From contig NZ_ALVU02000002.1 of NCBI RefSeq assembly GCF_000332075.2, positions 62,001 through 126,000 of the forward strand: a DNA stretch of 64,000 bases, written 5' to 3'. Position 1 is the stretch's first letter. Every line of letters begins with the position of its first letter. A program made the position numbers and the translations under genes. The notes under the pieces were generated by a model. That model had not been told where the DNA came from, did not search any database, and was given only the letters and a program-made list of their open reading frames with translations. The stretch is from Synechocystis sp. PCC 7509. Its GTDB lineage: Bacteria > Cyanobacteriota > Cyanobacteriia > Cyanobacteriales > Chroococcidiopsidaceae. This document shows, in pieces, positions 1 to 64,000 of this stretch.

Positions 1-58
1 TCTAACCATTATCTTTGCTTTCGATATTTGACAGTTGTCCTATCTTCTCCAGTAGTAT

Positions 59-250
59 TCAGCTAACAAAGGGTCGGTTGTTATCCTGGTAGCGGTAGCG
101 ATAAATCGCCAGGAACATTAGCCGACAAGAAGTGGCGGCAATGGCGTAGTTCTGGCTCATCGTCACTTTGACCCCTTGTGGGGGTTGCAACTGGAAAAAA
201 CTCACATAGCTATGTTTAACATTCGGCAGTACCAAAAAGCGATTTTACTG
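59..250 (-). other. Unidentified minus-strand open frame, probably a gene fragment
   Basis: The first 300 bases hold no gene that I recognise. On the minus strand a frame is open from about 245 to a TGA at 59-61, with an internal ATG at 160. It encodes about 60 residues rich in aromatic and basic residues. It could be the C-terminal scrap of a transposase or plasmid protein, but no motif decides this. It may also be chance. Confidence 0.2.
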
Positions 251-303
251 ATTGAGAACCTTACCAGAAGTGAGCAGTACGTCAAAACAAAAGTGATAAC
301 TCA

Positions 304-513
304 TTGCTAAGGGGTGATAGTGGAATATTTGTTTTGGGCGGCAAACATCGTACCGACGCAACCAAACAATATATTGCCCAAAGCGGCGATGTTATTGTAA
401 TGGGCGGAGAAAGCCGAAATTTCTTCCATTCTTTTAAGGGAATCGTACCCAACACTAGCAATTTACTGAAGAATGGCGATAGGTTAAATTTAACGATTAG
501 GCAGATAAATTAA
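304..513 (+). pseudogene. C-terminal fragment of an AlkB-type 2-oxoglutarate/Fe(II) dioxygenase
   Basis: About 65 residues match the C-terminal third of AlkB-family DNA/RNA demethylases. They show the conserved order IFVLGGKHRTD, then GDVIVMGGESR, a metal-ligand-type His in FFHSF, and the terminal arginine block RLNLTIRQ that binds 2-oxoglutarate. The N-terminal nucleotide-recognition lid and the HxD metal ligands are absent, and the DNA upstream is unrelated. This is therefore a truncated, inactive remnant and not a short functional gene. The match rests on recalled family motifs. Confidence 0.7.
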
Positions 514-728
514 GCTCTAGAGTTAAACATTAATATTTGCCTTTTCTCAGCAATTATTAATATTTAATGCTTAACTTTTATTTCAACTAATTGTATTATT
601 GAGTTAAGCAGGTATTGAAGTTCCAAAAAGTCTTGTTGGTTCCCTTGCTACAACTGCTGCCGCAGTGCAGATGCGAAGATAAAATTCGGCACTCCCTACA
701 CGCCGAACACATAAAAAGGATTTCTATC

Positions 729-1268
729 ATGTCTACACAAGAATTGCTGACTTACTTCTTCAATGCGATCGCATTAGGCTTTACGATTATCGCAGTAATG
801 GATTTCACTTCAAGGTTAATTGCTCTCTACAAACAAGTTTCGAGCGCTCCAAGTCTATCAAAGACAGAACCCACTCAACCTTTGCCTATTCAACCACCAC
901 TGGTTGCAGCACTTCCACAACCAATTCCACCTTTGCCTGACCCTTGGCTATTGCCTTTGACAATGCTTGTAGAAACGCCAACAACAGTTCCAGTTTATAA
1001 ACAATCAATCCTGCGTTTGCTACCGCCAGCGAAAGAACGTTTCGTAGAGTCATCTTTGCCAGTATCGGAAGAAATACTTGCAGCAGTAGACCTTAGCAAG
1101 CTAAAATTACGCCAAGCTCGAAAGATAGCTAAAGTGCTAGGAATAGCCCAGAAAGTTAATGGGCGCGACCAGAGGCTTGCGTTTTTAATCAGTCAAATAA
1201 AATTCAAGTTGCAGCAAGCTAAACCAGAAATTTTGCAAGTAGTAAAGCAAGAACTGCTTGCAAGCTAA
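729..1268 (+). CDS. Small membrane-anchored, proline-rich protein with a C-terminal SAP/HeH-like segment
   Basis: This 179-residue protein is read from the ATG at 729, which follows AAAAGGAT; an upstream in-frame start at 615 lacks a good ribosome site. One hydrophobic segment (about residues 5-27) precedes a Pro/Gln-rich linker (about 40-100). The C-terminus (about 120-165) has the pattern LRQARKIAKVLGI...KVNGRDQRLAFL, which resembles short SAP/HeH-type helical modules common at the ends of cyanobacterial plasmid and phage proteins. The function is unknown. A role in membrane or DNA attachment is only an inference. Confidence 0.55.
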   Translation: MSTQELLTYFFNAIALGFTIIAVMDFTSRLIALYKQVSSAPSLSKTEPTQPLPIQPPLVAALPQPIPPLPDPWLLPLTMLVETPTTVPVYKQSILRLLPPAKERFVESSLPVSEEILAAVDLSKLKLRQARKIAKVLGIAQKVNGRDQRLAFLISQIKFKLQQAKPEILQVVKQELLAS

Positions 1269-1360
1269 ACGTTTTCTCACGAGGGATGAAGGTAACATCC
1301 CTTGCGATTCCAACTAACCTTTTGTCAAAAAAACTTATGAATTTGCATCAAGCAATACAA

Positions 1361-2253
1361 GAACCTATCCCAGTAATAAAATTCTGTTAATCCAAATGTG
1401 AATTGTTGCAAGGGAAATAAAAGCATTAAAGCAGGCAGAAATTCTTTCCCATCGAACAACAAGTCTACGGTATTTCCGTTGAAACCATGCAAAGCAGCGC
1501 TCTTGTTGAAAACGAGGGACTGACATTTTTATGGGTCTACCTCGATTTCTTTTAGTTTTCCAGGCTCGCTTCGGCAACTGCGGTCTAATACCACGTTTGC
1601 GTAAAGCCGCACGCAAATCTTTGGAGTCATAGCCTTTGTCCCCAGCCAGCACTTTGACCCGTTTACGGGGTCTGCCAGGAGAATTAGTTTTGACAGTAAC
1701 GCTATTCAATAGCGGCATCACTTGTTCTCTTTCACTACCATTAGCTGCGGTCGTGCAATTAGCCAGAGGCATACCATTACCGTCGGTCAAAGTATGAATT
1801 AAAATTCCTTTGCCCTTATAGCCATAAGCAACGTCCTCACCTCCTCCTTTCCCAGGGGGAAAAAGAGCCATCGACCGCACCATGACTCCAGTTAATTAAT
1901 CCTTTTTCCGAGGCGATGCCTAATATCCTTGCTTGTAGTCGCTCTAGCGTTCCATCTGCTTGCCAGCTTTTTAGCCATCGGTGGGCTGAACTTTTTGATG
2001 CCCAAACTTCTCCCTTCGGTACATCGCACCAACGGCAGCCCGTAATCAATTGCCTTCATTAAGGTGTTGATTACATGACGGAAAGGCGCATGGGGCATTC
2101 CCCGTCCCCGTTTTTCTCCTTTCTCGCCGATCACATCCTCAAACAACTTCCATTCTAGATCGCTTAATCCCTCAAATCTTCCCGCCATATTCTGTAGGAC
2201 TTAATCACTCTGACAATTAGATTATCACCTTTTGACCTTAGTGGGATAGATTC
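1361..2253 (-). mobile_element. IS5-family insertion sequence (degenerate)
   Basis: The element is bounded by imperfect inverted repeats, GAACCTATCCCAGTAA on the left and the complement of GAATCTATCCCACTAA on the right. It is about 890 bp long and carries a frameshifted IS5-type transposase. Its right end abuts a piece of IS6 transposase, so it appears to have inserted into an older IS6 copy. I could not assign a clear target duplication. Confidence 0.75.
1365..2188 (-). pseudogene. IS5-family transposase, broken by two frameshifts
   Basis: Read in three frames, the protein covers the whole family: N-terminus AGRFEGLSDLEWKLFEDV, the middle TGCRWCDVPKGEVWASKS, then AVDGSFSP (first catalytic Asp), LAGDKGYDS (second Asp) and a C-terminal RRLVVRWERI segment (catalytic Glu region). 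The frame changes once near 2045-2055 and again at a T/C tract near 1855-1875. Some IS5 relatives use programmed frameshifting once. Two shifts in the same sense suggest that this copy is decayed. Confidence 0.75.
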
Positions 2254-2406
2254 ATGAACATGGTGAGAAAAGGACAAGTTATTGGCGTTCCCAGGGGAGC
2301 CATCAAAGAGCGACTTGTCTTCATCCATCAAATCTTTGGGGTAGTTGCATAATCATAACTCCTAAAATAGGGGTTTTCTGTACTCACTAAGTTTTTGCAA
2401 CACAAC
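2254..2406 (+). mobile_element. IS6-family remnant (3' end)
   Basis: The last ~35 codons of an IS6 transposase (MVRKGQVIGVPRGAIKERL) are followed by the element's terminal TTTTTGCAACACAAC. The sequence is close to the intact copy at 19306-20139. The rest was lost or displaced when the IS5 element arrived. Confidence 0.8.
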
Positions 2407-2420
2407 TATATTTTTACAGT

Positions 2421-4670
2421 TTACGATCTTTGTAGCGGGTTTGATATCAAATTGCTGTAATATTCATGTTTGGCTAGGAGTTGCTTGTGAGAACCTCGTT
2501 CAACGATTTCCCCGCCCTCAACAACAAAGATTATGTCTGAGTTGCGAATGGTACTTAATCTGTGAGCGATCGCAATCCGCGTACATCCTAACTTACTTAA
2601 ATTCTGTTCTACTAAATTCTCTGTTAGCACATCTAAATGACTTGTAGCTTCGTCTAGCAAAAGGATTGCAGGCTGATGAACTAAAGCACGGGCGATCGCC
2701 AATCGTTGACGCTGACCGCCAGATAACCCCGAACCGCCTTCAGCAATTCGGGTTTCGTATCCCATTGGTAGTTGCACAATATCCTCATGAATCTCGGCAA
2801 CTTTTGCCGCTTGTATTACCTGTTCTAAAGAAATACTGGGGTTGTTAACCATAATGTTTTGCCGGATAGAACCACTAAACAGAAATGGCTCTTGCAACAC
2901 TACTCCGAACTGACTGCGTAAGCTGCGCCAATTTAGGTTTTGTAAAGAGATACCATCGTACAAAATTTCTCCGGTGGTGGGTAAGTACAGACCAAGCAAC
3001 AGTTTTGCTAAGGTACTTTTTCCCGAACCTGACCGACCAACTAAAGCAATTTTTTGACCTGGTTCAATTGTCAAAGAGATATTGCGTAAAACAAGCGGTG
3101 CATTTGGATCGTAGCGAAAGCTAACGTGGTTTAGTTCAATTTGCCCGGTCAAAGGTGGTGCAGCTTTTACCCCGTATAGCTTTTGTTCTGGTTCGGCTGC
3201 CAAAACATCGGTTAGTCGCTCTAGGTGTGCGCCAACTAATTGCAGCCGTTGACCGTTGGATACTAGAGAAGTTAAAGGTACGAGAAAGGCAATGGCGATC
3301 GCATTAAATGCCAACATTGTCCCCAAACTCATCGATCCATTCAGTACCAATAGCGCCCCTACCCATAACAACACGAGGGGCGAACCCGCACGAATTGCTA
3401 ACATTGCCGTGTCAATTCCTGCGGCTAAATGGTTACGTTGTAAGGAAACGTGGAGTTGATTAAAAAATAAATTTGACAAGCGATCGAAAGCTCGATCTTC
3501 GCATCCAGAAGCTTTAACGGTTAAAATGCCCGTCAGCGTTTCTACAAGGTAGCTTTGGGACTCGGCTTGAGCAATTAAATCGCGCTGCATTAAGTCGTGG
3601 ATGCGCTCAGTAGTCGCAAACAAGAGTCCTAATTGAAGTAGACCAGCAATTAGAACCACCAAACCAAAGATCGGCGCTTGCACGAGTAAAAGGACAAGGT
3701 AGCCTAATACAAAAGCACCATCTAAAACTATTGATAAAGTTTGACCTGTGAGAGTTTCTCGAATAGTGGCATTACTCGCCAATCGCATTAACAGATCCCC
3801 TGTGGTTCGTTGCTCAAAAAAACGAAAAGGAAGGGCAAGTAAGCGATCGCAAAAATCCAGCATCATCCGGCTATCGGTGCGTGCTTGCAAATAAATCAGC
3901 AGTATGGAACGCAGATAACTTGTGACGATTAAAGCTAAAATTGGCATTGCCATTCCTAGAGCTAACATTGGCATGATGCTAGTAATCTGGAGGGGGAGGA
4001 CGCGATCGACCAATATTTTAGTAAAGATGGGGAGTAAAAGCCCCATAACTTGTAGTAATAAAGAGCTTCCCAGAATTTGCAGAAGTAAGCCCGGTTTATC
4101 TAGCACGTACCCAATTAAATAATTGCGCCACGATTTCGGAGTTTTAGGAACATTACATTCAAACTGCAATCCCGGCTCAAAGGTTAAAACTACCCCCGTA
4201 AAGCTGGCGGCAAATTCTGCCACCGTCAACCGTCGTCTTCCCAACCCCGGATCGATAATTTCAACCCATTTTGGCGACCAGCTTTCGATAGTAATAAAGT
4301 GACTAAAATCCCAGTGGGCGATCGCTGGTAGTGATATGTATTTAAAATCAGCTAAGTTTTCGATTGAATATGCCTTTACTCGCAATCCATAGGTACGAGC
4401 AGTTTTAGCGATCGCCTCAGCGTGAACCCCATCTCTACCAATACCCAGGCGATCGCGGCATTCAACAACGCTTGTGGGGCGACCGTAGTAGCTAAGAATC
4501 ATTGCTAGGCAAGCTGCACCGCATTCTACAGCGCTTAGTTGCAGCTTTACCGGAACTCGATGTTTAGACCAAGGCATCATACTTTTACTAAAAAAAGATA
4601 AATGTCTCAATCGCCCACCCATTAACTCAATTTTGGAGTAAATTTTTTGTGTGGCTCGAAATGCGTTCAT
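2421..4670 (-). CDS. lanT: Peptidase-containing ABC transporter (C39 LanT type)
   Basis: This 749-residue inner-membrane exporter should cut leader peptides after a double-glycine site and pump out the cores. The N-terminal C39 peptidase has the catalytic triad Cys50 (in VECGAAC), His124 (in SHFITIE) and Asp140 (in IIDPG), with the usual 16-residue His-Asp spacing. Six hydrophobic segments (about 185-450) and a complete ATPase follow: Walker A GRSGSGKST, signature LSGGQRQR, Walker B ILLLDEATSHLD and switch His in IAHRLS. It lies downstream of the first LanM and a truncated HlyD-like gene, and its start overlaps the latter. It is the only exporter in the locus, so it may serve both precursor families. 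Confidence 0.93.
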   Translation of the reverse strand: MNAFRATQKIYSKIELMGGRLRHLSFFSKSMMPWSKHRVPVKLQLSAVECGAACLAMILSYYGRPTSVVECRDRLGIGRDGVHAEAIAKTARTYGLRVKAYSIENLADFKYISLPAIAHWDFSHFITIESWSPKWVEIIDPGLGRRRLTVAEFAASFTGVVLTFEPGLQFECNVPKTPKSWRNYLIGYVLDKPGLLLQILGSSLLLQVMGLLLPIFTKILVDRVLPLQITSIMPMLALGMAMPILALIVTSYLRSILLIYLQARTDSRMMLDFCDRLLALPFRFFEQRTTGDLLMRLASNATIRETLTGQTLSIVLDGAFVLGYLVLLLVQAPIFGLVVLIAGLLQLGLLFATTERIHDLMQRDLIAQAESQSYLVETLTGILTVKASGCEDRAFDRLSNLFFNQLHVSLQRNHLAAGIDTAMLAIRAGSPLVLLWVGALLVLNGSMSLGTMLAFNAIAIAFLVPLTSLVSNGQRLQLVGAHLERLTDVLAAEPEQKLYGVKAAPPLTGQIELNHVSFRYDPNAPLVLRNISLTIEPGQKIALVGRSGSGKSTLAKLLLGLYLPTTGEILYDGISLQNLNWRSLRSQFGVVLQEPFLFSGSIRQNIMVNNPSISLEQVIQAAKVAEIHEDIVQLPMGYETRIAEGGSGLSGGQRQRLAIARALVHQPAILLLDEATSHLDVLTENLVEQNLSKLGCTRIAIAHRLSTIRNSDIIFVVEGGEIVERGSHKQLLAKHEYYSNLISNPLQRS

Positions 4671-4893
4671 TATTTAAGTCAGTAACAGGTTCAATAGCAA
4701 GCCAAGTAATAACGCTAGTAGCGGCAATTAGTCCCACTAGCAACCAAAGATAGAAAAAGGTTTTTGGGGAAAGTAACCGAGGTAAAACGGCTTTCTCCTG
4801 ACTCTCGACGTAGCGGCGCACGGCTTCATCTCTAAAGATTGAGCGTTTTGTAGGTGGAGAATCCCGCAGTGTCTCTTGAGTCGAATCACTCAT
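4627..4893 (-). CDS. Truncated HlyD-type membrane-fusion protein (N-terminus only)
   Basis: This 88-residue protein has a cytoplasmic lead (IFRDEAVRRYVESQEKAV), then LLSPKTFFYLWLLVGLIAA and one transmembrane helix (about 45-68). That is how HlyD-family periplasmic adaptors of cyanobacterial bacteriocin exporters begin. The family normally continues for 200 or more residues of coiled coil and lipoyl/barrel domains. Here the frame ends about 20 residues after the membrane helix and overlaps the exporter start. It overlaps the LanM stop by a few bases, so the three genes are coupled. It is either a deletion remnant still translated or a small anchor protein. Confidence 0.65.
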   Translation of the reverse strand: MSDSTQETLRDSPPTKRSIFRDEAVRRYVESQEKAVLPRLLSPKTFFYLWLLVGLIAATSVITWLAIEPVTDLNNERISSHTKNLLQN

Positions 4894-7800
4894 AATTACT
4901 TACTCCTGGATGTATAGGAGGCGCTAACACTAAAACAGAGGGAATCTGTGTGGGCGCGGCTAAACGCAGTAGTCCATAACCAATACCTGCAAGTCCGGTC
5001 ATCAATCCGGGGGATTCTACGCCTAGAGGAATCCCGCAAAGCCAGCCATTTTGACTAATACTATCGAGGATATTACTTGCAAGGCGATCTATTTGAGTTT
5101 GCCATTGAGGATTTTTAAGGATTTGACTTGCTTGCAATAATAATTCCAGATTGCCTAGATCGCCGTGACATAAAGAGTGATTTTTACCAAAGCCCTCAGC
5201 TATGGTTATTTTGATCGATGTATCAATCTCAGCGTGGATTTCAGAATTGTCAAGATGTTGAAGACATTGCAAACGTACCATCCCAATTCCCGGTGCGCCA
5301 TGACACCACGCTGTCATAAAGTTAGTTTGCTCAATGCTATCTGCTAAGACTGATGTTGCAAACAGGCGCAGATCGGGCCAGTTCGATGCTTCTAGGCTAA
5401 ACAGACTCCGCTCGTAGGCGATCGCATTTAAGGCTGTAGTTCTAAACCTTTCTGCTTTAGAAACGGCAGCTAGTTCAAGCAACGCCCAGGCAATCCCCGC
5501 ATTACCATGAGAACAACCAGCTAGAGGTTTTGTACCAACGGTGGAGACAACCCAACCGCAACCTTGATCCATTGATTTCGCATTGGCTAATAAGCGATCG
5601 CCACATTGAATTGCTAAAGCTAAGGTGCGACTTCTAGAAGAACAACAATAAAGGTTGAGTAAACTAACAATGCAGCCTGCAACACCGCCAATAATATCAA
5701 ATTGCCGATCTTTTTCAATTAGCGGCGGCAAAAGTTCAACTAAACTTTCCGCCTGAGTAATTAATTGGGGTTGCTGCCACAGAGTCCCCAAATGAGTCAG
5801 AGTGTAGATAATGCCACCCCAACCACTAAAACCACCAATTTGATCGATCCAGGAGCGACCCTGCTCTAATTGCCTTTGGAGTGTCTGCAATGCCGAACGA
5901 GCTAAGTTTGTATAGCGATCTTCAGCAGAAATCGCCCCAAGATAAGCTAAAAATAAAATGATTCCTGGCAAACCATCGTAAAGATCGTATCCCAAAGGCG
6001 CAACAGACCAATGGCGGTCATTCACTAAAGTTAAGCCAATCCAGGAAACATCTTGCTCTCCTCGTAAAGCTAAGGTTTCTAGGCGATCGCCTACCGCACG
6101 AGCAGCCATTAATAAACTCTGGCAATCGGCAACAGTTTGAGACTCTGTTAATTTGTAACTTGAATGTCCCTGTTGCTCGTCGGTGCTGAGATAGAGGGAT
6201 GTTAAGGAGGCTCGAATAATCCAAAGTTGCCTTTGTAAATCGGCTTCGCCAAGTTGTTGCAATCGACGTTGCACCGAAGCCAAGCCAGACTCGTCAAGAA
6301 AATTAGCAATTTTTTGACCGGAACTCGCCCATAAATCCTTTGATTCAGGACGGGTAGTAAATAGAGGAATGTCACCTTTTAGCAAGTCTTGACCCTCGGC
6401 GGGAATTAATTTAGCTAAATGGGGAAGATGTTCAACAGCTAACCAAAGTTTATCGAATAAGCGATCGCGCTCTAGAGCATTCCGCAACACATCGGGATGG
6501 AAACTTTCGGCGAGTAATGTAGCATAAGTTCGTGTTGCTCTGACAATTACTCGTACCGTATCCCCAGCAAAACTAGCTAATAGTCCATTCTCTGCTAACA
6601 GTTCCTCTCGATGTTGCCAAAGCAAGCGATACATATTAGTAAAGCCATGATTAATTTCTGCTGCATAATCCAGCACGTTAACTGTTTTGCCGTTAAGGGT
6701 CGGTTGATTCTGCGCTCCTGGCATCTCTACGCGCTGGCGAGTGAGCTTCATTTCATCGGTTCCCACTCCTTCCCAGCGTGGTATTTGGTGGGGAGTCAGT
6801 TGACCTTCTGATGCTCCTAAACCACTAATATCAATGCCTGCAAATTCTTCATTTGACCACATCCGATGAGGAAGCAACCCAATACCATACACTGAGTAAC
6901 CAAGAGTATTGTTAGCAAGTTGGTCTGCTTGTTTGAGATCCGCACCTCCAGCACGGGGATGAAACAACGCTTCTAAGTCAAGTAAAACTGGGTGTTCTCC
7001 CGCCGCAATCAAGTTTTCGTGGTGAAAGTCTGTTGCTTCCAACCCGTAGAGAATAGCTAAGTAAGCTCCTTGTCGCTCGTAAAATCGTTGAATTTCCTCT
7101 TTTGAAGAACAAGTTTGAGCCTCAATAAATTCAACCCAACCATAGGAAACGCGATCGCAGGCTTTCAATGTTCTAAATGGTGGGTGATTTCCGCGGTCAT
7201 TCGTCCAAGTCAACAAGTTTTGGAAATGAATATCGAGAGATAGCGATCGCGGCTTATAGACTACCTGAAAGCCAGAACTAAATTTAGCAATAATTACACT
7301 ACGTCCGTCTCGGTGGCTGTCACCTGCACTACTACTTACTTCTGTTAGTACGCCCGGCTCTATATTTGGAGTAAATGTTGCTCGAATTAAGTCCCAATCA
7401 CTACATAAATGCTGGAGAAATTCTAAACTCACCGCCACCCAGCGATCGACACTAATAGTAAGTTGTCTTGCCAAAACTGGATATTCTTTTAAGATATTTA
7501 GAGCTACATCGTGCTGGCGCAAACGCCCAATAAAGCTTTGAAATCTCTCCTTTGATGTATCTCCTGACAATAATCCTTGCAGACGAGCAACGTTTAATTC
7601 TAATACCAAGGTGCGACTCAACATCATCAACAGTCGCTTTGGGAGGTTGATAAATAACAGGTTTTCTATAGTTTCAATATTGAAAGGTAAATTAGACTGT
7701 GAGGGAATTAATGCTTGTATACCTTCTTTTAGGCGATCGCGTCCTTGACTAATTAACGGCTCAATTATTTCTAAAAAGCCAATTATCTCTATAGCTTTGA

Positions 7801-8137
7801 GTTCTTCGGGAAAAGTCATTACAGCCGGAGGACGAGCAAAGGCTTGTGCTAAATCAGTTAGCCAAGTTGGAGGATGGGAAAAGCGATCGCCTACAACTTC
7901 AATTGGTGCGCCAAGAATGTCAAAAAACTCATCTTCACTAATGCTGTCTGTAGCTAAACGTTGGGCAAAGCAAGCATCTTTATCTAACGGTGACTGCGAT
8001 TTCCAGCGTTCTCTACAACGTTGAGCGAGAGCAAAATCAATTTCAAACTTACTTGGGGCAGTTTTTAACAATGCAATGCGTTCGGTAAGTGCGATCGCTT
8101 GATACCAATCTGCACTTTGAAAAATTGGTTGATTCAT
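4886..8137 (-). CDS. lanM: Class II lanthipeptide synthetase LanM, CHG-type
   Basis: This 1083-residue bifunctional enzyme phosphorylates and dehydrates Ser/Thr in precursor peptides, then forms thioether rings with Cys. The N-terminal DUF4135 dehydratase has a kinase-like set: Lys295 (VVYKP), Asp370 and Asn375 (TDFHHEN), and Asp387-x-Glu389 (LDLE), spaced as in CylM. The C-terminal LanC-like cyclase (from about 720) has Gly-rich repeats and zinc ligands Cys945 (WCHG) with Cys990-His991 (LCHG), the classical Cys-Cys-His set. Two mersacidin-type precursors lie just upstream. The adaptor fragment and LanT follow, so this is likely the main enzyme for those peptides. Confidence 0.95.
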   Translation of the reverse strand: MNQPIFQSADWYQAIALTERIALLKTAPSKFEIDFALAQRCRERWKSQSPLDKDACFAQRLATDSISEDEFFDILGAPIEVVGDRFSHPPTWLTDLAQAFARPPAVMTFPEELKAIEIIGFLEIIEPLISQGRDRLKEGIQALIPSQSNLPFNIETIENLLFINLPKRLLMMLSRTLVLELNVARLQGLLSGDTSKERFQSFIGRLRQHDVALNILKEYPVLARQLTISVDRWVAVSLEFLQHLCSDWDLIRATFTPNIEPGVLTEVSSSAGDSHRDGRSVIIAKFSSGFQVVYKPRSLSLDIHFQNLLTWTNDRGNHPPFRTLKACDRVSYGWVEFIEAQTCSSKEEIQRFYERQGAYLAILYGLEATDFHHENLIAAGEHPVLLDLEALFHPRAGGADLKQADQLANNTLGYSVYGIGLLPHRMWSNEEFAGIDISGLGASEGQLTPHQIPRWEGVGTDEMKLTRQRVEMPGAQNQPTLNGKTVNVLDYAAEINHGFTNMYRLLWQHREELLAENGLLASFAGDTVRVIVRATRTYATLLAESFHPDVLRNALERDRLFDKLWLAVEHLPHLAKLIPAEGQDLLKGDIPLFTTRPESKDLWASSGQKIANFLDESGLASVQRRLQQLGEADLQRQLWIIRASLTSLYLSTDEQQGHSSYKLTESQTVADCQSLLMAARAVGDRLETLALRGEQDVSWIGLTLVNDRHWSVAPLGYDLYDGLPGIILFLAYLGAISAEDRYTNLARSALQTLQRQLEQGRSWIDQIGGFSGWGGIIYTLTHLGTLWQQPQLITQAESLVELLPPLIEKDRQFDIIGGVAGCIVSLLNLYCCSSRSRTLALAIQCGDRLLANAKSMDQGCGWVVSTVGTKPLAGCSHGNAGIAWALLELAAVSKAERFRTTALNAIAYERSLFSLEASNWPDLRLFATSVLADSIEQTNFMTAWCHGAPGIGMVRLQCLQHLDNSEIHAEIDTSIKITIAEGFGKNHSLCHGDLGNLELLLQASQILKNPQWQTQIDRLASNILDSISQNGWLCGIPLGVESPGLMTGLAGIGYGLLRLAAPTQIPSVLVLAPPIHPGVSNYE

Positions 8138-8256
8138 AAAAATTTCTCTATAAATTCTTGCGAAACCTGTAGTTAAGCAACGGCGATTGAGTTACTTTTA
8201 CTTACCCGCCACCGCTCAATTTAAGGGGTTAGCGTCATAATTTTGACTTCTACCGA

Positions 8257-8454
8257 TTAGATACAATGGGGAGATTGACTACAACCGCCATCGCCAGTAT
8301 TGTTGTATCGACCTCCCGCCGCAAAACCCAACTCTGCATCAGTCAGTTCTACCAACCCAACGGGATTTTTTGGCAGCAATGCCCGTTCTTTTTCGCTCAA
8401 TCTGTTGCGAAAATCTGCATCTTTCCAAGCACGGATAATGTTTTCGTGCGACAT
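8257..8454 (-). CDS. Mersacidin-type lanthipeptide precursor 1
   Basis: This is a 65-residue prepeptide. The start was chosen at the MSHENIIRAWKD motif, which opens every member of this family here and has AGGAGG just upstream. The 48-residue leader has the block LLPKNPVGLVELTDAELG and ends AAGG. The predicted core is RYNNTGDGGCSQSPHCI, with one Thr, two Ser and two Cys, enough for two rings. It sits directly upstream of the first LanM gene and downstream of a sister precursor. Confidence 0.9.
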   Translation of the reverse strand: MSHENIIRAWKDADFRNRLSEKERALLPKNPVGLVELTDAELGFAAGGRYNNTGDGGCSQSPHCI

Positions 8455-8483
8455 AATGTCCTCCTTATTAGTAATGTAAATAA

Positions 8484-8678
8484 TTAGCAATATCGCCGCA
8501 AAGCTGGACAAGTTTTATCTGTAACTGCTGCGATTCTCCCTACTACAGCGCCTAGCTCTGCATCTGTGAGTTGAACCAATCCCACTGGATTTTCTGGCAA
8601 AAGTAAACGTTCCTTTTCGCTCAAGCTGTTGCAAAATTCTGTATCTTTCCAGGCGCGAACAATGTTTTCGTGCGACAT
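8484..8678 (-). CDS. Mersacidin-type precursor 2 with altered cleavage site
   Basis: This 64-residue prepeptide has the leader MSHENIVRAWKD...LLPENPVGLVQLTDAELG. The expected Gly-Gly is replaced by Val-Val-Gly-Arg, so the C39 peptidase site is degenerate. The predicted core has about 17 residues, RIAAVTDKTCPALRRYC, with two Thr and two Cys. It is the first gene of the unit precursor 2, precursor 1, LanM, HlyD fragment, LanT, and lies about 100 bp below a CTAC-N8-GTAG box. It may be cut poorly or by another protease. Confidence 0.85.
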   Translation of the reverse strand: MSHENIVRAWKDTEFCNSLSEKERLLLPENPVGLVQLTDAELGAVVGRIAAVTDKTCPALRRYC

Positions 8679-8727
8679 GATTTTTTCCTGTATTTGTATT
8701 AGGTGATTTTAAAAATGTGCTTGTCTA

Positions 8728-8790
8728 AGCAATTTTCTTATTTTAGTTTTAACTGATAATTAATAAAAGACCTCCTACACTTTTGGGTAG
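8728..8790 (-). promoter_or_regulatory. Predicted promoter with CTAC-N8-GTAG box (site A)
   Basis: The box at 8775-8790 reads CTACCCAAAAGTGTAG in the gene direction, an inverted repeat. About 22 bp downstream comes an AT-rich block (8728-8752) shared with the other boxed promoters. The position suits an activator or repressor site in front of the precursor 2 unit. Promoter function is inferred from recurrence only. Confidence 0.6.
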
Positions 8791-8835
8791 TTTTACAAAA
8801 TCATTGATCAATTTCTAGCTGGCTAAATTAGCAAG

Positions 8836-8858
8836 TAAAAAATAAGCGCCCTCTTATT
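8836..8858 (-). terminator. Possible small intrinsic terminator after precursor 3
   Basis: On the minus strand AATAAG and CTTATT form a 6-bp stem with a 6-base loop, followed by a T run. It lies about 65 bp past the stop of precursor 3. The stem is short and AT-rich, so termination would be weak. Confidence 0.3.
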
Positions 8859-8924
8859 TATGAAAAGAAAGAAGGCGATTGCTAACTACCAGCTTACTGC
8901 TTCAAACTACTTGCTATTCAGCCG

Positions 8925-9152
8925 CTACAACGGGTCTTGTCGCTTCACTGTAACGCAGCAAATGTAAGTGCAGTCATAACTACCTCCCAAGGTGTCATCG
9001 TTCCTACGTCCGCCGGAAACATTGCCTAGTTCGTTATTTGTCAATTCGACCAACCCTACCGGATTTTCTGGTAGCAACGCCCGTTCTTTTTCGCTCAAGC
9101 TATTGCGAAATTCTTCGTCTTTCCAAGCCCGAATAATGTTCTCGTGAGACAT
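8925..9152 (-). CDS. Mersacidin-type lanthipeptide precursor 3
   Basis: This is a 75-residue prepeptide. The 48-residue leader MSHENIIRAWKD...LLPENPVGLVELTNNELG ends VSGG. The 27-residue core includes the cluster YDCTYICCVT, giving three Cys with several Ser/Thr, and it ends in a basic, Cys-free tail. No CTAC-N8-GTAG box is seen directly upstream. It is either read through from the VOC-like gene or has its own unrecognised promoter. Confidence 0.88.
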   Translation of the reverse strand: MSHENIIRAWKDEEFRNSLSEKERALLPENPVGLVELTNNELGNVSGGRRNDDTLGGSYDCTYICCVTVKRQDPL

Positions 9153-9441
9153 ATTTTCCTCCCACTATTGTTAGATTGATATGGAAAAACTTACTTTTAA
9201 ATAACGCTAGACGTTCGCTACCTCTGACCGCTCTGATAAAGGGTTTAGCCTTCCTTTGGTAGCAACAAAGTGGAGGAAGCGACAGAAACTCCACAAACCG
9301 CCTACATTATTTTGAGATTTGCACTGTTTGAATCTCTGTCATCGCTCTCCTTGAAGATCCAACAATGGGACATAACGGTAAAACTCCCATCCAGTGCATA
9401 ACTCTGTTGTAAGCGATCGCACAGTTGATGTTGCCCACACA

Positions 9442-9482
9442 TTTAGGTAGTCTTTGATTCAGTTTTAAGAAATCTACCTAAA
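9442..9482 (-). terminator. Stem-loop between the VOC-like gene and precursor 3
   Basis: TTTAGGTAG (9442-9450) pairs perfectly with CTACCTAAA (9474-9482) across a 23-base loop. It lies about 45 bp past the stop of the VOC-like gene. There is no strong U run, so it may be a weak terminator, an mRNA-stabilising hairpin or a protein site. Confidence 0.35.
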
Positions 9483-9525
9483 AAAATGCGATCGCACATT
9501 AAAAATTACATCGCCTAGCACTTTC

Positions 9526-10005
9526 CTAAGCTGCTATAGGCTCAATTGGCTGACCTAAGATTTGCTCCATCACGTCTGGTTGCATGGTTTGTAAATATTG
9601 GGGTACAAATTCCGGCGGTAAAAACTCCAACAGGATACGATCCTCTACCCAAAACTCAATGGCGCTAAAGGGCGCATCCCCTGCTTGGCGAGTCAGAGTG
9701 CGCCACCCTTCCCGTTGCCCAATCTGCTCAATCTGTTGATGAGTAGTAGGAACTGAAATTGCGGCATGGGAAGCTACAAAGTTGGTAGGTGTAGTTTGAA
9801 TTACCTTAGCTGATTGGGTATCAGTACCCGGAATCCATACATCTCCTGCTTTAAAAACTACAAAGTGAGTGCCATAGTTATCAAAGGGCATCACGATGTA
9901 ACTACCAGGAATTAGAAATTTATATACTTTGCCTTTCAAGATTTCGGCTAGAACGCCAGCAACTCGTAATGGATTGTAAGCATCAATTGAAATATGATGA
10001 ATCAT
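9526..10005 (-). CDS. VOC/glyoxalase-like small protein within the precursor array
   Basis: This 159-residue soluble protein begins MIHHISIDAYNP and contains GSYIVMPFDNYGTHFVVF and SAIEFWVEDRILLEFLPPEF. These beta-alpha-beta-beta-beta-like segments resemble the vicinal oxygen chelate fold, as in bleomycin-resistance and glyoxalase proteins. I see no full metal-ligand set, so a binding role is as likely as catalysis. It is embedded between precursors 3 and 4 on the same strand, and its gene ends near a stem-loop. A tailoring or immunity role is possible but only inferred. It could also be an unrelated passenger. Confidence 0.55.
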   Translation of the reverse strand: MIHHISIDAYNPLRVAGVLAEILKGKVYKFLIPGSYIVMPFDNYGTHFVVFKAGDVWIPGTDTQSAKVIQTTPTNFVASHAAISVPTTHQQIEQIGQREGWRTLTRQAGDAPFSAIEFWVEDRILLEFLPPEFVPQYLQTMQPDVMEQILGQPIEPIAA

Positions 10006-10133
10006 TAGAATGACTCCTTAAGTCAAAATTACAGTGGATTTTAACAGAGATGCGATCGCACCTTTATCTATGAGAAAAAGGCAAGCGATCGCTTTTAATT
10101 AATTTCACTAATTGAGAATGATGGCAATTTATG

Positions 10134-10364
10134 CTACTTCTCTACACCACAAATTAGAGGTAAAGTACAAGCAATAATTCCTGAATTGCAACTTTCATCG
10201 CCGCCATAAGTAAACTTTCTTCCACCCGCCGCATTTTCTAACTGAGTATCTGTCAGTTCAAGCATTCCTGCGGGGTTTGCGGGTAGTAGTGACTGTTCCT
10301 CTGGGGTGAGACTTTGGCGATAATTTTCGTCTTTCCAAGCCCGAATAATGTTCTCGTGTGACAT
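10134..10364 (-). CDS. Mersacidin-type lanthipeptide precursor 4
   Basis: This is a 76-residue prepeptide. The 48-residue leader MSHENIIRAWKD...LLPANPAGMLELTDTQLE ends AAGG. The 28-residue core is the longest of the five and has three Cys, in ESCNSGIIACTLPLICG, so up to three rings are possible. The TLPLIC portion, a Thr followed four residues later by Cys, is the kind of spacing seen in mersacidin and lichenicidin cores. The gene lies 80 bp after precursor 5 and is probably co-transcribed with it. Confidence 0.9.
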   Translation of the reverse strand: MSHENIIRAWKDENYRQSLTPEEQSLLPANPAGMLELTDTQLENAAGGRKFTYGGDESCNSGIIACTLPLICGVEK

Positions 10365-10444
10365 AACTTTCTCCTAAAAATAGTTAATTGGTATGAATTT
10401 GTTGTTAGCTTGCGTCGCTGAGTTTTAAAGAGTGTCAGCAAAAG

Positions 10445-10639
10445 TTAGCAGCAGACAATACACTTCGACATATAGTGGGTATCTTCAGCCCGGATACCAC
10501 CAGCAGCAGCGCCTAGATCCTCATCAATCAGTTCAACCAGCCCCGCAGGGTGTGTTGGTAAAAGTTCGCTTTCCTGCTTGCTTAAACTATTGCGAAACTC
10601 TCGATCTTTCCAAGCACGAATGATATTTTCGTTAGACAT
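10445..10639 (-). CDS. Mersacidin-type lanthipeptide precursor 5
   Basis: This is a 64-residue prepeptide. The leader starts MSNENIIRAWKD, with Asn in place of the His in its sisters, and ends AAAGG. The core is IRAEDTHYMSKCIVCC, with Thr, Ser and three Cys including a terminal Cys pair, so at least one Cys must stay free or form a disulfide. It is the first gene after a CTAC-N8-GTAG box about 95 bp upstream. Confidence 0.88.
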   Translation of the reverse strand: MSNENIIRAWKDREFRNSLSKQESELLPTHPAGLVELIDEDLGAAAGGIRAEDTHYMSKCIVCC

Positions 10640-10685
10640 ACTTTCCTCTTGTTGTTGTTAAATTGCTTTAAAAAATACTTATTTA

Positions 10686-10747
10686 AAGCAATTTTTAATC
10701 CTGTTGTAATCGATTCTTAATAAGATTTGCCCTACCCCTTTGAGTAG
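10686..10747 (-). promoter_or_regulatory. Predicted promoter with CTAC-N8-GTAG box (site B)
   Basis: The box at 10732-10747 reads CTACTCAAAGGGGTAG in the gene direction. The AT-rich block toward the gene (10686-10710) keeps the AAGCAATTTT pattern of site A, in a more diverged form. It precedes the unit precursor 5, precursor 4 and VOC-like gene. Confidence 0.55.
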
Positions 10748-10796
10748 TCTTATTATTTTTTACCAAGCTCAGAATTAACCTTTTAAAAAATTGCTA

Positions 10797-13700
10797 TTAC
10801 TCCCATAGCAATACTGAAGGTAATTGCTCAGGCTGTGCTAATCGAAGTAGCTGATAACCAATTCCGGCGCTTCCTGAGAAAAAGCCAGGATTAAACACAG
10901 AATTAGGTAAATTAGGAAACAGTTGATAAGCTCCGGTACGCTTGACTTTAACCACAACATTTGTGGCATTTTGCAAAGCAACTTGATACAAGTCAGAACG
11001 AGAGTAGCGTTGAGCCGCAACCAAAAGCACTTCAACCCGACCCAGATTGCCACAGCATAGATGATCGATTGCTTGCAACGCATAGCGCTGGGTAGTCTGC
11101 AAAGCTATGTCAATCTCCCATTCAACTCCAGGAATGTTGGCAATCTCCAAACTTCCCAAACGTCCTAAGCCAATTCCCGCCGCACCATGACACCACTGCA
11201 CGGGAAAGTTATTAGGTTGTCCTAGTTGGCGAAAGTCGGGCCAGTTGCCATTAACAGAGGAAAAAACCCTGCGTTCGTACTCAATCCCTTCTAGAGCGGC
11301 GGCTAAATAGTTGCCATCTTGAGTAACAGCATAGAGTCTTAGCAGCGCATAAGAGATACCCGCAGCCCCGTGAGAGAAACCTGTAAATGGTCTTTCCCCA
11401 AAGCTTTTCCAAGCTTGAGGAGCGCCTTCATAACTAACCCTGTGGGTGAGTAAATGCTGTCCGCAGGCGATCGCTCGATCTAATACCGTTGCGTCTTCTG
11501 TTACTTTATACAGAGACAATAGCCCTAATATTGCTCCCGCCGCACCGCCAATAATATCTAAATGTTTATCCGCCGCAATCAGTTCCGGTGTCATCCAAGT
11601 AGCCAAGATTTGAGCATCTTGCAACAGAGTTTCATCATTCAAGAAATGGCTGATTTTGACAAAGGTATAAATAATCGATCCTAAACCCGATGCGCCGCCA
11701 ATTCCCATAAGACGCGCACTTCGCTGCTGAGACTCTAAATCGAAGGAGTGAATTTGCTGGCGAAAAGATTGTAAAGTCCGCAATGCTAAATCGCAAAAAC
11801 GTGACTCTCCAGATACCTGAGCCAGAGCGGCGAGAAACAGAGCCACCCCACAGCGTCCAGAATAAAGATTATCGTTCAATACGTGGAGTTGAAATCTTTC
11901 TGACTCTGGCATATAGATTAAGCTAACCCAGTTGATGCTACCGTCGGGGTCGGGAATTGCTCTTGCTTCTAGCTCTATTGCGATCGCCTTAGCTTCTTCA
12001 ATCAACTGTACCTTATTGAGCAAAGGTAAAGATTCAACAGTATGCCATTGCTCATCTTGGCTTGAATATTGCGCCACCTTGGCGTAAAAAGAGCCTTGAA
12101 TAATTGCCACTTGTCGGGACAAATCGGTTTCATTCAATGCTTGTAATTGGCTCAAGACCTGTTGGTAACTTGGCTGTTGAAAGTAGTTAACAATAGTTTG
12201 ATTGGCTAAATTCAACTCATCACTAGCAGCACTAGCAGTAAAAAAAGGAATGTCTAACTGCTCCATCGCGCGCAATTCTGCATTCAGAATCGACCAAGCT
12301 TGGGGTTTGTTCTGAGCCACCAAAAAGGCATAACTGAGGCGATCTAGTTCAATACTATAATCCACTCCATGCTTAAGGTAATCGGGTGTCCAGGCGTTTT
12401 GTAAGGTCGTACCATAGATCCGAGTAGCGCGGAAAATAAAGCGGATTTGTAGCTCTTTCATGGCAGCTAACGGACTATTTTTTGCCACCAATCTATCCTT
12501 ATTTACCATCAAGAAGCGATACATCTGCTCGAATCCAGTAGCAATTTGTGCCTGATAATTGTTAGCAGATAGAGCAGTTTTACCTAAATGCGGCACGTTT
12601 TTCTCTACAGGGAATGTCACTAACTCTTGCTGCTGGTGCATATCGTCAGTATTAATTGCTTGCCAGCGACGCACTTTTCGAGCCGTAGCTTGAGAATCGG
12701 CACTACCCAACCCACTAATATCATAGGCAATACGGCGATCGCTACTAAAGTCCCATCGCGGTAACATTCCCGTGCGTAATACCGAATCCCACAGGTGTTG
12801 AGCGGCGGCGGTATCAAACTCTTGAATAAAAGGTGAGTTTTCAATTAAATTTGCTTCATGATGCAGCAGAGTTTCCATATCAATCAACACCAAATGTTCG
12901 CCACTAGCAATCAAATTTTCGCAGTGACAATCAGTTCCTCTGAGGGCATAAAGTAAGCACAACAGCATTCCGGCTCGCCGATAGAAGCGTGACGCAGCAT
13001 TTTCATCTACACAAGGTTGATGTTCTACACATTCCACCCAACCATAATTAACTTGGTTAAGCACCTGAATTACTTTGAAATCTAATAGCTGGCTGTTTTG
13101 GTTGCACCAGTTCAAAAATTGGTTAAAAGCCGCCTCTAACCCTAAATCTTTGGGCTTGTAGACAATTTTGAGTCCAGACTCAAAGGTAAGCAAAATAACG
13201 CTTCGTCCGCGTTGGTGGGCATCGCTAAGAGCGGTTTGGATTGCAATAACTTTATTTTGGGCAGATAACCCAGTTGTTGAGCCAAAAACACGCTGAATAT
13301 CTGTTTGATCTTGAGCTAATCTTTGGATAAATTCTGCTGTGAACTCAACCCAAAAATTGACGGCGGTTGCTACTAACCGACCTAAAACTGGATACTTTTG
13401 GACAAAGGTCAGCAATCCATCTTCAAGCAGTTGAGCAACAAACTGGGTATAGTAAGTTTTACTCTTGTTTTCTGTTTCCAATCCCAACAAATTGAGCAAA
13501 TTTTGACCAAAGGGACGAACCTGGGAAAATTCAAAATCTAAGGTTTTAGTGCAAAGTGCCGCCAGTCGTTGCAGCAAACTACGTTCTAAGGCACTGTAAG
13601 CGGCTTCGGAAAGGATTGATAGAGGTTGCTTAGTTAATAGTTGTTGTCTGGCAACGGCGATCGCTGGTAGTAAAATATCTTCAAAGGGGATAGGATTTTC

Positions 13701-14090
13701 TGGGTCTATTGGTAAAACCGATCCAGGAGTAAATTTTGTTGCTGTTTGAATAATCTGTTGCAGGGTTTCCGCCCATTTTGGCAACGGCTCCGTAGCATTT
13801 AATCGCACTGTTCCCATTAGAGGCAAAACCGTGTCCGTATCTAAACCTTCCCATTGCAAACGCTTTTGCAAAATATCCCAATTGCCTTGAGCGGCGACTT
13901 GACACCAACGATTTAAGCGTCGGTCAATTTCTGCTTCCTTTGCTTGGGAGTTATCCGCAGTAAAACGCTGTAGATCGAGGCGTTCCCACAGAAAGCTGGC
14001 ATTAGCAACAATCAATGTTAAATCTGCGTGAGTGCAATAGATGGAAGGTGCGTAGGCGTAGCCCGCCGTAGGCATCGCTATTTGAGACAT
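10797..14090 (-). CDS. lanM: Class II lanthipeptide synthetase LanM, CCG-type (ProcM-like zinc site)
   Basis: This 1097-residue enzyme has the same two-domain plan as the other LanM. Dehydratase residues are Lys312 (VYKP), Asp387 and Asn392 (TDCHCEN), and Asp404-x-Glu406 (IDMET). The cyclase ligands are Cys967 (WCHG) and Cys1012-Cys1013 (LCCG), so the third ligand is Cys and not His. In ProcM and its relatives this Cys-Cys-Cys site goes with relaxed substrate choice and Nif11-type leaders. Four Nif11-type precursors lie upstream on the same strand, and the nearest may be co-transcribed. The N-terminal stretch (about 1-20) before THADLTLI is less conserved, so a start further in is possible. 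Confidence 0.95.
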   Translation of the reverse strand: MSQIAMPTAGYAYAPSIYCTHADLTLIVANASFLWERLDLQRFTADNSQAKEAEIDRRLNRWCQVAAQGNWDILQKRLQWEGLDTDTVLPLMGTVRLNATEPLPKWAETLQQIIQTATKFTPGSVLPIDPENPIPFEDILLPAIAVARQQLLTKQPLSILSEAAYSALERSLLQRLAALCTKTLDFEFSQVRPFGQNLLNLLGLETENKSKTYYTQFVAQLLEDGLLTFVQKYPVLGRLVATAVNFWVEFTAEFIQRLAQDQTDIQRVFGSTTGLSAQNKVIAIQTALSDAHQRGRSVILLTFESGLKIVYKPKDLGLEAAFNQFLNWCNQNSQLLDFKVIQVLNQVNYGWVECVEHQPCVDENAASRFYRRAGMLLCLLYALRGTDCHCENLIASGEHLVLIDMETLLHHEANLIENSPFIQEFDTAAAQHLWDSVLRTGMLPRWDFSSDRRIAYDISGLGSADSQATARKVRRWQAINTDDMHQQQELVTFPVEKNVPHLGKTALSANNYQAQIATGFEQMYRFLMVNKDRLVAKNSPLAAMKELQIRFIFRATRIYGTTLQNAWTPDYLKHGVDYSIELDRLSYAFLVAQNKPQAWSILNAELRAMEQLDIPFFTASAASDELNLANQTIVNYFQQPSYQQVLSQLQALNETDLSRQVAIIQGSFYAKVAQYSSQDEQWHTVESLPLLNKVQLIEEAKAIAIELEARAIPDPDGSINWVSLIYMPESERFQLHVLNDNLYSGRCGVALFLAALAQVSGESRFCDLALRTLQSFRQQIHSFDLESQQRSARLMGIGGASGLGSIIYTFVKISHFLNDETLLQDAQILATWMTPELIAADKHLDIIGGAAGAILGLLSLYKVTEDATVLDRAIACGQHLLTHRVSYEGAPQAWKSFGERPFTGFSHGAAGISYALLRLYAVTQDGNYLAAALEGIEYERRVFSSVNGNWPDFRQLGQPNNFPVQWCHGAAGIGLGRLGSLEIANIPGVEWEIDIALQTTQRYALQAIDHLCCGNLGRVEVLLVAAQRYSRSDLYQVALQNATNVVVKVKRTGAYQLFPNLPNSVFNPGFFSGSAGIGYQLLRLAQPEQLPSVLLWE

Positions 14091-14244
14091 AGGGCAAATT
14101 CTGAGGATGAGGGGTGATAATTCGAGTTAGCAATTTAAGAAAAAGGCGATCGCACTGTGTGATCGCTAAAAATCTGTAAAGTAAAGGGAAGTTAGTCTTC
14201 CCCTCAACAATTGGCTGACATTAAAAGCTCTGAAATCTAACAGA

Positions 14245-14505
14245 TTATTCCGAGCAATAAACCAAGCCACATTTACAATCAGGCATTCTTCCACCAGCAA
14301 CAGCGAGTAAGTCAGATTCTGTTAGGGCGTGTTCCTCTAACATCAACCCGCTAACTACTTGTGCTATGCTTTCTTGGCTGAAAAAATAGCCTTTTTCTGC
14401 TCCAGCCGTTACAATCATTTTAGTAGCTTCTACTAAGTTACTGGCTGCTTTTAATTGTTGCTGCAATTGAGTATTCTGTAGCAGTTCTTTGATGTTTAAA
14501 TTCAT
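14245..14505 (-). CDS. Nif11-type precursor peptide A
   Basis: This 86-residue prepeptide has a 72-residue leader of the Nif11-like kind: IKELLQNTQLQQQLKAASN, an AGAEKGYFFS turn, then LTESDLLAVAGG with a C39 double-glycine site. The core RMPDCKCGLVYCSE has three Cys but only one Ser and no Thr, so at most one lanthionine could form. It is the closest precursor to the CCG-type LanM (about 150 bp) and lies below box C. Confidence 0.88.
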   Translation of the reverse strand: MNLNIKELLQNTQLQQQLKAASNLVEATKMIVTAGAEKGYFFSQESIAQVVSGLMLEEHALTESDLLAVAGGRMPDCKCGLVYCSE

Positions 14506-14557
14506 GAGCTTGTTCTCTTTTTCTGATTTAGTTTGCTTTAGAAAATCTACTTCGTTA

Positions 14558-14620
14558 GAGCAATTTTCTTATTCTGTTTTAATTAATAAATAGTAGTTTT
14601 TGTACTACACTTTTGAGTAG
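14558..14620 (-). promoter_or_regulatory. Predicted promoter with CTAC-N8-GTAG box (site C)
   Basis: The box at 14605-14620 reads CTACTCAAAAGTGTAG in the gene direction. About 20 bp further toward the gene is the shared block ATTAAAACAGAATAAG (in 14558-14585). It drives precursor A and probably the CCG-type LanM. Confidence 0.62.
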
Positions 14621-14700
14621 TTTATTATTTTATTCAACCTCTAAAAAAGTGATGTGCAATGATTAAGAAAATCTTTTTCAATTATCATCTAAGTGAACAT

Positions 14701-14730
14701 TATAGGGGCGCAATGCATTGCGCCCCTATA
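14701..14730. repeat. 30-bp perfect palindrome
   Basis: TATAGGGGCGCAATG is followed directly by its exact reverse complement. It lies in a gene-free stretch between precursors A and B. GC-rich palindromes of this TAGGGGCGCAATG type are, as I recall, scattered in cyanobacterial genomes. It could be a REP/MITE-like element or a cruciform/hairpin acting as a weak bidirectional barrier to transcription. There is no T run. Confidence 0.7.
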
Positions 14731-14847
14731 ACGGTTATATGTTTATAAATTAAATAGGATTGCTATATTTATGAAACACATAAACTCGCTACAGTTACCA
14801 TCGAATTAGCTTGAAAACAAGCTAATCTTTAAGAAAAAAGCCGAACT

Positions 14848-15120
14848 TTAGCAACGAGTCCCTGAATTTATTGTTTTACACAATCCGCCGGAAATTGGTT
14901 GTAACCCCCCAGTAACTGCTAGTAAATCAGCTTCCGAAAGTTCCTGTTCTTCTAAACTTAGCCTGCTGAACATTTGAACTACACTATCTTGGGTGAAAGA
15001 GTAGCCTTTTTTTGCACCAAAATTTGTAATCAATTTGATAGCTTCTATCAAGTTATCCGCTTCTTTGACTTGCTGTTGTAATTGAGTATTTTGCAGTAGT
15101 TTTTTGATGGTCAAAATCAT
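14848..15120 (-). CDS. Nif11-type precursor peptide B
   Basis: This is a 90-residue prepeptide. The 72-residue leader (IKKLLQNTQLQQQVKEADN...LSEADLLAVTGG) ends in a double glycine. The core LQPISGGLCKTINSGTRC has two Ser, two Thr and two Cys, well placed for two rings by a LanM. It is the last of three adjacent Nif11 precursor genes that follow box D. Confidence 0.9.
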   Translation of the reverse strand: MILTIKKLLQNTQLQQQVKEADNLIEAIKLITNFGAKKGYSFTQDSVVQMFSRLSLEEQELSEADLLAVTGGLQPISGGLCKTINSGTRC

Positions 15121-15241
15121 GAGCTTATTCTCCTTTTTGAAGTTAATTGATGTCAGCTATTGAAATTACCCAAACTAAAGTGAATAATAACTTCTCTTTG
15201 AGATATTTTTTGCTAACAATTGCCTTACTTTTGGAATGTAT

Positions 15242-15517
15242 TTAACAGAGAACAGAGAAAATACTATCCCACGATGTAAATATAGTACAACTGTTTCTCA
15301 ATCCACCACTGACTGCAAGTAAGTCTTCTTCCGTAAGTTCTTGTTCTATTAACATTAGCCCACTAACTATCTCAGCGACACTATCTTGAGTAAAAGAATA
15401 GCCTTGTTGTACTCCAGCATTTGTAATCAGTTTGATAGCTTCTACTAAGTTGCTAGATTCTTTGATTTGCTGTTTTAGTTGATTATTTTCCATGAGGTGT
15501 TTGATATGTTGAATCAT
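15242..15517 (-). CDS. Nif11-type precursor peptide C
   Basis: This is a 91-residue prepeptide with leader IKHLMENNQLKQQIKESSN...LTEEDLLAVSGG. The core LRNSCTIFTSWDSIFSVLC is rich in Ser/Thr (four Ser, two Thr) with two Cys near the ends. That leaves room for both rings and unreacted dehydro residues. The leader closely matches those of B and D, which points to recent duplication with a hypervariable core. Confidence 0.9.
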   Translation of the reverse strand: MIQHIKHLMENNQLKQQIKESSNLVEAIKLITNAGVQQGYSFTQDSVAEIVSGLMLIEQELTEEDLLAVSGGLRNSCTIFTSWDSIFSVLC

Positions 15518-15664
15518 GAGTTTATTTTCTTTGTTGAAGTTAAGTAATCTAGAAAAATTCAGCAGCAGTTTTAATTCTTATGCTTTGAGCTAGAATTAGA
15601 TAGATTTGGAGCAGAGTCTAGCAATCTATTTAAGATACAGACTCTTACCCTACCCGATGCAAGC

Positions 15665-15931
15665 CTACCAGCAGCAATCGTAAAAGCTTAACCCCGTTAT
15701 AGCAGAACCCCGCAACCCACCAGTAACAGCAAGTAGTTCAGATTCCGAAAGTTCCCGTTCGTCTAGTATTAGTTCGCTAACTACTTGAGCTACATTTTCT
15801 TGGGTAAAAGTGTAGCCTTTTTGTACACCAGCATTTACAATAAGTTTGATAGCTTCTACTAAGTTGCTAGATTCTTTAACTTGCTGTTTTAGCTGAGTAT
15901 TTTGTAGTAATTGTTTGATGTTGTAAATCAT
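15665..15931 (-). CDS. Nif11-type precursor peptide D
   Basis: This is an 88-residue prepeptide. Leader IKQLLQNTQLKQQVKESSN...LSESELLAVTGG. Core LRGSAITGLSFYDCCW has two Ser, one Thr and a CysCys pair next to a C-terminal Trp. The gene is the first one after box D and probably heads the D-C-B unit. TCTCCTTTT on the plus strand gives it a good ribosome site (AAAAGGAGA). Confidence 0.9.
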   Translation of the reverse strand: MIYNIKQLLQNTQLKQQVKESSNLVEAIKLIVNAGVQKGYTFTQENVAQVVSELILDERELSESELLAVTGGLRGSAITGLSFYDCCW

Positions 15932-15964
15932 GAGACTGTCTCCTTTTGGTTTAATAAAGCTTAC

Positions 15965-16033
15965 TTATTTAAAGTAGCTTTCCTACTCTGTTTTAATCAA
16001 ATAAAAATCAAACACAACTACCCTTTTAAGTAG
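15965..16033 (-). promoter_or_regulatory. Predicted promoter with CTAC-N8-GTAG box (site D)
   Basis: The box at 16018-16033 reads CTACTTAAAAGGGTAG in the gene direction. It lies 8 bp after the stop of the LuxR-type regulator and upstream of the Nif11 unit D-C-B. The ATTAAAACAGAGTAGG block toward the gene matches that of site C. Confidence 0.6.
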
Positions 16034-16041
16034 TCGTATTG

Positions 16042-16635
16042 TTATTTATCGATCTCAAAATATAGTTTTTTTGGTTCTAAGCAACTACGTTTTTTGGCGT
16101 AAATATTTTTGGCATGAAACTTCACAGTATTGAGACTGATTTGCAGCATTTCAGCAATTTCTTGATAGGTGTATGCTTTCGATAGCAAATTTAAGATTTG
16201 TGTTTCGCGTTCGGTTAGGTCGTATTTTTTTTGCTCTATCCATAATTCTTCTTGCAAACTTGCATTACGATCTTCTAAAAATACTAGCAACCAAGGGCGA
16301 TCTTCTACTCCAAAAGTAACTTGGGAAGCGCGAATCCGAATAGTTTGCTCCTCAGCGATTTGATACTCTATTACAAGCTCTCTGTTCTTAGAACTAGAAT
16401 TTTTAGTTAAGCGATAATAAATATCAGCAATAACTGGAGGTAGATTATCTGAATAATGTTTATTAAGACAGAGTTGTTGACAGATTTCTCTTGCTTTTGA
16501 ATTTAGATAAACAGGTTTGAGATTTTGAGAGACAAACATTACCCCTTCTTGAATTAGATCGATTAATGAGCTTTTAAGTTCATTAATATCGGGAGAAAAG
16601 CTGCTTAGGTAATTTGGCTTTATTGTGTTTATCAT
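16042..16635 (-). CDS. PAS-LuxR-type transcriptional regulator
   Basis: This 197-residue cytoplasmic DNA-binding protein has a PAS-like sensor at about 18-125 (LIQEGVMFVSQNLKPVYLNS, ending LLVFLEDRN). A LuxR/GerE helix-turn-helix follows at about 138-190 (YDLTERETQILNLLSKAYTYQ, then EIAEMLQISLNTVKFHAKNIY). There is no receiver domain, so the signal is likely sensed by the PAS part or by an unknown partner. It is the uppermost gene of the peptide locus and adjoins box D. LuxR-type dimers bind inverted repeats, so it is the natural candidate for the CTAC-N8-GTAG boxes, but this is an inference. Confidence 0.85.
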   Translation of the reverse strand: MINTIKPNYLSSFSPDINELKSSLIDLIQEGVMFVSQNLKPVYLNSKAREICQQLCLNKHYSDNLPPVIADIYYRLTKNSSSKNRELVIEYQIAEEQTIRIRASQVTFGVEDRPWLLVFLEDRNASLQEELWIEQKKYDLTERETQILNLLSKAYTYQEIAEMLQISLNTVKFHAKNIYAKKRSCLEPKKLYFEIDK

Positions 16636-17034
16636 TGGTGTGTATTGCTAAAAAATTATCTAAATTTGAGTAATATTTTCCCTTGATCTTGTTGATGGTT
16701 GCGCGATCGCAACGACCTTCAATTTCTAAGTTAATTGGCTATTTTGTAATTGTCGTTACAGAAAATCTCTGGATAAAACCCCAGTCAGCCTGAAAAATCT
16801 CAGAGCAACTTATATAAATGTTTATTTTGGAGCAACATTAAACACAGCTAACTAACGAGGTATAACTAAACTTAGGATTATTAGGCGCACTACCTAATGC
16901 ATCAAACCTTCTATTAGAAAGAGTTTGACTTCACTAACCTGTTCTACAAATAATTAGACTTATCTACTTAGTCAAATTTTTTACAGTACCTCTGTAATAT
17001 TTTTTAACTTCTGAAAATATCAGGTTTAATTTAA
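16636..17034. other. Gene-free stretch between regulator and IS6 remnant
   Basis: About 400 bases have no plausible coding frame. The stretch has one HIP1 octamer and AT-rich DNA. It should contain the regulator's promoter, but I see no clear CTAC-N8-GTAG box or sigma-70 pair. Confidence 0.4.
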
Positions 17035-17345
17035 GGTTGTGTTGCAAAAACTTTGTGAGGACAGAAAACCCCTTTGCAGGAGTTCCGATTATGCAATCAC
17101 TCCGAAGATTTGATGGATGAAGACAAGTCGCTCTTTGATGGCTCCTTTCGGAACGCCAATAACTTGTCCTTTCTCTTGGAAAGGTTTACGGAAGGCACAG
17201 CCTCCCGCAAACTTTCCGCTTTCTCATCATGTTTGTAATTTCATATCCTCTAACGGTTCGCCGTGCCGTATTAAATGAGCCAAATCCCATCCCCGGTTTA
17301 ACTAATCGTTTTAGCCAAGGGTGGTCTTGCTCCACTATATCTACC
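17035..17345 (-). mobile_element. IS6-family remnant in the same orientation as the copy at 19306
   Basis: It starts with the terminal GGTTGTGTTGCAAAAA and contains the transposase C-terminus (VEQDHPWLKRLVKPGMGF). It shows several substitutions and a small insertion, and breaks off at the IVEQDH codons. Beyond it (to about 17480) lies DNA with a short unidentified minus-strand frame. Together with the intact copy it brackets ureDEF. Confidence 0.8.
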
Positions 17346-17483
17346 CCTACACCTAGCGCTTGGGTCGCCACTGCAATTGCTCCTGCAAACGCAAGAAAAA
17401 GTGACGCGCTTTCTTCACCGCCTCTTGATATTTAGCCTCACATGACAGGTTTTTCACACCTGCTTCTAAGCCTTTGAGAACGA

Positions 17484-18176
17484 TCAATTTGTAAATTGCC
17501 TTTGACTAAGGTACTTATGGCGCATTTGAGCAATATCTATAGCTGGAGTACAAGATCGTATATCATCTAGAGTCATAGATATTGCATTATTAATAATCGG
17601 TTCAATGTCAAAAGCGATCGCATTTATTACCACTTGTGCTTGAATATGTCCCAACACACCTAAACGAATCGCCGCATTAGCTAAACTAGCAATAAAACTA
17701 TGCACAAAAGCCAGCATTGTATCGCTTTCATTTAATAGCGCAGTACGTCCAACTACTGCAAAAATCACTGGATGTAAGCATTGAATTGTCCCTGTAGCGG
17801 TATCTACAGCTAAAGTTTGTAGTTGCTCATCGTTCCAAACTGATTGAGCCACCATCAGTAAAGCCCTGCCACTTTTGCGTTGTGTTTCGCGGGTTTGGGC
17901 AATGGTCGTTGAAGCAAATAATCGTAAATCCGCGCGGCGAATCTCCACCAAGTCATTATTTATACTAGCGCGATGGGCGTTAAGCAAAGCTACTAAGTCA
18001 GATGTACCTATTTTGTTATAAAGCAGCAGTTTAAGAAATTCTTGGAAGTCGTCAGCAGTTTTAATTTGCCCAGAGTAAACCAGCGATTCTAAGCCATGAG
18101 AAAGTGTAAAAGAGCCTGACGGGAAAGCTGAGTCAGATAGCTGCATCAGCGCCATCTGTTGAACAATTAGAGACAT
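17484..18176 (-). CDS. ureF: Urease accessory protein UreF
   Basis: This 230-residue all-helical protein acts in the UreD-UreF-UreG complex that delivers nickel to urease. It shows the family start LMQLSDSAFPSGSFTLSHGLE, then a middle Arg/Ala-rich helix and the C-terminal conserved region ending TPAIDIAQMRHKYLSQRQF. The length is normal. It follows ureE with almost no gap. No ureG, ureA, ureB or ureC is present in this window. An IS6 remnant lies about 140 bp downstream. Confidence 0.95.
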   Translation of the reverse strand: MSLIVQQMALMQLSDSAFPSGSFTLSHGLESLVYSGQIKTADDFQEFLKLLLYNKIGTSDLVALLNAHRASINNDLVEIRRADLRLFASTTIAQTRETQRKSGRALLMVAQSVWNDEQLQTLAVDTATGTIQCLHPVIFAVVGRTALLNESDTMLAFVHSFIASLANAAIRLGVLGHIQAQVVINAIAFDIEPIINNAISMTLDDIRSCTPAIDIAQMRHKYLSQRQFTN

Positions 18177-18177
18177 C

Positions 18178-18687
18178 TTAATGAGAGTGAGGAGAGAAGA
18201 TAAGTTTTTGATCGGGCGATCGCACTTCGTAACTGACGCATAAGCCAGGAATATTAAATCGTTTAATCGTAGCTGTTATTACTTCAAGAGGTGTTACAAG
18301 TTCAACATAAATTTTACCTGCTTCTAACAAAATAGGATAATGATGATTGCCTAATACGTGACCTAGATGGATAAGCTCTAGTGCGCGATCGCCTACAACG
18401 CCAGTAAAACTAATAACAACTACTTTTTGCGCTTCTATATGTACAACTAATAGTTGTCCCTGTTCGGTTTTAAATACATCACCAGTGTTTAAGATGCGAT
18501 CGCGCTCTTTAATAATACCCACCGCAACGCCAGAAGTTGAACGGGCATAAATTCGTCCTTTAGAACTATTATCTGGATGCAGGTATACTTCTAAACAATC
18601 ACCTGCAACGCGCTCCTGCTCGATTTGCTCTGCTAAAGTTGCATCAATGTTATAGTTACCCAACCAAGTGTTTGCTATTTGAGTCAT
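18178..18687 (-). CDS. ureE: Urease accessory nickel chaperone UreE
   Basis: This 169-residue protein has an N-terminal beta domain (LGNYNIDATLAEQIEQERVA...) and a C-terminal metal-binding domain with LIHLGHVLGNHHYP, where the conserved nickel-ligand His lies. The tail is short (FSPHSH) and lacks the long His run of some bacterial UreE proteins. Its ATG overlaps the ureD stop (ATGA), so the two are translationally coupled. Confidence 0.93.
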   Translation of the reverse strand: MTQIANTWLGNYNIDATLAEQIEQERVAGDCLEVYLHPDNSSKGRIYARSTSGVAVGIIKERDRILNTGDVFKTEQGQLLVVHIEAQKVVVISFTGVVGDRALELIHLGHVLGNHHYPILLEAGKIYVELVTPLEVITATIKRFNIPGLCVSYEVRSPDQKLIFSPHSH

Positions 18688-19305
18688 TTAGGGATCTCTG
18701 GTAAAGCTGGGCGGTTTGTTAATTTCCTGACGCAGTTCATAACGTACTGAATATAAACTTTAATTATTCCCGTATTTCCCGCCATTACTCTAACTACTAA
18801 ACCGTTGCAGTTAGGTAAAGACGAACTAGCGCAGGCGATCGCACTTTCTCTAGGCGAGATAAAACTTTCTAACTCTTTACTCAACTTTTTTAGTTCAACT
18901 TCTGGCAGCACGAGTATTAAGTTAGCAATTATTGGCAGAGAAGAAAAAATTTTATTGTGAGAAAAGGGGTTAAGTTTACCCTCTAGACGCATAGTATCAG
19001 CAAAAATTAATTCCCCAGATGGCGAAGTTACTTCCATGCGACTAAAGTAGTATTGAAAATTATAAAACTCTCCTCTTGCTAACCTTCCAGGTACAACAAT
19101 CTCACTAATAAATAATTGTGCTGTAGGATGGAGTTTGACTTTGATGGTTTGCTCCAATGCTGAGTTGGAATAGAAAATTAAGGGTTCGCTGACAAATTCT
19201 AAACTAGCTCTGTCGCCTACTTCGATTTCATAGCAAGTTTTAGCCAACTCGCCTATAGGCATACTATGTACTTTGGTTGCAGATTGATCGGTTAAGTACA
19301 AATTA
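18684..19305 (-). pseudogene. ureD: UreD urease accessory protein, N-terminus removed by IS6
   Basis: About 206 native residues remain, including GDRASLEFVSEPLIFYSNSA, ISEIVVPGRLARGEFYNF and a C-terminal segment ending KLTNRPALPEIPK. UreD is normally near 270 residues. The first ~60 residues are missing because the frame runs straight into the inverted repeat of the adjacent IS6 copy. No native start remains; any initiation would use a TTG inside the IS end. UreD scaffolds nickel insertion into apo-urease, so this copy is probably non-functional or partial. Confidence 0.88.
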
Positions 19306-20139
19306 GGGTTGTGTTGCAAAAACTTAGTGAAGACAGAAAACCCCTGTGGCAGGAGTTGAAATTATGCAACTACCCCAAAGATTTGATAGATAAAGACAAG
19401 TCGCTCTTTGATGGCTCCCCTGGGAACACCAATAACTTGTCCTTTTCTAACCATGTTCAGAGTTTCATATCCCCGAATGGTTCTTCTTGCAGTGTTGAAG
19501 GAGCCAAATCCCATTCCTGGTTTGACTAATCGTTTTATCCCCCGATGGTCTTGCTCCACAATATTATTGAGATATTTAATCTGTCGTAATTTCACTACTT
19601 CGGGTAACTTATTGGCAGCTTTGAGTACGTTAATCGCTTTTGGATAAGCAGGGTTCTTATCCACAGTGATGACTCTTGGTACGGAAGTGTGAATTGCTTT
19701 CAATGTCTTACGCAAAAACCGTTTCGCCGCTTTCGCATCCCGCTTCGCTGTGAGGAGGAAGTCTAAGGTGTTCCCTGCCGAATCGACTGCTCGGTATAAA
19801 TACTTCTGCTTGCCTTTGACCAAAATATAGGTTTCATCTACCCGCCATGAGTCATTAGTAAGCTTTAGATACGGTCTGACTCGTTTGTCCATTTCTGGAC
19901 TATATTCTTGCACCCAACGGAAGACGGTGCTGTGATGTATATCTAATCCCCGCTCGTTCACCATCTCTGTTACTTGGCGATAGGAAAGCGGATAGCTTAG
20001 ATACCACCGAACACAACGTAGGATGATTTCTGACTGATAATGCCGCCACTTGAAGGGGGATTTAGAATTCATTAGAGGCCGGTACAATGATTTTCTCTAG
20101 CGGAATTATTTCAGCCTACCATTTTTTGCAACACAACCC
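19306..20139 (-). mobile_element. IS6-family insertion sequence, intact copy
   Basis: This 834-bp element has terminal inverted repeats GGGTTGTGTTGCAAAAA at both ends and one intact transposase gene. The 8-bp flanks differ (ACAAATTA and CCTATTTC). There is therefore no target duplication, which suggests that recombination between IS copies has changed the neighbourhood. Gene fragments on both sides (ureD, DUF1778 antitoxin) end exactly at its borders. Confidence 0.92.
19362..20072 (-). CDS. IS6-family DDE transposase
   Basis: This 236-residue protein starts at the ATG of MNSKSPFKWRHYQ; a TTG five codons earlier is an alternative. It has an N-terminal helix-turn-helix (LSYRQVTEMVNERGLDIHHS) and the catalytic DDE set: Asp in WRVDETY, Asp in VITVDKNPAY and Glu in NIVEQDHRGIKR. 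This is the only IS6 copy in the window with an unbroken frame. Confidence 0.93.
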   Translation of the reverse strand: MNSKSPFKWRHYQSEIILRCVRWYLSYPLSYRQVTEMVNERGLDIHHSTVFRWVQEYSPEMDKRVRPYLKLTNDSWRVDETYILVKGKQKYLYRAVDSAGNTLDFLLTAKRDAKAAKRFLRKTLKAIHTSVPRVITVDKNPAYPKAINVLKAANKLPEVVKLRQIKYLNNIVEQDHRGIKRLVKPGMGFGSFNTARRTIRGYETLNMVRKGQVIGVPRGAIKERLVFIYQIFGVVA

Positions 20140-20308
20140 CCTATTTCATCTGTTACCAGCCGCCAAACAGGAAGTAGACTCCTATAAAAAGCTAGTTTTG
20201 TCTAATCATGACCGGGACTTGTTTCTGTCAGTTATGGACAATCCCCCACAACTTGCGGGGAAACTCAAAGGAGCTATCAAAAAATATAGAGAAAAGTATG
20301 AAAAGTGA
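20140..20308 (+). pseudogene. C-terminal fragment of a DUF1778 (TacA-like) antitoxin
   Basis: About 55 residues survive, with the family signature VLSNHDRDLFLSVMDNPP followed by KLKGAIKKYREKYE. In DUF1778 antitoxins this tail wraps and neutralises a GNAT acetyltransferase toxin, while the lost N-terminal ribbon-helix-helix binds the promoter. The fragment begins at the IS6 border. Its stop overlaps the GTG start of the next gene (GTGA). The cognate GNAT toxin is not here; the gene that follows is an HNH protein. Confidence 0.7.
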
Positions 20309-21729
20309 TAAAGAGACAAAATAAAATTTTCTTCCTAGGCAAAATTATGGGAAAAGCGGGTAAGGCACTGAGACAAGTATTAAATTCTTACAGCATCAGC
20401 CAAAGCTTGCTGGCAACTAAGTTAGGTTTTGAGCTTCCTATTGTCTTGCGTTGGTTTAACGAACAAACAGACCCCTCTGCGGAAACTGTTGTTGAAATTG
20501 TCCAAGCCTTGCACAATATCAATACATCTGCTGGAGAAGACTTCATACAACACTACTTAGGCGGTCTGACATTTGCGCGCCAGACAACTTTAATTCAAGA
20601 ACTGCCCCCATCGCCAAGGGTTAATGTCTCAGTTCTATCTCAAATTTTCAACAATACAACCAACTCTTATAAGTACCTGTTTTTTCTATCCTTATTAGAT
20701 ATTCTTAGAAGAAAACATTTTGATACTTCATTACCTATTAATTTTGAGGAAATTATTATAGAGATGCTGGCAAATGCTTGGTATCCTCACAATTACTTTA
20801 AATTGTCTTTTGGAACAACAGACCACATTGCCAATAAGCTAGACACTCTAAGCTTAGAAATTACTGAACCAATTTTAAATTTTAAAGATGCAGATAAAAA
20901 GCTATTACGAAAAACAATTCAATTGCAAAATCTTGAGGATATTAATAGTTTTATAAGCAGGTATGTTCCTTTTCGGCTAATTCGTCCCTTCTCTGCCCAA
21001 GAAACTAAGGGTTTAGTTGATATTGAAGTTAATCCAGTCCTCATCAATCTTGCTAAACACCAGTTTGACGTAAAAAAGCCAATTTATTGTTTTGATTCAG
21101 AGTATCTACGAGATTGCAGGGCAATCATTTTCCATCAAGACTGGGTAGAATATATTGCTGAAAACTATTCAATTATTAGAGGTTGGGTATCTTGGGAATG
21201 GCTTAAGTATATGCAAAGATGCAATCCAAGTGTTCCTAACGTTGTACATAAATTATTTCCTCTACAACAAAGAGAATCACTAAATAGCCAAACTAAATTT
21301 TGGCAACTTGTTTTAGAGCATACTGATGTTCGATGTATCTACTCTAATATAATTTTAACTACAGACAATATCTCTCTCGATCATTATTTACCCTGGTCTT
21401 TTGTTGCTCATGACCAGCTATGGAATTTAATCCCGACAATCCCATCAGTAAATTCTAGCAAGTCTAATAATATTCCTTCAGTAGATAAGTATTTTGCTAA
21501 ATTGGTTGAGCTTCAATATGTAGGCTTGACTGTTTCTTACAATTATCTTCCCGAACAATTATGGAATAAATATATTGAATCGTATTTAACTGACTTGAGA
21601 ATATCTGACAAAAATAACTTGCTTAATTTAGACAGTATTAGGTCTGCGTACACAAACACAGTTCTTCCTTTAATCTCTCTTGCTACTACCCAAGGCTTTA
21701 TAGCAGGCTGGTCATACCAGAAAAAATGA
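20305..21729 (+). CDS. XRE-type HTH protein with C-terminal HNH endonuclease motif
   Basis: This 474-residue protein begins at a GTG that overlaps the antitoxin stop; an ATG at 20347 (MGKAGKALRQVL) is an alternative. The N-terminus (about 15-65) is an XRE-like helix-turn-helix (SQSLLATKLGFELPIVLRW). A long, AT-rich, unassigned middle follows. The C-terminal part has an HNH core: Cys344, Asp359-His360 (LDHYLPWSF), Asn374 (LWNL) and Asn383 (NSSKSNNIP). It probably cuts DNA. A defence or regulatory role is inferred from this domain pairing and the mobile context. Its base composition is more AT-rich than the IS and peptide genes. Confidence 0.75.
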   Translation: MIKRQNKIFFLGKIMGKAGKALRQVLNSYSISQSLLATKLGFELPIVLRWFNEQTDPSAETVVEIVQALHNINTSAGEDFIQHYLGGLTFARQTTLIQELPPSPRVNVSVLSQIFNNTTNSYKYLFFLSLLDILRRKHFDTSLPINFEEIIIEMLANAWYPHNYFKLSFGTTDHIANKLDTLSLEITEPILNFKDADKKLLRKTIQLQNLEDINSFISRYVPFRLIRPFSAQETKGLVDIEVNPVLINLAKHQFDVKKPIYCFDSEYLRDCRAIIFHQDWVEYIAENYSIIRGWVSWEWLKYMQRCNPSVPNVVHKLFPLQQRESLNSQTKFWQLVLEHTDVRCIYSNIILTTDNISLDHYLPWSFVAHDQLWNLIPTIPSVNSSKSNNIPSVDKYFAKLVELQYVGLTVSYNYLPEQLWNKYIESYLTDLRISDKNNLLNLDSIRSAYTNTVLPLISLATTQGFIAGWSYQKK

Positions 21730-22425
21730 TTGAATCAATTTATATCTGCTAATTAAAGTTAGCAGGCATTAGCCGAGCAATATGGGCTATAGCTGAAATT
21801 TAAAAAAATAGTAAGTCTTAGGATCAAAGCGGCATTAAATTATTCGGTTCTCGGCTCAACCCTACTTTAAGTTGCTTAAATACAATAGCGTCCTAGGTTT
21901 TCTGACTAGAAAATTGCGTTTGGAGCAATATGAACGTGCTTGTAACTTTTCTTAAAACCCTTACCAAGTGAAGGTTTCAAGCAAGTAATTGTTCAACGAG
22001 GGGGAGATCATTATACAATGAGGGGGAGTCATTAATGGGTATAAAATAGCTATAACTTATGTATATCAATGGTTACAAGCACATACAATGATTAATTTAA
22101 TTTTGTAACTATTGCTGTGCGGACTTTTCAGCCAATGGATGTGTTTTGGATGTCATACTTTTTGATACTCTTTTGGAAAAAAAGCTTTGCTGACAAGAGG
22201 CGCGAAGGTGATAATGCCCAACCTCATTTTCGCTATTCCCGCAAATCTAGGGCTTATGCAAAAACATCCAATATTCTCCTCAGCCTTGACTGCTCGGTTT
22301 TAACCTTTTGAAAAGCTTACAGCATAATAATTTTGAGCTATCTTGCCCCTAGCGTCAGCTACGCGCTTATCTGCCCCATTTAAAGGGTTCCCGTAAATTC
22401 AACTGTAGATTGAAAGTTTAAGTTT
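21730..22425. other. Gene-poor stretch with a short direct repeat
   Basis: About 700 bases show no convincing gene; a 64-codon frame at 22117-22311 has no family features. ACGAGGGGGAGATCATTA (21996-22013) is repeated as ATGAGGGGGAGTCATTA (22018-22034). This pair could be part of a replication or regulatory site. Nothing else stands out. Confidence 0.4.
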
Positions 22426-22713
22426 TCAAGTACGCAATTTTAACCAATCTTCCAACAACTCCTGAATCAACTCGCTAAACTCGCGCTTTTGACCCTCCCG
22501 CAGCAACGTTATCTTTATCTCTTGGTAGGTGTCCTTCTTTATGTATGCCGTCACCTGCTCGTAGTCAGGATGCGATCGCTTCCCTTTGGGTCTTCCCCGT
22601 TTTAGGGGCTGCTCTACGTCCTCAACTAACTGAGGTTGCTTTGCTTCTAGTTCTTCTGGCTCTGACTCTTTGCCCTTAGCCGCATCTAAAAGACTTTTGA
22701 ATTTGCTACTCAC
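22426..22713 (-). CDS. Ribbon-helix-helix plasmid partition adaptor (ParG/ParB-type)
   Basis: This protein of about 95 residues has its start at the GTG that overlaps the parA stop (GTGA), behind a strong AGGAGGTGA site. It has an acidic, disordered N-terminal half, then RGRPKGKRSHPDYEQVTAYIK. A C-terminal ribbon-helix-helix-like segment follows (YQEIKITLLREGQKREFSEL). Such small adaptors bind centromere repeats and stimulate ParA. A TACGCAA-type repeat overlaps the 3' end of the gene. Confidence 0.72.
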   Translation of the reverse strand: MSSKFKSLLDAAKGKESEPEELEAKQPQLVEDVEQPLKRGRPKGKRSHPDYEQVTAYIKKDTYQEIKITLLREGQKREFSELIQELLEDWLKLRT

Positions 22714-23303
22714 TTCATCACCTCCTGACCGATGTGTTGATAATCGCGCCAAGCAATCCCGGCGCGTGGATCGGAAACTAAATTAACTGGAACACCTGCA
22801 AGAGCAGCTTTTTGAAAAGCTACTCCTTCGCGGATACCTCCAATAAATAGAGGTAGTCCAGCATCGCTTAACATCTCTCTTGCTTCCGCTCCATCCCGCC
22901 GGGGTTTGGACGGAATGCGAGTAATTAGAATGCGGTATTTTTCCGAGCCTAATGACTTAAGAGCATCAACAGTTTGCATCAAAGCATCAAGGGAAAGGGC
23001 ATCAGGAGTAGTGGGTAATACCAGTAAATCGCATCCTTCAGCTAGTGCTTCTAAGTCTTCCTGCTCTGGTCGAGCTTGAGTATCGATGACAATGTGTTGA
23101 TAGTTTGGGGCGTGTTTAGCAGCTTGTCGCTCGTCAATTACTTTGAATGGTAGATTTCCGCGTTTCGCCCAGCCTGTTGCCGAGCGGTTTGGATCGCCGT
23201 CAATTAGGAGGGTTTCGCCTTTGGGTTGTAAGTAGGCGGCTAAGTGAACTGCGGTTGTAGTTTTACCAACGCCACCTTTGAACGATGCAACTGTGATAAT
23301 CAT
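22710..23303 (-). CDS. parA: ParA-type partition ATPase (type Ib)
   Basis: This 197-residue protein has the deviant Walker A FKGGVGKTTTAVHLA with signature Lys, Walker A' region LLIDGDPNRSATGW and Walker B HIVIDTQARP. It has no N-terminal HTH, so it is of the short type in which the small partner handles autoregulation. It overlaps the RHH gene, and the repeat array lies upstream. Confidence 0.93.
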   Translation of the reverse strand: MIITVASFKGGVGKTTTAVHLAAYLQPKGETLLIDGDPNRSATGWAKRGNLPFKVIDERQAAKHAPNYQHIVIDTQARPEQEDLEALAEGCDLLVLPTTPDALSLDALMQTVDALKSLGSEKYRILITRIPSKPRRDGAEAREMLSDAGLPLFIGGIREGVAFQKAALAGVPVNLVSDPRAGIAWRDYQHIGQEVMK

Positions 23304-23359
23304 ATTGGTGGTATGAACCCTTGAGTATTGAGAGTGTCAAAAAGCTGAATCGCTAGGTA

Positions 23360-23622
23360 TTTGAACTTTTGAGTACGCAAATGTCTAAAACTAGGAGGTC
23401 GTTTTTAGTATAGTTGAGTTATCAAAATTTTGAATTTGTAAATTGCTGAGTTTTTAATTACGCAAGTTTTTAAGCTTTTGAATTTTTGAGTACGCGAAAA
23501 GTTAAAATCTTAGTAATTTATTAATAGTTTATATCCACTAGGAGTATATGGCTACTTGCTTATTTTAAAAGTTTAAAATGCCCAAAAGTTGAAAACTCGA
23601 CTATTTGAATACGCAAAAAGTT
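23360..23622. repeat. Iteron-like repeats upstream of parA (TTGAGTACGCAA type)
   Basis: Four imperfect copies are seen: TTTTGAGTACGCAA (near 23367-23380), TTTAATTACGCAA (near 23453-23465), TTTTTGAGTACGCGAAAA (23483-23500) and ATTTGAATACGCAAAAA (23603-23619). A fifth, TTTTCAAGTACGCAATTTT, sits at 22423-22440. Their place beside a parA/RHH pair suggests a centromere (parS) or operator array. Confidence 0.6.
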
Positions 23623-23643
23623 AAATAACTAAAATAAAAAATA

Positions 23644-24479
23644 GGGTTGTGTTGCAAAAAATGGTAGGCTGAAATAATTCCGCTAGAGAAAATCATTGTA
23701 CCGGCCTCTAATGAATTCTAAATCCCCCTTCAAGTGGCGGCATTATCAGTCAGAAATCATCCTACGTTGTGTTCGGTGGTATCTAAGCTATCCGCTTTCC
23801 TATCGCCAAGTAACAGAGATGGTGAACGAGCGGGGATTAGATATACATCACAGCACCGTCTTCCGTTGGGTGCAAGAATATAGTCCAGAAATGGACAAAC
23901 GAGTCAGACCGTATCTAAAGCTTACTAATGACTCATGGCGGGTAGATGAAACCTATATTTTGGTCAAAGGCAAGCAGAAGTAATTTATACCGAGCAGTCG
24001 ATTCGGCAGGGAACACCTTAGACTTCCTCCTCACAGCGAAGCGGGATGCGAAAGCGGCGAAACGGTTTTTGCGTAAGACATTGAAAGCAATTCACACTTC
24101 CGTACCAAGAGTCATCACTGTGGATAAGAAACCCTGCTTATCCAAAAGCGATTAACGTACTCAAAGCTGCCAATAAGTTACCCGAAGTAGTGAAATTACG
24201 ACAGATTAAATATCTCAATAATATTGTGGAGCAAGACCATCGGGGGATAAAACGATTAGTCAAACCAGGAATGGGATTTGGCTCCTTCAACACTGCAAGA
24301 AGAACCATTCGGGGATATGAAACTCTGAACATGGTTAGAAAAGGACAAGTTATTGTGTTTCCCAGGGGAGCCATCAAAGAGCGACTTGTCTTTATCTATC
24401 AAATCTTTGGGGTAGTTGCATAATTTCAACTCCTGCCACAGGGGTTTTCTGTCTTCACTAAGTTTTTGCAACACAACCC
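23644..24479 (+). mobile_element. IS6-family insertion sequence, frameshifted copy, inverted relative to 19306
   Basis: This 836-bp element has the same terminal repeats as the intact copy and is nearly identical to it, but lies in the opposite orientation. The flanks (AAAAAATA and TGGGGGCA) show no target duplication. Its right end truncates the GGDEF-EAL gene. The two copies bracket the HNH and parA segment as inverted repeats of more than 830 bp, so inversion of the 3.5 kb between them is possible. Confidence 0.92.
23696..24423 (+). pseudogene. IS6 transposase with two single-base insertions
   Basis: Compared with the intact copy, an extra A appears in AAGTAATTTATACC (near 23981) and another in GATAAGAAACCCTG (near 24128). 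A base rearrangement near 24357 changes GGTGTTCCC to GTGTTTCCC. Both insertions lie at short A runs, so they are either decay or sequencing error. The DDE residues survive but in three frames. Confidence 0.85.
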
Positions 24480-26385
24480 TGGGGGCAGGCTATATCTCAC
24501 AGGGCATGAGAGCGGTCAGCTTGGGCAGTTGTATACTTACGGAGAGCAGCCAACTGTGGTTCAGCTAGAAGAACGTCCCATCTGGCAACAAATGCTCAGT
24601 TCTTTCCAGGGTAGCTTCCCAGAATGTATTGAATGTCATCAAGAACAAAGTGTCCCTTGGAAGCCTGCTGTGAGATTGGCACAGCAATCTAAAGCAGGTA
24701 ACGATGAGAGAGACTTTACTGGCAAAAATAGTGTCCCGCTGCCATACACCATTAATAATCTATATCAAGAGCCGGCTTTTGAGGCTTTAATCCCAGATTT
24801 CCAGTCAACCCCAATTCGGTCAATTTTGATTGTGCCGTTACAGTATCATCAACAGTGCGTGGGTTACCTGAGCATTTTTCGCAATGAAATTGATACTGAA
24901 ATATTATGGGCAGGTCATTGGAATGAGGATGAGCGCAACCTGCTGCCAAGGAAGTCTTTCGCTGCGTGGCGAGAAATCAAAGAAGGACAGATCCAAATGT
25001 GGACTCAGGAAGAAATTAAGCTGGCTCAATCCTTGGGTACTCACCTATATATGGCTGTGATGCAAAAGCGGGTGGAGGGAATAATTCGACATCAAGCTTC
25101 TCACGACCTGCTGACTGATTTACCAAACCGTGCGTTGTTTAATGAGCGAATTTTTTTAGCTTTAGCTAACGCCCACGGTCGCGGAGAAATTTTGGCTGTG
25201 GTGTTTCTAGACCTGGATCGGTTCAAGACGATCAACGATACCCTGGGTCATGCCGTCGGAGATCAGTTGTTACAAAATGCAGCGTCACGACTGAAAGGCT
25301 GTCTACGGAAAGTGGATACCCTTGCGCGCTGGGGAGGGGATGAGTTCACCCTGCTGCTACCTCAAATTAGCTGTGCAGAAGATGTTCGCAAGACTGCTCA
25401 GAGGATTTTGGATACCTTTAGTACTCCTTTTTGTTTTGGGAATCAGGAACTTCACATCACAACCAGTATTGGGATCGCCCTGGCTCCCTACGATGGGGAA
25501 GATGCTGAAACTTTGGTTAAGAATGCCGACACCGCCATGTACTGTGCTAAGCAACTAGGCAAAAACAACTACCAGTTCTATGCCCCTACCATGAATATTA
25601 AGGCACTTGGACAACTAGTATTAGAAAACAATCTTTATAAAGCGCTAGAGCGGGAAGAATTTCTGTTGCACTACCAACCGCAGGTAGACTTAAACACTGG
25701 TGAGATTGTGGGAATGGAGGCTTTGCTTCGTTGGCAGCGTCCTGAGCTAGGATTGGTTCCGCCTGCTCAGTTTATTCCGTTGGCAGAAGAAAGTGGTCTC
25801 ATCGTCCCTATTGGGGAATGGGTACTGCGAACTGCTTGTACTCAAAATCGAGCCTGGCAGTTAGCTGGGCTACCACCATTACGCATCGCAGTCAATTTCT
25901 CAGCTCGTCAGTTTCAACAACCAAATTTAGTTAAAACCATTGCCCAAGTTCTAAAAGAAACAGGACTTGAACCTGGATACTTGGAACTAGAAATTACTGA
26001 GAGCCTTGTCATGCAAAATGTGGACTTTACCATCTCAGTCTTAGGGGAACTTCAGGCCCTGGGGATCCACGTCTCCATAGATGATTTTGGGACTGGCTAT
26101 TCTTCACTCAGTTCTTTAATGTACTTCCCATTGGACACGTTAAAAATCGATCAATCTTTTATTCGTAACCTAACGACAAATCCAAAAAACGCGGCTATTA
26201 TTACATCAGTCATCACTTTGGGACATGGGCTAAATTTAAAGGTGATTGCTGAGGGTGTAGAAACATTAGCGCAATTGGAATTTTTGCGTTCTGTCAAGTG
26301 TGATGCTGTACAAGGATATCTCTTTAGCCGACCCCTCAGCGCTGAAGCCGCTACACAATTCAATGAACTCATCTTTCCCATTTAA
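24480..26385 (+). pseudogene. GAF-GGDEF-EAL cyclic-di-GMP protein, 5' end removed by IS6
   Basis: About 635 native residues remain. They hold a partial GAF-like sensor (to about 200, with RKSFAAWREIKEGQ...WTQEEIKLAQSLG). A GGDEF diguanylate cyclase domain with the motif RWGGDEF comes next. Then comes an EAL phosphodiesterase domain with MEALLRW, the DDFGTGYSSL loop and a conserved VIAEGVET segment. Both active-site motifs look intact. The frame opens inside the IS6 inverted repeat, so the native N-terminus, probably more sensor domains, is missing. Any product would need an IS-derived start. I therefore class it as truncated and possibly still expressed. Confidence 0.85.
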
Positions 26386-27535
26386 ATGGCGACATAAGCA
26401 CAGTCCGAAATACCCCAGGGATAATTCATTCTAGAAGGGAAAATACTTTGTTGATGTCATGGGCAAGAAATCGTTCAGCCTTGGTTAGAGAATCATAGCC
26501 AGACATTCGAGCAAGATTGATGGCAATAGTGCGGATAACAGACCAATTGGTGACAGTATTGGAGTTAGTGAATGGGGCAGTGTCTTCCCCAAAATTACAT
26601 CTTTCACCCAGTGCAAACGATTTTCAATTCCCCAATGCTGTCGAATCCCAGCAGCAAATGTAGTAGCCTTTGAGACTAAAGAGCTAATGTAATAGTTAGT
26701 CTGTAAATATCGTTTACCTGAGTGGATGCCGATGCGTTCAACTTGAACAAGGCTTTGCACTCCTACCCAATCGAGGGCAATGCTTTTAAGTTCAGTAAAG
26801 ACCTGTACAATTCGGCAGGTAGTTCGCCCACGAATCTTCTCTACATCAACAAACCGATGACATGGCTTTTGGTGTTCGGTTTTGGTTTTAAGTTGCGCCA
26901 ATAGTCGGGGTTGATTAGCTTTGACTGTGATAACATAATCGTTGCCGCCCTCTATGATTAGCTTGGTAGTTTTTTTGGCAGTGCAGGGCATCCATGGTGA
27001 ACACCACTTCTTCTAAATGCAATGCCTTAAGCATTGTTTGCACTACTTTCAATTCCCCGCTCTTTTTCGATTCAAACTGTTGGCTGGCAAGCACTACTCC
27101 TTGGCGACTGCTATAGACAGAAACCAAGCCGATGAAGTTCTGATAAGCCGTCCCTTAATCTGTGACTATTCCTTTAATGCTCTTGCCGTCAATCGCTATC
27201 CACTCCCCTGGTTCGGTATCGAAAGTGCTGTTAGCCCATTGCTCGAACTACTGTGCCAACGTTTGAAAATCCAGTTTCTGTAAAATGCGACGAAAAGTCG
27301 TGTCCGATGGCAGGCGAGTTACCGTTAATCCTAGTTTTTCGCTCACTGCTTAATAGTGTCGCACCCCAAAGTCTTCCAGTGCATAATAACTTCGGCATCC
27401 ACTTATTATTCCCATAATCATTAATAGCAAAATCAGCCATAGAGGATAGCGTCTACCTTAAGATGCAATACGGTTCAGTTAAGGGTCAAATAGTTGTAAA
27501 TTAGGTATTGTTTCCAAAAATGGAAATTAAGGAAG

Positions 27536-28771
27536 GTGCATCTCAAGGAATTTTCGTTAGTGTCTCCCAAGATACAAAGTACTGAAATATTCAAGGCAAT
27601 AGAGACAGCTATCCCAGCAACTTCAATCAAACAGGCGATCGCTAAAATTAAAGTTGAAGAGGAACGTCATTGCTCATTACCAGCGCAACTGGTAGTTTGC
27701 CTGGTAATAGCAATGAGCCTGTGGTCAAGAGATTCCATGCGCGATGTACTAAAAAATCTTATTGATGGTCTTTCAGAGGCATGGGTAAAAGTAGGTAAAT
27801 ATTGGCGATTTCCCTGTAAATCGGCTATCACCCAAGCCAGACAGCGATTAGGAGCAGAGGTCATGAGGCAATTGTTTCATCAGTTAGTACGACCAATGGC
27901 ACACAGCGAAACAATAGGAGCCTTTCTCAACGGATTACGAATTGTAGTGATTGATGGAACTCGCTTAGATATCCCAGATAGTGATGAAAATGCAAGGGTT
28001 TTTGGTCGTCCGGGTAGTCGTCCTGGGACGCGATCCGCATTTCCCAAAGTTAGATTAGTGATTTTGGTAGAGGCTGGAACGCATTTAATATTCGACGCAT
28101 TAATGTGTCCATATCGGATTGGAGAGCGAGTAAGGGCATTAAAGCTATTACGCTCTGTCACATCAGGAATGTTGTTGATGTGGGATAGGGGTTTACATTC
28201 CTACGCTATGGTGCAAGCAACAGTAGGTAAAGGCTATGACTATTTAGGAAGAATTCCTACCAACGTTAAATTCTTAAACGAAAAACCTTTAGATGATAGT
28301 TCGTATTTGAGTTTGATTTATCCATCTGGCAAATTTAGAAAAAAGGGTTTTGAACCAATATTGGTAAGAGTTATCGAGTACACGATTGAGAATCCTGAGC
28401 AGCCAGAAGAACAGATTAGATATCGCTTAATTACAAGCTTATTGGATATTGAAAAATTCCCAGCCCAGTTACTTGCTTGTGAATACCATCAACGTTGGGA
28501 AGTTGAGAATACGATTGATGAACTCAAAGTACATCTTTTGGGACGAAAAACTCCTATTCGTTCTCAAAAACCACGGGAGGTGGTGCAAGAAGTTTACGGT
28601 TTGCTATTAGGGCATTGGGCTGTGCGGTCGTTAATTTTTCAAGCTGCAACCAGTGCTAGAGTTGCTCCATTACGTCTTAGTTTTACCGGAACTTTACGAG
28701 TTATCCGTCGTGCTGTACCTAAGTTTCAACGTCTTAACTCCCATGATTTGCCCCTTTTTTCGATTGGTTGA
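27536..28771 (+). CDS. IS4-family transposase
   Basis: This 411-residue protein uses a GTG start after AAGGAAG. The N-terminal IS4 domain (LPAQLVVCLVIAMSLW) precedes the DDE catalytic core: Asp in VVIDGTRLDIPDS, Asp in LLMWDRGLHS, and the signature Tyr-x2-Arg-x3-Glu-x6-Lys in YHQRWEVENTIDELK. The frame is uninterrupted. Confidence 0.93.
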   Translation: MHLKEFSLVSPKIQSTEIFKAIETAIPATSIKQAIAKIKVEEERHCSLPAQLVVCLVIAMSLWSRDSMRDVLKNLIDGLSEAWVKVGKYWRFPCKSAITQARQRLGAEVMRQLFHQLVRPMAHSETIGAFLNGLRIVVIDGTRLDIPDSDENARVFGRPGSRPGTRSAFPKVRLVILVEAGTHLIFDALMCPYRIGERVRALKLLRSVTSGMLLMWDRGLHSYAMVQATVGKGYDYLGRIPTNVKFLNEKPLDDSSYLSLIYPSGKFRKKGFEPILVRVIEYTIENPEQPEEQIRYRLITSLLDIEKFPAQLLACEYHQRWEVENTIDELKVHLLGRKTPIRSQKPREVVQEVYGLLLGHWAVRSLIFQAATSARVAPLRLSFTGTLRVIRRAVPKFQRLNSHDLPLFSIG

Positions 28772-28934
28772 CCATAGAGATTCTGGATACCTTGTTGCCC
28801 GAACGGGTTCATCGGTGTAACCCCAGGGTTGTGAAAAAACCTGTATCAAAGTTTCGCTCCAAAAAACAAAAGCACAGAGGTACTGGACAGCGAGTTGAGG
28901 CTCCCAATTTCCACATTATCAATAACGCTTTTAG
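28772..28934 (+). other. 3' non-coding end of the IS4 element
   Basis: About 160 bp separate the transposase stop from the right inverted repeat. No passenger gene is seen. Confidence 0.5.
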
Positions 28935-29087
28935 CCTTAACTGAACCGTATTGCCTTAAGATGTTCGAAAATCCTTAATCCTTAATTTCCTGAAGGGATT
29001 GAATTAGGCTTGCCTCCATTTCTGTTCTCCAACTCTTTCTTCTCCATCATTTTAATATTTTTTACAAAATGAATTATCCCTGGGGTA

Positions 29088-29159
29088 CTTGCAGCTTAAA
29101 CAGATTTCTGCTTCAGAACTATTGAGAGTTCCGCATTCTTTACAAGGAACTAAAGCCAT
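29088..29159 (-). pseudogene. Zinc-ribbon protein N-terminus cut by ISAs1
   Basis: The ATG at 29159 opens MALVPCKECGTLNSSEAEIC, followed by LSCKYP, a four-cysteine CxxC/CxxC zinc ribbon of the kind found at the start of small cyanobacterial membrane proteins. The frame enters the ISAs1 terminal repeat at the final Pro and stops a few codons later. The rest is not found on the other side of the element. Confidence 0.6.
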
Positions 29160-29185
29160 TACCTTAAAATATTTAGCTAGGTTAA

Positions 29186-29434
29186 TTAAGCAATTTTTAC
29201 ACCAGAGTTTTGAGATGCGATCGCTTCATCAATTTCAGCCCGTTCTTGAGTGTAGTAAGTTTGGGCAGCTTTCAAGTCATCTTTGGTCAAATCTGGGTAA
29301 TCGCTCAACAAGTTTGCGAATGTGCATCCATCGTTACACAAGGCGATCAACTTCCAAACTGGGATCTGCGTCCGACCTATACAAGCGTCTCCATTACAAA
29401 TTCCATCAGTCTTCCTAATTTTTGTCTTCTTCAT
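29186..29434 (-). CDS. DUF433-family protein (antitoxin-like)
   Basis: This protein of about 82 residues is read from the ATG of MKKTKIRKTDG; a TTG four codons earlier is possible. It has the family hallmarks CNGDACIGRTQIPVWKLIAL, then LLSDYPDLTKDDLKAAQTYY and an acidic tail. DUF433 proteins are often antitoxin partners of PIN-like DUF5615 toxins. No such toxin follows here, since the next gene downstream is broken by ISAs1. Confidence 0.82.
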   Translation of the reverse strand: MKKTKIRKTDGICNGDACIGRTQIPVWKLIALCNDGCTFANLLSDYPDLTKDDLKAAQTYYTQERAEIDEAIASQNSGVKIA

Positions 29435-29554
29435 ATTGGATGCCAATGATTTTAGTGACTTTCGTCAATTTCTGTACCTATTTTCTATGATAGGACGAAG
29501 TTTATTTAATCGGTATAGCAGGGTCAACGCGGTTTTTGCCCACAAATACTTTGA

Positions 29555-29830
29555 TTACAGAGAATTATTGCTACTATCATCAGCTACTTGTTCCTGTTCT
29601 TCTGCGGCTTCTTGCAAAAATAAAATTGCTAATCTTCTATAAGTCCCAGACCCAATGTATTGAGGATAGGTATGCGACAAGCTATATACCCATACTAAGT
29701 TTTCATCATCAAACACTCTGATATCTTCCAGCCAGCTTTTGCATTTAGGTTTGAGGGAATTGGCAGTATTTACGGCATCTGTCCATCTTTTAAATTCCTG
29801 CGAAAATCCTTTAGTTAAGACTCGAAACAT
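29555..29830 (-). CDS. Small hypothetical protein upstream of the DUF433 gene
   Basis: This 91-residue protein starts MFRVLTKGFSQEFKRWTDAV, has a central beta-like stretch (IRVFDDENLVWVYSLSH) and ends in an acidic tail. I do not recognise the family. It is on the same strand as the DUF433 gene, about 120 bp upstream, so the two may be co-transcribed. Confidence 0.5.
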   Translation of the reverse strand: MFRVLTKGFSQEFKRWTDAVNTANSLKPKCKSWLEDIRVFDDENLVWVYSLSHTYPQYIGSGTYRRLAILFLQEAAEEQEQVADDSSNNSL

Positions 29831-30001
29831 GAAATTTGAATGTAGCTTGGTATAGTAATTCCATCTTGACTTAATTAAGCAAATGCTCCCGTGTCCAACT
29901 GGGTTATCTGACTAATAGAAAAACCTAATAAAGCTGATAAAATTGTAAATTAAACCTTAGATGCGTACTAAAGTTCTTCCTACAAGTATAAGTATAAGGA
30001 A

Positions 30002-30256
30002 ATGACCCACTACTTTCGTGAACCTAAGTCTTTCAGAGGCGTTAATTGTAAAGCTGTGCCTGGAGAAAGAGCAAGAAAAGCTTGCCGGGAATGGAATAAA
30101 TTGATTAGTCTCAGAGATAAATTAAAGGCTGAGGGGCGCATTGAAGAACTAGAAGAATTAGAGCGCCCCTATAAAGAGTTGTGGGAGTTTGAGAAAGAGC
30201 TTTTTGCTCCCCGAAAAAAGGCAAAGCAAAGAAAAAAACAGAAAACTAAATCGTGA
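30002..30256 (+). CDS. Small basic hypothetical protein
   Basis: This 84-residue protein is rich in Lys, Arg and Glu, with a helical middle (KLKAEGRIEELEELERPYKE) and a strongly basic tail (RKKAKQRKKQKTKS). The composition suits nucleic-acid or ribosome binding, but no family is recognised. The ATG follows AAGGAAATG, and AGTATAAGTATAAGG lies just upstream. Confidence 0.5.
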   Translation: MTHYFREPKSFRGVNCKAVPGERARKACREWNKLISLRDKLKAEGRIEELEELERPYKELWEFEKELFAPRKKAKQRKKQKTKS

Positions 30257-30261
30257 GGTCT

Positions 30262-30300
30262 AGAAGCCCCACGCCTTTACGCTTGGGAGATGTCACAAAC
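30262..30300. other. Imperfect hairpin resembling an IS200/IS605-type end
   Basis: GAAGCCCCACGCCTTTACG followed by CTTGGGAGATG can fold as CCCACGC against GCTTGGG. Subterminal hairpins of this look occur at cyanobacterial IS200/IS605 ends. No TnpA or TnpB remains nearby, so it is at most a relic. Confidence 0.3.
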
Positions 30301-30470
30301 CTAACAGGTGGGAACCAGTAACTGCACCCAACCAACGCGCAATTTTGGTAATAATAGGTTTAGCCGTACTCCAGAGCTTTTAACCGGGATGTACAGCTTT
30401 GCTAGTTTTTTCTAAAGTTTCTGCAACGCTATCTAAACGGGTTAATGCCCTTGTCTTGGTTGGTTCCTGT

Positions 30471-30623
30471 CTAGCAGATAATTTTCCTTGAACCTGGCGC
30501 TATCAACTTCATTATAATTTTAATAATGTGGCGAGGAGTGCGAAACTGACCTTTAGTAGTTGCTGTTGTTAGCTTTGAGAGCATATATTCATACAAATCG
30601 CCTTTGGTGTCTCGATCTTCCAT
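30471..30623 (-). pseudogene. Fragment of a type I restriction-modification HsdM (N6-adenine methylase)
   Basis: This 50-codon frame encodes [18 protein letters not shown] followed by [18 protein letters not shown]. This is the conserved block just before the SAM-binding motif of HsdM proteins (DxxGDxYEYLL...GQFxTPRxI). It stops at TAG before the motif NPPF would appear, and the DNA further down (to 30300) is unrelated or badly decayed. Upstream, 30624-30690 is already the parA promoter. Confidence 0.75.
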
Positions 30624-30652
30624 TGGTTTACTTAACCTATTTGATATATTCT

Positions 30653-30689
30653 AGAATCTAGAAAACAAGATTCTTTAAGCCAAGAATCT
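30653..30689 (+). promoter_or_regulatory. Operator-like repeats in front of the second parA
   Basis: AGAATCT (30653-30659), AGATTCT (30668-30674) and AGAATCT (30683-30689) alternate in orientation just before the ATG. The block AGAATCTAGAAAACAAGATT recurs exactly inside the next gene (31649-31668). This suits binding by the ParB-like protein for autoregulation and/or partition. Confidence 0.65.
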
Positions 30690-30691
30690 TT

Positions 30692-31519
30692 ATGAAGGTT
30701 ATGAAAAAAGACTCAGACTTAAAACAAGCTACAGTCATTGCTGTAAGCTGCTTGAGCGGTGGATCGGGAAAAACTACTACTGTATTAAATCTCGCCACTA
30801 TGCTCTCGGAGAAGGGTAAAACTTTGGCTGTTGACTTTGATCCCCAAGGTAACTTAAGCCAATGGTTAGGATGGTCAGATAAATTATCTGAACTAGCGAC
30901 AGTTGCTGAGGCAATCTTGCCTGACGAAGATAGAATAAATATTTCAGAGATTGTACAGTCGCCTGCAAATGAGGATCGAAAAGGCAAACTACATATTGCT
31001 CCTAGTGATTACAGTTTGGCAAGAGCAGCCGATGCGATCGCAATGGAACCAGGGCGCGAACGATTTCTGAGACGAGCTTTAAAGCCCATACTGCAAAACT
31101 ATGACTTTGTAGTGATAGATAGCCCTCCTTCTAAAGGAATCCTTACCTACAACGCTATTCTTGCGGCTGATTTTCTAATTATTCCAACAGAATGTACGCA
31201 TAAGGGTGTGATGGGAGCAATAAGCACTGGTGTACTTGTTAAAGAGTTAGAAGAACTGGAATTTAAAGTTCCGACTTTACTTGGTATTCTGCCGACCCGT
31301 GATCAATGGGCAGGAGCTAATCGAACTAAAATGTCCAAAGCTGCTATTGAAGCATTAGGGGCAACACTCGATAAGACTCACATTTTTAGCGCAGTCAGGC
31401 AAAGCACTACAGTCCAACAAACAAATCACATGGGTTGGTCGCTTGAAGAAGCGGGAGAAAAAGCTCTTGCCGAACCCTACAAAGAAATTATAGAAGCAAT
31501 ACTAAAAGGAAAATTATAA
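30692..31519 (+). CDS. parA: ParA-family ATPase with altered Walker A
   Basis: This 275-residue protein has its P-loop at residues 21-30 as LSGGSGKTTT: the P-loop Lys27 is present, but the ParA signature lysine is Ser22. Walker A' FDPQGNLSQWLGW and Walker B FVVIDSPPS follow, then the usual TNHMGWSLEEA-type C-terminal helix. It forms a cassette with the next gene (4-bp gap). The changed signature residue could alter dimer ATP sensing, though other conserved motifs look active. Confidence 0.9.
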   Translation: MKVMKKDSDLKQATVIAVSCLSGGSGKTTTVLNLATMLSEKGKTLAVDFDPQGNLSQWLGWSDKLSELATVAEAILPDEDRINISEIVQSPANEDRKGKLHIAPSDYSLARAADAIAMEPGRERFLRRALKPILQNYDFVVIDSPPSKGILTYNAILAADFLIIPTECTHKGVMGAISTGVLVKELEELEFKVPTLLGILPTRDQWAGANRTKMSKAAIEALGATLDKTHIFSAVRQSTTVQQTNHMGWSLEEAGEKALAEPYKEIIEAILKGKL

Positions 31520-31523
31520 CCGT

Positions 31524-32162
31524 ATGGCTAGCCCAAAAAAGAAGCTTCCAACTGGTCCTATTAAAATTACTCAACCTTTATTTAGCCGTTCTGAGACATC
31601 AGCCGTTTCTAACTCAGAGTCAAACACAAAAGACGTAAACAATTTACAAGAATCTAGAAAACAAGATTCAACTATAGAAGACAATAACCAATACGAATCT
31701 AGCCGCATAGCTTCTAAAAGCGGACAAGCTATTGAAGAAGACAAGCAGACTATTAGCGATACCGACATAGATAAACAAGAAAACAGAAAACAAGATTCTA
31801 GTTTAATAGATAATGAAGATGATTGTAAGTACAAGCAAGATTCTCCAGCAATTGAAAGTCACTACTTACTAGATTCCAGTAAACAAGAAAATAGTAAACA
31901 AGATTCTAGTATTGAAGAAATGGAATATGTAAAAGTAGCTATGAGGCTTTCAGCTACTTCTGTAGAACGTCTCAGAGGATTAAAGAATACTACTGGGCTA
32001 CCTTATGAAATCTTAGTAGATGTAATGATAGCAAATTGGGATAACTTGCCTGCAAAACTTCAAAAACTATTCTTGTCTGAAGCAAAGCTTGCTAGGATTC
32101 AAAGATTAATTGCAGGGCAAGATAAGGCTATGAAAACTGTACGAAGTAAGTTACTAAGGTAA
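31524..32162 (+). CDS. ParB-like partition adaptor with repeated KQDS segments
   Basis: This 212-residue protein has an N-terminal ~130 residues that are polar and low-complexity, with KQDS repeated (RKQDSTIE, RKQDSSLI, YKQDSPAIE, SKQDSSIEE). The C-terminal ~75 residues (VKVAMRLSATSVERLRGLKN...) look like a ribbon-helix-helix followed by a basic helix. The KQDS codons are themselves copies of the AACAAGATTC repeat found in the parA promoter. It is a likely centromere-binding partner of the preceding ParA. It is not a classical KorB/Spo0J-type ParB. Confidence 0.65.
   Translation: MASPKKKLPTGPIKITQPLFSRSETSAVSNSESNTKDVNNLQESRKQDSTIEDNNQYESSRIASKSGQAIEEDKQTISDTDIDKQENRKQDSSLIDNEDDCKYKQDSPAIESHYLLDSSKQENSKQDSSIEEMEYVKVAMRLSATSVERLRGLKNTTGLPYEILVDVMIANWDNLPAKLQKLFLSEAKLARIQRLIAGQDKAMKTVRSKLLR
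31649..31909 (+). repeat. AACAAGATTCTAG repeats inside the parB-like gene
   Basis: Copies at about 31658-31670, 31787-31801, 31833-31843 and 31896-31909 share AA(A)CAAGATTC. Inverted or partial AGAATCTAG/GAATCTAG and CTAGATTCC units occur at 31649-31657, 31694-31702 and 31869-31877. They encode the KQDS peptide repeats. They match the promoter sites at 30653-30689 and could act as an intragenic centromere. Confidence 0.65.
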
Positions 32163-32320
32163 AGATTTGTTGTTCAGCGTATAAGCCCTCAACATCCCCG
32201 GTTCCCTGCTACCGCTCTTGCCTCGCGCCTAACCCCTCTTGAGCAGGAGCGACAAGCAGGACAGTCAATTTGATGAGTCACAAATTAATTAGCCTTAATC
32301 TTGTGAAGCTTAGGATCTAT
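32163..32320. other. Convergent intergenic gap
   Basis: This 160-bp region lies between the partition cassette and the convergent tpsB gene. It is relatively GC-rich. No gene or clear terminator hairpin was identified. Confidence 0.35.
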
Positions 32321-34060
32321 TTAAAAAGGATTGTAAAACACGGAAAAGTATAAACCATTTTCTTGCCACGTTCTGTTGGTGGAAGATGCAGAAATTAAAG
32401 GAATACCGTAATCGAGGCGCGCCGTAAAGCGATCGCTCTGTTGCCAAACTAAACCCAAACCTACTGAAGCTAAAGAATTAGTGTCTGGAGCCTCCCTGCC
32501 AGCATTCCAAGTGCTGCCAACATCTACAAAGGGAGCTATTTGCAAAACCGCATTCCAATCAGGCACGCGCAAAACGGGTAATCTTACTTCCGCCGAAGCA
32601 AAAGCCCCATTATCCGTTAACAGTAGGTCTTGACGATAACCGCGAACACTTTGCAAACCGCCCAAAGTAAACTGTTCTAGAGGTAAAAGAGAGGTAGTTG
32701 ATAGCTGGACATTACCGCGCACTAAAAGTAATGTTTCTGGCGCTAACAGTCGCACCCACTGAGCCTGTCCTTGCCAGGAGAAAAAGCGACTATCCGGTTG
32801 TTCTGCGTTAATCGTGGCATTCAATGCCCCCACACCTAAGTTAAATTGCGATCGCGCGGCAATTACTTGACGAGCATCGCGCCCAGTCCATTCTTGAAAA
32901 AATCTCAGTGCCGAGATCCGAGTTCGTCCTTGCTCATCAGCGCCTTGAGACAAAGCAAAAGGGATATCTAGTAAGGAAGTTTCGCTCTCTACGCGACTAG
33001 CACTTATACCCAAAGTAAGCTCCTGACTTGGCGTTTGAATAATTGGCTGGCGCAAAGTTATATCGTAGTAGCGAGACTCAGACTTAATATCTAGCAAGTC
33101 AAAAGGTGGCTCAATAACGTTGCTTGAGGTAGTGCCATAGCTAAGGTTAAGCGTACCATTGCGAGGATTTAGGGGTAATGAGTAACTTGTATCGATTGCG
33201 TTGCTACCGTCCGTATTGCTATAGCCAATACTAATGCGATCGCCTATTCCGAGTAAATTGCCTTCGTTTAGTTGTAGATTGCGGCGAAAACTCCCTACGG
33301 CGGGCGTTCGCCCGTTATCAATCGTTGCTTGAATAGTGGTACTTTGGGCTTCGCTAACTTGGACTTCGAGGATACTTTGGTTGGGGCGGGTTCCTGCCGA
33401 AAGTTCAGCAGATATATTGTTAATTAAGGGATTGAGTTGTAGTAGTTGTAGGGCTTGCAAAAGGCGGTTGCGATTTAGCGGAGCTTTTGTGGCGATCTCA
33501 ATTCGTCGGCGGACGTAGTTGGGGTTCAAATATTTTGTCCCCGTAACTTGGATATTTTCTAAGCCACCTTCAACAACAGTAATTGTCACTACTTTGCCTC
33601 GCAGGGTTTGGGGAGGGATATAAGCGCCGGAGGTAATATAACCATTGTCAAGATAAAGTTGAGTTATCGCTGAACGCGCTTGGAATAATTCAGTAAAGGA
33701 AATTGGTCTATTAGTAAAGGGAGCAAGAACTTTCGCCAGTTGTTCGGGGCTAAATACGGTACTACCAATTACCTTAAAGCTTTCAACACTAATTGTTTGC
33801 GGTACGCCAGGAAGACTTTCGGGAGGTGTAGGGGTAGGTCTATTTGGCTCTAATAATTCTTCGGGCGGCGGTAAGGATCGAGGGAGTTCGGGAGAGGGAA
33901 GGGGTGTAGGAAAGGGCTGAACGTCTTGGGAAGCCGGAACTTGCAAAGGGGGTGTTTGTGCCTTTAAAGGGGTACTTACCAAGATGCTAGTTAGGACTGC
34001 AAGTGCGGTCGAGTATAACCAAGGCTGGCACAGTAGACTTTTATAGCTATAATCCATCAA
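32321..34060 (-). CDS. Two-partner secretion transporter TpsB (FhaC/ShlB family)
   Basis: This 579-residue outer-membrane protein exports the TpsA partner. It has a signal peptide at about 1-35 (WLYSTALAVLTSILVSTPLKA), then a Pro-rich linker and POTRA domains (SVESFKVIGSTVFSPEQLA; VEGGLENIQVTGTKYL). A 16-strand barrel follows with the secretion-pore motif LGGLQSVRGYRQD. It ends in the outer-membrane C-terminal aromatic residue (VFYNPF). The length is typical. It lies divergent from the FAD remnant and about 1.8 kb from the tpsA gene, on the opposite strand. Confidence 0.93.
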   Translation of the reverse strand: MMDYSYKSLLCQPWLYSTALAVLTSILVSTPLKAQTPPLQVPASQDVQPFPTPLPSPELPRSLPPPEELLEPNRPTPTPPESLPGVPQTISVESFKVIGSTVFSPEQLAKVLAPFTNRPISFTELFQARSAITQLYLDNGYITSGAYIPPQTLRGKVVTITVVEGGLENIQVTGTKYLNPNYVRRRIEIATKAPLNRNRLLQALQLLQLNPLINNISAELSAGTRPNQSILEVQVSEAQSTTIQATIDNGRTPAVGSFRRNLQLNEGNLLGIGDRISIGYSNTDGSNAIDTSYSLPLNPRNGTLNLSYGTTSSNVIEPPFDLLDIKSESRYYDITLRQPIIQTPSQELTLGISASRVESETSLLDIPFALSQGADEQGRTRISALRFFQEWTGRDARQVIAARSQFNLGVGALNATINAEQPDSRFFSWQGQAQWVRLLAPETLLLVRGNVQLSTTSLLPLEQFTLGGLQSVRGYRQDLLLTDNGAFASAEVRLPVLRVPDWNAVLQIAPFVDVGSTWNAGREAPDTNSLASVGLGLVWQQSDRFTARLDYGIPLISASSTNRTWQENGLYFSVFYNPF

Positions 34061-34150
34061 TATTAAACATTCAAAAAGTTAAATTATTGGAACAATTAGT
34101 TTATTCTTTTTAAAAGAGGCTTGCAACACATAATTAATTAATAAACCCCT

Positions 34151-34430
34151 ATGTATAATGAGCAAATCAAAAGTAACAAAAGTGATATTGTAATTGATGG
34201 AAGCATTACTGGGCTTTTAAGTGCAAGTGTCCTTGCTGAAAAATCTACTTCAATTACTATTGTTGAAAGAGACATATTTCTGATCGCCCAACTGTCAGAA
34301 AAGGTGTACTACAGTCGATACAACTACATACTTTTCTGATAAAAGGCTACAGGTTGTTGTCAGAAAACTTCCCTGGGATTGGAATGAAATTGACCAAGGC
34401 AGGAACTTGTTCTCCCGTAGGTAATTCGTC
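34151..34430 (+). pseudogene. FAD-dependent monooxygenase N-terminal remnant, frameshifted
   Basis: The Rossmann start DIVIDGSITGLLSASVLAE...ITIVERDIF is read in one frame. After a one-base shift near 34278 the next frame gives SDRPTVRKGVLQSIQLHTFL and then IKGYRLLSENFPGIG. This is the usual order of FAD monooxygenases of the halogenase/epoxidase type (VERD...P..RKGVPQS...H.LL..G). The sequence is lost after about 34430. The third Gly of the GxGxxG motif is also changed (DGSITG). Confidence 0.75.
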
Positions 34431-34529
34431 TGTTATTAATAAGTGTTGCTTTTGTTCGTCAACTGTAATTTAGTAGTGAGATCGCGCTATTGGCTCTGCG
34501 CTTGTTAGTAGAATCCTTTAAGACTTTCT

Positions 34530-35801
34530 TTAGGAATAACTTAACTGAGCTTCGATTGCATCACAGGCTACCCGAACACCATTTTCTAGCTGTATCTGCC
34601 GTCCTACCTCCGCAGATTGTCTAGCGAAACTCGGCTCGTTTAAAAGTTGATGTAATTTCGCAACAACATTTGCGGCATTATATTCTCCACGACTAATAGT
34701 AAGCCCTACACCTAAACGTTCTACCCTAGCAGCATTATTTGGCTGATCGTGACTATAAGGCATAACTAACATAGGGCGACCGGATCTTAATGCTTCCGCA
34801 GTTGTGCCAATGCCGCCTTGATGAACAATAGCTTGTGAGTGCAAGAACAGTTTGGAGTACGGAGCATAATCAAAAGCTGCTATATTCTCCGACAAAAATT
34901 CTTGGGGTAGGTTGCATCGATCTTCTCCCATAAGAAGTACAGCACGACAACCTAATTGCCTAACTGCAATTGCACTTTCAACATAAAAATTGCCTGCATT
35001 ACGAACGAGTGCTGAACCCAAAGTAAAAACTATAGGTGGAGAACCAGCACGGAGAAATTCTAATAATTCTAAAGATAGTTCCGCCTCACCTTGGCGCTCA
35101 TAAAAAGGAAACCCAGCGATACAAGTTCGTTTGGGCCAATCTGATTGAGGTTGAGCAAAAACTTTAGAAAATAAAGCCAAAACAAGTTCTGGAGAGTGAT
35201 TACCCTCAAAAAGTGGGTCTTTAACTTGCCGTAACCCCAAATCACGTCTTAACTGCTTTATAGGATCGCTCCACGAGCTTAGAAAATATTTGCTCAAATT
35301 AATAATACTACTGTTAATTAAAGGATTAAACAATTGTGATTGAATTTGATTATGTAGCTCTGACAACACTAAAGAGTCATAGGCAGATGGAATCATAATA
35401 GGAGCTAATACCCCAGATATCCACTTAATTCCAGCTTTTTCAGCTACAATCGGACCAGCAAAAGAAAGATGTTGAGTCACAAGCAAGTCAGCGCCATGCA
35501 CAACCTGTATTAAGTCGCTATAAGTATCTTTAATATGTGGTAATATCAATTCACATATAAGATACTTTAGTCCTTCTTTAGAGTCAGTTGCTTTCCTTAA
35601 CGCTTCTGTACTTAGCCCAGGTTCAAAATTAGGTCTGATAGCATGAAATTCTATATTTTCTGCCTCTACTTTAGAGCTATATAACTTACTTGTTGCTATT
35701 ACAACTTTGTGTCCCCGTTGCTTCAATTCAATTGCAAGTGCTATATAAGGATATAAGTCACCTAGTGTCCCGTAAGTAGTGATAACAATACGTTTATTCA
35801 T
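34530..35801 (-). CDS. GT1-family glycosyltransferase (UGT/macrolide-transferase type)
   Basis: This 423-residue protein has an N-terminal Rossmann acceptor domain (ITTYGTLGDLYPYIALA). The C-terminal donor domain carries HQGGIGTTAEALRSGRPMLV and PYSHDQPNNAARVERLG, the signature for binding UDP- or dTDP-sugars. No membrane helix is present. Relatives glycosylate sterols, lipids, carotenoids or polyketides. The monooxygenase remnant beside it hints at a former small biosynthetic pathway, but a role in glycosylating the adjacent TpsA is also conceivable. Confidence 0.9.
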   Translation of the reverse strand: MNKRIVITTYGTLGDLYPYIALAIELKQRGHKVVIATSKLYSSKVEAENIEFHAIRPNFEPGLSTEALRKATDSKEGLKYLICELILPHIKDTYSDLIQVVHGADLLVTQHLSFAGPIVAEKAGIKWISGVLAPIMIPSAYDSLVLSELHNQIQSQLFNPLINSSIINLSKYFLSSWSDPIKQLRRDLGLRQVKDPLFEGNHSPELVLALFSKVFAQPQSDWPKRTCIAGFPFYERQGEAELSLELLEFLRAGSPPIVFTLGSALVRNAGNFYVESAIAVRQLGCRAVLLMGEDRCNLPQEFLSENIAAFDYAPYSKLFLHSQAIVHQGGIGTTAEALRSGRPMLVMPYSHDQPNNAARVERLGVGLTISRGEYNAANVVAKLHQLLNEPSFARQSAEVGRQIQLENGVRVACDAIEAQLSYS

Positions 35802-35886
35802 TATTTTTGGTTAAAAATATTTGTAATTAACAGCTTTGAACTCTGGGTTATTGTATTCTAAACATTGAAACAATAAGTTTGCAAAC

Positions 35887-38451
35887 GTGATTAATAATAA
35901 GCTTCTTTTATTCTGTATTACTTTTGAATTTGCAATTCTTGCCTTGGGGTATGAGTCTCTTGAAGCTCAGGTTATTCCTGACAGAACTTTAGGAGTAGAA
36001 AATTCTCAGGTTATTCCTGGTGATAGTAGTAATGGGCTTTTAAACGAACAAATTGATGGCGGAGCAATTCGAGGCTCAACTTTATTTCATAGCTTCCAGG
36101 AGTTCAATGTCGGAGAAGGAAGAGGAATATATTTTACAAATCCCACAGGTATTGAAAATATTTTGAGCCGAGTAACAGGAGCAAATCCCTCCAACATTTT
36201 AGGGAGGCTCGGTGTAATAGGAGGCAATGCCAACTTATTGTTGATAAACCCTAATGGCATTATCTTTGGATCTAACGCTAGTCTAGATATCAATAGTTCT
36301 TTTTTAGGTAGTACAGCGAATAGTATTGAACTATCTGGTGGAATACAATTTGATGCTAAGAATCCTCAGCCAGTACCTTTATTATCAATTGAGGTTCCAA
36401 TAGGTCTTGGCTTCGGTAAAAAGCCAGCACCCATAAGGGTAGAAGGAACTGGACACAAACTATCTTTATTTTTCCCATTAGCAGGTAGTCCTATCTTAGG
36501 TTCGGGTGAAAGTTTAAATGGCTTAAGAACAGATACTGGGAAAACTATTGCTTTAGTTGGCGGAGATGTGAATTTTGATGGTGGAATCTTGACAGCTAGT
36601 TCAGGACGAATTGAGATAGGTAGTGTTAATTCTGGAGTAGTAGAGATAAATTCAACTGCTTCTGGAATATTTTTAAACTATGGTAGATTAACCAATTTTC
36701 AAGACATTAAGCTAGATAAAAAAGCGTTATTAGATACAAGTGGTTTTGCAAATGGTAGTATTTCTTTACGAGCTAAAAATATTGATTTAACAAATGGATC
36801 TTTTATTTTGGTGTCAAACTTTGGAAGCATTGATTCAAGTAGCGTTACTTTAAATGCAACAGAGGATCTGACGATGAACCTAAATCTGGCTACGCTAGGA
36901 AATTCTAGAATAGATGGTTTAGGAGCAGGCATTGTTTCACAAAATTTTTCTAGTGGAAAAGGCGCAGATATAACTATTTCAGCAAGGCAATTAGATATTG
37001 AAACAGCTTTTGGAATTGTCACAGAAACCTACGGTCAAGGGTTAGGAGGAAATATAAGCTTAAATATTTATGGAAATTCTTTACAGAATCTTGATGAGTC
37101 AACATCACAAATCTCTGTCGATAGAAGTCTTGTTGCTACTTTCGTATCAACAAATGCAACTGGAAATGCAGGAAATCTAAAAGTATTTACAGATCAACTT
37201 TTTATCAAAGATGGAGGTACAATTGCGTCAGAAAGTTTTGGATTAGGGAATGGAGGAAATGTTAATATTGTAGCTACTGAAAGTATAAAAGTATCTGGTT
37301 CTGTAAAAGTTCCTTTCCCTTTCAATAGTTTTGTGCCTAGTTTTCTGGGCGCTCTAGCTACATCTCAAGGTAATGCGGGTGACGTAAGTATCAATACAAA
37401 TCAACTAATACTTGAAAGTGGAGGAAGACTAGATTCCACCACCTTAGCATCAGGTTCTGCTGGTAAAGTGAGTATAGTTGCGACTGATTCAGTAGATGTT
37501 AGTGGTCGAGTTTCTGATTCTTTGAACCCTACATTAATAAGTTCATCTGCCAATCGAGTAGATCCTGCGTTTACGCCGTTCTATGGTTTGTCTAATGCTT
37601 TAACTGGAAATTCTGGCTCTGTAGAAATTACGACCAATCAATTGAATATAAATGATGGAGCAAGAGTTAGTGTGCGTAACGATGGATCTGGGGAGGCAGG
37701 CGATCTTAAAGTGATTGCTAATTCAATTAATCTAAGAAATCAGGGTGCTATTGCCGCAGATACCGCAAAAGGTACAGGTGGTGATATTACATTAAGAACA
37801 GATGCGTTACAGTTACGCCAAAACAGTCAAATTAACGCTACCGCAGGAGGTAACAGTACTGGTGGCAACATTACTATTGATACTAATACTCTAGTTGCTT
37901 TAGAGAATAGCGATATTACAGCGAATGCTTTTGAGGGTCGTGGTGGAAATATTGCAATTACAGCGAAAGGCATTTTCGGTATTGAATCGCGAACAAGATT
38001 GACTCCACTCAGTGACATCACTGCTAGTTCAGCATTAGGGATAAACGGTACAGTGCAAATCAATACGCTAGATACTAATCCTACTAACGGATTAGTGAGT
38101 TTGCCACCGACAGTTGTTGATAGCTCAAGGCTAATTGCCCAAGACTGTTCAGCTAGGGAAGATAGTTTGGCAAGAGAAAAGAGCGAGTTTATCATCACCG
38201 GACGCGGCGGTTTACCACCCCAACCAAATGAGCCACTGCGGGCTGAAGCTATTGCAATCGCAGAATCTGGAGAGGAAAACCGCTCGGCTAACGTAACGGT
38301 CACACGCCCAATTAGCTCTACCTCGACTCAAATAGTAGAAGCCCAAGGGTGGGTACTTAACGAGCGAGGTCAGGTGATTTTGACCGCTCAACCTGTTAGC
38401 GCTACACCTACCAGTTCCCGTTCCACTCAAGTAACTTGCTATGCGCCCTAA
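35887..38451 (+). CDS. TpsA-type filamentous haemagglutinin-like exoprotein
   Basis: This 854-residue protein starts at GTG. It has a signal peptide at about 1-28, then the TPS domain to about 170, with GSTLFHSFQEFNVGEGRGIY, RVTGANPSNILG and the NPNGIIFG signature recognised by TpsB. The rest is an irregular beta-helix of ~20-residue repeats (GNAGNLKVFTDQLFIKDGG, GGNVNIVATESI) and a Cys-containing C-terminal cap (QDCSA..., TCYAP) typical of cyanobacterial TpsA proteins. It should form a surface or released fibre. Its last codons overlap the CHAT gene start by 11 bases, so the two are co-translated. Confidence 0.93.
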   Translation: MINNKLLLFCITFEFAILALGYESLEAQVIPDRTLGVENSQVIPGDSSNGLLNEQIDGGAIRGSTLFHSFQEFNVGEGRGIYFTNPTGIENILSRVTGANPSNILGRLGVIGGNANLLLINPNGIIFGSNASLDINSSFLGSTANSIELSGGIQFDAKNPQPVPLLSIEVPIGLGFGKKPAPIRVEGTGHKLSLFFPLAGSPILGSGESLNGLRTDTGKTIALVGGDVNFDGGILTASSGRIEIGSVNSGVVEINSTASGIFLNYGRLTNFQDIKLDKKALLDTSGFANGSISLRAKNIDLTNGSFILVSNFGSIDSSSVTLNATEDLTMNLNLATLGNSRIDGLGAGIVSQNFSSGKGADITISARQLDIETAFGIVTETYGQGLGGNISLNIYGNSLQNLDESTSQISVDRSLVATFVSTNATGNAGNLKVFTDQLFIKDGGTIASESFGLGNGGNVNIVATESIKVSGSVKVPFPFNSFVPSFLGALATSQGNAGDVSINTNQLILESGGRLDSTTLASGSAGKVSIVATDSVDVSGRVSDSLNPTLISSSANRVDPAFTPFYGLSNALTGNSGSVEITTNQLNINDGARVSVRNDGSGEAGDLKVIANSINLRNQGAIAADTAKGTGGDITLRTDALQLRQNSQINATAGGNSTGGNITIDTNTLVALENSDITANAFEGRGGNIAITAKGIFGIESRTRLTPLSDITASSALGINGTVQINTLDTNPTNGLVSLPPTVVDSSRLIAQDCSAREDSLAREKSEFIITGRGGLPPQPNEPLRAEAIAIAESGEENRSANVTVTRPISSTSTQIVEAQGWVLNERGQVILTAQPVSATPTSSRSTQVTCYAP

Positions 38452-41017
38452 AAGACTAATAGCAAACAGATTAAATTGGCGATCGCACAATCGGATTGGA
38501 ATAAAACTCGCTAAAGAAATTGCACTGGTTCTGTTAGCTTTGCTGACAGTGACAAGTGTTCTAGCTCTGTCCGTTAAGCAAGTGCCAGGGATAGAATCAC
38601 TACCCTCTCACTCCTCATCACTAACTACTCAAGCAGATCGAGCAGTACAACCAAATATCGAGGGGCAAAAACTTTACGAATCTGGACAGTTTTCTGAGGC
38701 AATTGAAGCTTGGCAAAAGGCGGTAGATACCTATACTCAAGTAGGAAACCCTGATGGCATAACTCAAAGCCGAATTAATATCAGCCAAGCTTTACAAGCT
38801 TTAGGCTTCTACCCAAGAGCCTGCAATACTTTACTACAAGCTTTCAACATTACTAATACAGACTGTCAAAAGTTAACTCAGTCGAACGAAGACTACCAGC
38901 AGAGGCAAGACTCTGTACTCAAAACTCTTGAGCAAATACCAAACTCGCAAACTAAGGCAATTGGTTCGCGTAGCCTGGGTGATGTCCTGCAAAAGCTCGA
39001 CAATCTGGATCTGTCCGAGAAAGTGTTGCAGCTAAGTTTAGAAGTCTCTAAGGCATTACCTTCGCCTCAAAATGAGAGTGCTGCTTTGCTCAGTTTAGGC
39101 AACACATTTCAAGCTTGGGGAAACAGAGCAAGAGCTAACCAAGACACAGCAGGCGAAATTGACTCAACTCCTTGGCACTGCCCATATAGCCCAAGCTTGG
39201 GTGCGCCAAAGAAATTCTATCAACAAGCAGCTTCATCCTATCAACAAGCAGCAAATAGCTCGGTAGCACCAGAAATATGGGTGCTATCTCAGGTGAATCG
39301 TATGAGTGTATTGCTAAAAGCTGATGCGATATCAGACGCGGGAAAATTACAGAAGCAGATCCAGTCAAAACTAGAACAATTGCCTGCTAGTCAAACAACA
39401 ACTTATGCGCGACTAAATTTAGCTAGCAGCTTGAGTTGCCTAAATAAAGCTAGCATCAATGACGCTCCTTCGTGGGCAGAAATTGCCCAGATTTTAGCTA
39501 CAACCGAGAAACAAGCCCGTAGCCTTGGTGATAGACGTAGCCAATCTTATGCTTTTGGCTACCTGGGAGGGATGTACGCACAAGCTCAAAACCAATCTCC
39601 TCAAAACCTAGCCTATGCCCAAGACTTGACTAAGCAGGCGCTAGTAATTGCTCAAGCAACCAATGCTACAGACATTACTTATCAGTGGCAATGGCAATTA
39701 GGATATCTACTCAAAACCCAGGGGGATGTTCCAGAAGCGATCGCAGCTTACACCCAAGCAGTAGACACACTGCAATCTCTGCGCAGCGATCTGACAGCTA
39801 GTAGTGCCAACATCCAATTCTCATTTCAGGAAAGTGTCGAACCTGTATATCGTCAGCTAGTAGATTTATTGCTGCAATCAAATGAGCAGAACAACTTAAA
39901 TCAAGCCCGTGATGTAGTTGAAGCACTACAAATAGCCCAGCTAGAGAACTTGCTAAGATGCCGCCTGCAAACTGCATCGCCAGTGGCAATTGATTCTGCC
40001 GCCGACCCGACAACAGCAGTTATTTATCCAATTATCTTAGCTGACCGGATAGAGGTGATTGTGTCGCTAGCAAATCAACCTTTGCGTCACTATTCAAGCG
40101 CTCTACCGCAAGAGCAAAATATCGAAGACCTGCTGCAAACGATGCGCCAAAATGTACAAGCGCCAGTTGGTGCAGGACCAGGATTTATGAAATTGTCTCA
40201 GCAGGTGTATAATTGGTTGCTCAAACCACTGGAAACGGAGCTAGAAAACAGTGGAGTGAAAACATTAGTGTTTGTGCTAGATGGTGCTTTGCGCCAAGTG
40301 CCGATGGCAGCACTGCATGATGGAAGACAATACTTAATAGAAAAATATGCTGTAGCTCTTAGTCCTAGTTTGCAACTAATACAACCTAAGCCTTTGCTAG
40401 ATAATCATCTGAAAGTGTTAGCGGCGGGAATTTCACAGAAAATCCCAGGTTTTAGTGCGCCTGCGCTACCAGAAGTGAAGGATGAGTTAGAGCAAATATC
40501 GCGAATATCAACAAGTGTAGTGTTGCTGAATCAACAATTTACACGCTACGCTCTGGCAAAAAAAATAAACGAAAGTCCATTTTCAGTAGTGCATCTAGCA
40601 AGTCACGGACAATTCAGTTCTAACCCTGAGCAAACATATATTCGTGCTTGGGATAATAGTATTAATGTCAATCAATTAAGAAGCTTGCTCCAAACTAGAG
40701 AAAGCAGACAATCTAGCGCAATAGAATTACTTGTCCTGAGTGCCTGCGATACAGCAAGTGGAGATCGACGTTCGGCATTGGGGCTGGCAGGAGTAGCGGT
40801 ACGGGCAGGAGCGCGGAGTACGCTAGCTTCATTATGGCAGGTGAACGATAACTCGACTGCCGAACTAATGACAAACTTCTATCAAAAATTATCTCAATCT
40901 AGCAATGGGACAATTACTAAAGCCAAAGCGTTGCAAGATGCTCAACTAAATCTGTTGCACAGGTATAAAGCTCCTTATTACTGGGCATCATACGTTCTAG
41001 TAGGCAATTGGTTATAA
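38441..41017 (+). CDS. TPR protein with C-terminal CHAT caspase-like protease domain
   Basis: This 858-residue protein has an N-terminal basic stretch and one hydrophobic segment (about 22-45, LAKEIALVLLALLTVTSVLAL) that serves as a signal or anchor. It would put the protein outside the cytoplasm or at the membrane. Several TPR units follow (about 65-470). The CHAT domain (about 560-858) has the His722-Cys769 dyad in LASHGQF and VLSACDTASGD. CHAT proteins act as proteases or as peptide-binding switches. The overlap with tpsA suggests that TpsA is its partner or substrate. Confidence 0.92.
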   Translation: MRPKRLIANRLNWRSHNRIGIKLAKEIALVLLALLTVTSVLALSVKQVPGIESLPSHSSSLTTQADRAVQPNIEGQKLYESGQFSEAIEAWQKAVDTYTQVGNPDGITQSRINISQALQALGFYPRACNTLLQAFNITNTDCQKLTQSNEDYQQRQDSVLKTLEQIPNSQTKAIGSRSLGDVLQKLDNLDLSEKVLQLSLEVSKALPSPQNESAALLSLGNTFQAWGNRARANQDTAGEIDSTPWHCPYSPSLGAPKKFYQQAASSYQQAANSSVAPEIWVLSQVNRMSVLLKADAISDAGKLQKQIQSKLEQLPASQTTTYARLNLASSLSCLNKASINDAPSWAEIAQILATTEKQARSLGDRRSQSYAFGYLGGMYAQAQNQSPQNLAYAQDLTKQALVIAQATNATDITYQWQWQLGYLLKTQGDVPEAIAAYTQAVDTLQSLRSDLTASSANIQFSFQESVEPVYRQLVDLLLQSNEQNNLNQARDVVEALQIAQLENLLRCRLQTASPVAIDSAADPTTAVIYPIILADRIEVIVSLANQPLRHYSSALPQEQNIEDLLQTMRQNVQAPVGAGPGFMKLSQQVYNWLLKPLETELENSGVKTLVFVLDGALRQVPMAALHDGRQYLIEKYAVALSPSLQLIQPKPLLDNHLKVLAAGISQKIPGFSAPALPEVKDELEQISRISTSVVLLNQQFTRYALAKKINESPFSVVHLASHGQFSSNPEQTYIRAWDNSINVNQLRSLLQTRESRQSSAIELLVLSACDTASGDRRSALGLAGVAVRAGARSTLASLWQVNDNSTAELMTNFYQKLSQSSNGTITKAKALQDAQLNLLHRYKAPYYWASYVLVGNWL

Positions 41018-41027
41018 ACAACTTAGA

Positions 41028-42071
41028 CTAGAGCAGCTTGCTATATACTATGCGTGACTGCTTCGACCAATAGGCGGCTTTGTCCTCTTGACCTAAAACC
41101 TGATACACTTCCGCCAGCCGATATGCTGCCATTGCCTGTGCTTCAGTATCTTTGTTAATTAGGGCAAGTTTGCTTGCCTGCTGGTAACTCGCTACAGCTT
41201 GGGGGAATAATTCAATTTGTGCATAAAGTTCACCAAGGAGGTAGTGAACTGCTGGTATTTGACTACCTTTTGCCGCTTCTAGTAATTGAGTAGCTTCGGC
41301 AATCAATCCTCTGCCAATATAAAGCTCTGCTAAAGCTAAAGTCTGTGCTTCAAGGGTCAAGTCTGCTTGAGTGATGCGCTCGGCAGCAGCCTGTACTAAA
41401 GTTGCTTGTTGGCGCTCAAGTAAACCAAAAGTCGCTTTGGTAGGTGGTCCACCGCTATCAGCTTCAACTGTCAGCAAATATCCTTCCTCTACAGGTTTGA
41501 GGGGTGGTTCACCAGGATAAACAATAGAAGTTGTGTTAACTTCACGAACCCAGTTTATACCAGTACCTCTGACACGCACAACATAGTTGTTTGCACCAGG
41601 AACAGCAGTCCAGCGCAATGTCGGCTTGTGACTGAGCAACCAAGTACGATGAGGATAGATAATGTAAGGAATACGGTTAAGAAAGGGGTCACGAGTAGGC
41701 GTAATTGGCTGGGTAGTTGTATGGACTGGTTGGGTTGGCAGGTGGCAGCCACTAGCAACACCTGAAGGGATGTTATCAGGTACTATCCACAAATTTTGGT
41801 TAGGGTCAGCACATTGCACTATTGCTCTAGCGCCGCGATTGGGTTGTAGTAAATCGCCCTGACACAATGCTGCACCAATTGCCGTTGATCGATAGTTCGA
41901 CCAGTTTTGACGCTTCAGTTGTACCTGTCCGCGAATGCTAACTAATCGCCCTAAATGGACACAACTATTGCTAGCAGGTTTTGCTATTGCTTTTTTCTGG
42001 TTAACTATCATTACTGGTGTTGCGACAAGAAGTAAAACGAAACATATTACTGTGGGTAGGCGAGTATTCAC
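41028..42071 (-). CDS. Secreted FecR-like/TPR protein
   Basis: This 347-residue protein has a signal peptide at about 1-31 (VICFVLLLVATPVMIVNQKKA). A FecR-like segment follows (about 40-95, VSIRGQVQLKRQNWSNYRS...CQGDLLQ), then a fibronectin-like central part and C-terminal TPR helices (about 240-345). It faces the CHAT gene tail to tail, with 10 bp between the stops. It overlaps the upstream TPR gene by 4 bp (ATGA). Proteins of this build accompany CHAT/TPS loci in cyanobacteria. A periplasmic scaffold role is inferred. Confidence 0.8.
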   Translation of the reverse strand: MNTRLPTVICFVLLLVATPVMIVNQKKAIAKPASNSCVHLGRLVSIRGQVQLKRQNWSNYRSTAIGAALCQGDLLQPNRGARAIVQCADPNQNLWIVPDNIPSGVASGCHLPTQPVHTTTQPITPTRDPFLNRIPYIIYPHRTWLLSHKPTLRWTAVPGANNYVVRVRGTGINWVREVNTTSIVYPGEPPLKPVEEGYLLTVEADSGGPPTKATFGLLERQQATLVQAAAERITQADLTLEAQTLALAELYIGRGLIAEATQLLEAAKGSQIPAVHYLLGELYAQIELFPQAVASYQQASKLALINKDTEAQAMAAYRLAEVYQVLGQEDKAAYWSKQSRIVYSKLL

Positions 42072-43252
42072 TTATTGAGTTCCCCAAAACTTGCTTTCAA
42101 TTTTTGTTGCGCCAGACGAGTCCAAATGTCTTCTTCAGGAGTTCTGGGCAGATAGGTATATGCTAGACAATCTTCCCAGTGTTGCAAAGCCTGTTGCTTT
42201 TCACCTCGACGTTCTAGAACTTGAGCTAGTAGGCAGTGGGCAGCAGAGCGCTCCTGTTCTAAAACAATTGCTTGTGTTAATTCAACCTGGGCTTCTTCTA
42301 AGCGACCTTGTTGTAGGCGCGCCCAACCACGATTCTTCAAAAAGCTGTACTTAATGCGTGGCTCTTGGTTTCGAGCTAAAGGTAGACCAACCTGCAACAA
42401 GGCAATAGCCGCATCAGATTTTCTTTGCAAAAGGTACAACCGTGCTTGATTGTTGTAAGCACCAAATAGACCTAACTCTATTGCCCTCTGGTATTGCACC
42501 TGCGCTTGCTGATAATTCTGTTGATCTTCGTAAACTGCACCAAGATTATAGTGTGCTTCTGCCGACCAAGGGTTGATATCCAGTACCCAATTATAAGCAA
42601 TCTGAGCCTGCGGTAGTCTACCTGCTAAGTGACTCTTTGTGCCATACCAGTTACCTAGCCAAGATAAAGCATACCAAATACTAAATATTCCAACTGAGGC
42701 TAAAAGTGCTATTCCAGGTCGCAGGAATTTGATTAACTTAGATTTATATCTGCTTTCTTTACTATTAATAGTAGTTGGGAATAAAGTGTCTCTGCCTTGG
42801 GAGTGTTGAGGCTGGTCGCTTTGGGGTGGTTCGCTCTCCTGTTCGTTACTCAATTTCTCAATAGCTCCATCCAATAATATTACTGGAACAACCATTAGTG
42901 CTGAACTGGACGCACTACCATTAAGAGCCATTTGACTGCTAGGCTTAGTTTTTGAACTTTTTGGTCTTTGCGACCGTAACTGTTTGGCTTGCAGTCTTCT
43001 CAGGGTGCCTGCAACGTTCCGCTTGTCAACTCTTTGACCAATTGCTTGTGATAGTAAATGCCACAGTTGTTGAGCTTTGCCTCTAGAGACATAAGCATTC
43101 GTATATCTTTCTAACTTAATCTCTCCAAGCTTTTTCCCTAACAAACTTTGCTCAAGGATATACTTTTGTTCGCCTGACAAATGTTTATCCTTGAATTCAT
43201 AAACTGCCCGATCCGCCGATGCTATCAGGCTGGAGATTTCGTAGTCACTCAT
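42068..43252 (-). CDS. Membrane TPR protein with vMAP-type N-terminal helical domain
   Basis: This 394-residue protein has an N-terminal ~85 residues (VYEFKDKHLSGEQKYILEQS...YVSRGKAQQLWHLL) that resemble the helix-turn-helix-like domain found in vWA-MoxR-associated and CHAT-linked proteins. A Ser-rich linker, one transmembrane helix (about 170-192) and four or more TPR repeats (about 205-385) follow. It could sense a cytoplasmic state and signal across the membrane to the secreted FecR/TPR and CHAT partners. That mechanism is speculative. Confidence 0.8.
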   Translation of the reverse strand: MSDYEISSLIASADRAVYEFKDKHLSGEQKYILEQSLLGKKLGEIKLERYTNAYVSRGKAQQLWHLLSQAIGQRVDKRNVAGTLRRLQAKQLRSQRPKSSKTKPSSQMALNGSASSSALMVVPVILLDGAIEKLSNEQESEPPQSDQPQHSQGRDTLFPTTINSKESRYKSKLIKFLRPGIALLASVGIFSIWYALSWLGNWYGTKSHLAGRLPQAQIAYNWVLDINPWSAEAHYNLGAVYEDQQNYQQAQVQYQRAIELGLFGAYNNQARLYLLQRKSDAAIALLQVGLPLARNQEPRIKYSFLKNRGWARLQQGRLEEAQVELTQAIVLEQERSAAHCLLAQVLERRGEKQQALQHWEDCLAYTYLPRTPEEDIWTRLAQQKLKASFGELNK

Positions 43253-44134
43253 TACTCCCTGTCAATTTGCCAATTTGCCTTTCAGTATATCTTGCTCTAA
43301 GCCAATCAAGGGAGCTTTTAGGCGCAACGTTAAACCTTTACAAATCTAAACTTTCTCGGCTATTTATATATCCAAATCGTTTCTAAGGTTAATTTCGTCG
43401 CTGTTTAAGTTCAGATATGAAACTAATGCGCTATTAAACTTATTCTAATAACTGTATTCCTGAGTTATATCCTAGAGCTAATGTCCAAACGTCCTACTGC
43501 TAGGCAGTTGCAGCTAATCATTATTGGAAATATATTTCTGAGCTTGTGAGGTTTTAACTTTAAGTAATTTTCTGAAGTACCAAGCTTTTTATCTTTAGAC
43601 AATCTGTTAGCTTTATGTCATTTATTAAAGCTAGTGGCTCAATAAATTAGCTAGTTGTTATTTTCTGAGGTGGCGCAGTTTATAAGTTAAGTTAATTTCT
43701 GAGCTACCAAGCTTTGCTTGTTTGCAAGTCAACTGCTATGTCTAGGTTTCAAGCAAAATTAACTATTACAAAAAACAGAGCATTGTCTAGTTTCTCGAAG
43801 TAAGTAAAAATATGACTTATTTTGCTAGTAAGTAAGTTTAACAACAAACTTTTCTGGGGGTTGACAATTTTTTAAACAAGCTTTAATTTCTTTTTAAGCT
43901 TGTAATAGAAGTAAGCTTAGGGAGAGGATAAAAGTGCTGTGACGGCTTTACTGCTCCTCGCCAGTTTATAAACGTCTTACCAGGAGAGTATGTGCCTTAT
44001 GTCAGCTAAAACTTTCAGTGATGTTCAAGCAAACACAATGCTAAATACGAGGACGAATAGGAAAAAAATAGCTTGCGTACTACGGACGCTATCAATCGCA
44101 GTTAGTAGAAATATTAAGCCTGCTAATTTGGTTC
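43253..44134. other. 880-bp non-coding region with ATTTCTGAG repeats
   Basis: No gene is seen. ATTT(T)CTGA[G/A] occurs four times in 170 bp (43534, 43567, 43660, 43695). Two of the copies extend to a longer repeat ending TACCAAGCTTT. An AT-rich tract surrounds them. This could be an iteron-type origin or regulatory zone for the conjugation region, but no initiator gene is adjacent. Confidence 0.4.
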
Positions 44135-44323
44135 TCAACGCGGCTTTTTGAGCGGGTTCTTGTTAGCTCCATCTAAAGCGGTAAAAAAAAATGCTAAGAC
44201 TTCCTCTAATCCTTCGCTGTAGTCAATGTCTTCGTCTAAGCAGTATTGCTTAAACCGCCGTGCTAAGTTACGTGGTACGTGCGCTCGGATTTGCTCGTAA
44301 TTAGGGTCGTCTTTTTTCGCCAC
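44135..44323 (-). CDS. Small ribbon-helix-helix-type DNA-binding protein
   Basis: This 62-residue protein has the segment YEQIRAHVPRNLARRFKQYC, which gives a beta strand followed by helices as in RHH regulators, and a basic C-terminus. It is transcribed away from the DUF3102 gene. Tandem GTTGCAAC repeats about 65-85 bp upstream look like its operator. It is likely a plasmid repressor. Confidence 0.6.
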   Translation of the reverse strand: MAKKDDPNYEQIRAHVPRNLARRFKQYCLDEDIDYSEGLEEVLAFFFTALDGANKNPLKKPR

Positions 44324-44387
44324 CTAGTTTAACAGATAAATAACTTGAGGAATAATTGTCGCATTAACAGGATTGCACTGGCGTAAA

Positions 44388-44410
44388 AGTGCAACGTTGC
44401 AACGTTGCAA
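44388..44410. promoter_or_regulatory. Tandem palindromic GTTGCAAC repeats
   Basis: TGCAACGTTGCAACGTTGCA is a direct repeat of the 8-mer GCAACGTT, which is also palindromic. It lies between the divergent RHH and DUF3102 genes. RHH dimers commonly bind such short tandem palindromes cooperatively. Confidence 0.6.
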
Positions 44411-44684
44411 CTTTAAGTTAGACTGAGGAAGTGTAACGAGCGCTTGCTAATTAGACTGCTGATTAATGGCTGCTTTGTAGCTAAAAGTATTAGACAGTCG
44501 TTAAGAAAACAGTAGTTGAGTTAAGGTCTAAGCCAATAGAGGTGGAGCAGGTCGATAAGAGTTGTAGAGATTTCATCAGCAGAAACATTGAGTTTTGAAC
44601 CGGATTGAGCATTTTTACTGATGTTAGAGAGATCGATAATTTTACTAATTTGTTTTACCTAATTGCCTTTGAGGAGCAATACAC
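44411..44684 (+). promoter_or_regulatory. 5' region of the DUF3102 gene
   Basis: This 270-bp leader contains no gene. A strong ribosome site GAGGAG lies 8 bases before the ATG. No riboswitch was recognised. Confidence 0.4.
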
Positions 44685-45536
44685 ATGAGTTTCAGCAAAA
44701 CATCTAATGAATTATCAGAGTATAACTATACGATGTTAGAGCCAGAGATCAGAATTGTTGTTCAACGACGCACTAGCGAGATTAAAAGTCTGATGCGGCG
44801 TACTGCTTCTGACACGATTGAAATTGGACAGAAATTGATTGAGGTGAAAGAAGAGCTAGAGCATGGTGAGTTTGGTAAGTGGTTAAAGGCCGAATTTAGC
44901 TGGGGCTTGACTACTGCTTGGAAGTTAATGAAGGTAGCAGAGACTTTCAAATCTTCACATTGTGAAGATTTGGATATCACTCCTTCGGCTTTGTATATAC
45001 TAACTGGAACTTTTATACCTGGGGAAGCTAGGAATGAAGCTTTAGAACGTGCGCGTGCTGGAGAAACTATTACTTTTACCAAGGCAGATGCGCTGATTAG
45101 TAAGTATAAGCAATCAAGGGAAGTAAACACGCTAGTTGAGCCGGTAAATGAGAGTATTTCTGCTGAAATTGTTGATGAACACCCAAAAGTAACTGCTAGT
45201 GAATCATTGACCCAAACATTTGAGAACGCTCCCGTTAGTTGTAACCAAGACAAGTTAGAATCACCAGAGCAAAGAAATACTCTAAACCAAGCTAGAAGTG
45301 AGTTCCAGTATTCCCCTAGTATTGAAGAAGAAGCAAAACAAAGACAACAGCAACACATTGCAGTAGGTGAGATTTACAATAACTTAGTTACTAATATCAA
45401 TTATCTTGCTCAAGAAAATATATTCGAGCTAATAGATATTGCTAGTTTAAAAGCTTTAATGCACGACATAACTGTTTTAATTCAACGCAAAGAATCTTCA
45501 TTGAGCAGACAACCTAACTCCAATTACAACAATTAA
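44685..45536 (+). CDS. DUF3102 protein
   Basis: This 283-residue protein has its DUF3102 region at about 15-125: RRTASDTIEIGQKLIEVKEE, GEFGKWLKAEFSWGLTTAWK and ALYILTG. This family occurs on cyanobacterial and other plasmids. It is helical and may bind DNA through a ParB-like HTH. The rest is a polar linker and a C-terminal helix pair. It stands alone between the RHH gene and the T4SS promoter. A regulatory or partition role is possible but unproven. Confidence 0.8.
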   Translation: MSFSKTSNELSEYNYTMLEPEIRIVVQRRTSEIKSLMRRTASDTIEIGQKLIEVKEELEHGEFGKWLKAEFSWGLTTAWKLMKVAETFKSSHCEDLDITPSALYILTGTFIPGEARNEALERARAGETITFTKADALISKYKQSREVNTLVEPVNESISAEIVDEHPKVTASESLTQTFENAPVSCNQDKLESPEQRNTLNQARSEFQYSPSIEEEAKQRQQQHIAVGEIYNNLVTNINYLAQENIFELIDIASLKALMHDITVLIQRKESSLSRQPNSNYNN

Positions 45537-45883
45537 TAGTTGAAGGAGAAGCGCTCTATTACTAATATAGAACCCAAAACCTTTGCTATGAGTTAACTAC
45601 AAAAGCTAACAAGTAGAGTGAAGGTTAAACTTTAACTGTTTAATTATAAAGACCTAGCTGTTTTTGGGTAAATTAGCTTCAAAAACAGTGTAAATGCTAG
45701 TAGGCGATCGCATACTAATGACAATGACAATTTGTGCGGTCGTCTAACCACTAAATACCAAATATTTACAAGTTTTTGTCGAATTAAGATGGAGTTTTGT
45801 ATTACTAAAATTCATTGCTCTTTAGCTTTAGACTAATGCAAATAAGTCTTCAATAAATCTTAACAATCAAGTGATCATTTTGC

Positions 45884-45911
45884 TTGACAAGTAATTAAGA
45901 TAGTTTAATAT
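45884..45911 (+). promoter_or_regulatory. Consensus-like sigma-70 promoter
   Basis: TTGACA (45884-45889) and TAATAT (45906-45911) are separated by 16 bp. This is the best promoter match upstream of the secretion operon and would give a leader of about 420 bases. Confidence 0.55.
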
Positions 45912-46149
45912 AGGAATTCATAACCGTTAATTAAGGGTTACAACTACTGTTTTCAAAAGTCATAAATTTTGACATTTACAAACGCTAAAAAAACAGTGCT
46001 GTGCTAATTGCAGCAGGTTTCGAGTTTGAGCATAATTTCAATTGGTAATAAAACCAAGGGCATCAAACCCTTATAGCGGCTGAGTTAATCGCTGGTAATT
46101 TCATGTTGCTGGATAAATAGTTAGCAACTCAATTATTGCACCCAAGAGT

Positions 46150-46182
46150 GCAAATGTTATTACTGTAAGCAATAACATTTGC
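46150..46182. other. Perfect 12-bp stem-loop in the T4SS leader
   Basis: GCAAATGTTATT pairs with AATAACATTTGC across a 9-base loop. There is no following T run, so an operator or RNA-level control element is more likely than a terminator. Confidence 0.5.
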
Positions 46183-46342
46183 TACTTACCAGTAATCCAG
46201 AGTTGTTAACTGGGAAAAAGGTAAAAAACTAAAGTTTTTCCTAGACCCAGTGATTCCAGTTTTTAAATCTCTGCACCGAAATATCTATTTCAGAACACAA
46301 AAGTTTTGTGCTAATCAACAGTAACACTGGGGGAAATGTTGG

Positions 46343-47689
46343 ATGGCTAATTACAGTGCTATTTCAGTTCAAAACGAACAAAATTTAATTGAAATCTGTC
46401 AAAAAATGCTTCTTGCTCCAAAGAAGGAAGCATTAACGCACAGTGAAAAGCGCTTAGGAGATCGCGCCTTTGCCGAACTTCTTGAGCGATATAACAGATG
46501 GATTTGGAAGCAAATCAACTCTATTCCCAGATTAGACTCAGATGATGCTTACTCAGCAGCGCTTGAGGGCTTCCAAAAGGCGATCACGACGTTTGACTTG
46601 ACCACTGGGAATGCGTTGGCATCATGGGCTTATCATTGTGTGCGAGGCGCATTGGGGACAGTGTTACGCAATCAGCTTGGTCAAGCAGCTAGAGTCGAAA
46701 AACTTGCAGCCACTACTTCGCTTGTCTACGAAGATGAGCTTAAAGATCCTTATGAAGAAGAGCAATTGCACCAATCGGTAGAAAAACTGCACGGGGCAAC
46801 TAATCAACTGAGCAAAACTGCTCAACAAATAGTGAGCAAGCGAAATGAGGGGATGAAGTTTGCAGCAATTGGTGCAGAACTAGGTAAGTCCTCTGATGCT
46901 GTACGAATGGCTTACAACCGAGCAATTGCTGCTCTTAATCAGATGTTAGCGAAACAGCCTGAAGTTGTTGTACCTAGCGAGGTAATAGTAACTCAAGAAA
47001 ATCAATCGGCAGTTCAAATACCAGCAGCCAATTGGATGAAGCGATTATGGTCGCGTTCACGGGTGAATGTTCGCTTTTTGAAGGGAGGGCATATTTTAAG
47101 TAGGACTATTGGAGAGATATCTATGACCAGACAGCTACTAGGCTCAACCCGCGCTCCGCTTCATAAACCTAGAACCAAGGCGAGAACCAAGTTTATAGAC
47201 TCACCTGCTCTAAAATATATTTCGTGGCTGACTGTTGCCTTGTTAGTTCTGTACCGGATGTTGATGGGCGAGTGGCTGGTGTTACTCGTGTGTGGTGTGG
47301 GTGGCACGATAGCCGCACTACTTTGGCAGCACTGGAGGGCAATATCGAAACACCATCGACAACAATTGCTTTTTGGCTTGTGTGCTGTACTCTCGTGGTG
47401 TTTTTTCACCCTGCACACACCAGCGTATGCATTATTTTTCGACACCTTGGAGACAGGTCTAACACAAATGTTCGCCAGATTCGGTGTTGCTGACACCACT
47501 AGCTTTCCGTTATGGATTGGTGCGTTATTCCGTATCCTAGGGATTGTCTTTATAGGTATCCTCGCTTTACGATTTGGCAGATCGCGTGATGAAGACGATG
47601 AAGGAACTCGCCAAATTACTGGCAAGGTAGTCCAGGTAATAGGTGCGCTAGTAATATTTGATGCCATGCTTGAGCTTTTTACTGGTTGA
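46343..47689 (+). CDS. Sigma-70-like protein fused in frame to a VirB2-like membrane domain
   Basis: This is a 448-residue product. Residues ~40-120 resemble sigma region 2 (DSDDAYSAALEGFQKAITTF, ASWAYHCVRGAL) and ~150-205 resemble region 4 (IGAELGKSSDAVRMAYNRAI). From Met261 on it is a polytopic membrane protein. It has two hydrophobic segments, a signal-like stretch LLFGLCAVLSWCFFTLHTPAYA and two further helices, like a TrbC/VirB2 pilin precursor. virB3 and virB4 follow, as VirB2 would require. Met261 (47123) is preceded by GGAGAG at a good distance, so a separate pilin product may be made. No stop lies between the parts. Confidence 0.75.
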   Translation: MANYSAISVQNEQNLIEICQKMLLAPKKEALTHSEKRLGDRAFAELLERYNRWIWKQINSIPRLDSDDAYSAALEGFQKAITTFDLTTGNALASWAYHCVRGALGTVLRNQLGQAARVEKLAATTSLVYEDELKDPYEEEQLHQSVEKLHGATNQLSKTAQQIVSKRNEGMKFAAIGAELGKSSDAVRMAYNRAIAALNQMLAKQPEVVVPSEVIVTQENQSAVQIPAANWMKRLWSRSRVNVRFLKGGHILSRTIGEISMTRQLLGSTRAPLHKPRTKARTKFIDSPALKYISWLTVALLVLYRMLMGEWLVLLVCGVGGTIAALLWQHWRAISKHHRQQLLFGLCAVLSWCFFTLHTPAYALFFDTLETGLTQMFARFGVADTTSFPLWIGALFRILGIVFIGILALRFGRSRDEDDEGTRQITGKVVQVIGALVIFDAMLELFTG

Positions 47690-47737
47690 ACTCCCCACTC
47701 TGACAGAGATAGCGTGTGAAAGCCACTGGAAAAATTT

Positions 47738-48067
47738 ATGCCTATCCATAACCAACCGATTGTACCAAATCGTGCATTAGGTAAGCAGAAGAAGCTGTTA
47801 AGCTTTTTTCCCTCCTATCTGACTCCAGGCTTATTAGCTGGATTTGCTGTCATGGTAGTCATCAGTGAAGTGACTGACGATAAAATTAAGACCGCCTTAT
47901 CTGGAGGCACAGTAATTGCTATGTACTGGCTGTATGCGGGGAAGGGAGAAGAGTCAGCTTGGTCTAACTTTGGCAGATTTGTTTCAGTTCCGATTTTACA
48001 TATGCCTGACAAACCGAATATAGATACGTTACCGTTCAAGGCAAACAATGTTCCACGAAGACGATAA
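47738..48067 (+). CDS. virB3: VirB3-like T4SS membrane protein
   Basis: This 109-residue protein has a short cytoplasmic lead and two closely spaced hydrophobic segments (about 28-45 and 50-70), then a polar tail. Size, topology and position directly before virB4 match VirB3/TrbD. The primary sequence is weakly conserved. Its end overlaps the virB4 start by 20 bases. Confidence 0.7.
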   Translation: MPIHNQPIVPNRALGKQKKLLSFFPSYLTPGLLAGFAVMVVISEVTDDKIKTALSGGTVIAMYWLYAGKGEESAWSNFGRFVSVPILHMPDKPNIDTLPFKANNVPRRR

Positions 48068-50939
48068 GTTATACAAAAGGGAAAACCCCTTAGATTTAAA
48101 AATCACAGGTCAAGCAGATCACGGTAGTATTTCCGACTACTTGCCACTGCAAGCGACGTGTGAATTTGAGGTATTTGGGGAGAAAGTTGGTTCATTAGTT
48201 CTCGGCTCTGCTGCTCGTACCTTTGCATGGGGATGGGAAATTTATGGCACTCACGTATATGACCTTGCCGAGAACTTAATAAGCCTTTACGATGCGGTGG
48301 CTGAAGGATTACTGAACATCCCTTATTACTTAATTTGGGATGTTCACATTGGCGGTGAAGCAAGCAGCTACGACCGCACACAGCAACTACTGCGCCTAAT
48401 TGAAAACAACACTAACCCTGAAATTGACCAGTTGTTGGTAGCGGAATTAGGACGCGCGCAACAACTGGCACGGACAGGAATGCGAGAGCCAAAGTTCGCC
48501 AGGTTGTACGTGACCTATAAGCCAAAGTCAGATAAGCAAGGGCGCAAAAGTTCGGACAAAATTGAAGCGTTTGGCAAGGAAGTTTATGAATTGTGGGCGG
48601 GTGTTAGAGACTCGATTTCTAACAAAAAGACGCAAAATAAGCTCGTTGCTGTAGAAGAACAATTTAAAACTGCCTTCTTACGGGGATATAGATCGACTTC
48701 AACCTTGTTAACTGGCACGTTTGGCGTGTCGGTACGTCCAATGGACCACGACGAAATCTGGGCAAACTTACGCCATCGTTTTAGTGGCGAAGTAGCAGGG
48801 AAGTCACCAAATATTATTCGCTGCAAAATTGACGAGCGCGGTGTGCGTCTATCGAGCGAAGTCACAGGCGAGATGCATATTACTGGACATCTAATCAAAG
48901 ACTATCCGCCCAAGCTCGATCCAGAATGGGTATATACTAAACGCTTCGACCCAGAATCAGGCTTGCTTCAAGATCGCTATACAGGGATTTTAAGGGCTAC
49001 CGGACAGTATAAGAGCCTAGCTCATGAATTTCATCAATGCCGCGCTCTATGGGATTTATTAGCAAATGAATCTTCTTCTGACACGGAATTTTGCATCCAG
49101 CTAACACCGAGCGACTCAAAAATTGCCCGTGAGGCTGCCTCCCAATTGTACCGTCAATCTATTAAACAATTTGAAGCTACAGCATCGAAAAGAGATTATG
49201 ATGCCACTGCTGACGAGAATGCAAGACTAGCAAGAGAAGCGCTGCGCTCTTTGCATTCACAAGGCTCTCCGATTCGAGTTGGTTTTTGCGTCCTGATCCA
49301 CCGACAAAGTTTGGCTCAGTTAGATATTGCTTGTCGAGACTTTACCTCGCGCTGCCGATGGCTAGAATTGGTGCGCGAATTTGTTGTAACTCATCGGCTG
49401 TGGTTACAGACACTGCCCTGCAATGATGACCCCATGTTGCAGTATAAGGTGTTCGGCTATGACTTAGCTAGAGTAAAACGCACAGGCGCTCAGTTTGACC
49501 GCCGGATTTACTACGGAGTGAAGGATGCGATCGCCTTCTTCCCGATTGCCCGTACCCTACCCAATGACGAGCATGGCATCGAGTTCATTGCCCCAGATAA
49601 GCAACCGTTTCGAGTAGATTTTTTCCATCCGGGCAAAGAAAAGCACTGGTGTATCGTCGCAGCACAGCGTAGTTCTAAATCAGTTCTAGCTAACAATATT
49701 GCCGATCATGCATTGGCGATGGGTCAACCCGTGACTTGGCTCGATTACCCTCCGCCTGATGGTAGCTCTGCACTGAGATCGCGCTGCAAGTATCTGGGTG
49801 GAACTCATGTTGATATTCAACTGGAGAGCTTAAATTTAATCCAGATCCCTGATTTTTCTAGTTTGCCTCAAGAGATCCAACAAGATAGATTGCGCTCTTT
49901 GGTTGGCTACTGGATCGAACAATTGATGATCTTAGTAGGACCGACGGGGCAAGATATTCAACTAGAGCAAATCGCGCGGACGATTCTTGAGCTTTCGATT
50001 ACGACCTACCTAGACGATCCATTAATTCAAAGCCGCTACGGTAATGCAATCCGTGACGGTTTTGGCGCTGCATCGTGGCAATCTACACCTACTCTGCAAG
50101 ACTTGGCGCGGTTTGTAACGCGCGAAAAACTAGAGTCACGTCTGTCCAATCTAGGAGATCGCGTCCAAGAAGCACTGGACTTACTTCAATTTAACTTATC
50201 TCGAATTACCGACACGCGCACAACTATAGGTAAAGCAATCTCCCTGCCTTCTACAGTCCGAATTGATAACCCGCTAACGGTATTCTCGATGCGGAATATG
50301 AATGAAGGACAGGAATCTTTAGCTTATTCACTAGCAGCGTATAGCTCTGCGATCCAGAAGTCTTTAAGTCACCAAATCAGCCACGTACTCATAGACGAAG
50401 CTCAAAACCTAGTGACACATACTGGGGTACTCAAGCTTGCGTCTAATTTAGCAACCAAGGGAGGTAAGGATGGCGTTCGCCTGGGGATAATCACCAACAG
50501 CTTTACTAGGGTTGCCCAGTCGTCGGCGGGAGCGGATTTACTGGCTAACATCAGCACCAAGTTTGTGGGCAGGATTGAAGCTGGTAGCATCGCTCCATTG
50601 TCACAATCTTTAGGTATTCCTAACGAATTGGTGAGCCAATGTGCCTCAACTAAGTTCTATACCAATCGCAAGGAGGGCTACTCAAATTGGCTGATCCAAG
50701 ATTACAGCAAACATACAATGGGGCGGTGGTACGCGCCTTGGGAATCAGTTGTCCTCAGTGCCTCTAATGCTAACGAGCGACATATTAAACAATGGTTTTT
50801 TGACCGCATTCCCGATAAACACGAGGCTCTTACTGCCTGTACTCGCTACTTCCGTGACTGCTGGCAAACCGGACAGGATCTAGTTGTCCCCCAATCTGTT
50901 GCTCAAGTCGAACAATTTATCGCCGAAAAACTATGTTAA
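48048..50939 (+). CDS. virB4: VirB4-family T4SS ATPase with atypical Walker A
   Basis: This 963-residue protein is the main energiser of the secretion machine. The N-terminal VirB4/CagE-type region reaches to about 500. A RecA-like ATPase follows with its P-loop at residues 538-545 as AAQRSSKS: Lys544 and Ser545 are kept, but both consensus glycines are missing. Walker B is HVLIDEAQNL (about 779-788). The remaining C-terminal ATPase and helical parts are complete. The P-loop change is clear in the DNA and could mean weak or altered nucleotide use. Confidence 0.88.
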   Translation: MFHEDDKLYKRENPLDLKITGQADHGSISDYLPLQATCEFEVFGEKVGSLVLGSAARTFAWGWEIYGTHVYDLAENLISLYDAVAEGLLNIPYYLIWDVHIGGEASSYDRTQQLLRLIENNTNPEIDQLLVAELGRAQQLARTGMREPKFARLYVTYKPKSDKQGRKSSDKIEAFGKEVYELWAGVRDSISNKKTQNKLVAVEEQFKTAFLRGYRSTSTLLTGTFGVSVRPMDHDEIWANLRHRFSGEVAGKSPNIIRCKIDERGVRLSSEVTGEMHITGHLIKDYPPKLDPEWVYTKRFDPESGLLQDRYTGILRATGQYKSLAHEFHQCRALWDLLANESSSDTEFCIQLTPSDSKIAREAASQLYRQSIKQFEATASKRDYDATADENARLAREALRSLHSQGSPIRVGFCVLIHRQSLAQLDIACRDFTSRCRWLELVREFVVTHRLWLQTLPCNDDPMLQYKVFGYDLARVKRTGAQFDRRIYYGVKDAIAFFPIARTLPNDEHGIEFIAPDKQPFRVDFFHPGKEKHWCIVAAQRSSKSVLANNIADHALAMGQPVTWLDYPPPDGSSALRSRCKYLGGTHVDIQLESLNLIQIPDFSSLPQEIQQDRLRSLVGYWIEQLMILVGPTGQDIQLEQIARTILELSITTYLDDPLIQSRYGNAIRDGFGAASWQSTPTLQDLARFVTREKLESRLSNLGDRVQEALDLLQFNLSRITDTRTTIGKAISLPSTVRIDNPLTVFSMRNMNEGQESLAYSLAAYSSAIQKSLSHQISHVLIDEAQNLVTHTGVLKLASNLATKGGKDGVRLGIITNSFTRVAQSSAGADLLANISTKFVGRIEAGSIAPLSQSLGIPNELVSQCASTKFYTNRKEGYSNWLIQDYSKHTMGRWYAPWESVVLSASNANERHIKQWFFDRIPDKHEALTACTRYFRDCWQTGQDLVVPQSVAQVEQFIAEKLC

Positions 50940-51205
50940 GGACAACTGTACTCTCATTTCTGTGGATATATGGGTTGCTGCCTACAGCTATCAGCCTGCT
51001 AATAGTAGTGGCGATGGCAGGAAAACCGACTAAATGCGAACGCCCTGGCTGCACTGCCCGAACGTATGGCTGGGAACTACTTGTACTTCCTGTGGCTACA
51101 GCAAGTCCATTTATCGCTGGATTTTATGTAGCGACAATTTCTGCGAACAAAAAACAGCAATACTTTAAGTCACAAGGAGGGGCGAATGAAGCTCAAACCC
51201 CTTAA
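50933..51205 (+). CDS. Small two-helix membrane protein of the T4SS operon
   Basis: This 90-residue protein has hydrophobic segments at about 4-27 and 48-70. A Cys-containing loop (KCERPGCTART) lies between them. It overlaps virB4 and the next gene. The family is unknown. It is likely an inner-membrane accessory subunit. Confidence 0.6.
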   Translation: MLRTTVLSFLWIYGLLPTAISLLIVVAMAGKPTKCERPGCTARTYGWELLVLPVATASPFIAGFYVATISANKKQQYFKSQGGANEAQTP

Positions 51206-52178
51206 ACAAGTTGGAGTTAGTTTAGTTCTAGGCGTTCAACTACTAACACCTGTTCCGTCTCAAGCGGCTACACTTGGATTTCTAGATTCTGGCGGCGGCA
51301 CATTGAGTAATCTTTATAGCTTGGCATTACCTTTCCTTCAAGGATTAGCAAGCAATCTGCTTAGTGGATTAAGTATTGGCGGCATTGATCTTTCTAATAT
51401 AATTATGGATGCTGTTTTCAGTTCTGATGGATTATTGAATGGGGGTTCTATAGATGTTGGAGGACTGCTGGAAAGCATTTTAGGCACAATACTTGATGGA
51501 TCTAGTGATGGAAGCAGTAGTCCATCTGCTGGAGGAGGAGGGACAGACATTATTGTTGATGCAACGATTGGTAGTGGTGGGGTATTAGGAACAGGCTCGG
51601 TAACTTGCTTGTATGCGTCTACTTGTCGCCCTAACAGCAACCCCCATCAAACTGTATTTAGCCAAGCTATTGGCGTACAGGGCTACCCAAACCCGAATGA
51701 AGTGCGCGGAAAAATCTATCAATCAGCTACATCAGGGAAGATTTTGAGTGATGTTTATGCGCCTAATCCTAGCATTGGTGCATACTATGCCGGGAATCAG
51801 AGCGACCGCGATATAAACCGGGCAACAACCGAAGCTTATCTAAGTAAGGCAGGTCAGGCACAACAACAAAAGATTAGTGAAACTGCGATGGATACAGTTA
51901 AAAGTGTTGCCAATTTAGTTAAAAACTGTGCCAATAACGCCAAAAGCTCCCAAGAGTTAATCCGATGCAATCTCCTTGTAGACAGCGTTAGCCCATCTTT
52001 TGATGCCGCACAATTATCAGTGATGATGGAAATGCAGACTGATGACCAATTCCAAAAACTGCAACTCGGTAATATCTCTGCGTCGATGGATGCCCAAAGG
52101 CGGCAGCGAGACGTAGAAAACGCCGGATTATCGATTAGCTCGATGAAGGCAATTTGGACAACTCCTGAGAAGTGGTGA
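51186..52178 (+). CDS. Secreted, Gly/Ser-rich T4SS protein (VirB5-position)
   Basis: This 330-residue protein starts after GGAGG. It has a signal peptide at about 1-27 (LVLGVQLLTPVPSQAA). A Gly/Ser-rich low-complexity region (about 35-125) precedes a helical C-terminal half with conserved Cys pairs (CLYASTC, VKNCANNAKSSQELIRC). By position between VirB4 and VirB6 it may be the VirB5-like minor pilin or tip protein. Sequence alone does not prove this. Confidence 0.6.
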   Translation: MKLKPLKQVGVSLVLGVQLLTPVPSQAATLGFLDSGGGTLSNLYSLALPFLQGLASNLLSGLSIGGIDLSNIIMDAVFSSDGLLNGGSIDVGGLLESILGTILDGSSDGSSSPSAGGGGTDIIVDATIGSGGVLGTGSVTCLYASTCRPNSNPHQTVFSQAIGVQGYPNPNEVRGKIYQSATSGKILSDVYAPNPSIGAYYAGNQSDRDINRATTEAYLSKAGQAQQQKISETAMDTVKSVANLVKNCANNAKSSQELIRCNLLVDSVSPSFDAAQLSVMMEMQTDDQFQKLQLGNISASMDAQRRQRDVENAGLSISSMKAIWTTPEKW

Positions 52179-52333
52179 CAAGGGAAATTTCTGGAGAAGT
52201 AAAACGCTCTCCCAGTTCACAAGCAAGCCAGTTCAATTGAAGGTAAGTTGCTTACTAATTTATTCGTTTTATAACTTTATTGTCACGGTGCTTGTAATGC
52301 CCCTGATCGATTATTTACAGCAGGACTCTCGCC

Positions 52334-53638
52334 ATGAGCCGTAATAAATACAATAGATATAATTTGATTAGCTTTATCAATCATCAGATGGCAGCACTTG
52401 CCATTTTTTTGCGTCACGTTCCGCGTCGCCAAAATAAATTAATCCTCTTAATTGGATTTATTGTACTTTGCACAATAACTTTTTTACTCACGCCCCAAAA
52501 GGCTGAGGCAATTGTGTTCAATGACATTGCCGAGTGGGGACGTAATGCAGCAAGCAAAGTCTCCCAAAATCAAGAAAAGATAGTTCAACGATATTTTGGG
52601 CAGTACAACGCATCTTTCGCGTATCTCTGCTATTGCTGTCAAGGATTTGCCATCTTTCCTTTGTCAATCGGTTTCATGAAGTGGCTAAAAGAAGATGATG
52701 ACTTGAAAATTTGGATTGAGCTAGTCGCGCCTGTTGCTGTTTTCATTGGACTCGCCAACGGTGGATATATCCTTGGTCAAATTATCCTTGCCCTCTACAA
52801 AATTTTTGATGGAGTCATTAATACATTTGATAGTTATACGGGATTTTATCAAACTATCAAAGAAGGAAAAGCAAGAGCGCTAATTGGTCCAAGCCTGTCA
52901 CCATTATTTAAGCAATGCGAAGCTCTTTTGGGGGCTGAACAATCCGCGTGTTTTGCAGATTTATCTAATCAAGTTCAGAATATGGGGAATGAATACAAGC
53001 AAGATTTCTTCAATTCATCTTGGCTAGAAGACTGGCTAAGTAATATAAATGAAGCGATGGAGCAGTGGAATGACCCGCAAAAAAATGTTGGTGATAAAGC
53101 TCGGACTGTTTTTTGGACAATTACATCTCCAGCTTGGGAAGGAATCTTAGCAGTGATTTTGTCCAAAGTTACAGAAGCGTGGCAAGCTCTGTATGGAATT
53201 GCTTTCATCTTTACAGGGATTGCTGCGCCAATGGCGGCAACTGCAAGTTTATTTACTAGCAATACTTTCTTAGCTTCTGCTTATGCTTTATGGCTAACAG
53301 GTGTATTCTCGATTTTCTTAGCTAGACTGCTGTTGTACGTTGGCTACGGATTAGCCAGCGATCTAGTAGTCAGTTCTGATGCCTCAACGGACACTATTTG
53401 GTTCGGTGTGGTCATGGCATTGGTCATCCCGTTTTGCGTATTTGCGATCTCCAAAGGCAGTGCGGCGGGAGTATGGTCGAGTCTTGTGGGTACGGCTTCT
53501 GCTGCCATTAGTGTAGCAAGTACGGTAGCTGGAGGTGCTGTAGCTGGACCAGTAGGTGCTGCTGGGGCAAGCAAGGTTTCAACCGCCACGTCGTCGGCTC
53601 CATCTCAAAGCAATATTTCTGTTGAAACTAAATACTGA
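52334..53638 (+). CDS. VirB6/TrbL-like polytopic membrane protein
   Basis: This 434-residue protein has an N-terminal membrane helix (LILLIGFIVLCTITFLLT) and at least five others, clustered at about 95-160 and 255-400. It has a large loop between them and an Ala/Gly/Ser-rich tail. Topology and position match VirB6/TrbL, which forms the inner-membrane channel. Confidence 0.72.
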   Translation: MSRNKYNRYNLISFINHQMAALAIFLRHVPRRQNKLILLIGFIVLCTITFLLTPQKAEAIVFNDIAEWGRNAASKVSQNQEKIVQRYFGQYNASFAYLCYCCQGFAIFPLSIGFMKWLKEDDDLKIWIELVAPVAVFIGLANGGYILGQIILALYKIFDGVINTFDSYTGFYQTIKEGKARALIGPSLSPLFKQCEALLGAEQSACFADLSNQVQNMGNEYKQDFFNSSWLEDWLSNINEAMEQWNDPQKNVGDKARTVFWTITSPAWEGILAVILSKVTEAWQALYGIAFIFTGIAAPMAATASLFTSNTFLASAYALWLTGVFSIFLARLLLYVGYGLASDLVVSSDASTDTIWFGVVMALVIPFCVFAISKGSAAGVWSSLVGTASAAISVASTVAGGAVAGPVGAAGASKVSTATSSAPSQSNISVETKY

Positions 53639-53715
53639 AGCATGGCAACAGCGTGTATTGAAAGGTCACTAACTTCTGTTCGTTTTTTCGATCTTCTCTC
53701 TATCTTAGGTAGAGC

Positions 53716-54672
53716 ATGAGGAGCATAATGTTTTTAAAACAACGAAAAAAGATCCCCAACAACAAATCAGTTCTTCCTGATGAACTATCTGCTGTCGCAT
53801 ACTCAGCGAATGAAAATAATGCGTCTGGAGCGCAAGAGTCGGATAACCAGGATATATCTGCATCCAAACGCATTCCAGTATTAGCACCTCAGTTATCGTC
53901 TTATTTAGTGCGATTAGGAATAGCAGTTGCAGTTCTCCTAATATTGCAAATTCTTAATGTTCTGTCTAATTTATTTTTGGCAACCAAGCCAGCCCCAGAT
54001 TTAGTCCAGCAGGATAACGGGGTGATGGCGCGTGTACGTCCGCTTGATACCCGCACCGATTCAGTCCCAGAGCAGATAGTCAGTTTTTTAGAAGAGCGGC
54101 TGCCTCGCGTCTATACTTGGAGCGGATTGATTGTTAATCCCGACGATCCAGCCGGATTGTCATATATTAGGGACTCTGGTGTATCTGTAACTGCTACAAA
54201 AGGGGATGACGTTCTGGTTCCTACACCGCTTTATAACGAGCAATTCATCTTTGACGAACCAATCCGCGAACCAACGTTGAGGGGAATTGCTCAAACGATT
54301 AAAGATGGGGAAGTAGATAAAAAAATCTTTGCTAACGATCCAGCACACCCATCAATAGCTTCGATCTACCGTTTTATTCTCCGGGGCAAGATCCAATATC
54401 CGATTGAAGTGAGTACGGGACGTTGGAAAGTACGTGTTGCGGCAGATATTGTGCTTTTTTCTCCTAATGAAACTTTAGGGGTCAAGCCTAAGCACATTGC
54501 CGAGTTCGTTCAGGACATCTACGTTCGCAAAGCATCTCCTATCCCCCAACTTTTTATCCACGACCAAAAGCGTCAAGACTTGGTGTGGTATGGGCGCAAG
54601 GATGGTTTTGTGATTGATGCCATGCTGCCAGTAGGTCCCGCTCAGGAAGTTCCTGGCGTTCCGCGCAATTAA
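53716..54672 (+). CDS. VirB8-like T4SS inner-membrane protein
   Basis: This 318-residue protein has a cytoplasmic N-terminus of about 55 residues, one transmembrane helix (about 65-90, LGIAVAVLLILQILNVLSNLF) and a periplasmic domain with an NTF2-like alternation of strands. The ATG at 53728 has AGGAG four bases upstream and may be the true start rather than 53716. It lies between VirB6 and VirB10 as in other T4SS operons. Confidence 0.65.
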   Translation: MRSIMFLKQRKKIPNNKSVLPDELSAVAYSANENNASGAQESDNQDISASKRIPVLAPQLSSYLVRLGIAVAVLLILQILNVLSNLFLATKPAPDLVQQDNGVMARVRPLDTRTDSVPEQIVSFLEERLPRVYTWSGLIVNPDDPAGLSYIRDSGVSVTATKGDDVLVPTPLYNEQFIFDEPIREPTLRGIAQTIKDGEVDKKIFANDPAHPSIASIYRFILRGKIQYPIEVSTGRWKVRVAADIVLFSPNETLGVKPKHIAEFVQDIYVRKASPIPQLFIHDQKRQDLVWYGRKDGFVIDAMLPVGPAQEVPGVPRN

Positions 54673-54696
54673 GTTAATCTATGGAGTAACAAATTA

Positions 54697-56427
54697 ATGC
54701 CGACTAAAGAAGAATTTTTAGTTAAATTTGCATCGCAGACTGGGGCAGAAATCCCAGGCATTGGGAGTCAACAGAAGGGTAGCGTTGATATTAATACTAA
54801 TACACCCGATTTGACTGCCACACCTACTCCCACCGAGGTAACTACTTTAACTGAAGCAAATACTCCCACCGAATCACCTACTCCGACTGAAAATACACTG
54901 CTGCAAGAGGAAGAAGAATTATTCAAGGACTCATTCAGCGATCGCACCAAAATTCCTCTATGGGAAGATCCCAAGTTTAAAGGAATAATTGTCGCTCTAT
55001 GCGTTCTCCCTGCTGTAATGACTGTAGGCTGGGTTTTTAAAGATGGTATTCCTAAGCCAAACCTTAGTACAAAGTCTTCCAGACCCGCTCCTGTTAAGCA
55101 AGAGGCGGATGTTGATAAGCCTAAAGATGCTACTGATGGTGAATGGGCAAGCTATGCTTCGACAAACGGAATGCGCCAACAGTTTGCTAATGCAGCAGAA
55201 GATGAAGATCCCGATGCCCAAAAGAAGTTCCAAGAGCGGGTTAATGCCAGGAGGAAGAGTCAAGTTAGCTCGGCAACCGTTAAACCAAATACTCGCCCGG
55301 AACGCACAAGTGAAAGGACAGATAGCGTTCCTCCCTACCGGACTTATCGAACTGCAAGTCGTTCATACACCCCAGCAGCGCCCGTTGTTACGGCACGTAC
55401 CAATATTCCTGAAGATTATACTCCTGGTTCTCATCGCATCAGCCGTTCGTACACTCCACCAATTCCTAAACCTATCTCTTATAGAGTCCCACCTGCCTTG
55501 TCAAAGCCGCCTGCTGTTTCGCCAAAAAACTCTCAAAGTTTGGACTCCTCTCAGCAACAGAACTCGCCTCAAGAGCGGATTGCGGCAATTATTGCGGCAA
55601 CGTCTACTGCTCTTGATAGTAGTCCAGCAACAGTTGCGGCAACATCTACTGAGGATAATAGCGAACCAGCAACAGTTGCATCTGCATATCCTAGAGTTAG
55701 TAACGAACCAGCAATAGTTGCTAGTGCAGCTATTCCTTCTAGGAGCAAGGCGATTGTTCCTCATGCAACAAAGTCAGTTCGCTCCCCAGATCCGGTAGCT
55801 CATCTATCCTCTGAGGCTGCTGTTATTGAGGGGCAATCTCAAACACTGATTAACCGTAGTCTATCGGCTAGAGGAATATTGCTCACAAGTATCGCGTTTA
55901 CCTCTGGAGATTATGCAACAATTGCCAACCAACCCGTAGAGATAGAGCTAAAAGAAGCGTTAGGAGATATCCCCGCAGGCGCTCGAATTGTTGCTGTCGT
56001 CCAAGCAAATCAAAGCAACAACTATTCAGGCAATGGCAAATCTGAGGTTGTACGTCTTAATCCAATCGCGATTGCAATTGGCGACATGGAGATGCCTTTG
56101 CCCGAAGGAGTGATCGCATTATCTGGTAAAGATAACGCTCCACTGATTGCCAAAACGGGAGGTAGTAGTTTTCTGCGGTTTGTTGGCGGGTTAGCTGGCA
56201 CAGTTGCAGGCGGTGCTGGACTAACAAACTTTGGTGCTTCCCAAAATGTCGAGATTGGTGACTCCAGCTACTTTAAATCGATTGGGGCAAATATCGCCAC
56301 AAATGTAGTCAGTAACGCGGCACGAGAGCTTCAGCGTTCGGGATCTGGTAATGGAATCCTTGTGCTTAAAGCAGGTAGTACCATCACGATTTCGGTTCAT
56401 AAGCCGCTTGTTTTACCAGATTTATAA
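54697..56427 (+). CDS. virB10: VirB10/TrbI-like core complex protein
   Basis: This 576-residue protein has a Thr/Pro repeat stretch (about 30-65), a transmembrane helix (about 88-112, IIVALCVLPAVMTVGWVF) and a long Pro/Ser linker (about 115-370) with degenerate ATVAATSTE-type repeats. The C-terminal VirB10 beta-barrel domain contains IPAGARIVAVVQANQSNNYS, VVRLNPIAIAIGDMEMPLPE and a final Val/Leu-rich strand. It spans both membranes and links energy to the outer channel. Confidence 0.82.
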   Translation: MPTKEEFLVKFASQTGAEIPGIGSQQKGSVDINTNTPDLTATPTPTEVTTLTEANTPTESPTPTENTLLQEEEELFKDSFSDRTKIPLWEDPKFKGIIVALCVLPAVMTVGWVFKDGIPKPNLSTKSSRPAPVKQEADVDKPKDATDGEWASYASTNGMRQQFANAAEDEDPDAQKKFQERVNARRKSQVSSATVKPNTRPERTSERTDSVPPYRTYRTASRSYTPAAPVVTARTNIPEDYTPGSHRISRSYTPPIPKPISYRVPPALSKPPAVSPKNSQSLDSSQQQNSPQERIAAIIAATSTALDSSPATVAATSTEDNSEPATVASAYPRVSNEPAIVASAAIPSRSKAIVPHATKSVRSPDPVAHLSSEAAVIEGQSQTLINRSLSARGILLTSIAFTSGDYATIANQPVEIELKEALGDIPAGARIVAVVQANQSNNYSGNGKSEVVRLNPIAIAIGDMEMPLPEGVIALSGKDNAPLIAKTGGSSFLRFVGGLAGTVAGGAGLTNFGASQNVEIGDSSYFKSIGANIATNVVSNAARELQRSGSGNGILVLKAGSTITISVHKPLVLPDL

Positions 56428-56440
56428 GGCGTTCAAGACG

Positions 56441-57685
56441 ATGCAATCCATTATTAAAACCTTTTCGCTATCTCTTATCTTATCGGTCGTAACACTCTCT
56501 CCGGCATGGGCAGAGCGAGTATTGCGGGTTTCATCTGTTGCTGCTCAAGACGGGAACGTCCCCGTTACAGTTCATATTGAAGGCGGTGGCGTGTTAATTG
56601 ATTTTGGCCCCACAGATGAACGGATTACCAAAATTTCTATTGACGATCCTAGCCGAATAGTGGTAGACCATTGCCTCGTGACGAAATCCTGCAACGATCC
56701 CCCTAGCCCAGTTATCCGACTCTTTCGCTCTAGTGGGATTAACTTTCAAGATATTCCTGCTGCCAAGGTTACTATGCTTTCAGTAGAAACAATTGATGTT
56801 CAAGGAAATTACCATTCCTATCCGTTTCCCGTGACGATAGGAATAGGTCGCAGCCTCGTTAGCAAAATTTTGATTGAAGAAGATGCGAACGAAAGCCCCC
56901 TTAACACAGGTATGGTGGCGCGTAATCGGGTAACACCTACTATTATTGCCCTCGGAGTCGAAGAAGCTGAGGCTAAATCCTTCTTGGTCGATCCTCAATT
57001 AAAAGCACGTATTCGCAACTATCTGGCTCTAATGGAGAGTGGTATGAGTAGTACGAAGGCAGCCAACAGAGCCGGAATTTCGGTTGACTTAGTTGCTCGA
57101 TTAGTACAACTTGGACAAGCTAAAGTTTGGGAAGCTGAAAGTAAACGACCAGTTGCCTTGCGCCCAAGCTCTCTACCTCTAGCTGCTAATCCTCGCGTAA
57201 CCATACCGCCTAAGAATACAACTCAAAATGTTCACCAGCCGAAGTTGGCGATTGCTAAACCTACTGCAAGTATCACGCCTGCACCAGTTGTTAATTCAAC
57301 TCCTCCAAGTGTGCCAGACAATAACCAAATTCAAACTACCCGTAAGTCCAAGCAAGCCATCGCTAGACCTACATCAAAAACTGCACCTGTATCTAAGCCT
57401 CCAGTTACCAAACCCGCGCCAATAGTTGCACCTTTACCCAAGCCGTCTGTTACGGGAGCTTCAAAGCTGACTTACAACCCAGCTAAAAATCATCTCCAAG
57501 CTAATGCTTTAGTAAGGGGACTAATAATCGCTAGACGGCAGAAAAGTATTAACAAGACTATTGCCGCTAAGGTACAAGATGCGATCGCCATCCTACGCTC
57601 AGGGAAGGACATCAATACTGCGGCTAAACGAGCGGGTGTGAGTATAGACAAAATCAATGAATTGCTTACTCTAGCAGGGGGATGA
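56441..57685 (+). CDS. VirB9/TraK-like secreted protein with two HTH-like repeats
   Basis: This 414-residue protein is read from the ATG at 56441 (MQSIIKTFSLSL). An earlier in-frame codon lies inside virB10, and the signal peptide (about 1-24, ending SPAWA) supports the later start. The N-terminal beta domain (VPVTVHIEGGGVLIDFGPTD, ISIDDPSRIVVD) resembles VirB9/TraK. Two copies of a helical unit follow: ALMESGMSSTKAANRAGISV (about 200-235) and AILRSGKDINTAAKRAGVSI (about 380-410). They are separated by a Pro-rich linker. The repeats look like MerR/resolvase-type HTHs but are predicted to be periplasmic. Confidence 0.68.
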   Translation: MQSIIKTFSLSLILSVVTLSPAWAERVLRVSSVAAQDGNVPVTVHIEGGGVLIDFGPTDERITKISIDDPSRIVVDHCLVTKSCNDPPSPVIRLFRSSGINFQDIPAAKVTMLSVETIDVQGNYHSYPFPVTIGIGRSLVSKILIEEDANESPLNTGMVARNRVTPTIIALGVEEAEAKSFLVDPQLKARIRNYLALMESGMSSTKAANRAGISVDLVARLVQLGQAKVWEAESKRPVALRPSSLPLAANPRVTIPPKNTTQNVHQPKLAIAKPTASITPAPVVNSTPPSVPDNNQIQTTRKSKQAIARPTSKTAPVSKPPVTKPAPIVAPLPKPSVTGASKLTYNPAKNHLQANALVRGLIIARRQKSINKTIAAKVQDAIAILRSGKDINTAAKRAGVSIDKINELLTLAGG

Positions 57686-57689
57686 GCTT

Positions 57690-59309
57690 GTGCATAGGTG
57701 CTTGGCAATAATTACTGCTTTGATTATTGGTGTGACTGCTTTACCCTTCGCCACGAAAGCGCAAGTAGATGTCATTGATAACGATGCTCCAACAAATGAC
57801 AATCTAACCCCAAATACATTTTCCTTCGATGATATAGAGCCAATTCAATCTCATGGTTCTTTTTCTGCTCCTGGCTGGGGAAGTATTACCTGGACTCCTG
57901 GGACTCGCCCTGAGCAACTATTTACGGTGGGGATGTTCCGCGATTCCTTTGGATTTCAGAATTTATCGCTTAACCAGATTGGAGCTATAACAGGTCAAAG
58001 CGTTACTGATGCCCCCCTATCTAGTTTTAGCCCCGTTCAAAATCTGACAGTCTCTCAGCTTGTATCATTGATTCCGCAGTTGGGGCAATTACCTGTGTCA
58101 ATGTCTCCCCCAATTCAAGCACTAGCCCAGCAGCAGGGCGTTGATACTGCTCTTGGCTCTGTTGCGATCGAAACAATTTCACCCCTACTCCAAGGAACTA
58201 TTAGTCAACTTGGCAGCAGCCAAACTGAGTATTCAATCTCTCAAATACCTGGACTTGAAAATGTAGCATTAAAGCAAATTCCTGATTGGGAAAATGCTCA
58301 AATTGCCGATATTCCAGGATTATCAAGCGTCCCTCTCATCGATCCGTTTTCACTTAAGGATTATTTCATCCCGTTTGATATTCCCTTTGGTATGTCTCCC
58401 TGCAAAGTTGGCAAAGAATGTCGAGAGTTCAATATTGATAATACAGCATCAGGAAACTGGAACAACTCAAGTATTTCTTGTGTTGGCGCACCGTGTTCTC
58501 ACATTGAAGTGACGCGACGGGGCAACGACACTAACAAGATTAGATGGATATCCAAAGAGCAAAAAGTTCCAGGGGGGAATGGGTATCTTTGCCTCAAGGA
58601 ACCAACGGGGCGATTTCCATTTGGCAAGAATCCTAAAGTTGTTCTCGAAAATATCGACGAAGAAACGGGTAAAGTCGAGTTTGCCTTGTATTTTAGTGTT
58701 AGAGGTCCTTACGGTGCAGAATCTGCTCATTGTTTTGGTCCCTTTCCCATGCCGTTTTGGGGTGAACGCAAAGAAGGGCAGCTTGTCCTGTTTGGATCTG
58801 ATAAACTAAGCACGAAAACGCCATTGTCGGATCTTGTGAGAGTAACCCCTAACCCTAGTCAACCCAGCAGTGCGCCCGCAGGCGAACCGCAAAACTTACC
58901 ACCACCTACGGACTGTAAAGGTTCTCCGTCTACATATGTTCGTCCCACAGTAGGTCCTGTTAGTGATATTTTTGGCTACAGACCCAGACGGGGACGATGG
59001 CATTGGGGAATTGATGTTGCTCCTCCCTACGGAACTCCTATCGTTGCTGTCTCCTGTGGAGTTGTCAGTCTTAATGATTGGGTTAATGGATATGGATGGG
59101 TAGTCCAAGTTACCCACACTAGCGGCAAGTCCTGGCACGCACATATGCCTGAGCGTTCGTCCGTTCAAGTTGGTCAGCAAGTTAAGCGTGGAGAGCGGAT
59201 TGGACGTGTTGGAAGTACGGGGAGGAGTACAGGACCGCACTTGCACTTTGAGTGGACACCTAACGGTTCACGGCGACCAGTTGATCCTAAAGTTTTGGGA
59301 GTTTTTTGA
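57690..59309 (+). CDS. M23 (LytM-type) metallopeptidase of the T4SS operon
   Basis: This 539-residue protein starts at GTG and has a signal peptide at about 1-24. The middle has IPGLENVALKQIPDWENAQI-type 11-residue repeats and Cys pairs. The C-terminal M23 domain (about 410-535) has the zinc residues in WHWGIDVAPP (His and Asp), WHAHMP and PHLHFEW. M23 enzymes cut peptidoglycan peptides. In this operon it probably opens the wall for the channel, replacing VirB1. Confidence 0.9.
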   Translation: MHRCLAIITALIIGVTALPFATKAQVDVIDNDAPTNDNLTPNTFSFDDIEPIQSHGSFSAPGWGSITWTPGTRPEQLFTVGMFRDSFGFQNLSLNQIGAITGQSVTDAPLSSFSPVQNLTVSQLVSLIPQLGQLPVSMSPPIQALAQQQGVDTALGSVAIETISPLLQGTISQLGSSQTEYSISQIPGLENVALKQIPDWENAQIADIPGLSSVPLIDPFSLKDYFIPFDIPFGMSPCKVGKECREFNIDNTASGNWNNSSISCVGAPCSHIEVTRRGNDTNKIRWISKEQKVPGGNGYLCLKEPTGRFPFGKNPKVVLENIDEETGKVEFALYFSVRGPYGAESAHCFGPFPMPFWGERKEGQLVLFGSDKLSTKTPLSDLVRVTPNPSQPSSAPAGEPQNLPPPTDCKGSPSTYVRPTVGPVSDIFGYRPRRGRWHWGIDVAPPYGTPIVAVSCGVVSLNDWVNGYGWVVQVTHTSGKSWHAHMPERSSVQVGQQVKRGERIGRVGSTGRSTGPHLHFEWTPNGSRRPVDPKVLGVF

Positions 59310-59932
59310 TGCGTAAAATCTTCGTCTTCTCTATTTGTCTTGCTATCTTGGCGATGGCTGTAGGATTTGGAGTCTATCAGAAACAGTCGCGTTCAAGACC
59401 ACTGATAGCCCAGTCTTTAAGTGACAACGATTTTTCTAAACCAAGGTTGCCTATGCGCTACCGCAAAATTGAAAAATGTTTTCCAACCACACATGAATTT
59501 CCTGAAACTGCATACATTACCACATATCAACAGAAAGATTATTTTTGGGTCTTTGCTCCCTATAAAAAATCTCCAGAAACTACTTCCTCTCTACCCAATC
59601 CTTCTGATTCATTATTATTCTCCAGCGACATTAAAGGTTGTAAAAAACTAGAGAAGTATAACAGCACAATCGCGGCTCTAGAGTCATTTATCCCGCATCC
59701 AGCAGCAGTTGAATTGAAATCCCAATACTGGTCGGCAACTCGTGAAAACATGACTAAGCAGGAATTTGAGCAATTACTTGATACAAAACCTGAAGCACCA
59801 GACCCATTTTTTCTCTTTTTAGAGGATGTAGAAGCACTAAAAAAACTTGGACTAACTCCAACAAAAAATGTTTTCATTGTGCGCGACGAAAATGACTTAA
59901 CAAAATTGTTTGAACAGATTCGACGACCATAA
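59309..59932 (+). CDS. Secreted hypothetical protein, first of a paralogous pair
   Basis: This protein of about 207 residues has its ATG overlapping the M23 stop (TGATG). It has an N-terminal signal anchor (about 2-22), then a globular part with CFPTTHEFPE and KGCKKLEKYN. Conserved blocks are shared with the next gene: CFPTT/CYPST, GCKKL/GCKWL and FLEDVEALKKL/LFPDDAIALNEL. The function is unknown. Confidence 0.65.
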   Translation: MRKIFVFSICLAILAMAVGFGVYQKQSRSRPLIAQSLSDNDFSKPRLPMRYRKIEKCFPTTHEFPETAYITTYQQKDYFWVFAPYKKSPETTSSLPNPSDSLLFSSDIKGCKKLEKYNSTIAALESFIPHPAAVELKSQYWSATRENMTKQEFEQLLDTKPEAPDPFFLFLEDVEALKKLGLTPTKNVFIVRDENDLTKLFEQIRRP

Positions 59933-59971
59933 GGCTTGCTTTTTACTTACAGGTAGAGTCGTTATTTTACT

Positions 59972-60628
59972 ATGCACAAACTTTTAATTTTTACTGGAGC
60001 ATATATAGGAGCGCTCACCCTAATTTGCAGTACCTACTCCATCCTCAGTTATGCCCGTCAATCAGAGCAATCCTACACCTTGTCACCAGACCCATTAAAG
60101 GGAGAAGCTTTTAATCGCTGCTATCCTTCAACTTATCACTTACCCGAAGAAGTGCGGTACGTGCAATCAGAAGATGGACACCGATACTATGAAGCGATCA
60201 CCAAAGCTAGATTTTTGACTACAGCAAACTCTAGCGATGAATTTGTGGCTAACACTCATACTACTCTGTACATTCGCACGATGAAAGATGGCTGCAAATG
60301 GTTGAACCGAAACGACTTGAGGAGTGGTCGGCTGAAGTTTATGCCCCAGAGTGTAGCGATCGCATTGGCAAAGCAGAAATACTCCGAAATCATCACTAGC
60401 TGCTTAGACTCTCTGCCCGAAGCAACAGAGCCTATAGAGTGTACAAAGCAATTAGAGGTTGCAGTCAATCAACCTCCTAATTGGGCTTTTGACCAAATTG
60501 ACTATTTATTTCCTGATGATGCCATTGCCCTCAACGAGCTAAGAGTCAAAACAGACAAGGTTTTGGTTGTTAAGTCGATTGAAGAAGTGGAGTCTAAGAA
60601 AAAATTACAGAAATATAAAATCAATTAG
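59972..60628 (+). CDS. Secreted hypothetical protein, second of the pair
   Basis: This 218-residue protein has a signal or anchor segment at about 4-26 and the same conserved blocks as its neighbour (CYPSTYHLPEE, DGCKWLNRN). It adds a further Cys pair (SCLDSLPEATEPIECTKQ). It is either a duplicated T4SS accessory or part of an entry/surface-exclusion pair. The evidence does not decide. Confidence 0.65.
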   Translation: MHKLLIFTGAYIGALTLICSTYSILSYARQSEQSYTLSPDPLKGEAFNRCYPSTYHLPEEVRYVQSEDGHRYYEAITKARFLTTANSSDEFVANTHTTLYIRTMKDGCKWLNRNDLRSGRLKFMPQSVAIALAKQKYSEIITSCLDSLPEATEPIECTKQLEVAVNQPPNWAFDQIDYLFPDDAIALNELRVKTDKVLVVKSIEEVESKKKLQKYKIN

Positions 60629-60639
60629 GAGTAACCACC

Positions 60640-61668
60640 ATGAGTACGCAAGCACCCCAACTGGATAAGGGGGAAATGGCTGCTGCTGAACGCGCTAATT
60701 TACGCCTGAGCGAACAGATTATGGTTCTGATGGCAAAGGCGCTGCGTAATTATGCCAACAACTACCCGTCAAAAGTACAGAAGACGCTATCAGACCCCAA
60801 GGCTGAAACCAAAGTAGATATCAGCATGGGAAATGAAAAATTATTGAGCGCTACGTTAGGCGCTGACAACAAGATCAAGGAAACTCGAACCAATACAATT
60901 ACTGACGAGCAAGCACAGGAGCTAGCAAAAGCGCTTTTCAAACAGCAAGGAGAAATGCTGGAAGGCGGAAAAATCCGAGATATTCGCGTCTTAGTCAATG
61001 GCGTACCTCTGTTTGAGGCAAAGGACGGGAAGGTGCTGGGGAACAATCTACCCCCAGAGTTTCAAAAAGCGATCGCTGCAATGGTAAAGCCAAAGCCTCT
61101 AGAAATCTCTGTATCTACAAATCCCCCAAAACAAGCAACTCAAGAGCAACAACAAGCTCCTGGTGCGACTAACCCAATACCGAATGTAGCTCAAAAAGGG
61201 TCTGATTCTCCTATTGCGACTAACCCAATACCGGATGTGGCTCAAAAAGAGTCTAATTCTCCTACTGCGACTAAGCCAACGCCGGATGTAGCTCAAAAAG
61301 GGTCTAATTCTCCTATTGCGACTAACCCAATACCGGATGTGGCTCAAAACCAGTCCAATCCTCCTACCGCAGGGCAAGAACAACTTAATCGCAATCTGAT
61401 TGCAGAAGCAAAAAAGTCTCTCGACCGTTTAGTTCCAGACCAAAGCGCAGGCAATCGCCAGTGGAAGCATGAAAAGTATACCCTGACGCAAAAGGATGGC
61501 GTTACTTCTATTTACGTAGCAGAAACTAAGGCAACGATTCGCACTGATGGAAATGCAATCACAGGCAATGCAAGGCAGAAGGATGTCGAGGCTTTAGGTA
61601 AAGTCAACGCCACGATTGACCAGCAATTAGGTAAGCCTGCTGTTAAACAAACGGGGGCGGAACTTTGA
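60640..61668 (+). CDS. Operon protein with internal 17-residue tandem repeats
   Basis: This 342-residue soluble protein has an N-terminal helical domain (about 1-150), four copies of ATNPIPDVAQKGSNSPI-type repeats (about 176-243), then a C-terminal domain (about 245-342) with KYTLTQKDGVTSIYVAE. It has no signal peptide. It sits immediately before virD4 and overlaps it (TTGA), so it may act in the cytoplasm with the coupling protein. The family is not recognised. Confidence 0.62.
   Translation: MSTQAPQLDKGEMAAAERANLRLSEQIMVLMAKALRNYANNYPSKVQKTLSDPKAETKVDISMGNEKLLSATLGADNKIKETRTNTITDEQAQELAKALFKQQGEMLEGGKIRDIRVLVNGVPLFEAKDGKVLGNNLPPEFQKAIAAMVKPKPLEISVSTNPPKQATQEQQQAPGATNPIPNVAQKGSDSPIATNPIPDVAQKESNSPTATKPTPDVAQKGSNSPIATNPIPDVAQNQSNPPTAGQEQLNRNLIAEAKKSLDRLVPDQSAGNRQWKHEKYTLTQKDGVTSIYVAETKATIRTDGNAITGNARQKDVEALGKVNATIDQQLGKPAVKQTGAEL
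61165..61368 (+). repeat. Four tandem 51-bp repeats
   Basis: Units start at 61165, 61216, 61267 and 61318 and encode 17-residue repeats. They are similar but not identical, and are likely to vary in number between strains. Confidence 0.85.
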
Positions 61669-63347
61669 AAAACATCTTAGAGATAGATCCCAATAACCCC
61701 CAAAACTGGGGACTAGCACTTGATACGCTGGTTCATTCTAAATATGCCAAACCACTTTTTCTGCTTGCCGTGTTGGGAGTGGTTTTGCTAGTAATGGAAA
61801 TTCGCGGTAAACCAAAACTGAAGAATTCTGCGGCTTGGGCAAAACGCGAACAGGTCAAACGCTGTCGAGAACTATGCCGCAAACAAAAAATGAAAGGAGG
61901 CAGCGCTAACGTAGGACTTGAACTGGGAAAAAATTTACCTATTTATGATGCAGTCACCTCCATTATTGCCATTGGCGCACCCAAGACGGGGAAATCCTTT
62001 GGTGCAACCCTTGCCGCACTATACGCCCATCTCAAGCAGAAAAATCCAGCTATCTTAGTTGATGTTCAGTATCCCGTACAGACCGAGCAAATTGCCTGCA
62101 TGGCGCGGCAATTAGGATATGAGGCTAAAGATATTCATATTTTTGCCCCAGGTTGCATAGAATCGGAAATTTGGAATATCTGCGAGTATGCCCAAGGGAC
62201 TTACGCTGCCAATTTATCGAAGTTGCTCAATGATAACTTTGCAACTGGCGGAGACAAAGGCGATCGCTTCTTCGATCCAGCCGGAGAAGGTCTAATTTCG
62301 GCTACCTTGCAACTGGCGAGAACAATTCCAGGCTTAGATGACGTAGTAGGTTGTCAAGCCTTGTTGGGGTTAGACGATTTGCCCAAGCGGGTTCGGCTTA
62401 ATCAAAGCAAAATAGATCCTTGGGTCTATCGAGCTTTTATGCAACTGCTATCAACGGAAAAATCAGAAAAGACCGCAGCTTCAATTGCTGGGATTGCCGC
62501 CAACTTATTCAAGCGATTTACCGAAAAAGACATTGCTCCAGCCTTAGTTGGCAAAACAAGTTTTCCCATGTTCCTTGATGGTCCCAAACTCTTAGTTTTA
62601 GGTGTGCGCTCGGATTTGCGCGAAGTGATTATGCCGATCCAAATGGCACTGTTATCACTTTTAGTAGACATCAACTCGGTTCCCACACGTAAAACGCCTC
62701 TGCAAGTATGCTTCGACGAACTAGCTGCTGCCACGTACCGTACTTTGCCTAGTCGGATTAATGAAAATCGTAAATATGGGGTCTATTTTAACCTTGCCTT
62801 CCAAAACCTGGCACAACTTGAAGAGAGATACGGTAAAAACTTAACTACAGCTATCTTAGGAGCGTGTGGGACTCAGATTTTATTCAATCCACGAGAGCAG
62901 CAGACAGCCGAGTTGATTTCTAAAATTGTGGGTACTGAAAATTATCGGGAATCGCAGCGAAGTCGCTCTAGTTCAAGCGGCAAAATTTCTACTTCAACTT
63001 CGTTCCATGTTAAAGAGCGTCCGCTTATTCCCGCTTGGAAAGTTAGGTTAATGGGTCAGGGTTGGGCAATTGTCCTTAATGCTGGTTATCGTTCTAAAAA
63101 TGGAGCGACAGAGTACATCCCCTACAAGTGCAAAATTAAAGTCTTTGAGGAATATGAAAAGCTAATAAAATGGTCGGCATCGCAGTGGTCGCACACCAGA
63201 AATGTATTTGTTCGCCGCTCTCCCCAACGAGCCGTAGACCCTGAATATCTCTCTGCTGGCGTGAAGCTTGCTGAGGAGTTTCTTTGTTTACCAACCACCG
63301 CAGAAGTCAATCAACAAATTGCCGACCAAGCTCTTAGTGGATTTTAA
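61665..63347 (+). CDS. virD4: VirD4/TraG-type T4SS coupling protein
   Basis: This 560-residue protein starts at a TTG overlapping the previous stop. It has an N-terminal membrane segment (about 34-47), Walker A at residues 104-111 (GAPKTGKS) and Walker B at about 346-352 (LQVCFDEL). The C-terminal conserved QNLAQLEERYG and a TraG-like end follow. It recruits relaxase-DNA or effector substrates to the channel. Its presence indicates a transfer-capable system even though no relaxase lies in this window. Confidence 0.9.
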   Translation: MKNILEIDPNNPQNWGLALDTLVHSKYAKPLFLLAVLGVVLLVMEIRGKPKLKNSAAWAKREQVKRCRELCRKQKMKGGSANVGLELGKNLPIYDAVTSIIAIGAPKTGKSFGATLAALYAHLKQKNPAILVDVQYPVQTEQIACMARQLGYEAKDIHIFAPGCIESEIWNICEYAQGTYAANLSKLLNDNFATGGDKGDRFFDPAGEGLISATLQLARTIPGLDDVVGCQALLGLDDLPKRVRLNQSKIDPWVYRAFMQLLSTEKSEKTAASIAGIAANLFKRFTEKDIAPALVGKTSFPMFLDGPKLLVLGVRSDLREVIMPIQMALLSLLVDINSVPTRKTPLQVCFDELAAATYRTLPSRINENRKYGVYFNLAFQNLAQLEERYGKNLTTAILGACGTQILFNPREQQTAELISKIVGTENYRESQRSRSSSSGKISTSTSFHVKERPLIPAWKVRLMGQGWAIVLNAGYRSKNGATEYIPYKCKIKVFEEYEKLIKWSASQWSHTRNVFVRRSPQRAVDPEYLSAGVKLAEEFLCLPTTAEVNQQIADQALSGF

Positions 63348-63401
63348 TGTTCGGTTTTTGCTTTTAATTGTTATTTAAAGTAGATCGCTTTAGAGGTATT
63401 A

Positions 63402-63761
63402 ATGTTTACTCCCACTGAAGAAGCTGTGTTGTCAAAGCTGCCTCAAGAAGTCCAGCGAACGTTGTCGGAATACCCATTGGTTGCCCAAAACTACTTGATA
63501 GCGCGATCGCTTCCTGTATTAACTGAAAATTACAAGTTGGAACTATTTGAGATTTACTACGATTGTGCTGACCTTCCGGCAATAGCAATCAAAAAGGGTG
63601 TGCTTACTACTAATGAAACCAACTGTGATACTCCACCAACCATCGTTGAGGGTATGGGTGACGATGGCGCAGTATTTATTCAGGTAAGAGAGCGCGTCAT
63701 CCTCAATCGAGTTGGAGGTCACTTTCCCGAAGTCAAATCAGTGCTGGTAGAGGTTGGCTAA
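63402..63761 (+). CDS. Small hypothetical protein
   Basis: This 119-residue protein has an N-terminal helical part with TEEAVLSKLPQEVQRTLSEY and a mixed C-terminal half. It has no signal peptide. It overlaps the next gene (TAATG). The function is unknown; it is probably part of the same operon. Confidence 0.55.
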   Translation: MFTPTEEAVLSKLPQEVQRTLSEYPLVAQNYLIARSLPVLTENYKLELFEIYYDCADLPAIAIKKGVLTTNETNCDTPPTIVEGMGDDGAVFIQVRERVILNRVGGHFPEVKSVLVEVG

Positions 63762-64000
63762 TGTCAAATCAACAACGAATAAACGACCTAGTATCCCTGT
63801 TTGGTGACAAAAACAAAATTATTATATCTTTAGGTCGGGAAAAAATTTACCCAAACTTTGAAGTGTCCGATGCAACTCTAGAACGGTTGGAGAATGCACT
63901 AAGAGCGCCACAATCGGAAAACGGAACAATAAGAGTTTTAGAGTCAACAGGAGTTCTTTTGAAAGCAGAACTTATCTACTGTAGTTCTCAAAATGTTGTT
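63761..64000 (+). CDS. Hypothetical protein, continues past the window
   Basis: The ATG overlaps the preceding stop. The first 80 residues are MSNQQRINDLVSLFGDKNKI and onward, with no recognised motif. The frame is open at the right edge. Confidence 0.5.
   Translation, partial: MSNQQRINDLVSLFGDKNKIIISLGREKIYPNFEVSDATLERLENALRAPQSENGTIRVLESTGVLLKAELIYCSSQNVV

Follow-up and report, generated by a model that had tools for sequence, protein, structure and literature searches.

Which signal switches on a gene cluster that encodes two different kinds of lanthipeptide precursor, and does a single regulator serve both? The switching-on of cyanobacterial lanthipeptides appears to be little described, and no regulator-operator pair for them was found among the titles and abstract openings that were searched. 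The cluster lies in the window analysed here, a stretch of 64,000 nucleotides from Synechocystis sp. PCC 7509. The original prediction held that one regulator, probably the PAS-LuxR protein at 16042-16635, coordinates the mersacidin-type and Nif11-type units through a shared box of 16 bp. The cluster comprises the following features:

16042..16635, minus strand, PAS-LuxR regulator of 197 aa with recognition helix SLNTVKFH (F173), thought likely to read the box
15665..15931, minus strand, Nif11-like leader precursor 1 (TIGR03798 26.6 bits, cut-off 32.3)
15242..15517, minus strand, Nif11-like leader precursor 2 (TIGR03798 27.0 bits, below cut-off)
14848..15120, minus strand, Nif11-like leader precursor 3 (TIGR03798 25.1 bits, below cut-off)
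14245..14505, minus strand, Nif11-like leader precursor 4 (TIGR03798 27.7 bits, below cut-off)
10797..14090, minus strand, LanM1, class II lanthipeptide synthetase, DUF4135 and LANC (Pfam)
10445..10639, minus strand, mersacidin/lichenicidin-type precursor 1 (TIGR03898 66.1 bits)
10134..10364, minus strand, mersacidin/lichenicidin-type precursor 2 (TIGR03898 69.5 bits)
9526..10005, minus strand, 159-aa protein in the mersacidin-type unit (no NCBIfam match, sub-threshold Pfam match)
9321..9397, minus strand, CyVA-1 RNA, RF02965 (cmscan 82.2 bits, gathering 41.4)
8925..9152, minus strand, mersacidin/lichenicidin-type precursor 3 (TIGR03898 67.5 bits)
8484..8678, minus strand, mersacidin/lichenicidin-type precursor 4 (TIGR03898 54.8 bits)
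8257..8454, minus strand, mersacidin-type precursor 5, taken from the reading frame with an internal MSHEN ATG as its start
4886..8137, minus strand, LanM2, class II lanthipeptide synthetase (Pfam)
2421..4670, minus strand, C39-peptidase ABC exporter (PF03412, PF00664, PF00005)

Both LanM synthetases are of class II, with DUF4135 and LANC. The mersacidin-type model TIGR03898 scores above its cut-off in each of the four precursors, out of five, that were scanned, and the Nif11-type leader model TIGR03798 reaches 25.1-27.7 bits in 4/4 precursors, which is below its cut-off of 32.3.

The four CTAC-N8-GTAG boxes of the original prediction are all present on the minus strand and fit CTACYYAAARGKGTAG without mismatch. 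Their upstream edges lie 102-115 bp from the start codon (112 at A, 108 at B, 115 at C and 102 at D), in keeping with the 90-115 bp or so that had been anticipated. The count of four was right for such boxes, but it overlooked a fifth, degenerate copy at 9450-9435. This site E, which as a composite reads CTACCTAAATGTGTGG-N22-TTACAACAGAG, lies 298 bp upstream of the precursor start at 9152 and directly before the CyVA-1 RNA. The AT-rich block proposed to follow each box also exists; its distance, however, is not a loose 20-30 bp. A sequence beginning TTAMAAC follows at a constant 22 bp (at D, 21 bp), an arrangement more aptly described as a 23-bp spacer (22 bp at D) before a -10-like TANAAC. 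The composite promoter thus runs in the order A-run, CTAC-N8-GTAG, 22-23 bp, TANAACAGAAT. Its elements in the window are listed below, with the -10 role of each hexamer being a predicted one:

8775..8790, minus strand, site A box CTACCCAAAAGTGTAG, before precursors 4-5 and LanM2
8746..8751, minus strand, site A -10-like TAAAAC, spacer 23
10732..10747, minus strand, site B box CTACTCAAAGGGGTAG, before mersacidin-type precursors
10703..10708, minus strand, site B -10-like TACAAC, spacer 23
14605..14620, minus strand, site C box CTACTCAAAAGTGTAG, before Nif11-like precursor 4 and LanM1
14576..14581, minus strand, site C -10-like TAAAAC, spacer 23
16018..16033, minus strand, site D box CTACTTAAAAGGGTAG, just after luxR and before the first Nif11-type unit
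15990..15995, minus strand, site D -10-like TAAAAC, spacer 22
9435..9450, minus strand, site E degenerate box CTACCTAAATGTGTGG
9406..9411, minus strand, site E -10-like TACAAC, spacer 23

TANAAC was taken as the putative -10 element because of sites that read TATAAC and because of the 5' end of the CyVA-1 RNA, which falls 2 nt past the start predicted from the TACAAC of site E. An earlier assignment, with TTAMAA as a -35 and CAGAAT as a -10 element, was dropped on the same grounds. Among 34 sites collected in all, the spacer is 23 bp in 30 and 22 bp in four, and TANAAC occurs in 29, figures to be read with a collecting pattern that allowed only 22-23 bp and required TANAA.

With so many paralogous precursors in the cluster, the boxes might resemble each other only because one promoter-leader stretch was recently duplicated. 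Mean identity among the five window sites is 0.82 in the box and 0.73 in the block, as against 0.39 in the spacer, 0.32 upstream and 0.34 downstream. Mere recent duplication is disfavored by this conservation of box and block without that of spacer and flanks; moreover, other genera have this element in front of unrelated genes, and we regard this explanation as extremely improbable.

Exact matches to the box are not scattered at random over the genome, since a search of all 4.9 Mb returned only the four sites, all of them in the window. When up to two mismatches are allowed, the search gives 46 matches, four of them exact, versus 42 for a reversed-pattern control, and the inexact matches are therefore background. 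The bare CTAC-N8-GTAG motif occurs four times in the window; 300 dinucleotide shuffles contained 0.56 copies on average and never more than 4. The full pattern of box plus second block, which was framed after the sites had been seen, occurs five times in the window and is absent from 300/300 shuffles. As a marker the bare motif proved too common, being present at 3/20 control LanM loci; only the composite discriminates.

It could also be argued that the palindrome is an RNA hairpin (a terminator or leader element) or a mobile repeat rather than an operator. The arms do pair perfectly in one relative, G033 (CTACCCGAAAGGGTAG), where a T-run then lies on the strand opposite to the gene. In the window copies, judged by eye, the arms form imperfect or wobble pairs, and no T-run comes after them in the direction of the gene. 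In addition, the second block keeps a constant distance, the copies precede unrelated genes and have poorly conserved outer flanks, and 22/23 sites lie outside any open reading frame of at least 90 aa. A hairpin or mobile repeat is thus a very improbable account of the box.

The proposed reader of the box carries a LuxR/GerE helix-turn-helix at its C-terminus (PF00196, 3.3e-11, residues 140-181). The PAS label given to its other half is supported by structure prediction rather than by Pfam, whose PAS models did not match the window protein and matched one or two of six homologues weakly. An AlphaFold2 model of middling confidence (pLDDT 69, from a two-row alignment) shows a PAS-like N-terminal half joined to the LuxR helix-turn-helix. 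A Foldseek search with this model gave VqmA as the best match, with EL222 also at the top of the list, and isolated PAS domains were found as well; nine matches have E<=0.001, with TM-scores that are low (0.28-0.37 over the query).

If this protein reads the box, the two should occur together in other genomes. Among 388 sampled genomes of the order, six carry the strict composite, as defined by a filter set after the sites were seen, and five of these six have a close relative of the window LuxR. Such a LuxR (E<1e-35) is found in 16 of the 388 genomes and in five of the six composite carriers (Fisher 3.6e-7), although the five genomes are not independent draws, because two GTDB families account for four of them (f1 for G000 and G003, f16 for G033 and G421). 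A clade of six genomes whose LuxR has Phe in the recognition helix holds five of the six strict-composite genomes (5e-10), and this Phe is common to the LuxR proteins of all five genomes with both LuxR and composite. In three of the five (G000, G033 and G421) the box comes immediately after luxR; in G003 the single strict site does not adjoin luxR. The association has exceptions in both directions: G640 has a Phe-type LuxR and no box above background (nine matches with up to two mismatches, none exact, versus 11 in the control), and in G016, which has no close LuxR, there is a single strict site that falls in no frame of at least 90 aa. In a looser list of composites, seven of 35 genomes have a close LuxR. 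The composite was found at 0/20 LanM2 loci (18 genomes) that lack a close LuxR, and the box scan revealed none near more distant LuxR relatives. A contig scan, which may omit near records, returned 12 stretches, the window genome and G033 not being among them. Six were taken as real: five are contigs of Cyanosarcina radialis HA8281-LM2 and one is from Aliterella atlantica CENA595. The other six, each consisting of one match that overlaps an open frame of at least 90 aa, were set aside as chance.

A different protein, such as an NtcA-like CRP protein or a response regulator, might instead bind the box, with luxR as a mere neighbor or target. NtcA-activated promoters have a -10 element and no proper -35. 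Their palindrome, spaced by 8 bp and centered near -41.5, resembles the geometry seen here (PMC3898017). However, the arms of NtcA sites are GTA-N8-TAC, the opposite order to TAC-N8-GTA, and NtcA, a CRP-family protein, is described as universal in cyanobacteria (PMC3898017), yet 382/388 genomes lack the strict composite. Since composite presence instead tracks the close LuxR, a different regulator seems quite unlikely.

We therefore favor the PAS-LuxR protein, and consider it very probable that the box is its operator in an activated promoter of class II type. A dimer of this one-component regulator, under the control of a signal sensed through the PAS domain, would bind the CTAC-N8-GTAG palindrome and recruit RNA polymerase. 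Transcription would begin about 7 bp past TANAAC, which would place the box near -43, in the position of a -35 element; this center is predicted from TANAAC together with the CyVA-1 5' end. In the window the predicted starts fall near 8739, 9399, 10696, 14569 and 15983 on the minus strand. The mersacidin-type units would be switched on together with both Nif11-type units and the CyVA-1 RNA, and a single signal probably governs the production of both kinds of peptide. The same protein might bind the box and repress, or be a repressor released by a signal, given that the computations do not separate activation from repression and that the edge of the box would fall at about -36. Sites held in fixed phase just upstream of a -10 element are typical of activators, and for this reason repression is disfavored. 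Because PimM and VqmA, moreover, are described as activators, we consider a repressor unlikely.

In design, the box and its presumed PAS-LuxR reader resemble PimM and VqmA, with a different box. Members of the PimM family in Streptomyces (PimM, PteF and FscRI) combine PAS with a LuxR helix-turn-helix and use a palindrome of 16 bp located at the -35 region, and a single regulator of this kind can act on two or more biosynthetic clusters (PMC9774167). The window protein shares the one-component layout, with PAS N-terminal and helix-turn-helix C-terminal, and its presumed palindrome is likewise 16 bp with CT...AG ends. The inner bases differ, however (CTVGGGAWWTCCCBAG there, CTACYYNNNNRKGTAG here), and the candidate targets in cyanobacteria are ribosomal peptides, small exported proteins and an RNA, versus mainly type I polyketide genes. 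VqmA of Vibrio and phage VP882, the top fold match, is a one-component PAS-HTH activator of a small-RNA promoter, and its choice of promoter depends in part on an HTH residue (PMC8284805). VqmA responds to the ligand DPO and uses the palindrome GG-N6-CC (GG-N9-CC in the phage form), in place of CTAC-N8-GTAG. The recognition helix is also of the LuxR type found in NarL/FixJ-type proteins, with similarity across the helix-turn-helix. Operators of that type (NarL heptamers, RcsB box) have inverted half-sites with a spacing other than that of the present box, and NCBIfam and Pfam scans found no receiver domain in the window LuxR.

The reach of the composite extends beyond the window. It precedes both precursor types in three genera (the window, G421 and G450), and shared control of the two, as originally predicted, gains support from this distribution and from the absence of the composite at the 20 LanM loci without a close LuxR; the wider co-occurrence with that LuxR likewise supports a single regulator. 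In Cyanosarcina radialis (G421), an orthologous double-LanM cluster has five boxes, four of them before lanthipeptide units of both leader types; the corresponding cluster in G450 has three boxes, again with both leader types. The Cyanosarcina luxR is on a different contig from its lanthipeptide cluster, so its product would act in trans. In relatives the composite also precedes genes for many small, apparently exported proteins, and the same regulator and promoter would drive these families. The pattern indicates that one PAS-LuxR reads the box and also controls small secreted proteins; because the promoter precedes such families in relatives, the lanthipeptides may have joined a wider regulon of secreted products. 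The operator thereby brings further candidate members to light, among them small exported proteins and one orphan precursor. A candidate regulator, a defined operator with predicted starts and 34 candidate sites in five genomes make the proposal directly testable, and operator and regulator together offer a possible handle for inducing silent clusters.

A broader proposal is that a PAS-LuxR receptor heads a trans-acting regulon of two lanthipeptide classes, small exported proteins and the CyVA-1 RNA, responding to one environmental or cell-density signal, and that the operator CTAC-N8-GTAG and helix position 173 (Phe versus Thr) changed together; we give this combined view an even chance. The sister group with a Thr helix is an imperfect contrast, which counts against the link between box and Phe-type LuxR: three congeneric genomes have a near-box, CTACCCAAACGGGTGA, about 570 bp upstream of the luxR match and outside frames of at least 90 aa. 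In 10/10 genomes of family f58, which belong to this sister group and include those three, luxR is followed by an open frame with the motif SPAYTxVPTYECFN, which we take to be cofG-like.

The four 16-bp palindromes (CTAC-N8-GTAG) of the original prediction lie on the reverse strand at their claimed coordinates with no mismatch. A search of the whole genome returned exact matches at these four positions only. The inexact matches constitute background, since matches with up to two mismatches number 46 (the four exact copies included) versus 42 for the reversed pattern. A fifth copy, E, had been overlooked.

8775-8790, reverse strand, box A, exact match
9450-9435, reverse strand, box E, one arm degenerate
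10732-10747, reverse strand, box B, exact match
14605-14620, reverse strand, box C, exact match
16018-16033, reverse strand, box D, exact match

Read in the reverse direction, the region begins with luxR, box D, three Nif11-like precursors, box C, and a fourth Nif11-like precursor with the class II lanthipeptide synthetase LanM1. Box B follows, then two mersacidin-type precursors with a 159-aa protein, box E, one mersacidin-type precursor, box A, two further precursors, the second synthetase LanM2, a short HlyD-like frame and a C39 ABC exporter. All four Nif11-like leaders score below the curated family cut-off (25.1-27.7 versus 32.3 bits).

An AT-rich block had been placed roughly 20-30 bp after each box. 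The block is present, but alignment of the sites replaces that range with a constant distance, with TTAMAACAGAAT 22 bp from the box (21 at D). The pattern CTAC-N8-GTNG-N20..24-TTAMAA has eight matches in the genome, five of them inside the cluster and all five at 21-22. This composite, drawn up after the sites had been seen, occurs five times in the window and in none of 300 dinucleotide shuffles. Identity among the window copies is 0.82 in the box and 0.73 in the block, versus 0.32-0.39 in the spacer and flanks, and this preferential retention points to selection on both box and block.

Directly downstream of site E is a CyVA-1 RNA (RF02965; 9397-9321, reverse strand; 82.2 bits versus a gathering score of 41.4). 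With TACAAC (9411-9406) as the -10 element, the predicted start would be 9399, two bases ahead of the CyVA-1 closing stem, the edge of the CyVA-1 model not being a mapped 5′ end. We rejected CAGAGT as the -10 because the start would then fall within that stem. Among 34 sites collected in five genomes (five in the window genome, 18 in Cyanosarcina radialis HA8281-LM2, seven in G033, three in G450 and one in Aliterella atlantica CENA595), the hexamer is TANAAC in 29; eight sites read TATAAC, and the T preceding TANAA is substituted in five, TANAA itself having been demanded by the collecting pattern. Spacing from box to TANAA is 23 in 30 sites and 22 in four, although the search patterns partly dictated this range and several alignment columns. 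From the TATAAC sites and the CyVA-1 edge we infer that each promoter would comprise a box centred near -43, TANAAC as the -10, and then the start.

Comparison across genera supports the proposal that one regulator, probably the PAS-LuxR protein encoded beside box D, serves both precursor types. Cyanosarcina carries an orthologous cluster on an 18.4-kb contig (C53; LanM1 69% and LanM2 67% identical to the window's), with four boxes ahead of lanthipeptide units, covering both leader types, plus a fifth ahead of a small exported protein situated among them; another of its contigs, C62, holds an additional mersacidin-type precursor, also with a box. Because luxR in this genome is on a different contig (C13), the regulon is putatively trans-acting. 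The cluster of G450, a member of a different family, has LanM1 71% and LanM2 67% identical and three boxes: one ahead of LanM2, one ahead of a Nif11-like precursor, and a TTAC variant that is separated by a gene, IS-like by eye, from the mersacidin-type leader downstream of it. A box also stands immediately behind luxR in the window, G033 and Cyanosarcina. A. atlantica, to whose genus the window genome is assigned, has a close LuxR but no LanM2 relative at E≤1e-100. What began as four boxes now includes a bipartite promoter, with a fifth site, a correlate in the recognition helix and a putatively trans-acting regulon.

The candidate reader contains a GerE-type HTH. Pfam returned no match to a PAS domain, but the N-terminal half of its AlphaFold model (pLDDT 69, two-row alignment) is PAS-like, and the first three Foldseek matches, at low TM-score, were phage VqmA and, twice, EL222. 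A loose composite matched at least once in 35 of the 388 genomes sampled from the order, and seven of the 35 have a close LuxR. The strict composite, whose filter was fixed after the sites had been seen, occurs in six, five of which also have a LuxR at E<1e-35, as 16 of the 388 do (Fisher 3.6e-7, although relatedness among genomes means that such p-values overstate independence); the sixth, G016, has one site and lacks a close LuxR. In a tree of 24 LuxR proteins picked from the matches, the five box genomes group with G640 (support 96/91), and all six carry a Phe in their recognition helix (SLNTVKFH), whereas 13 nearer relatives have Thr and five distant ones Lys. The main exception to the association is G640, in which the box is not above background. 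Within the Thr group, three genomes of one genus carry a near-box, CTACCCAAACGGGTGA, that lies about 570 bp ahead of the luxR match (L198:1456, L199:3539, L202:1157; outside any frame of at least 90 aa) and followed by a conserved GGAATATA stretch. It is thus possible that related operators exist in this group. In all ten genomes of one GTDB family (L193-L202), a frame containing SPAYTxVPTYECFN lies behind the Thr-helix luxR; we take this frame to be cofG-like (F420 pathway).

A LanM2 relative at E≤1e-100 was present in 76 of 354 genomes searched, and the control loci were drawn from these 76. In 20 LanM2 loci from 18 of them, all outside the 16 genomes with a close LuxR, two of the loci being short contigs and eight covering only 1.5 kb each side of the match, the composite was absent and the bare palindrome occurred in three. 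The element is therefore not a general lanthipeptide promoter. Across 84,980 bacterial species a stricter composite matched 12 stretches, six of them in C. radialis and A. atlantica. We discarded the other six, which are single matches in unrelated organisms or a Calothrix coding frame and all overlap open frames of at least 90 aa. Within the limits of this collection and pattern, the element is restricted to a small group of cyanobacteria.

The system would work like two known ones: Streptomyces PAS-LuxR regulators can link clusters and read a 16-bp palindrome located in the -35 region (PMC9774167), and the PAS-HTH protein VqmA activates a small-RNA promoter, with its HTH residues partly setting promoter choice (PMC8284805). 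The box differs in sequence from the PimM-type operator given there for Streptomyces (CTVGGGAWWTCCCBAG), and NtcA promoters share the layout with the arms in opposite order (PMC3898017). No regulator of cyanobacterial lanthipeptides was recognised among the titles and opening abstract lines that our literature searches returned.

Twelve of the 34 sites precede lanthipeptide genes (A-D, five in Cyanosarcina and three in G450), and site E stands before CyVA-1. The remaining 21 include 13 that lie ahead of a small protein whose N-terminus looks signal-like (by eye; two of the 13 share one gene). Small, apparently exported proteins, roughly 150-186 aa long and in many cases containing fPGSkC- or CPI-like stretches, are multicopy behind the box in Cyanosarcina and G033 (L094, L095, L159, L279:894, L293-L295), with one copy within the Cyanosarcina lanthipeptide cluster. 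Pfam scans of six such or neighbouring proteins gave no family for the four small, apparently exported ones and DUF3574 for two, one with its gene beside luxR in A. atlantica (L035:369-815, not a site target) and one behind a box in G033 (L094:13399-13914). BLAST found no LanM in two stretches around the G033 luxR, so that the regulon there, as far as seen, would be without lanthipeptides. Another Cyanosarcina box (L290:1396, contig C54) precedes two short frames that by eye resemble a ParD/ParE-type antitoxin-toxin pair.

The 159-aa protein (9526-10005) matches no known family. The HlyD-like frame (4627-4893) has only 88 aa, versus 201 for its G450 counterpart in the same place, and is possibly a truncated adaptor gene. 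Frames judged by eye to be transposase-like (1365-2188 and 19362-20087) flank the cluster, which lies not on the 4.2-Mb contig but on another of 332 kb.

The box is upstream of CyVA-1 in one of 28 copies examined, that at 9397-9321 (the window genome's second copy lies outside this set), and also of a copy on Cyanosarcina contig C10 (L158:3057-3133); the two are 86% identical over 218 bp, across genera. The conserved RNA extends over about 185 nt (window ~9397-9212, reverse strand), of which the 77-nt Rfam model covers just the initial part. In 28 aligned loci of the 30 returned (among L219-L247; L243 and L248 excluded), a second stretch (TGTGGAGTTT..TCGCTTCCTCCACTT...CAGAGCGG) follows the modelled part, and by eye most of its TCGCTTCC is complementary to AAGGAGAGCGA in the modelled part.
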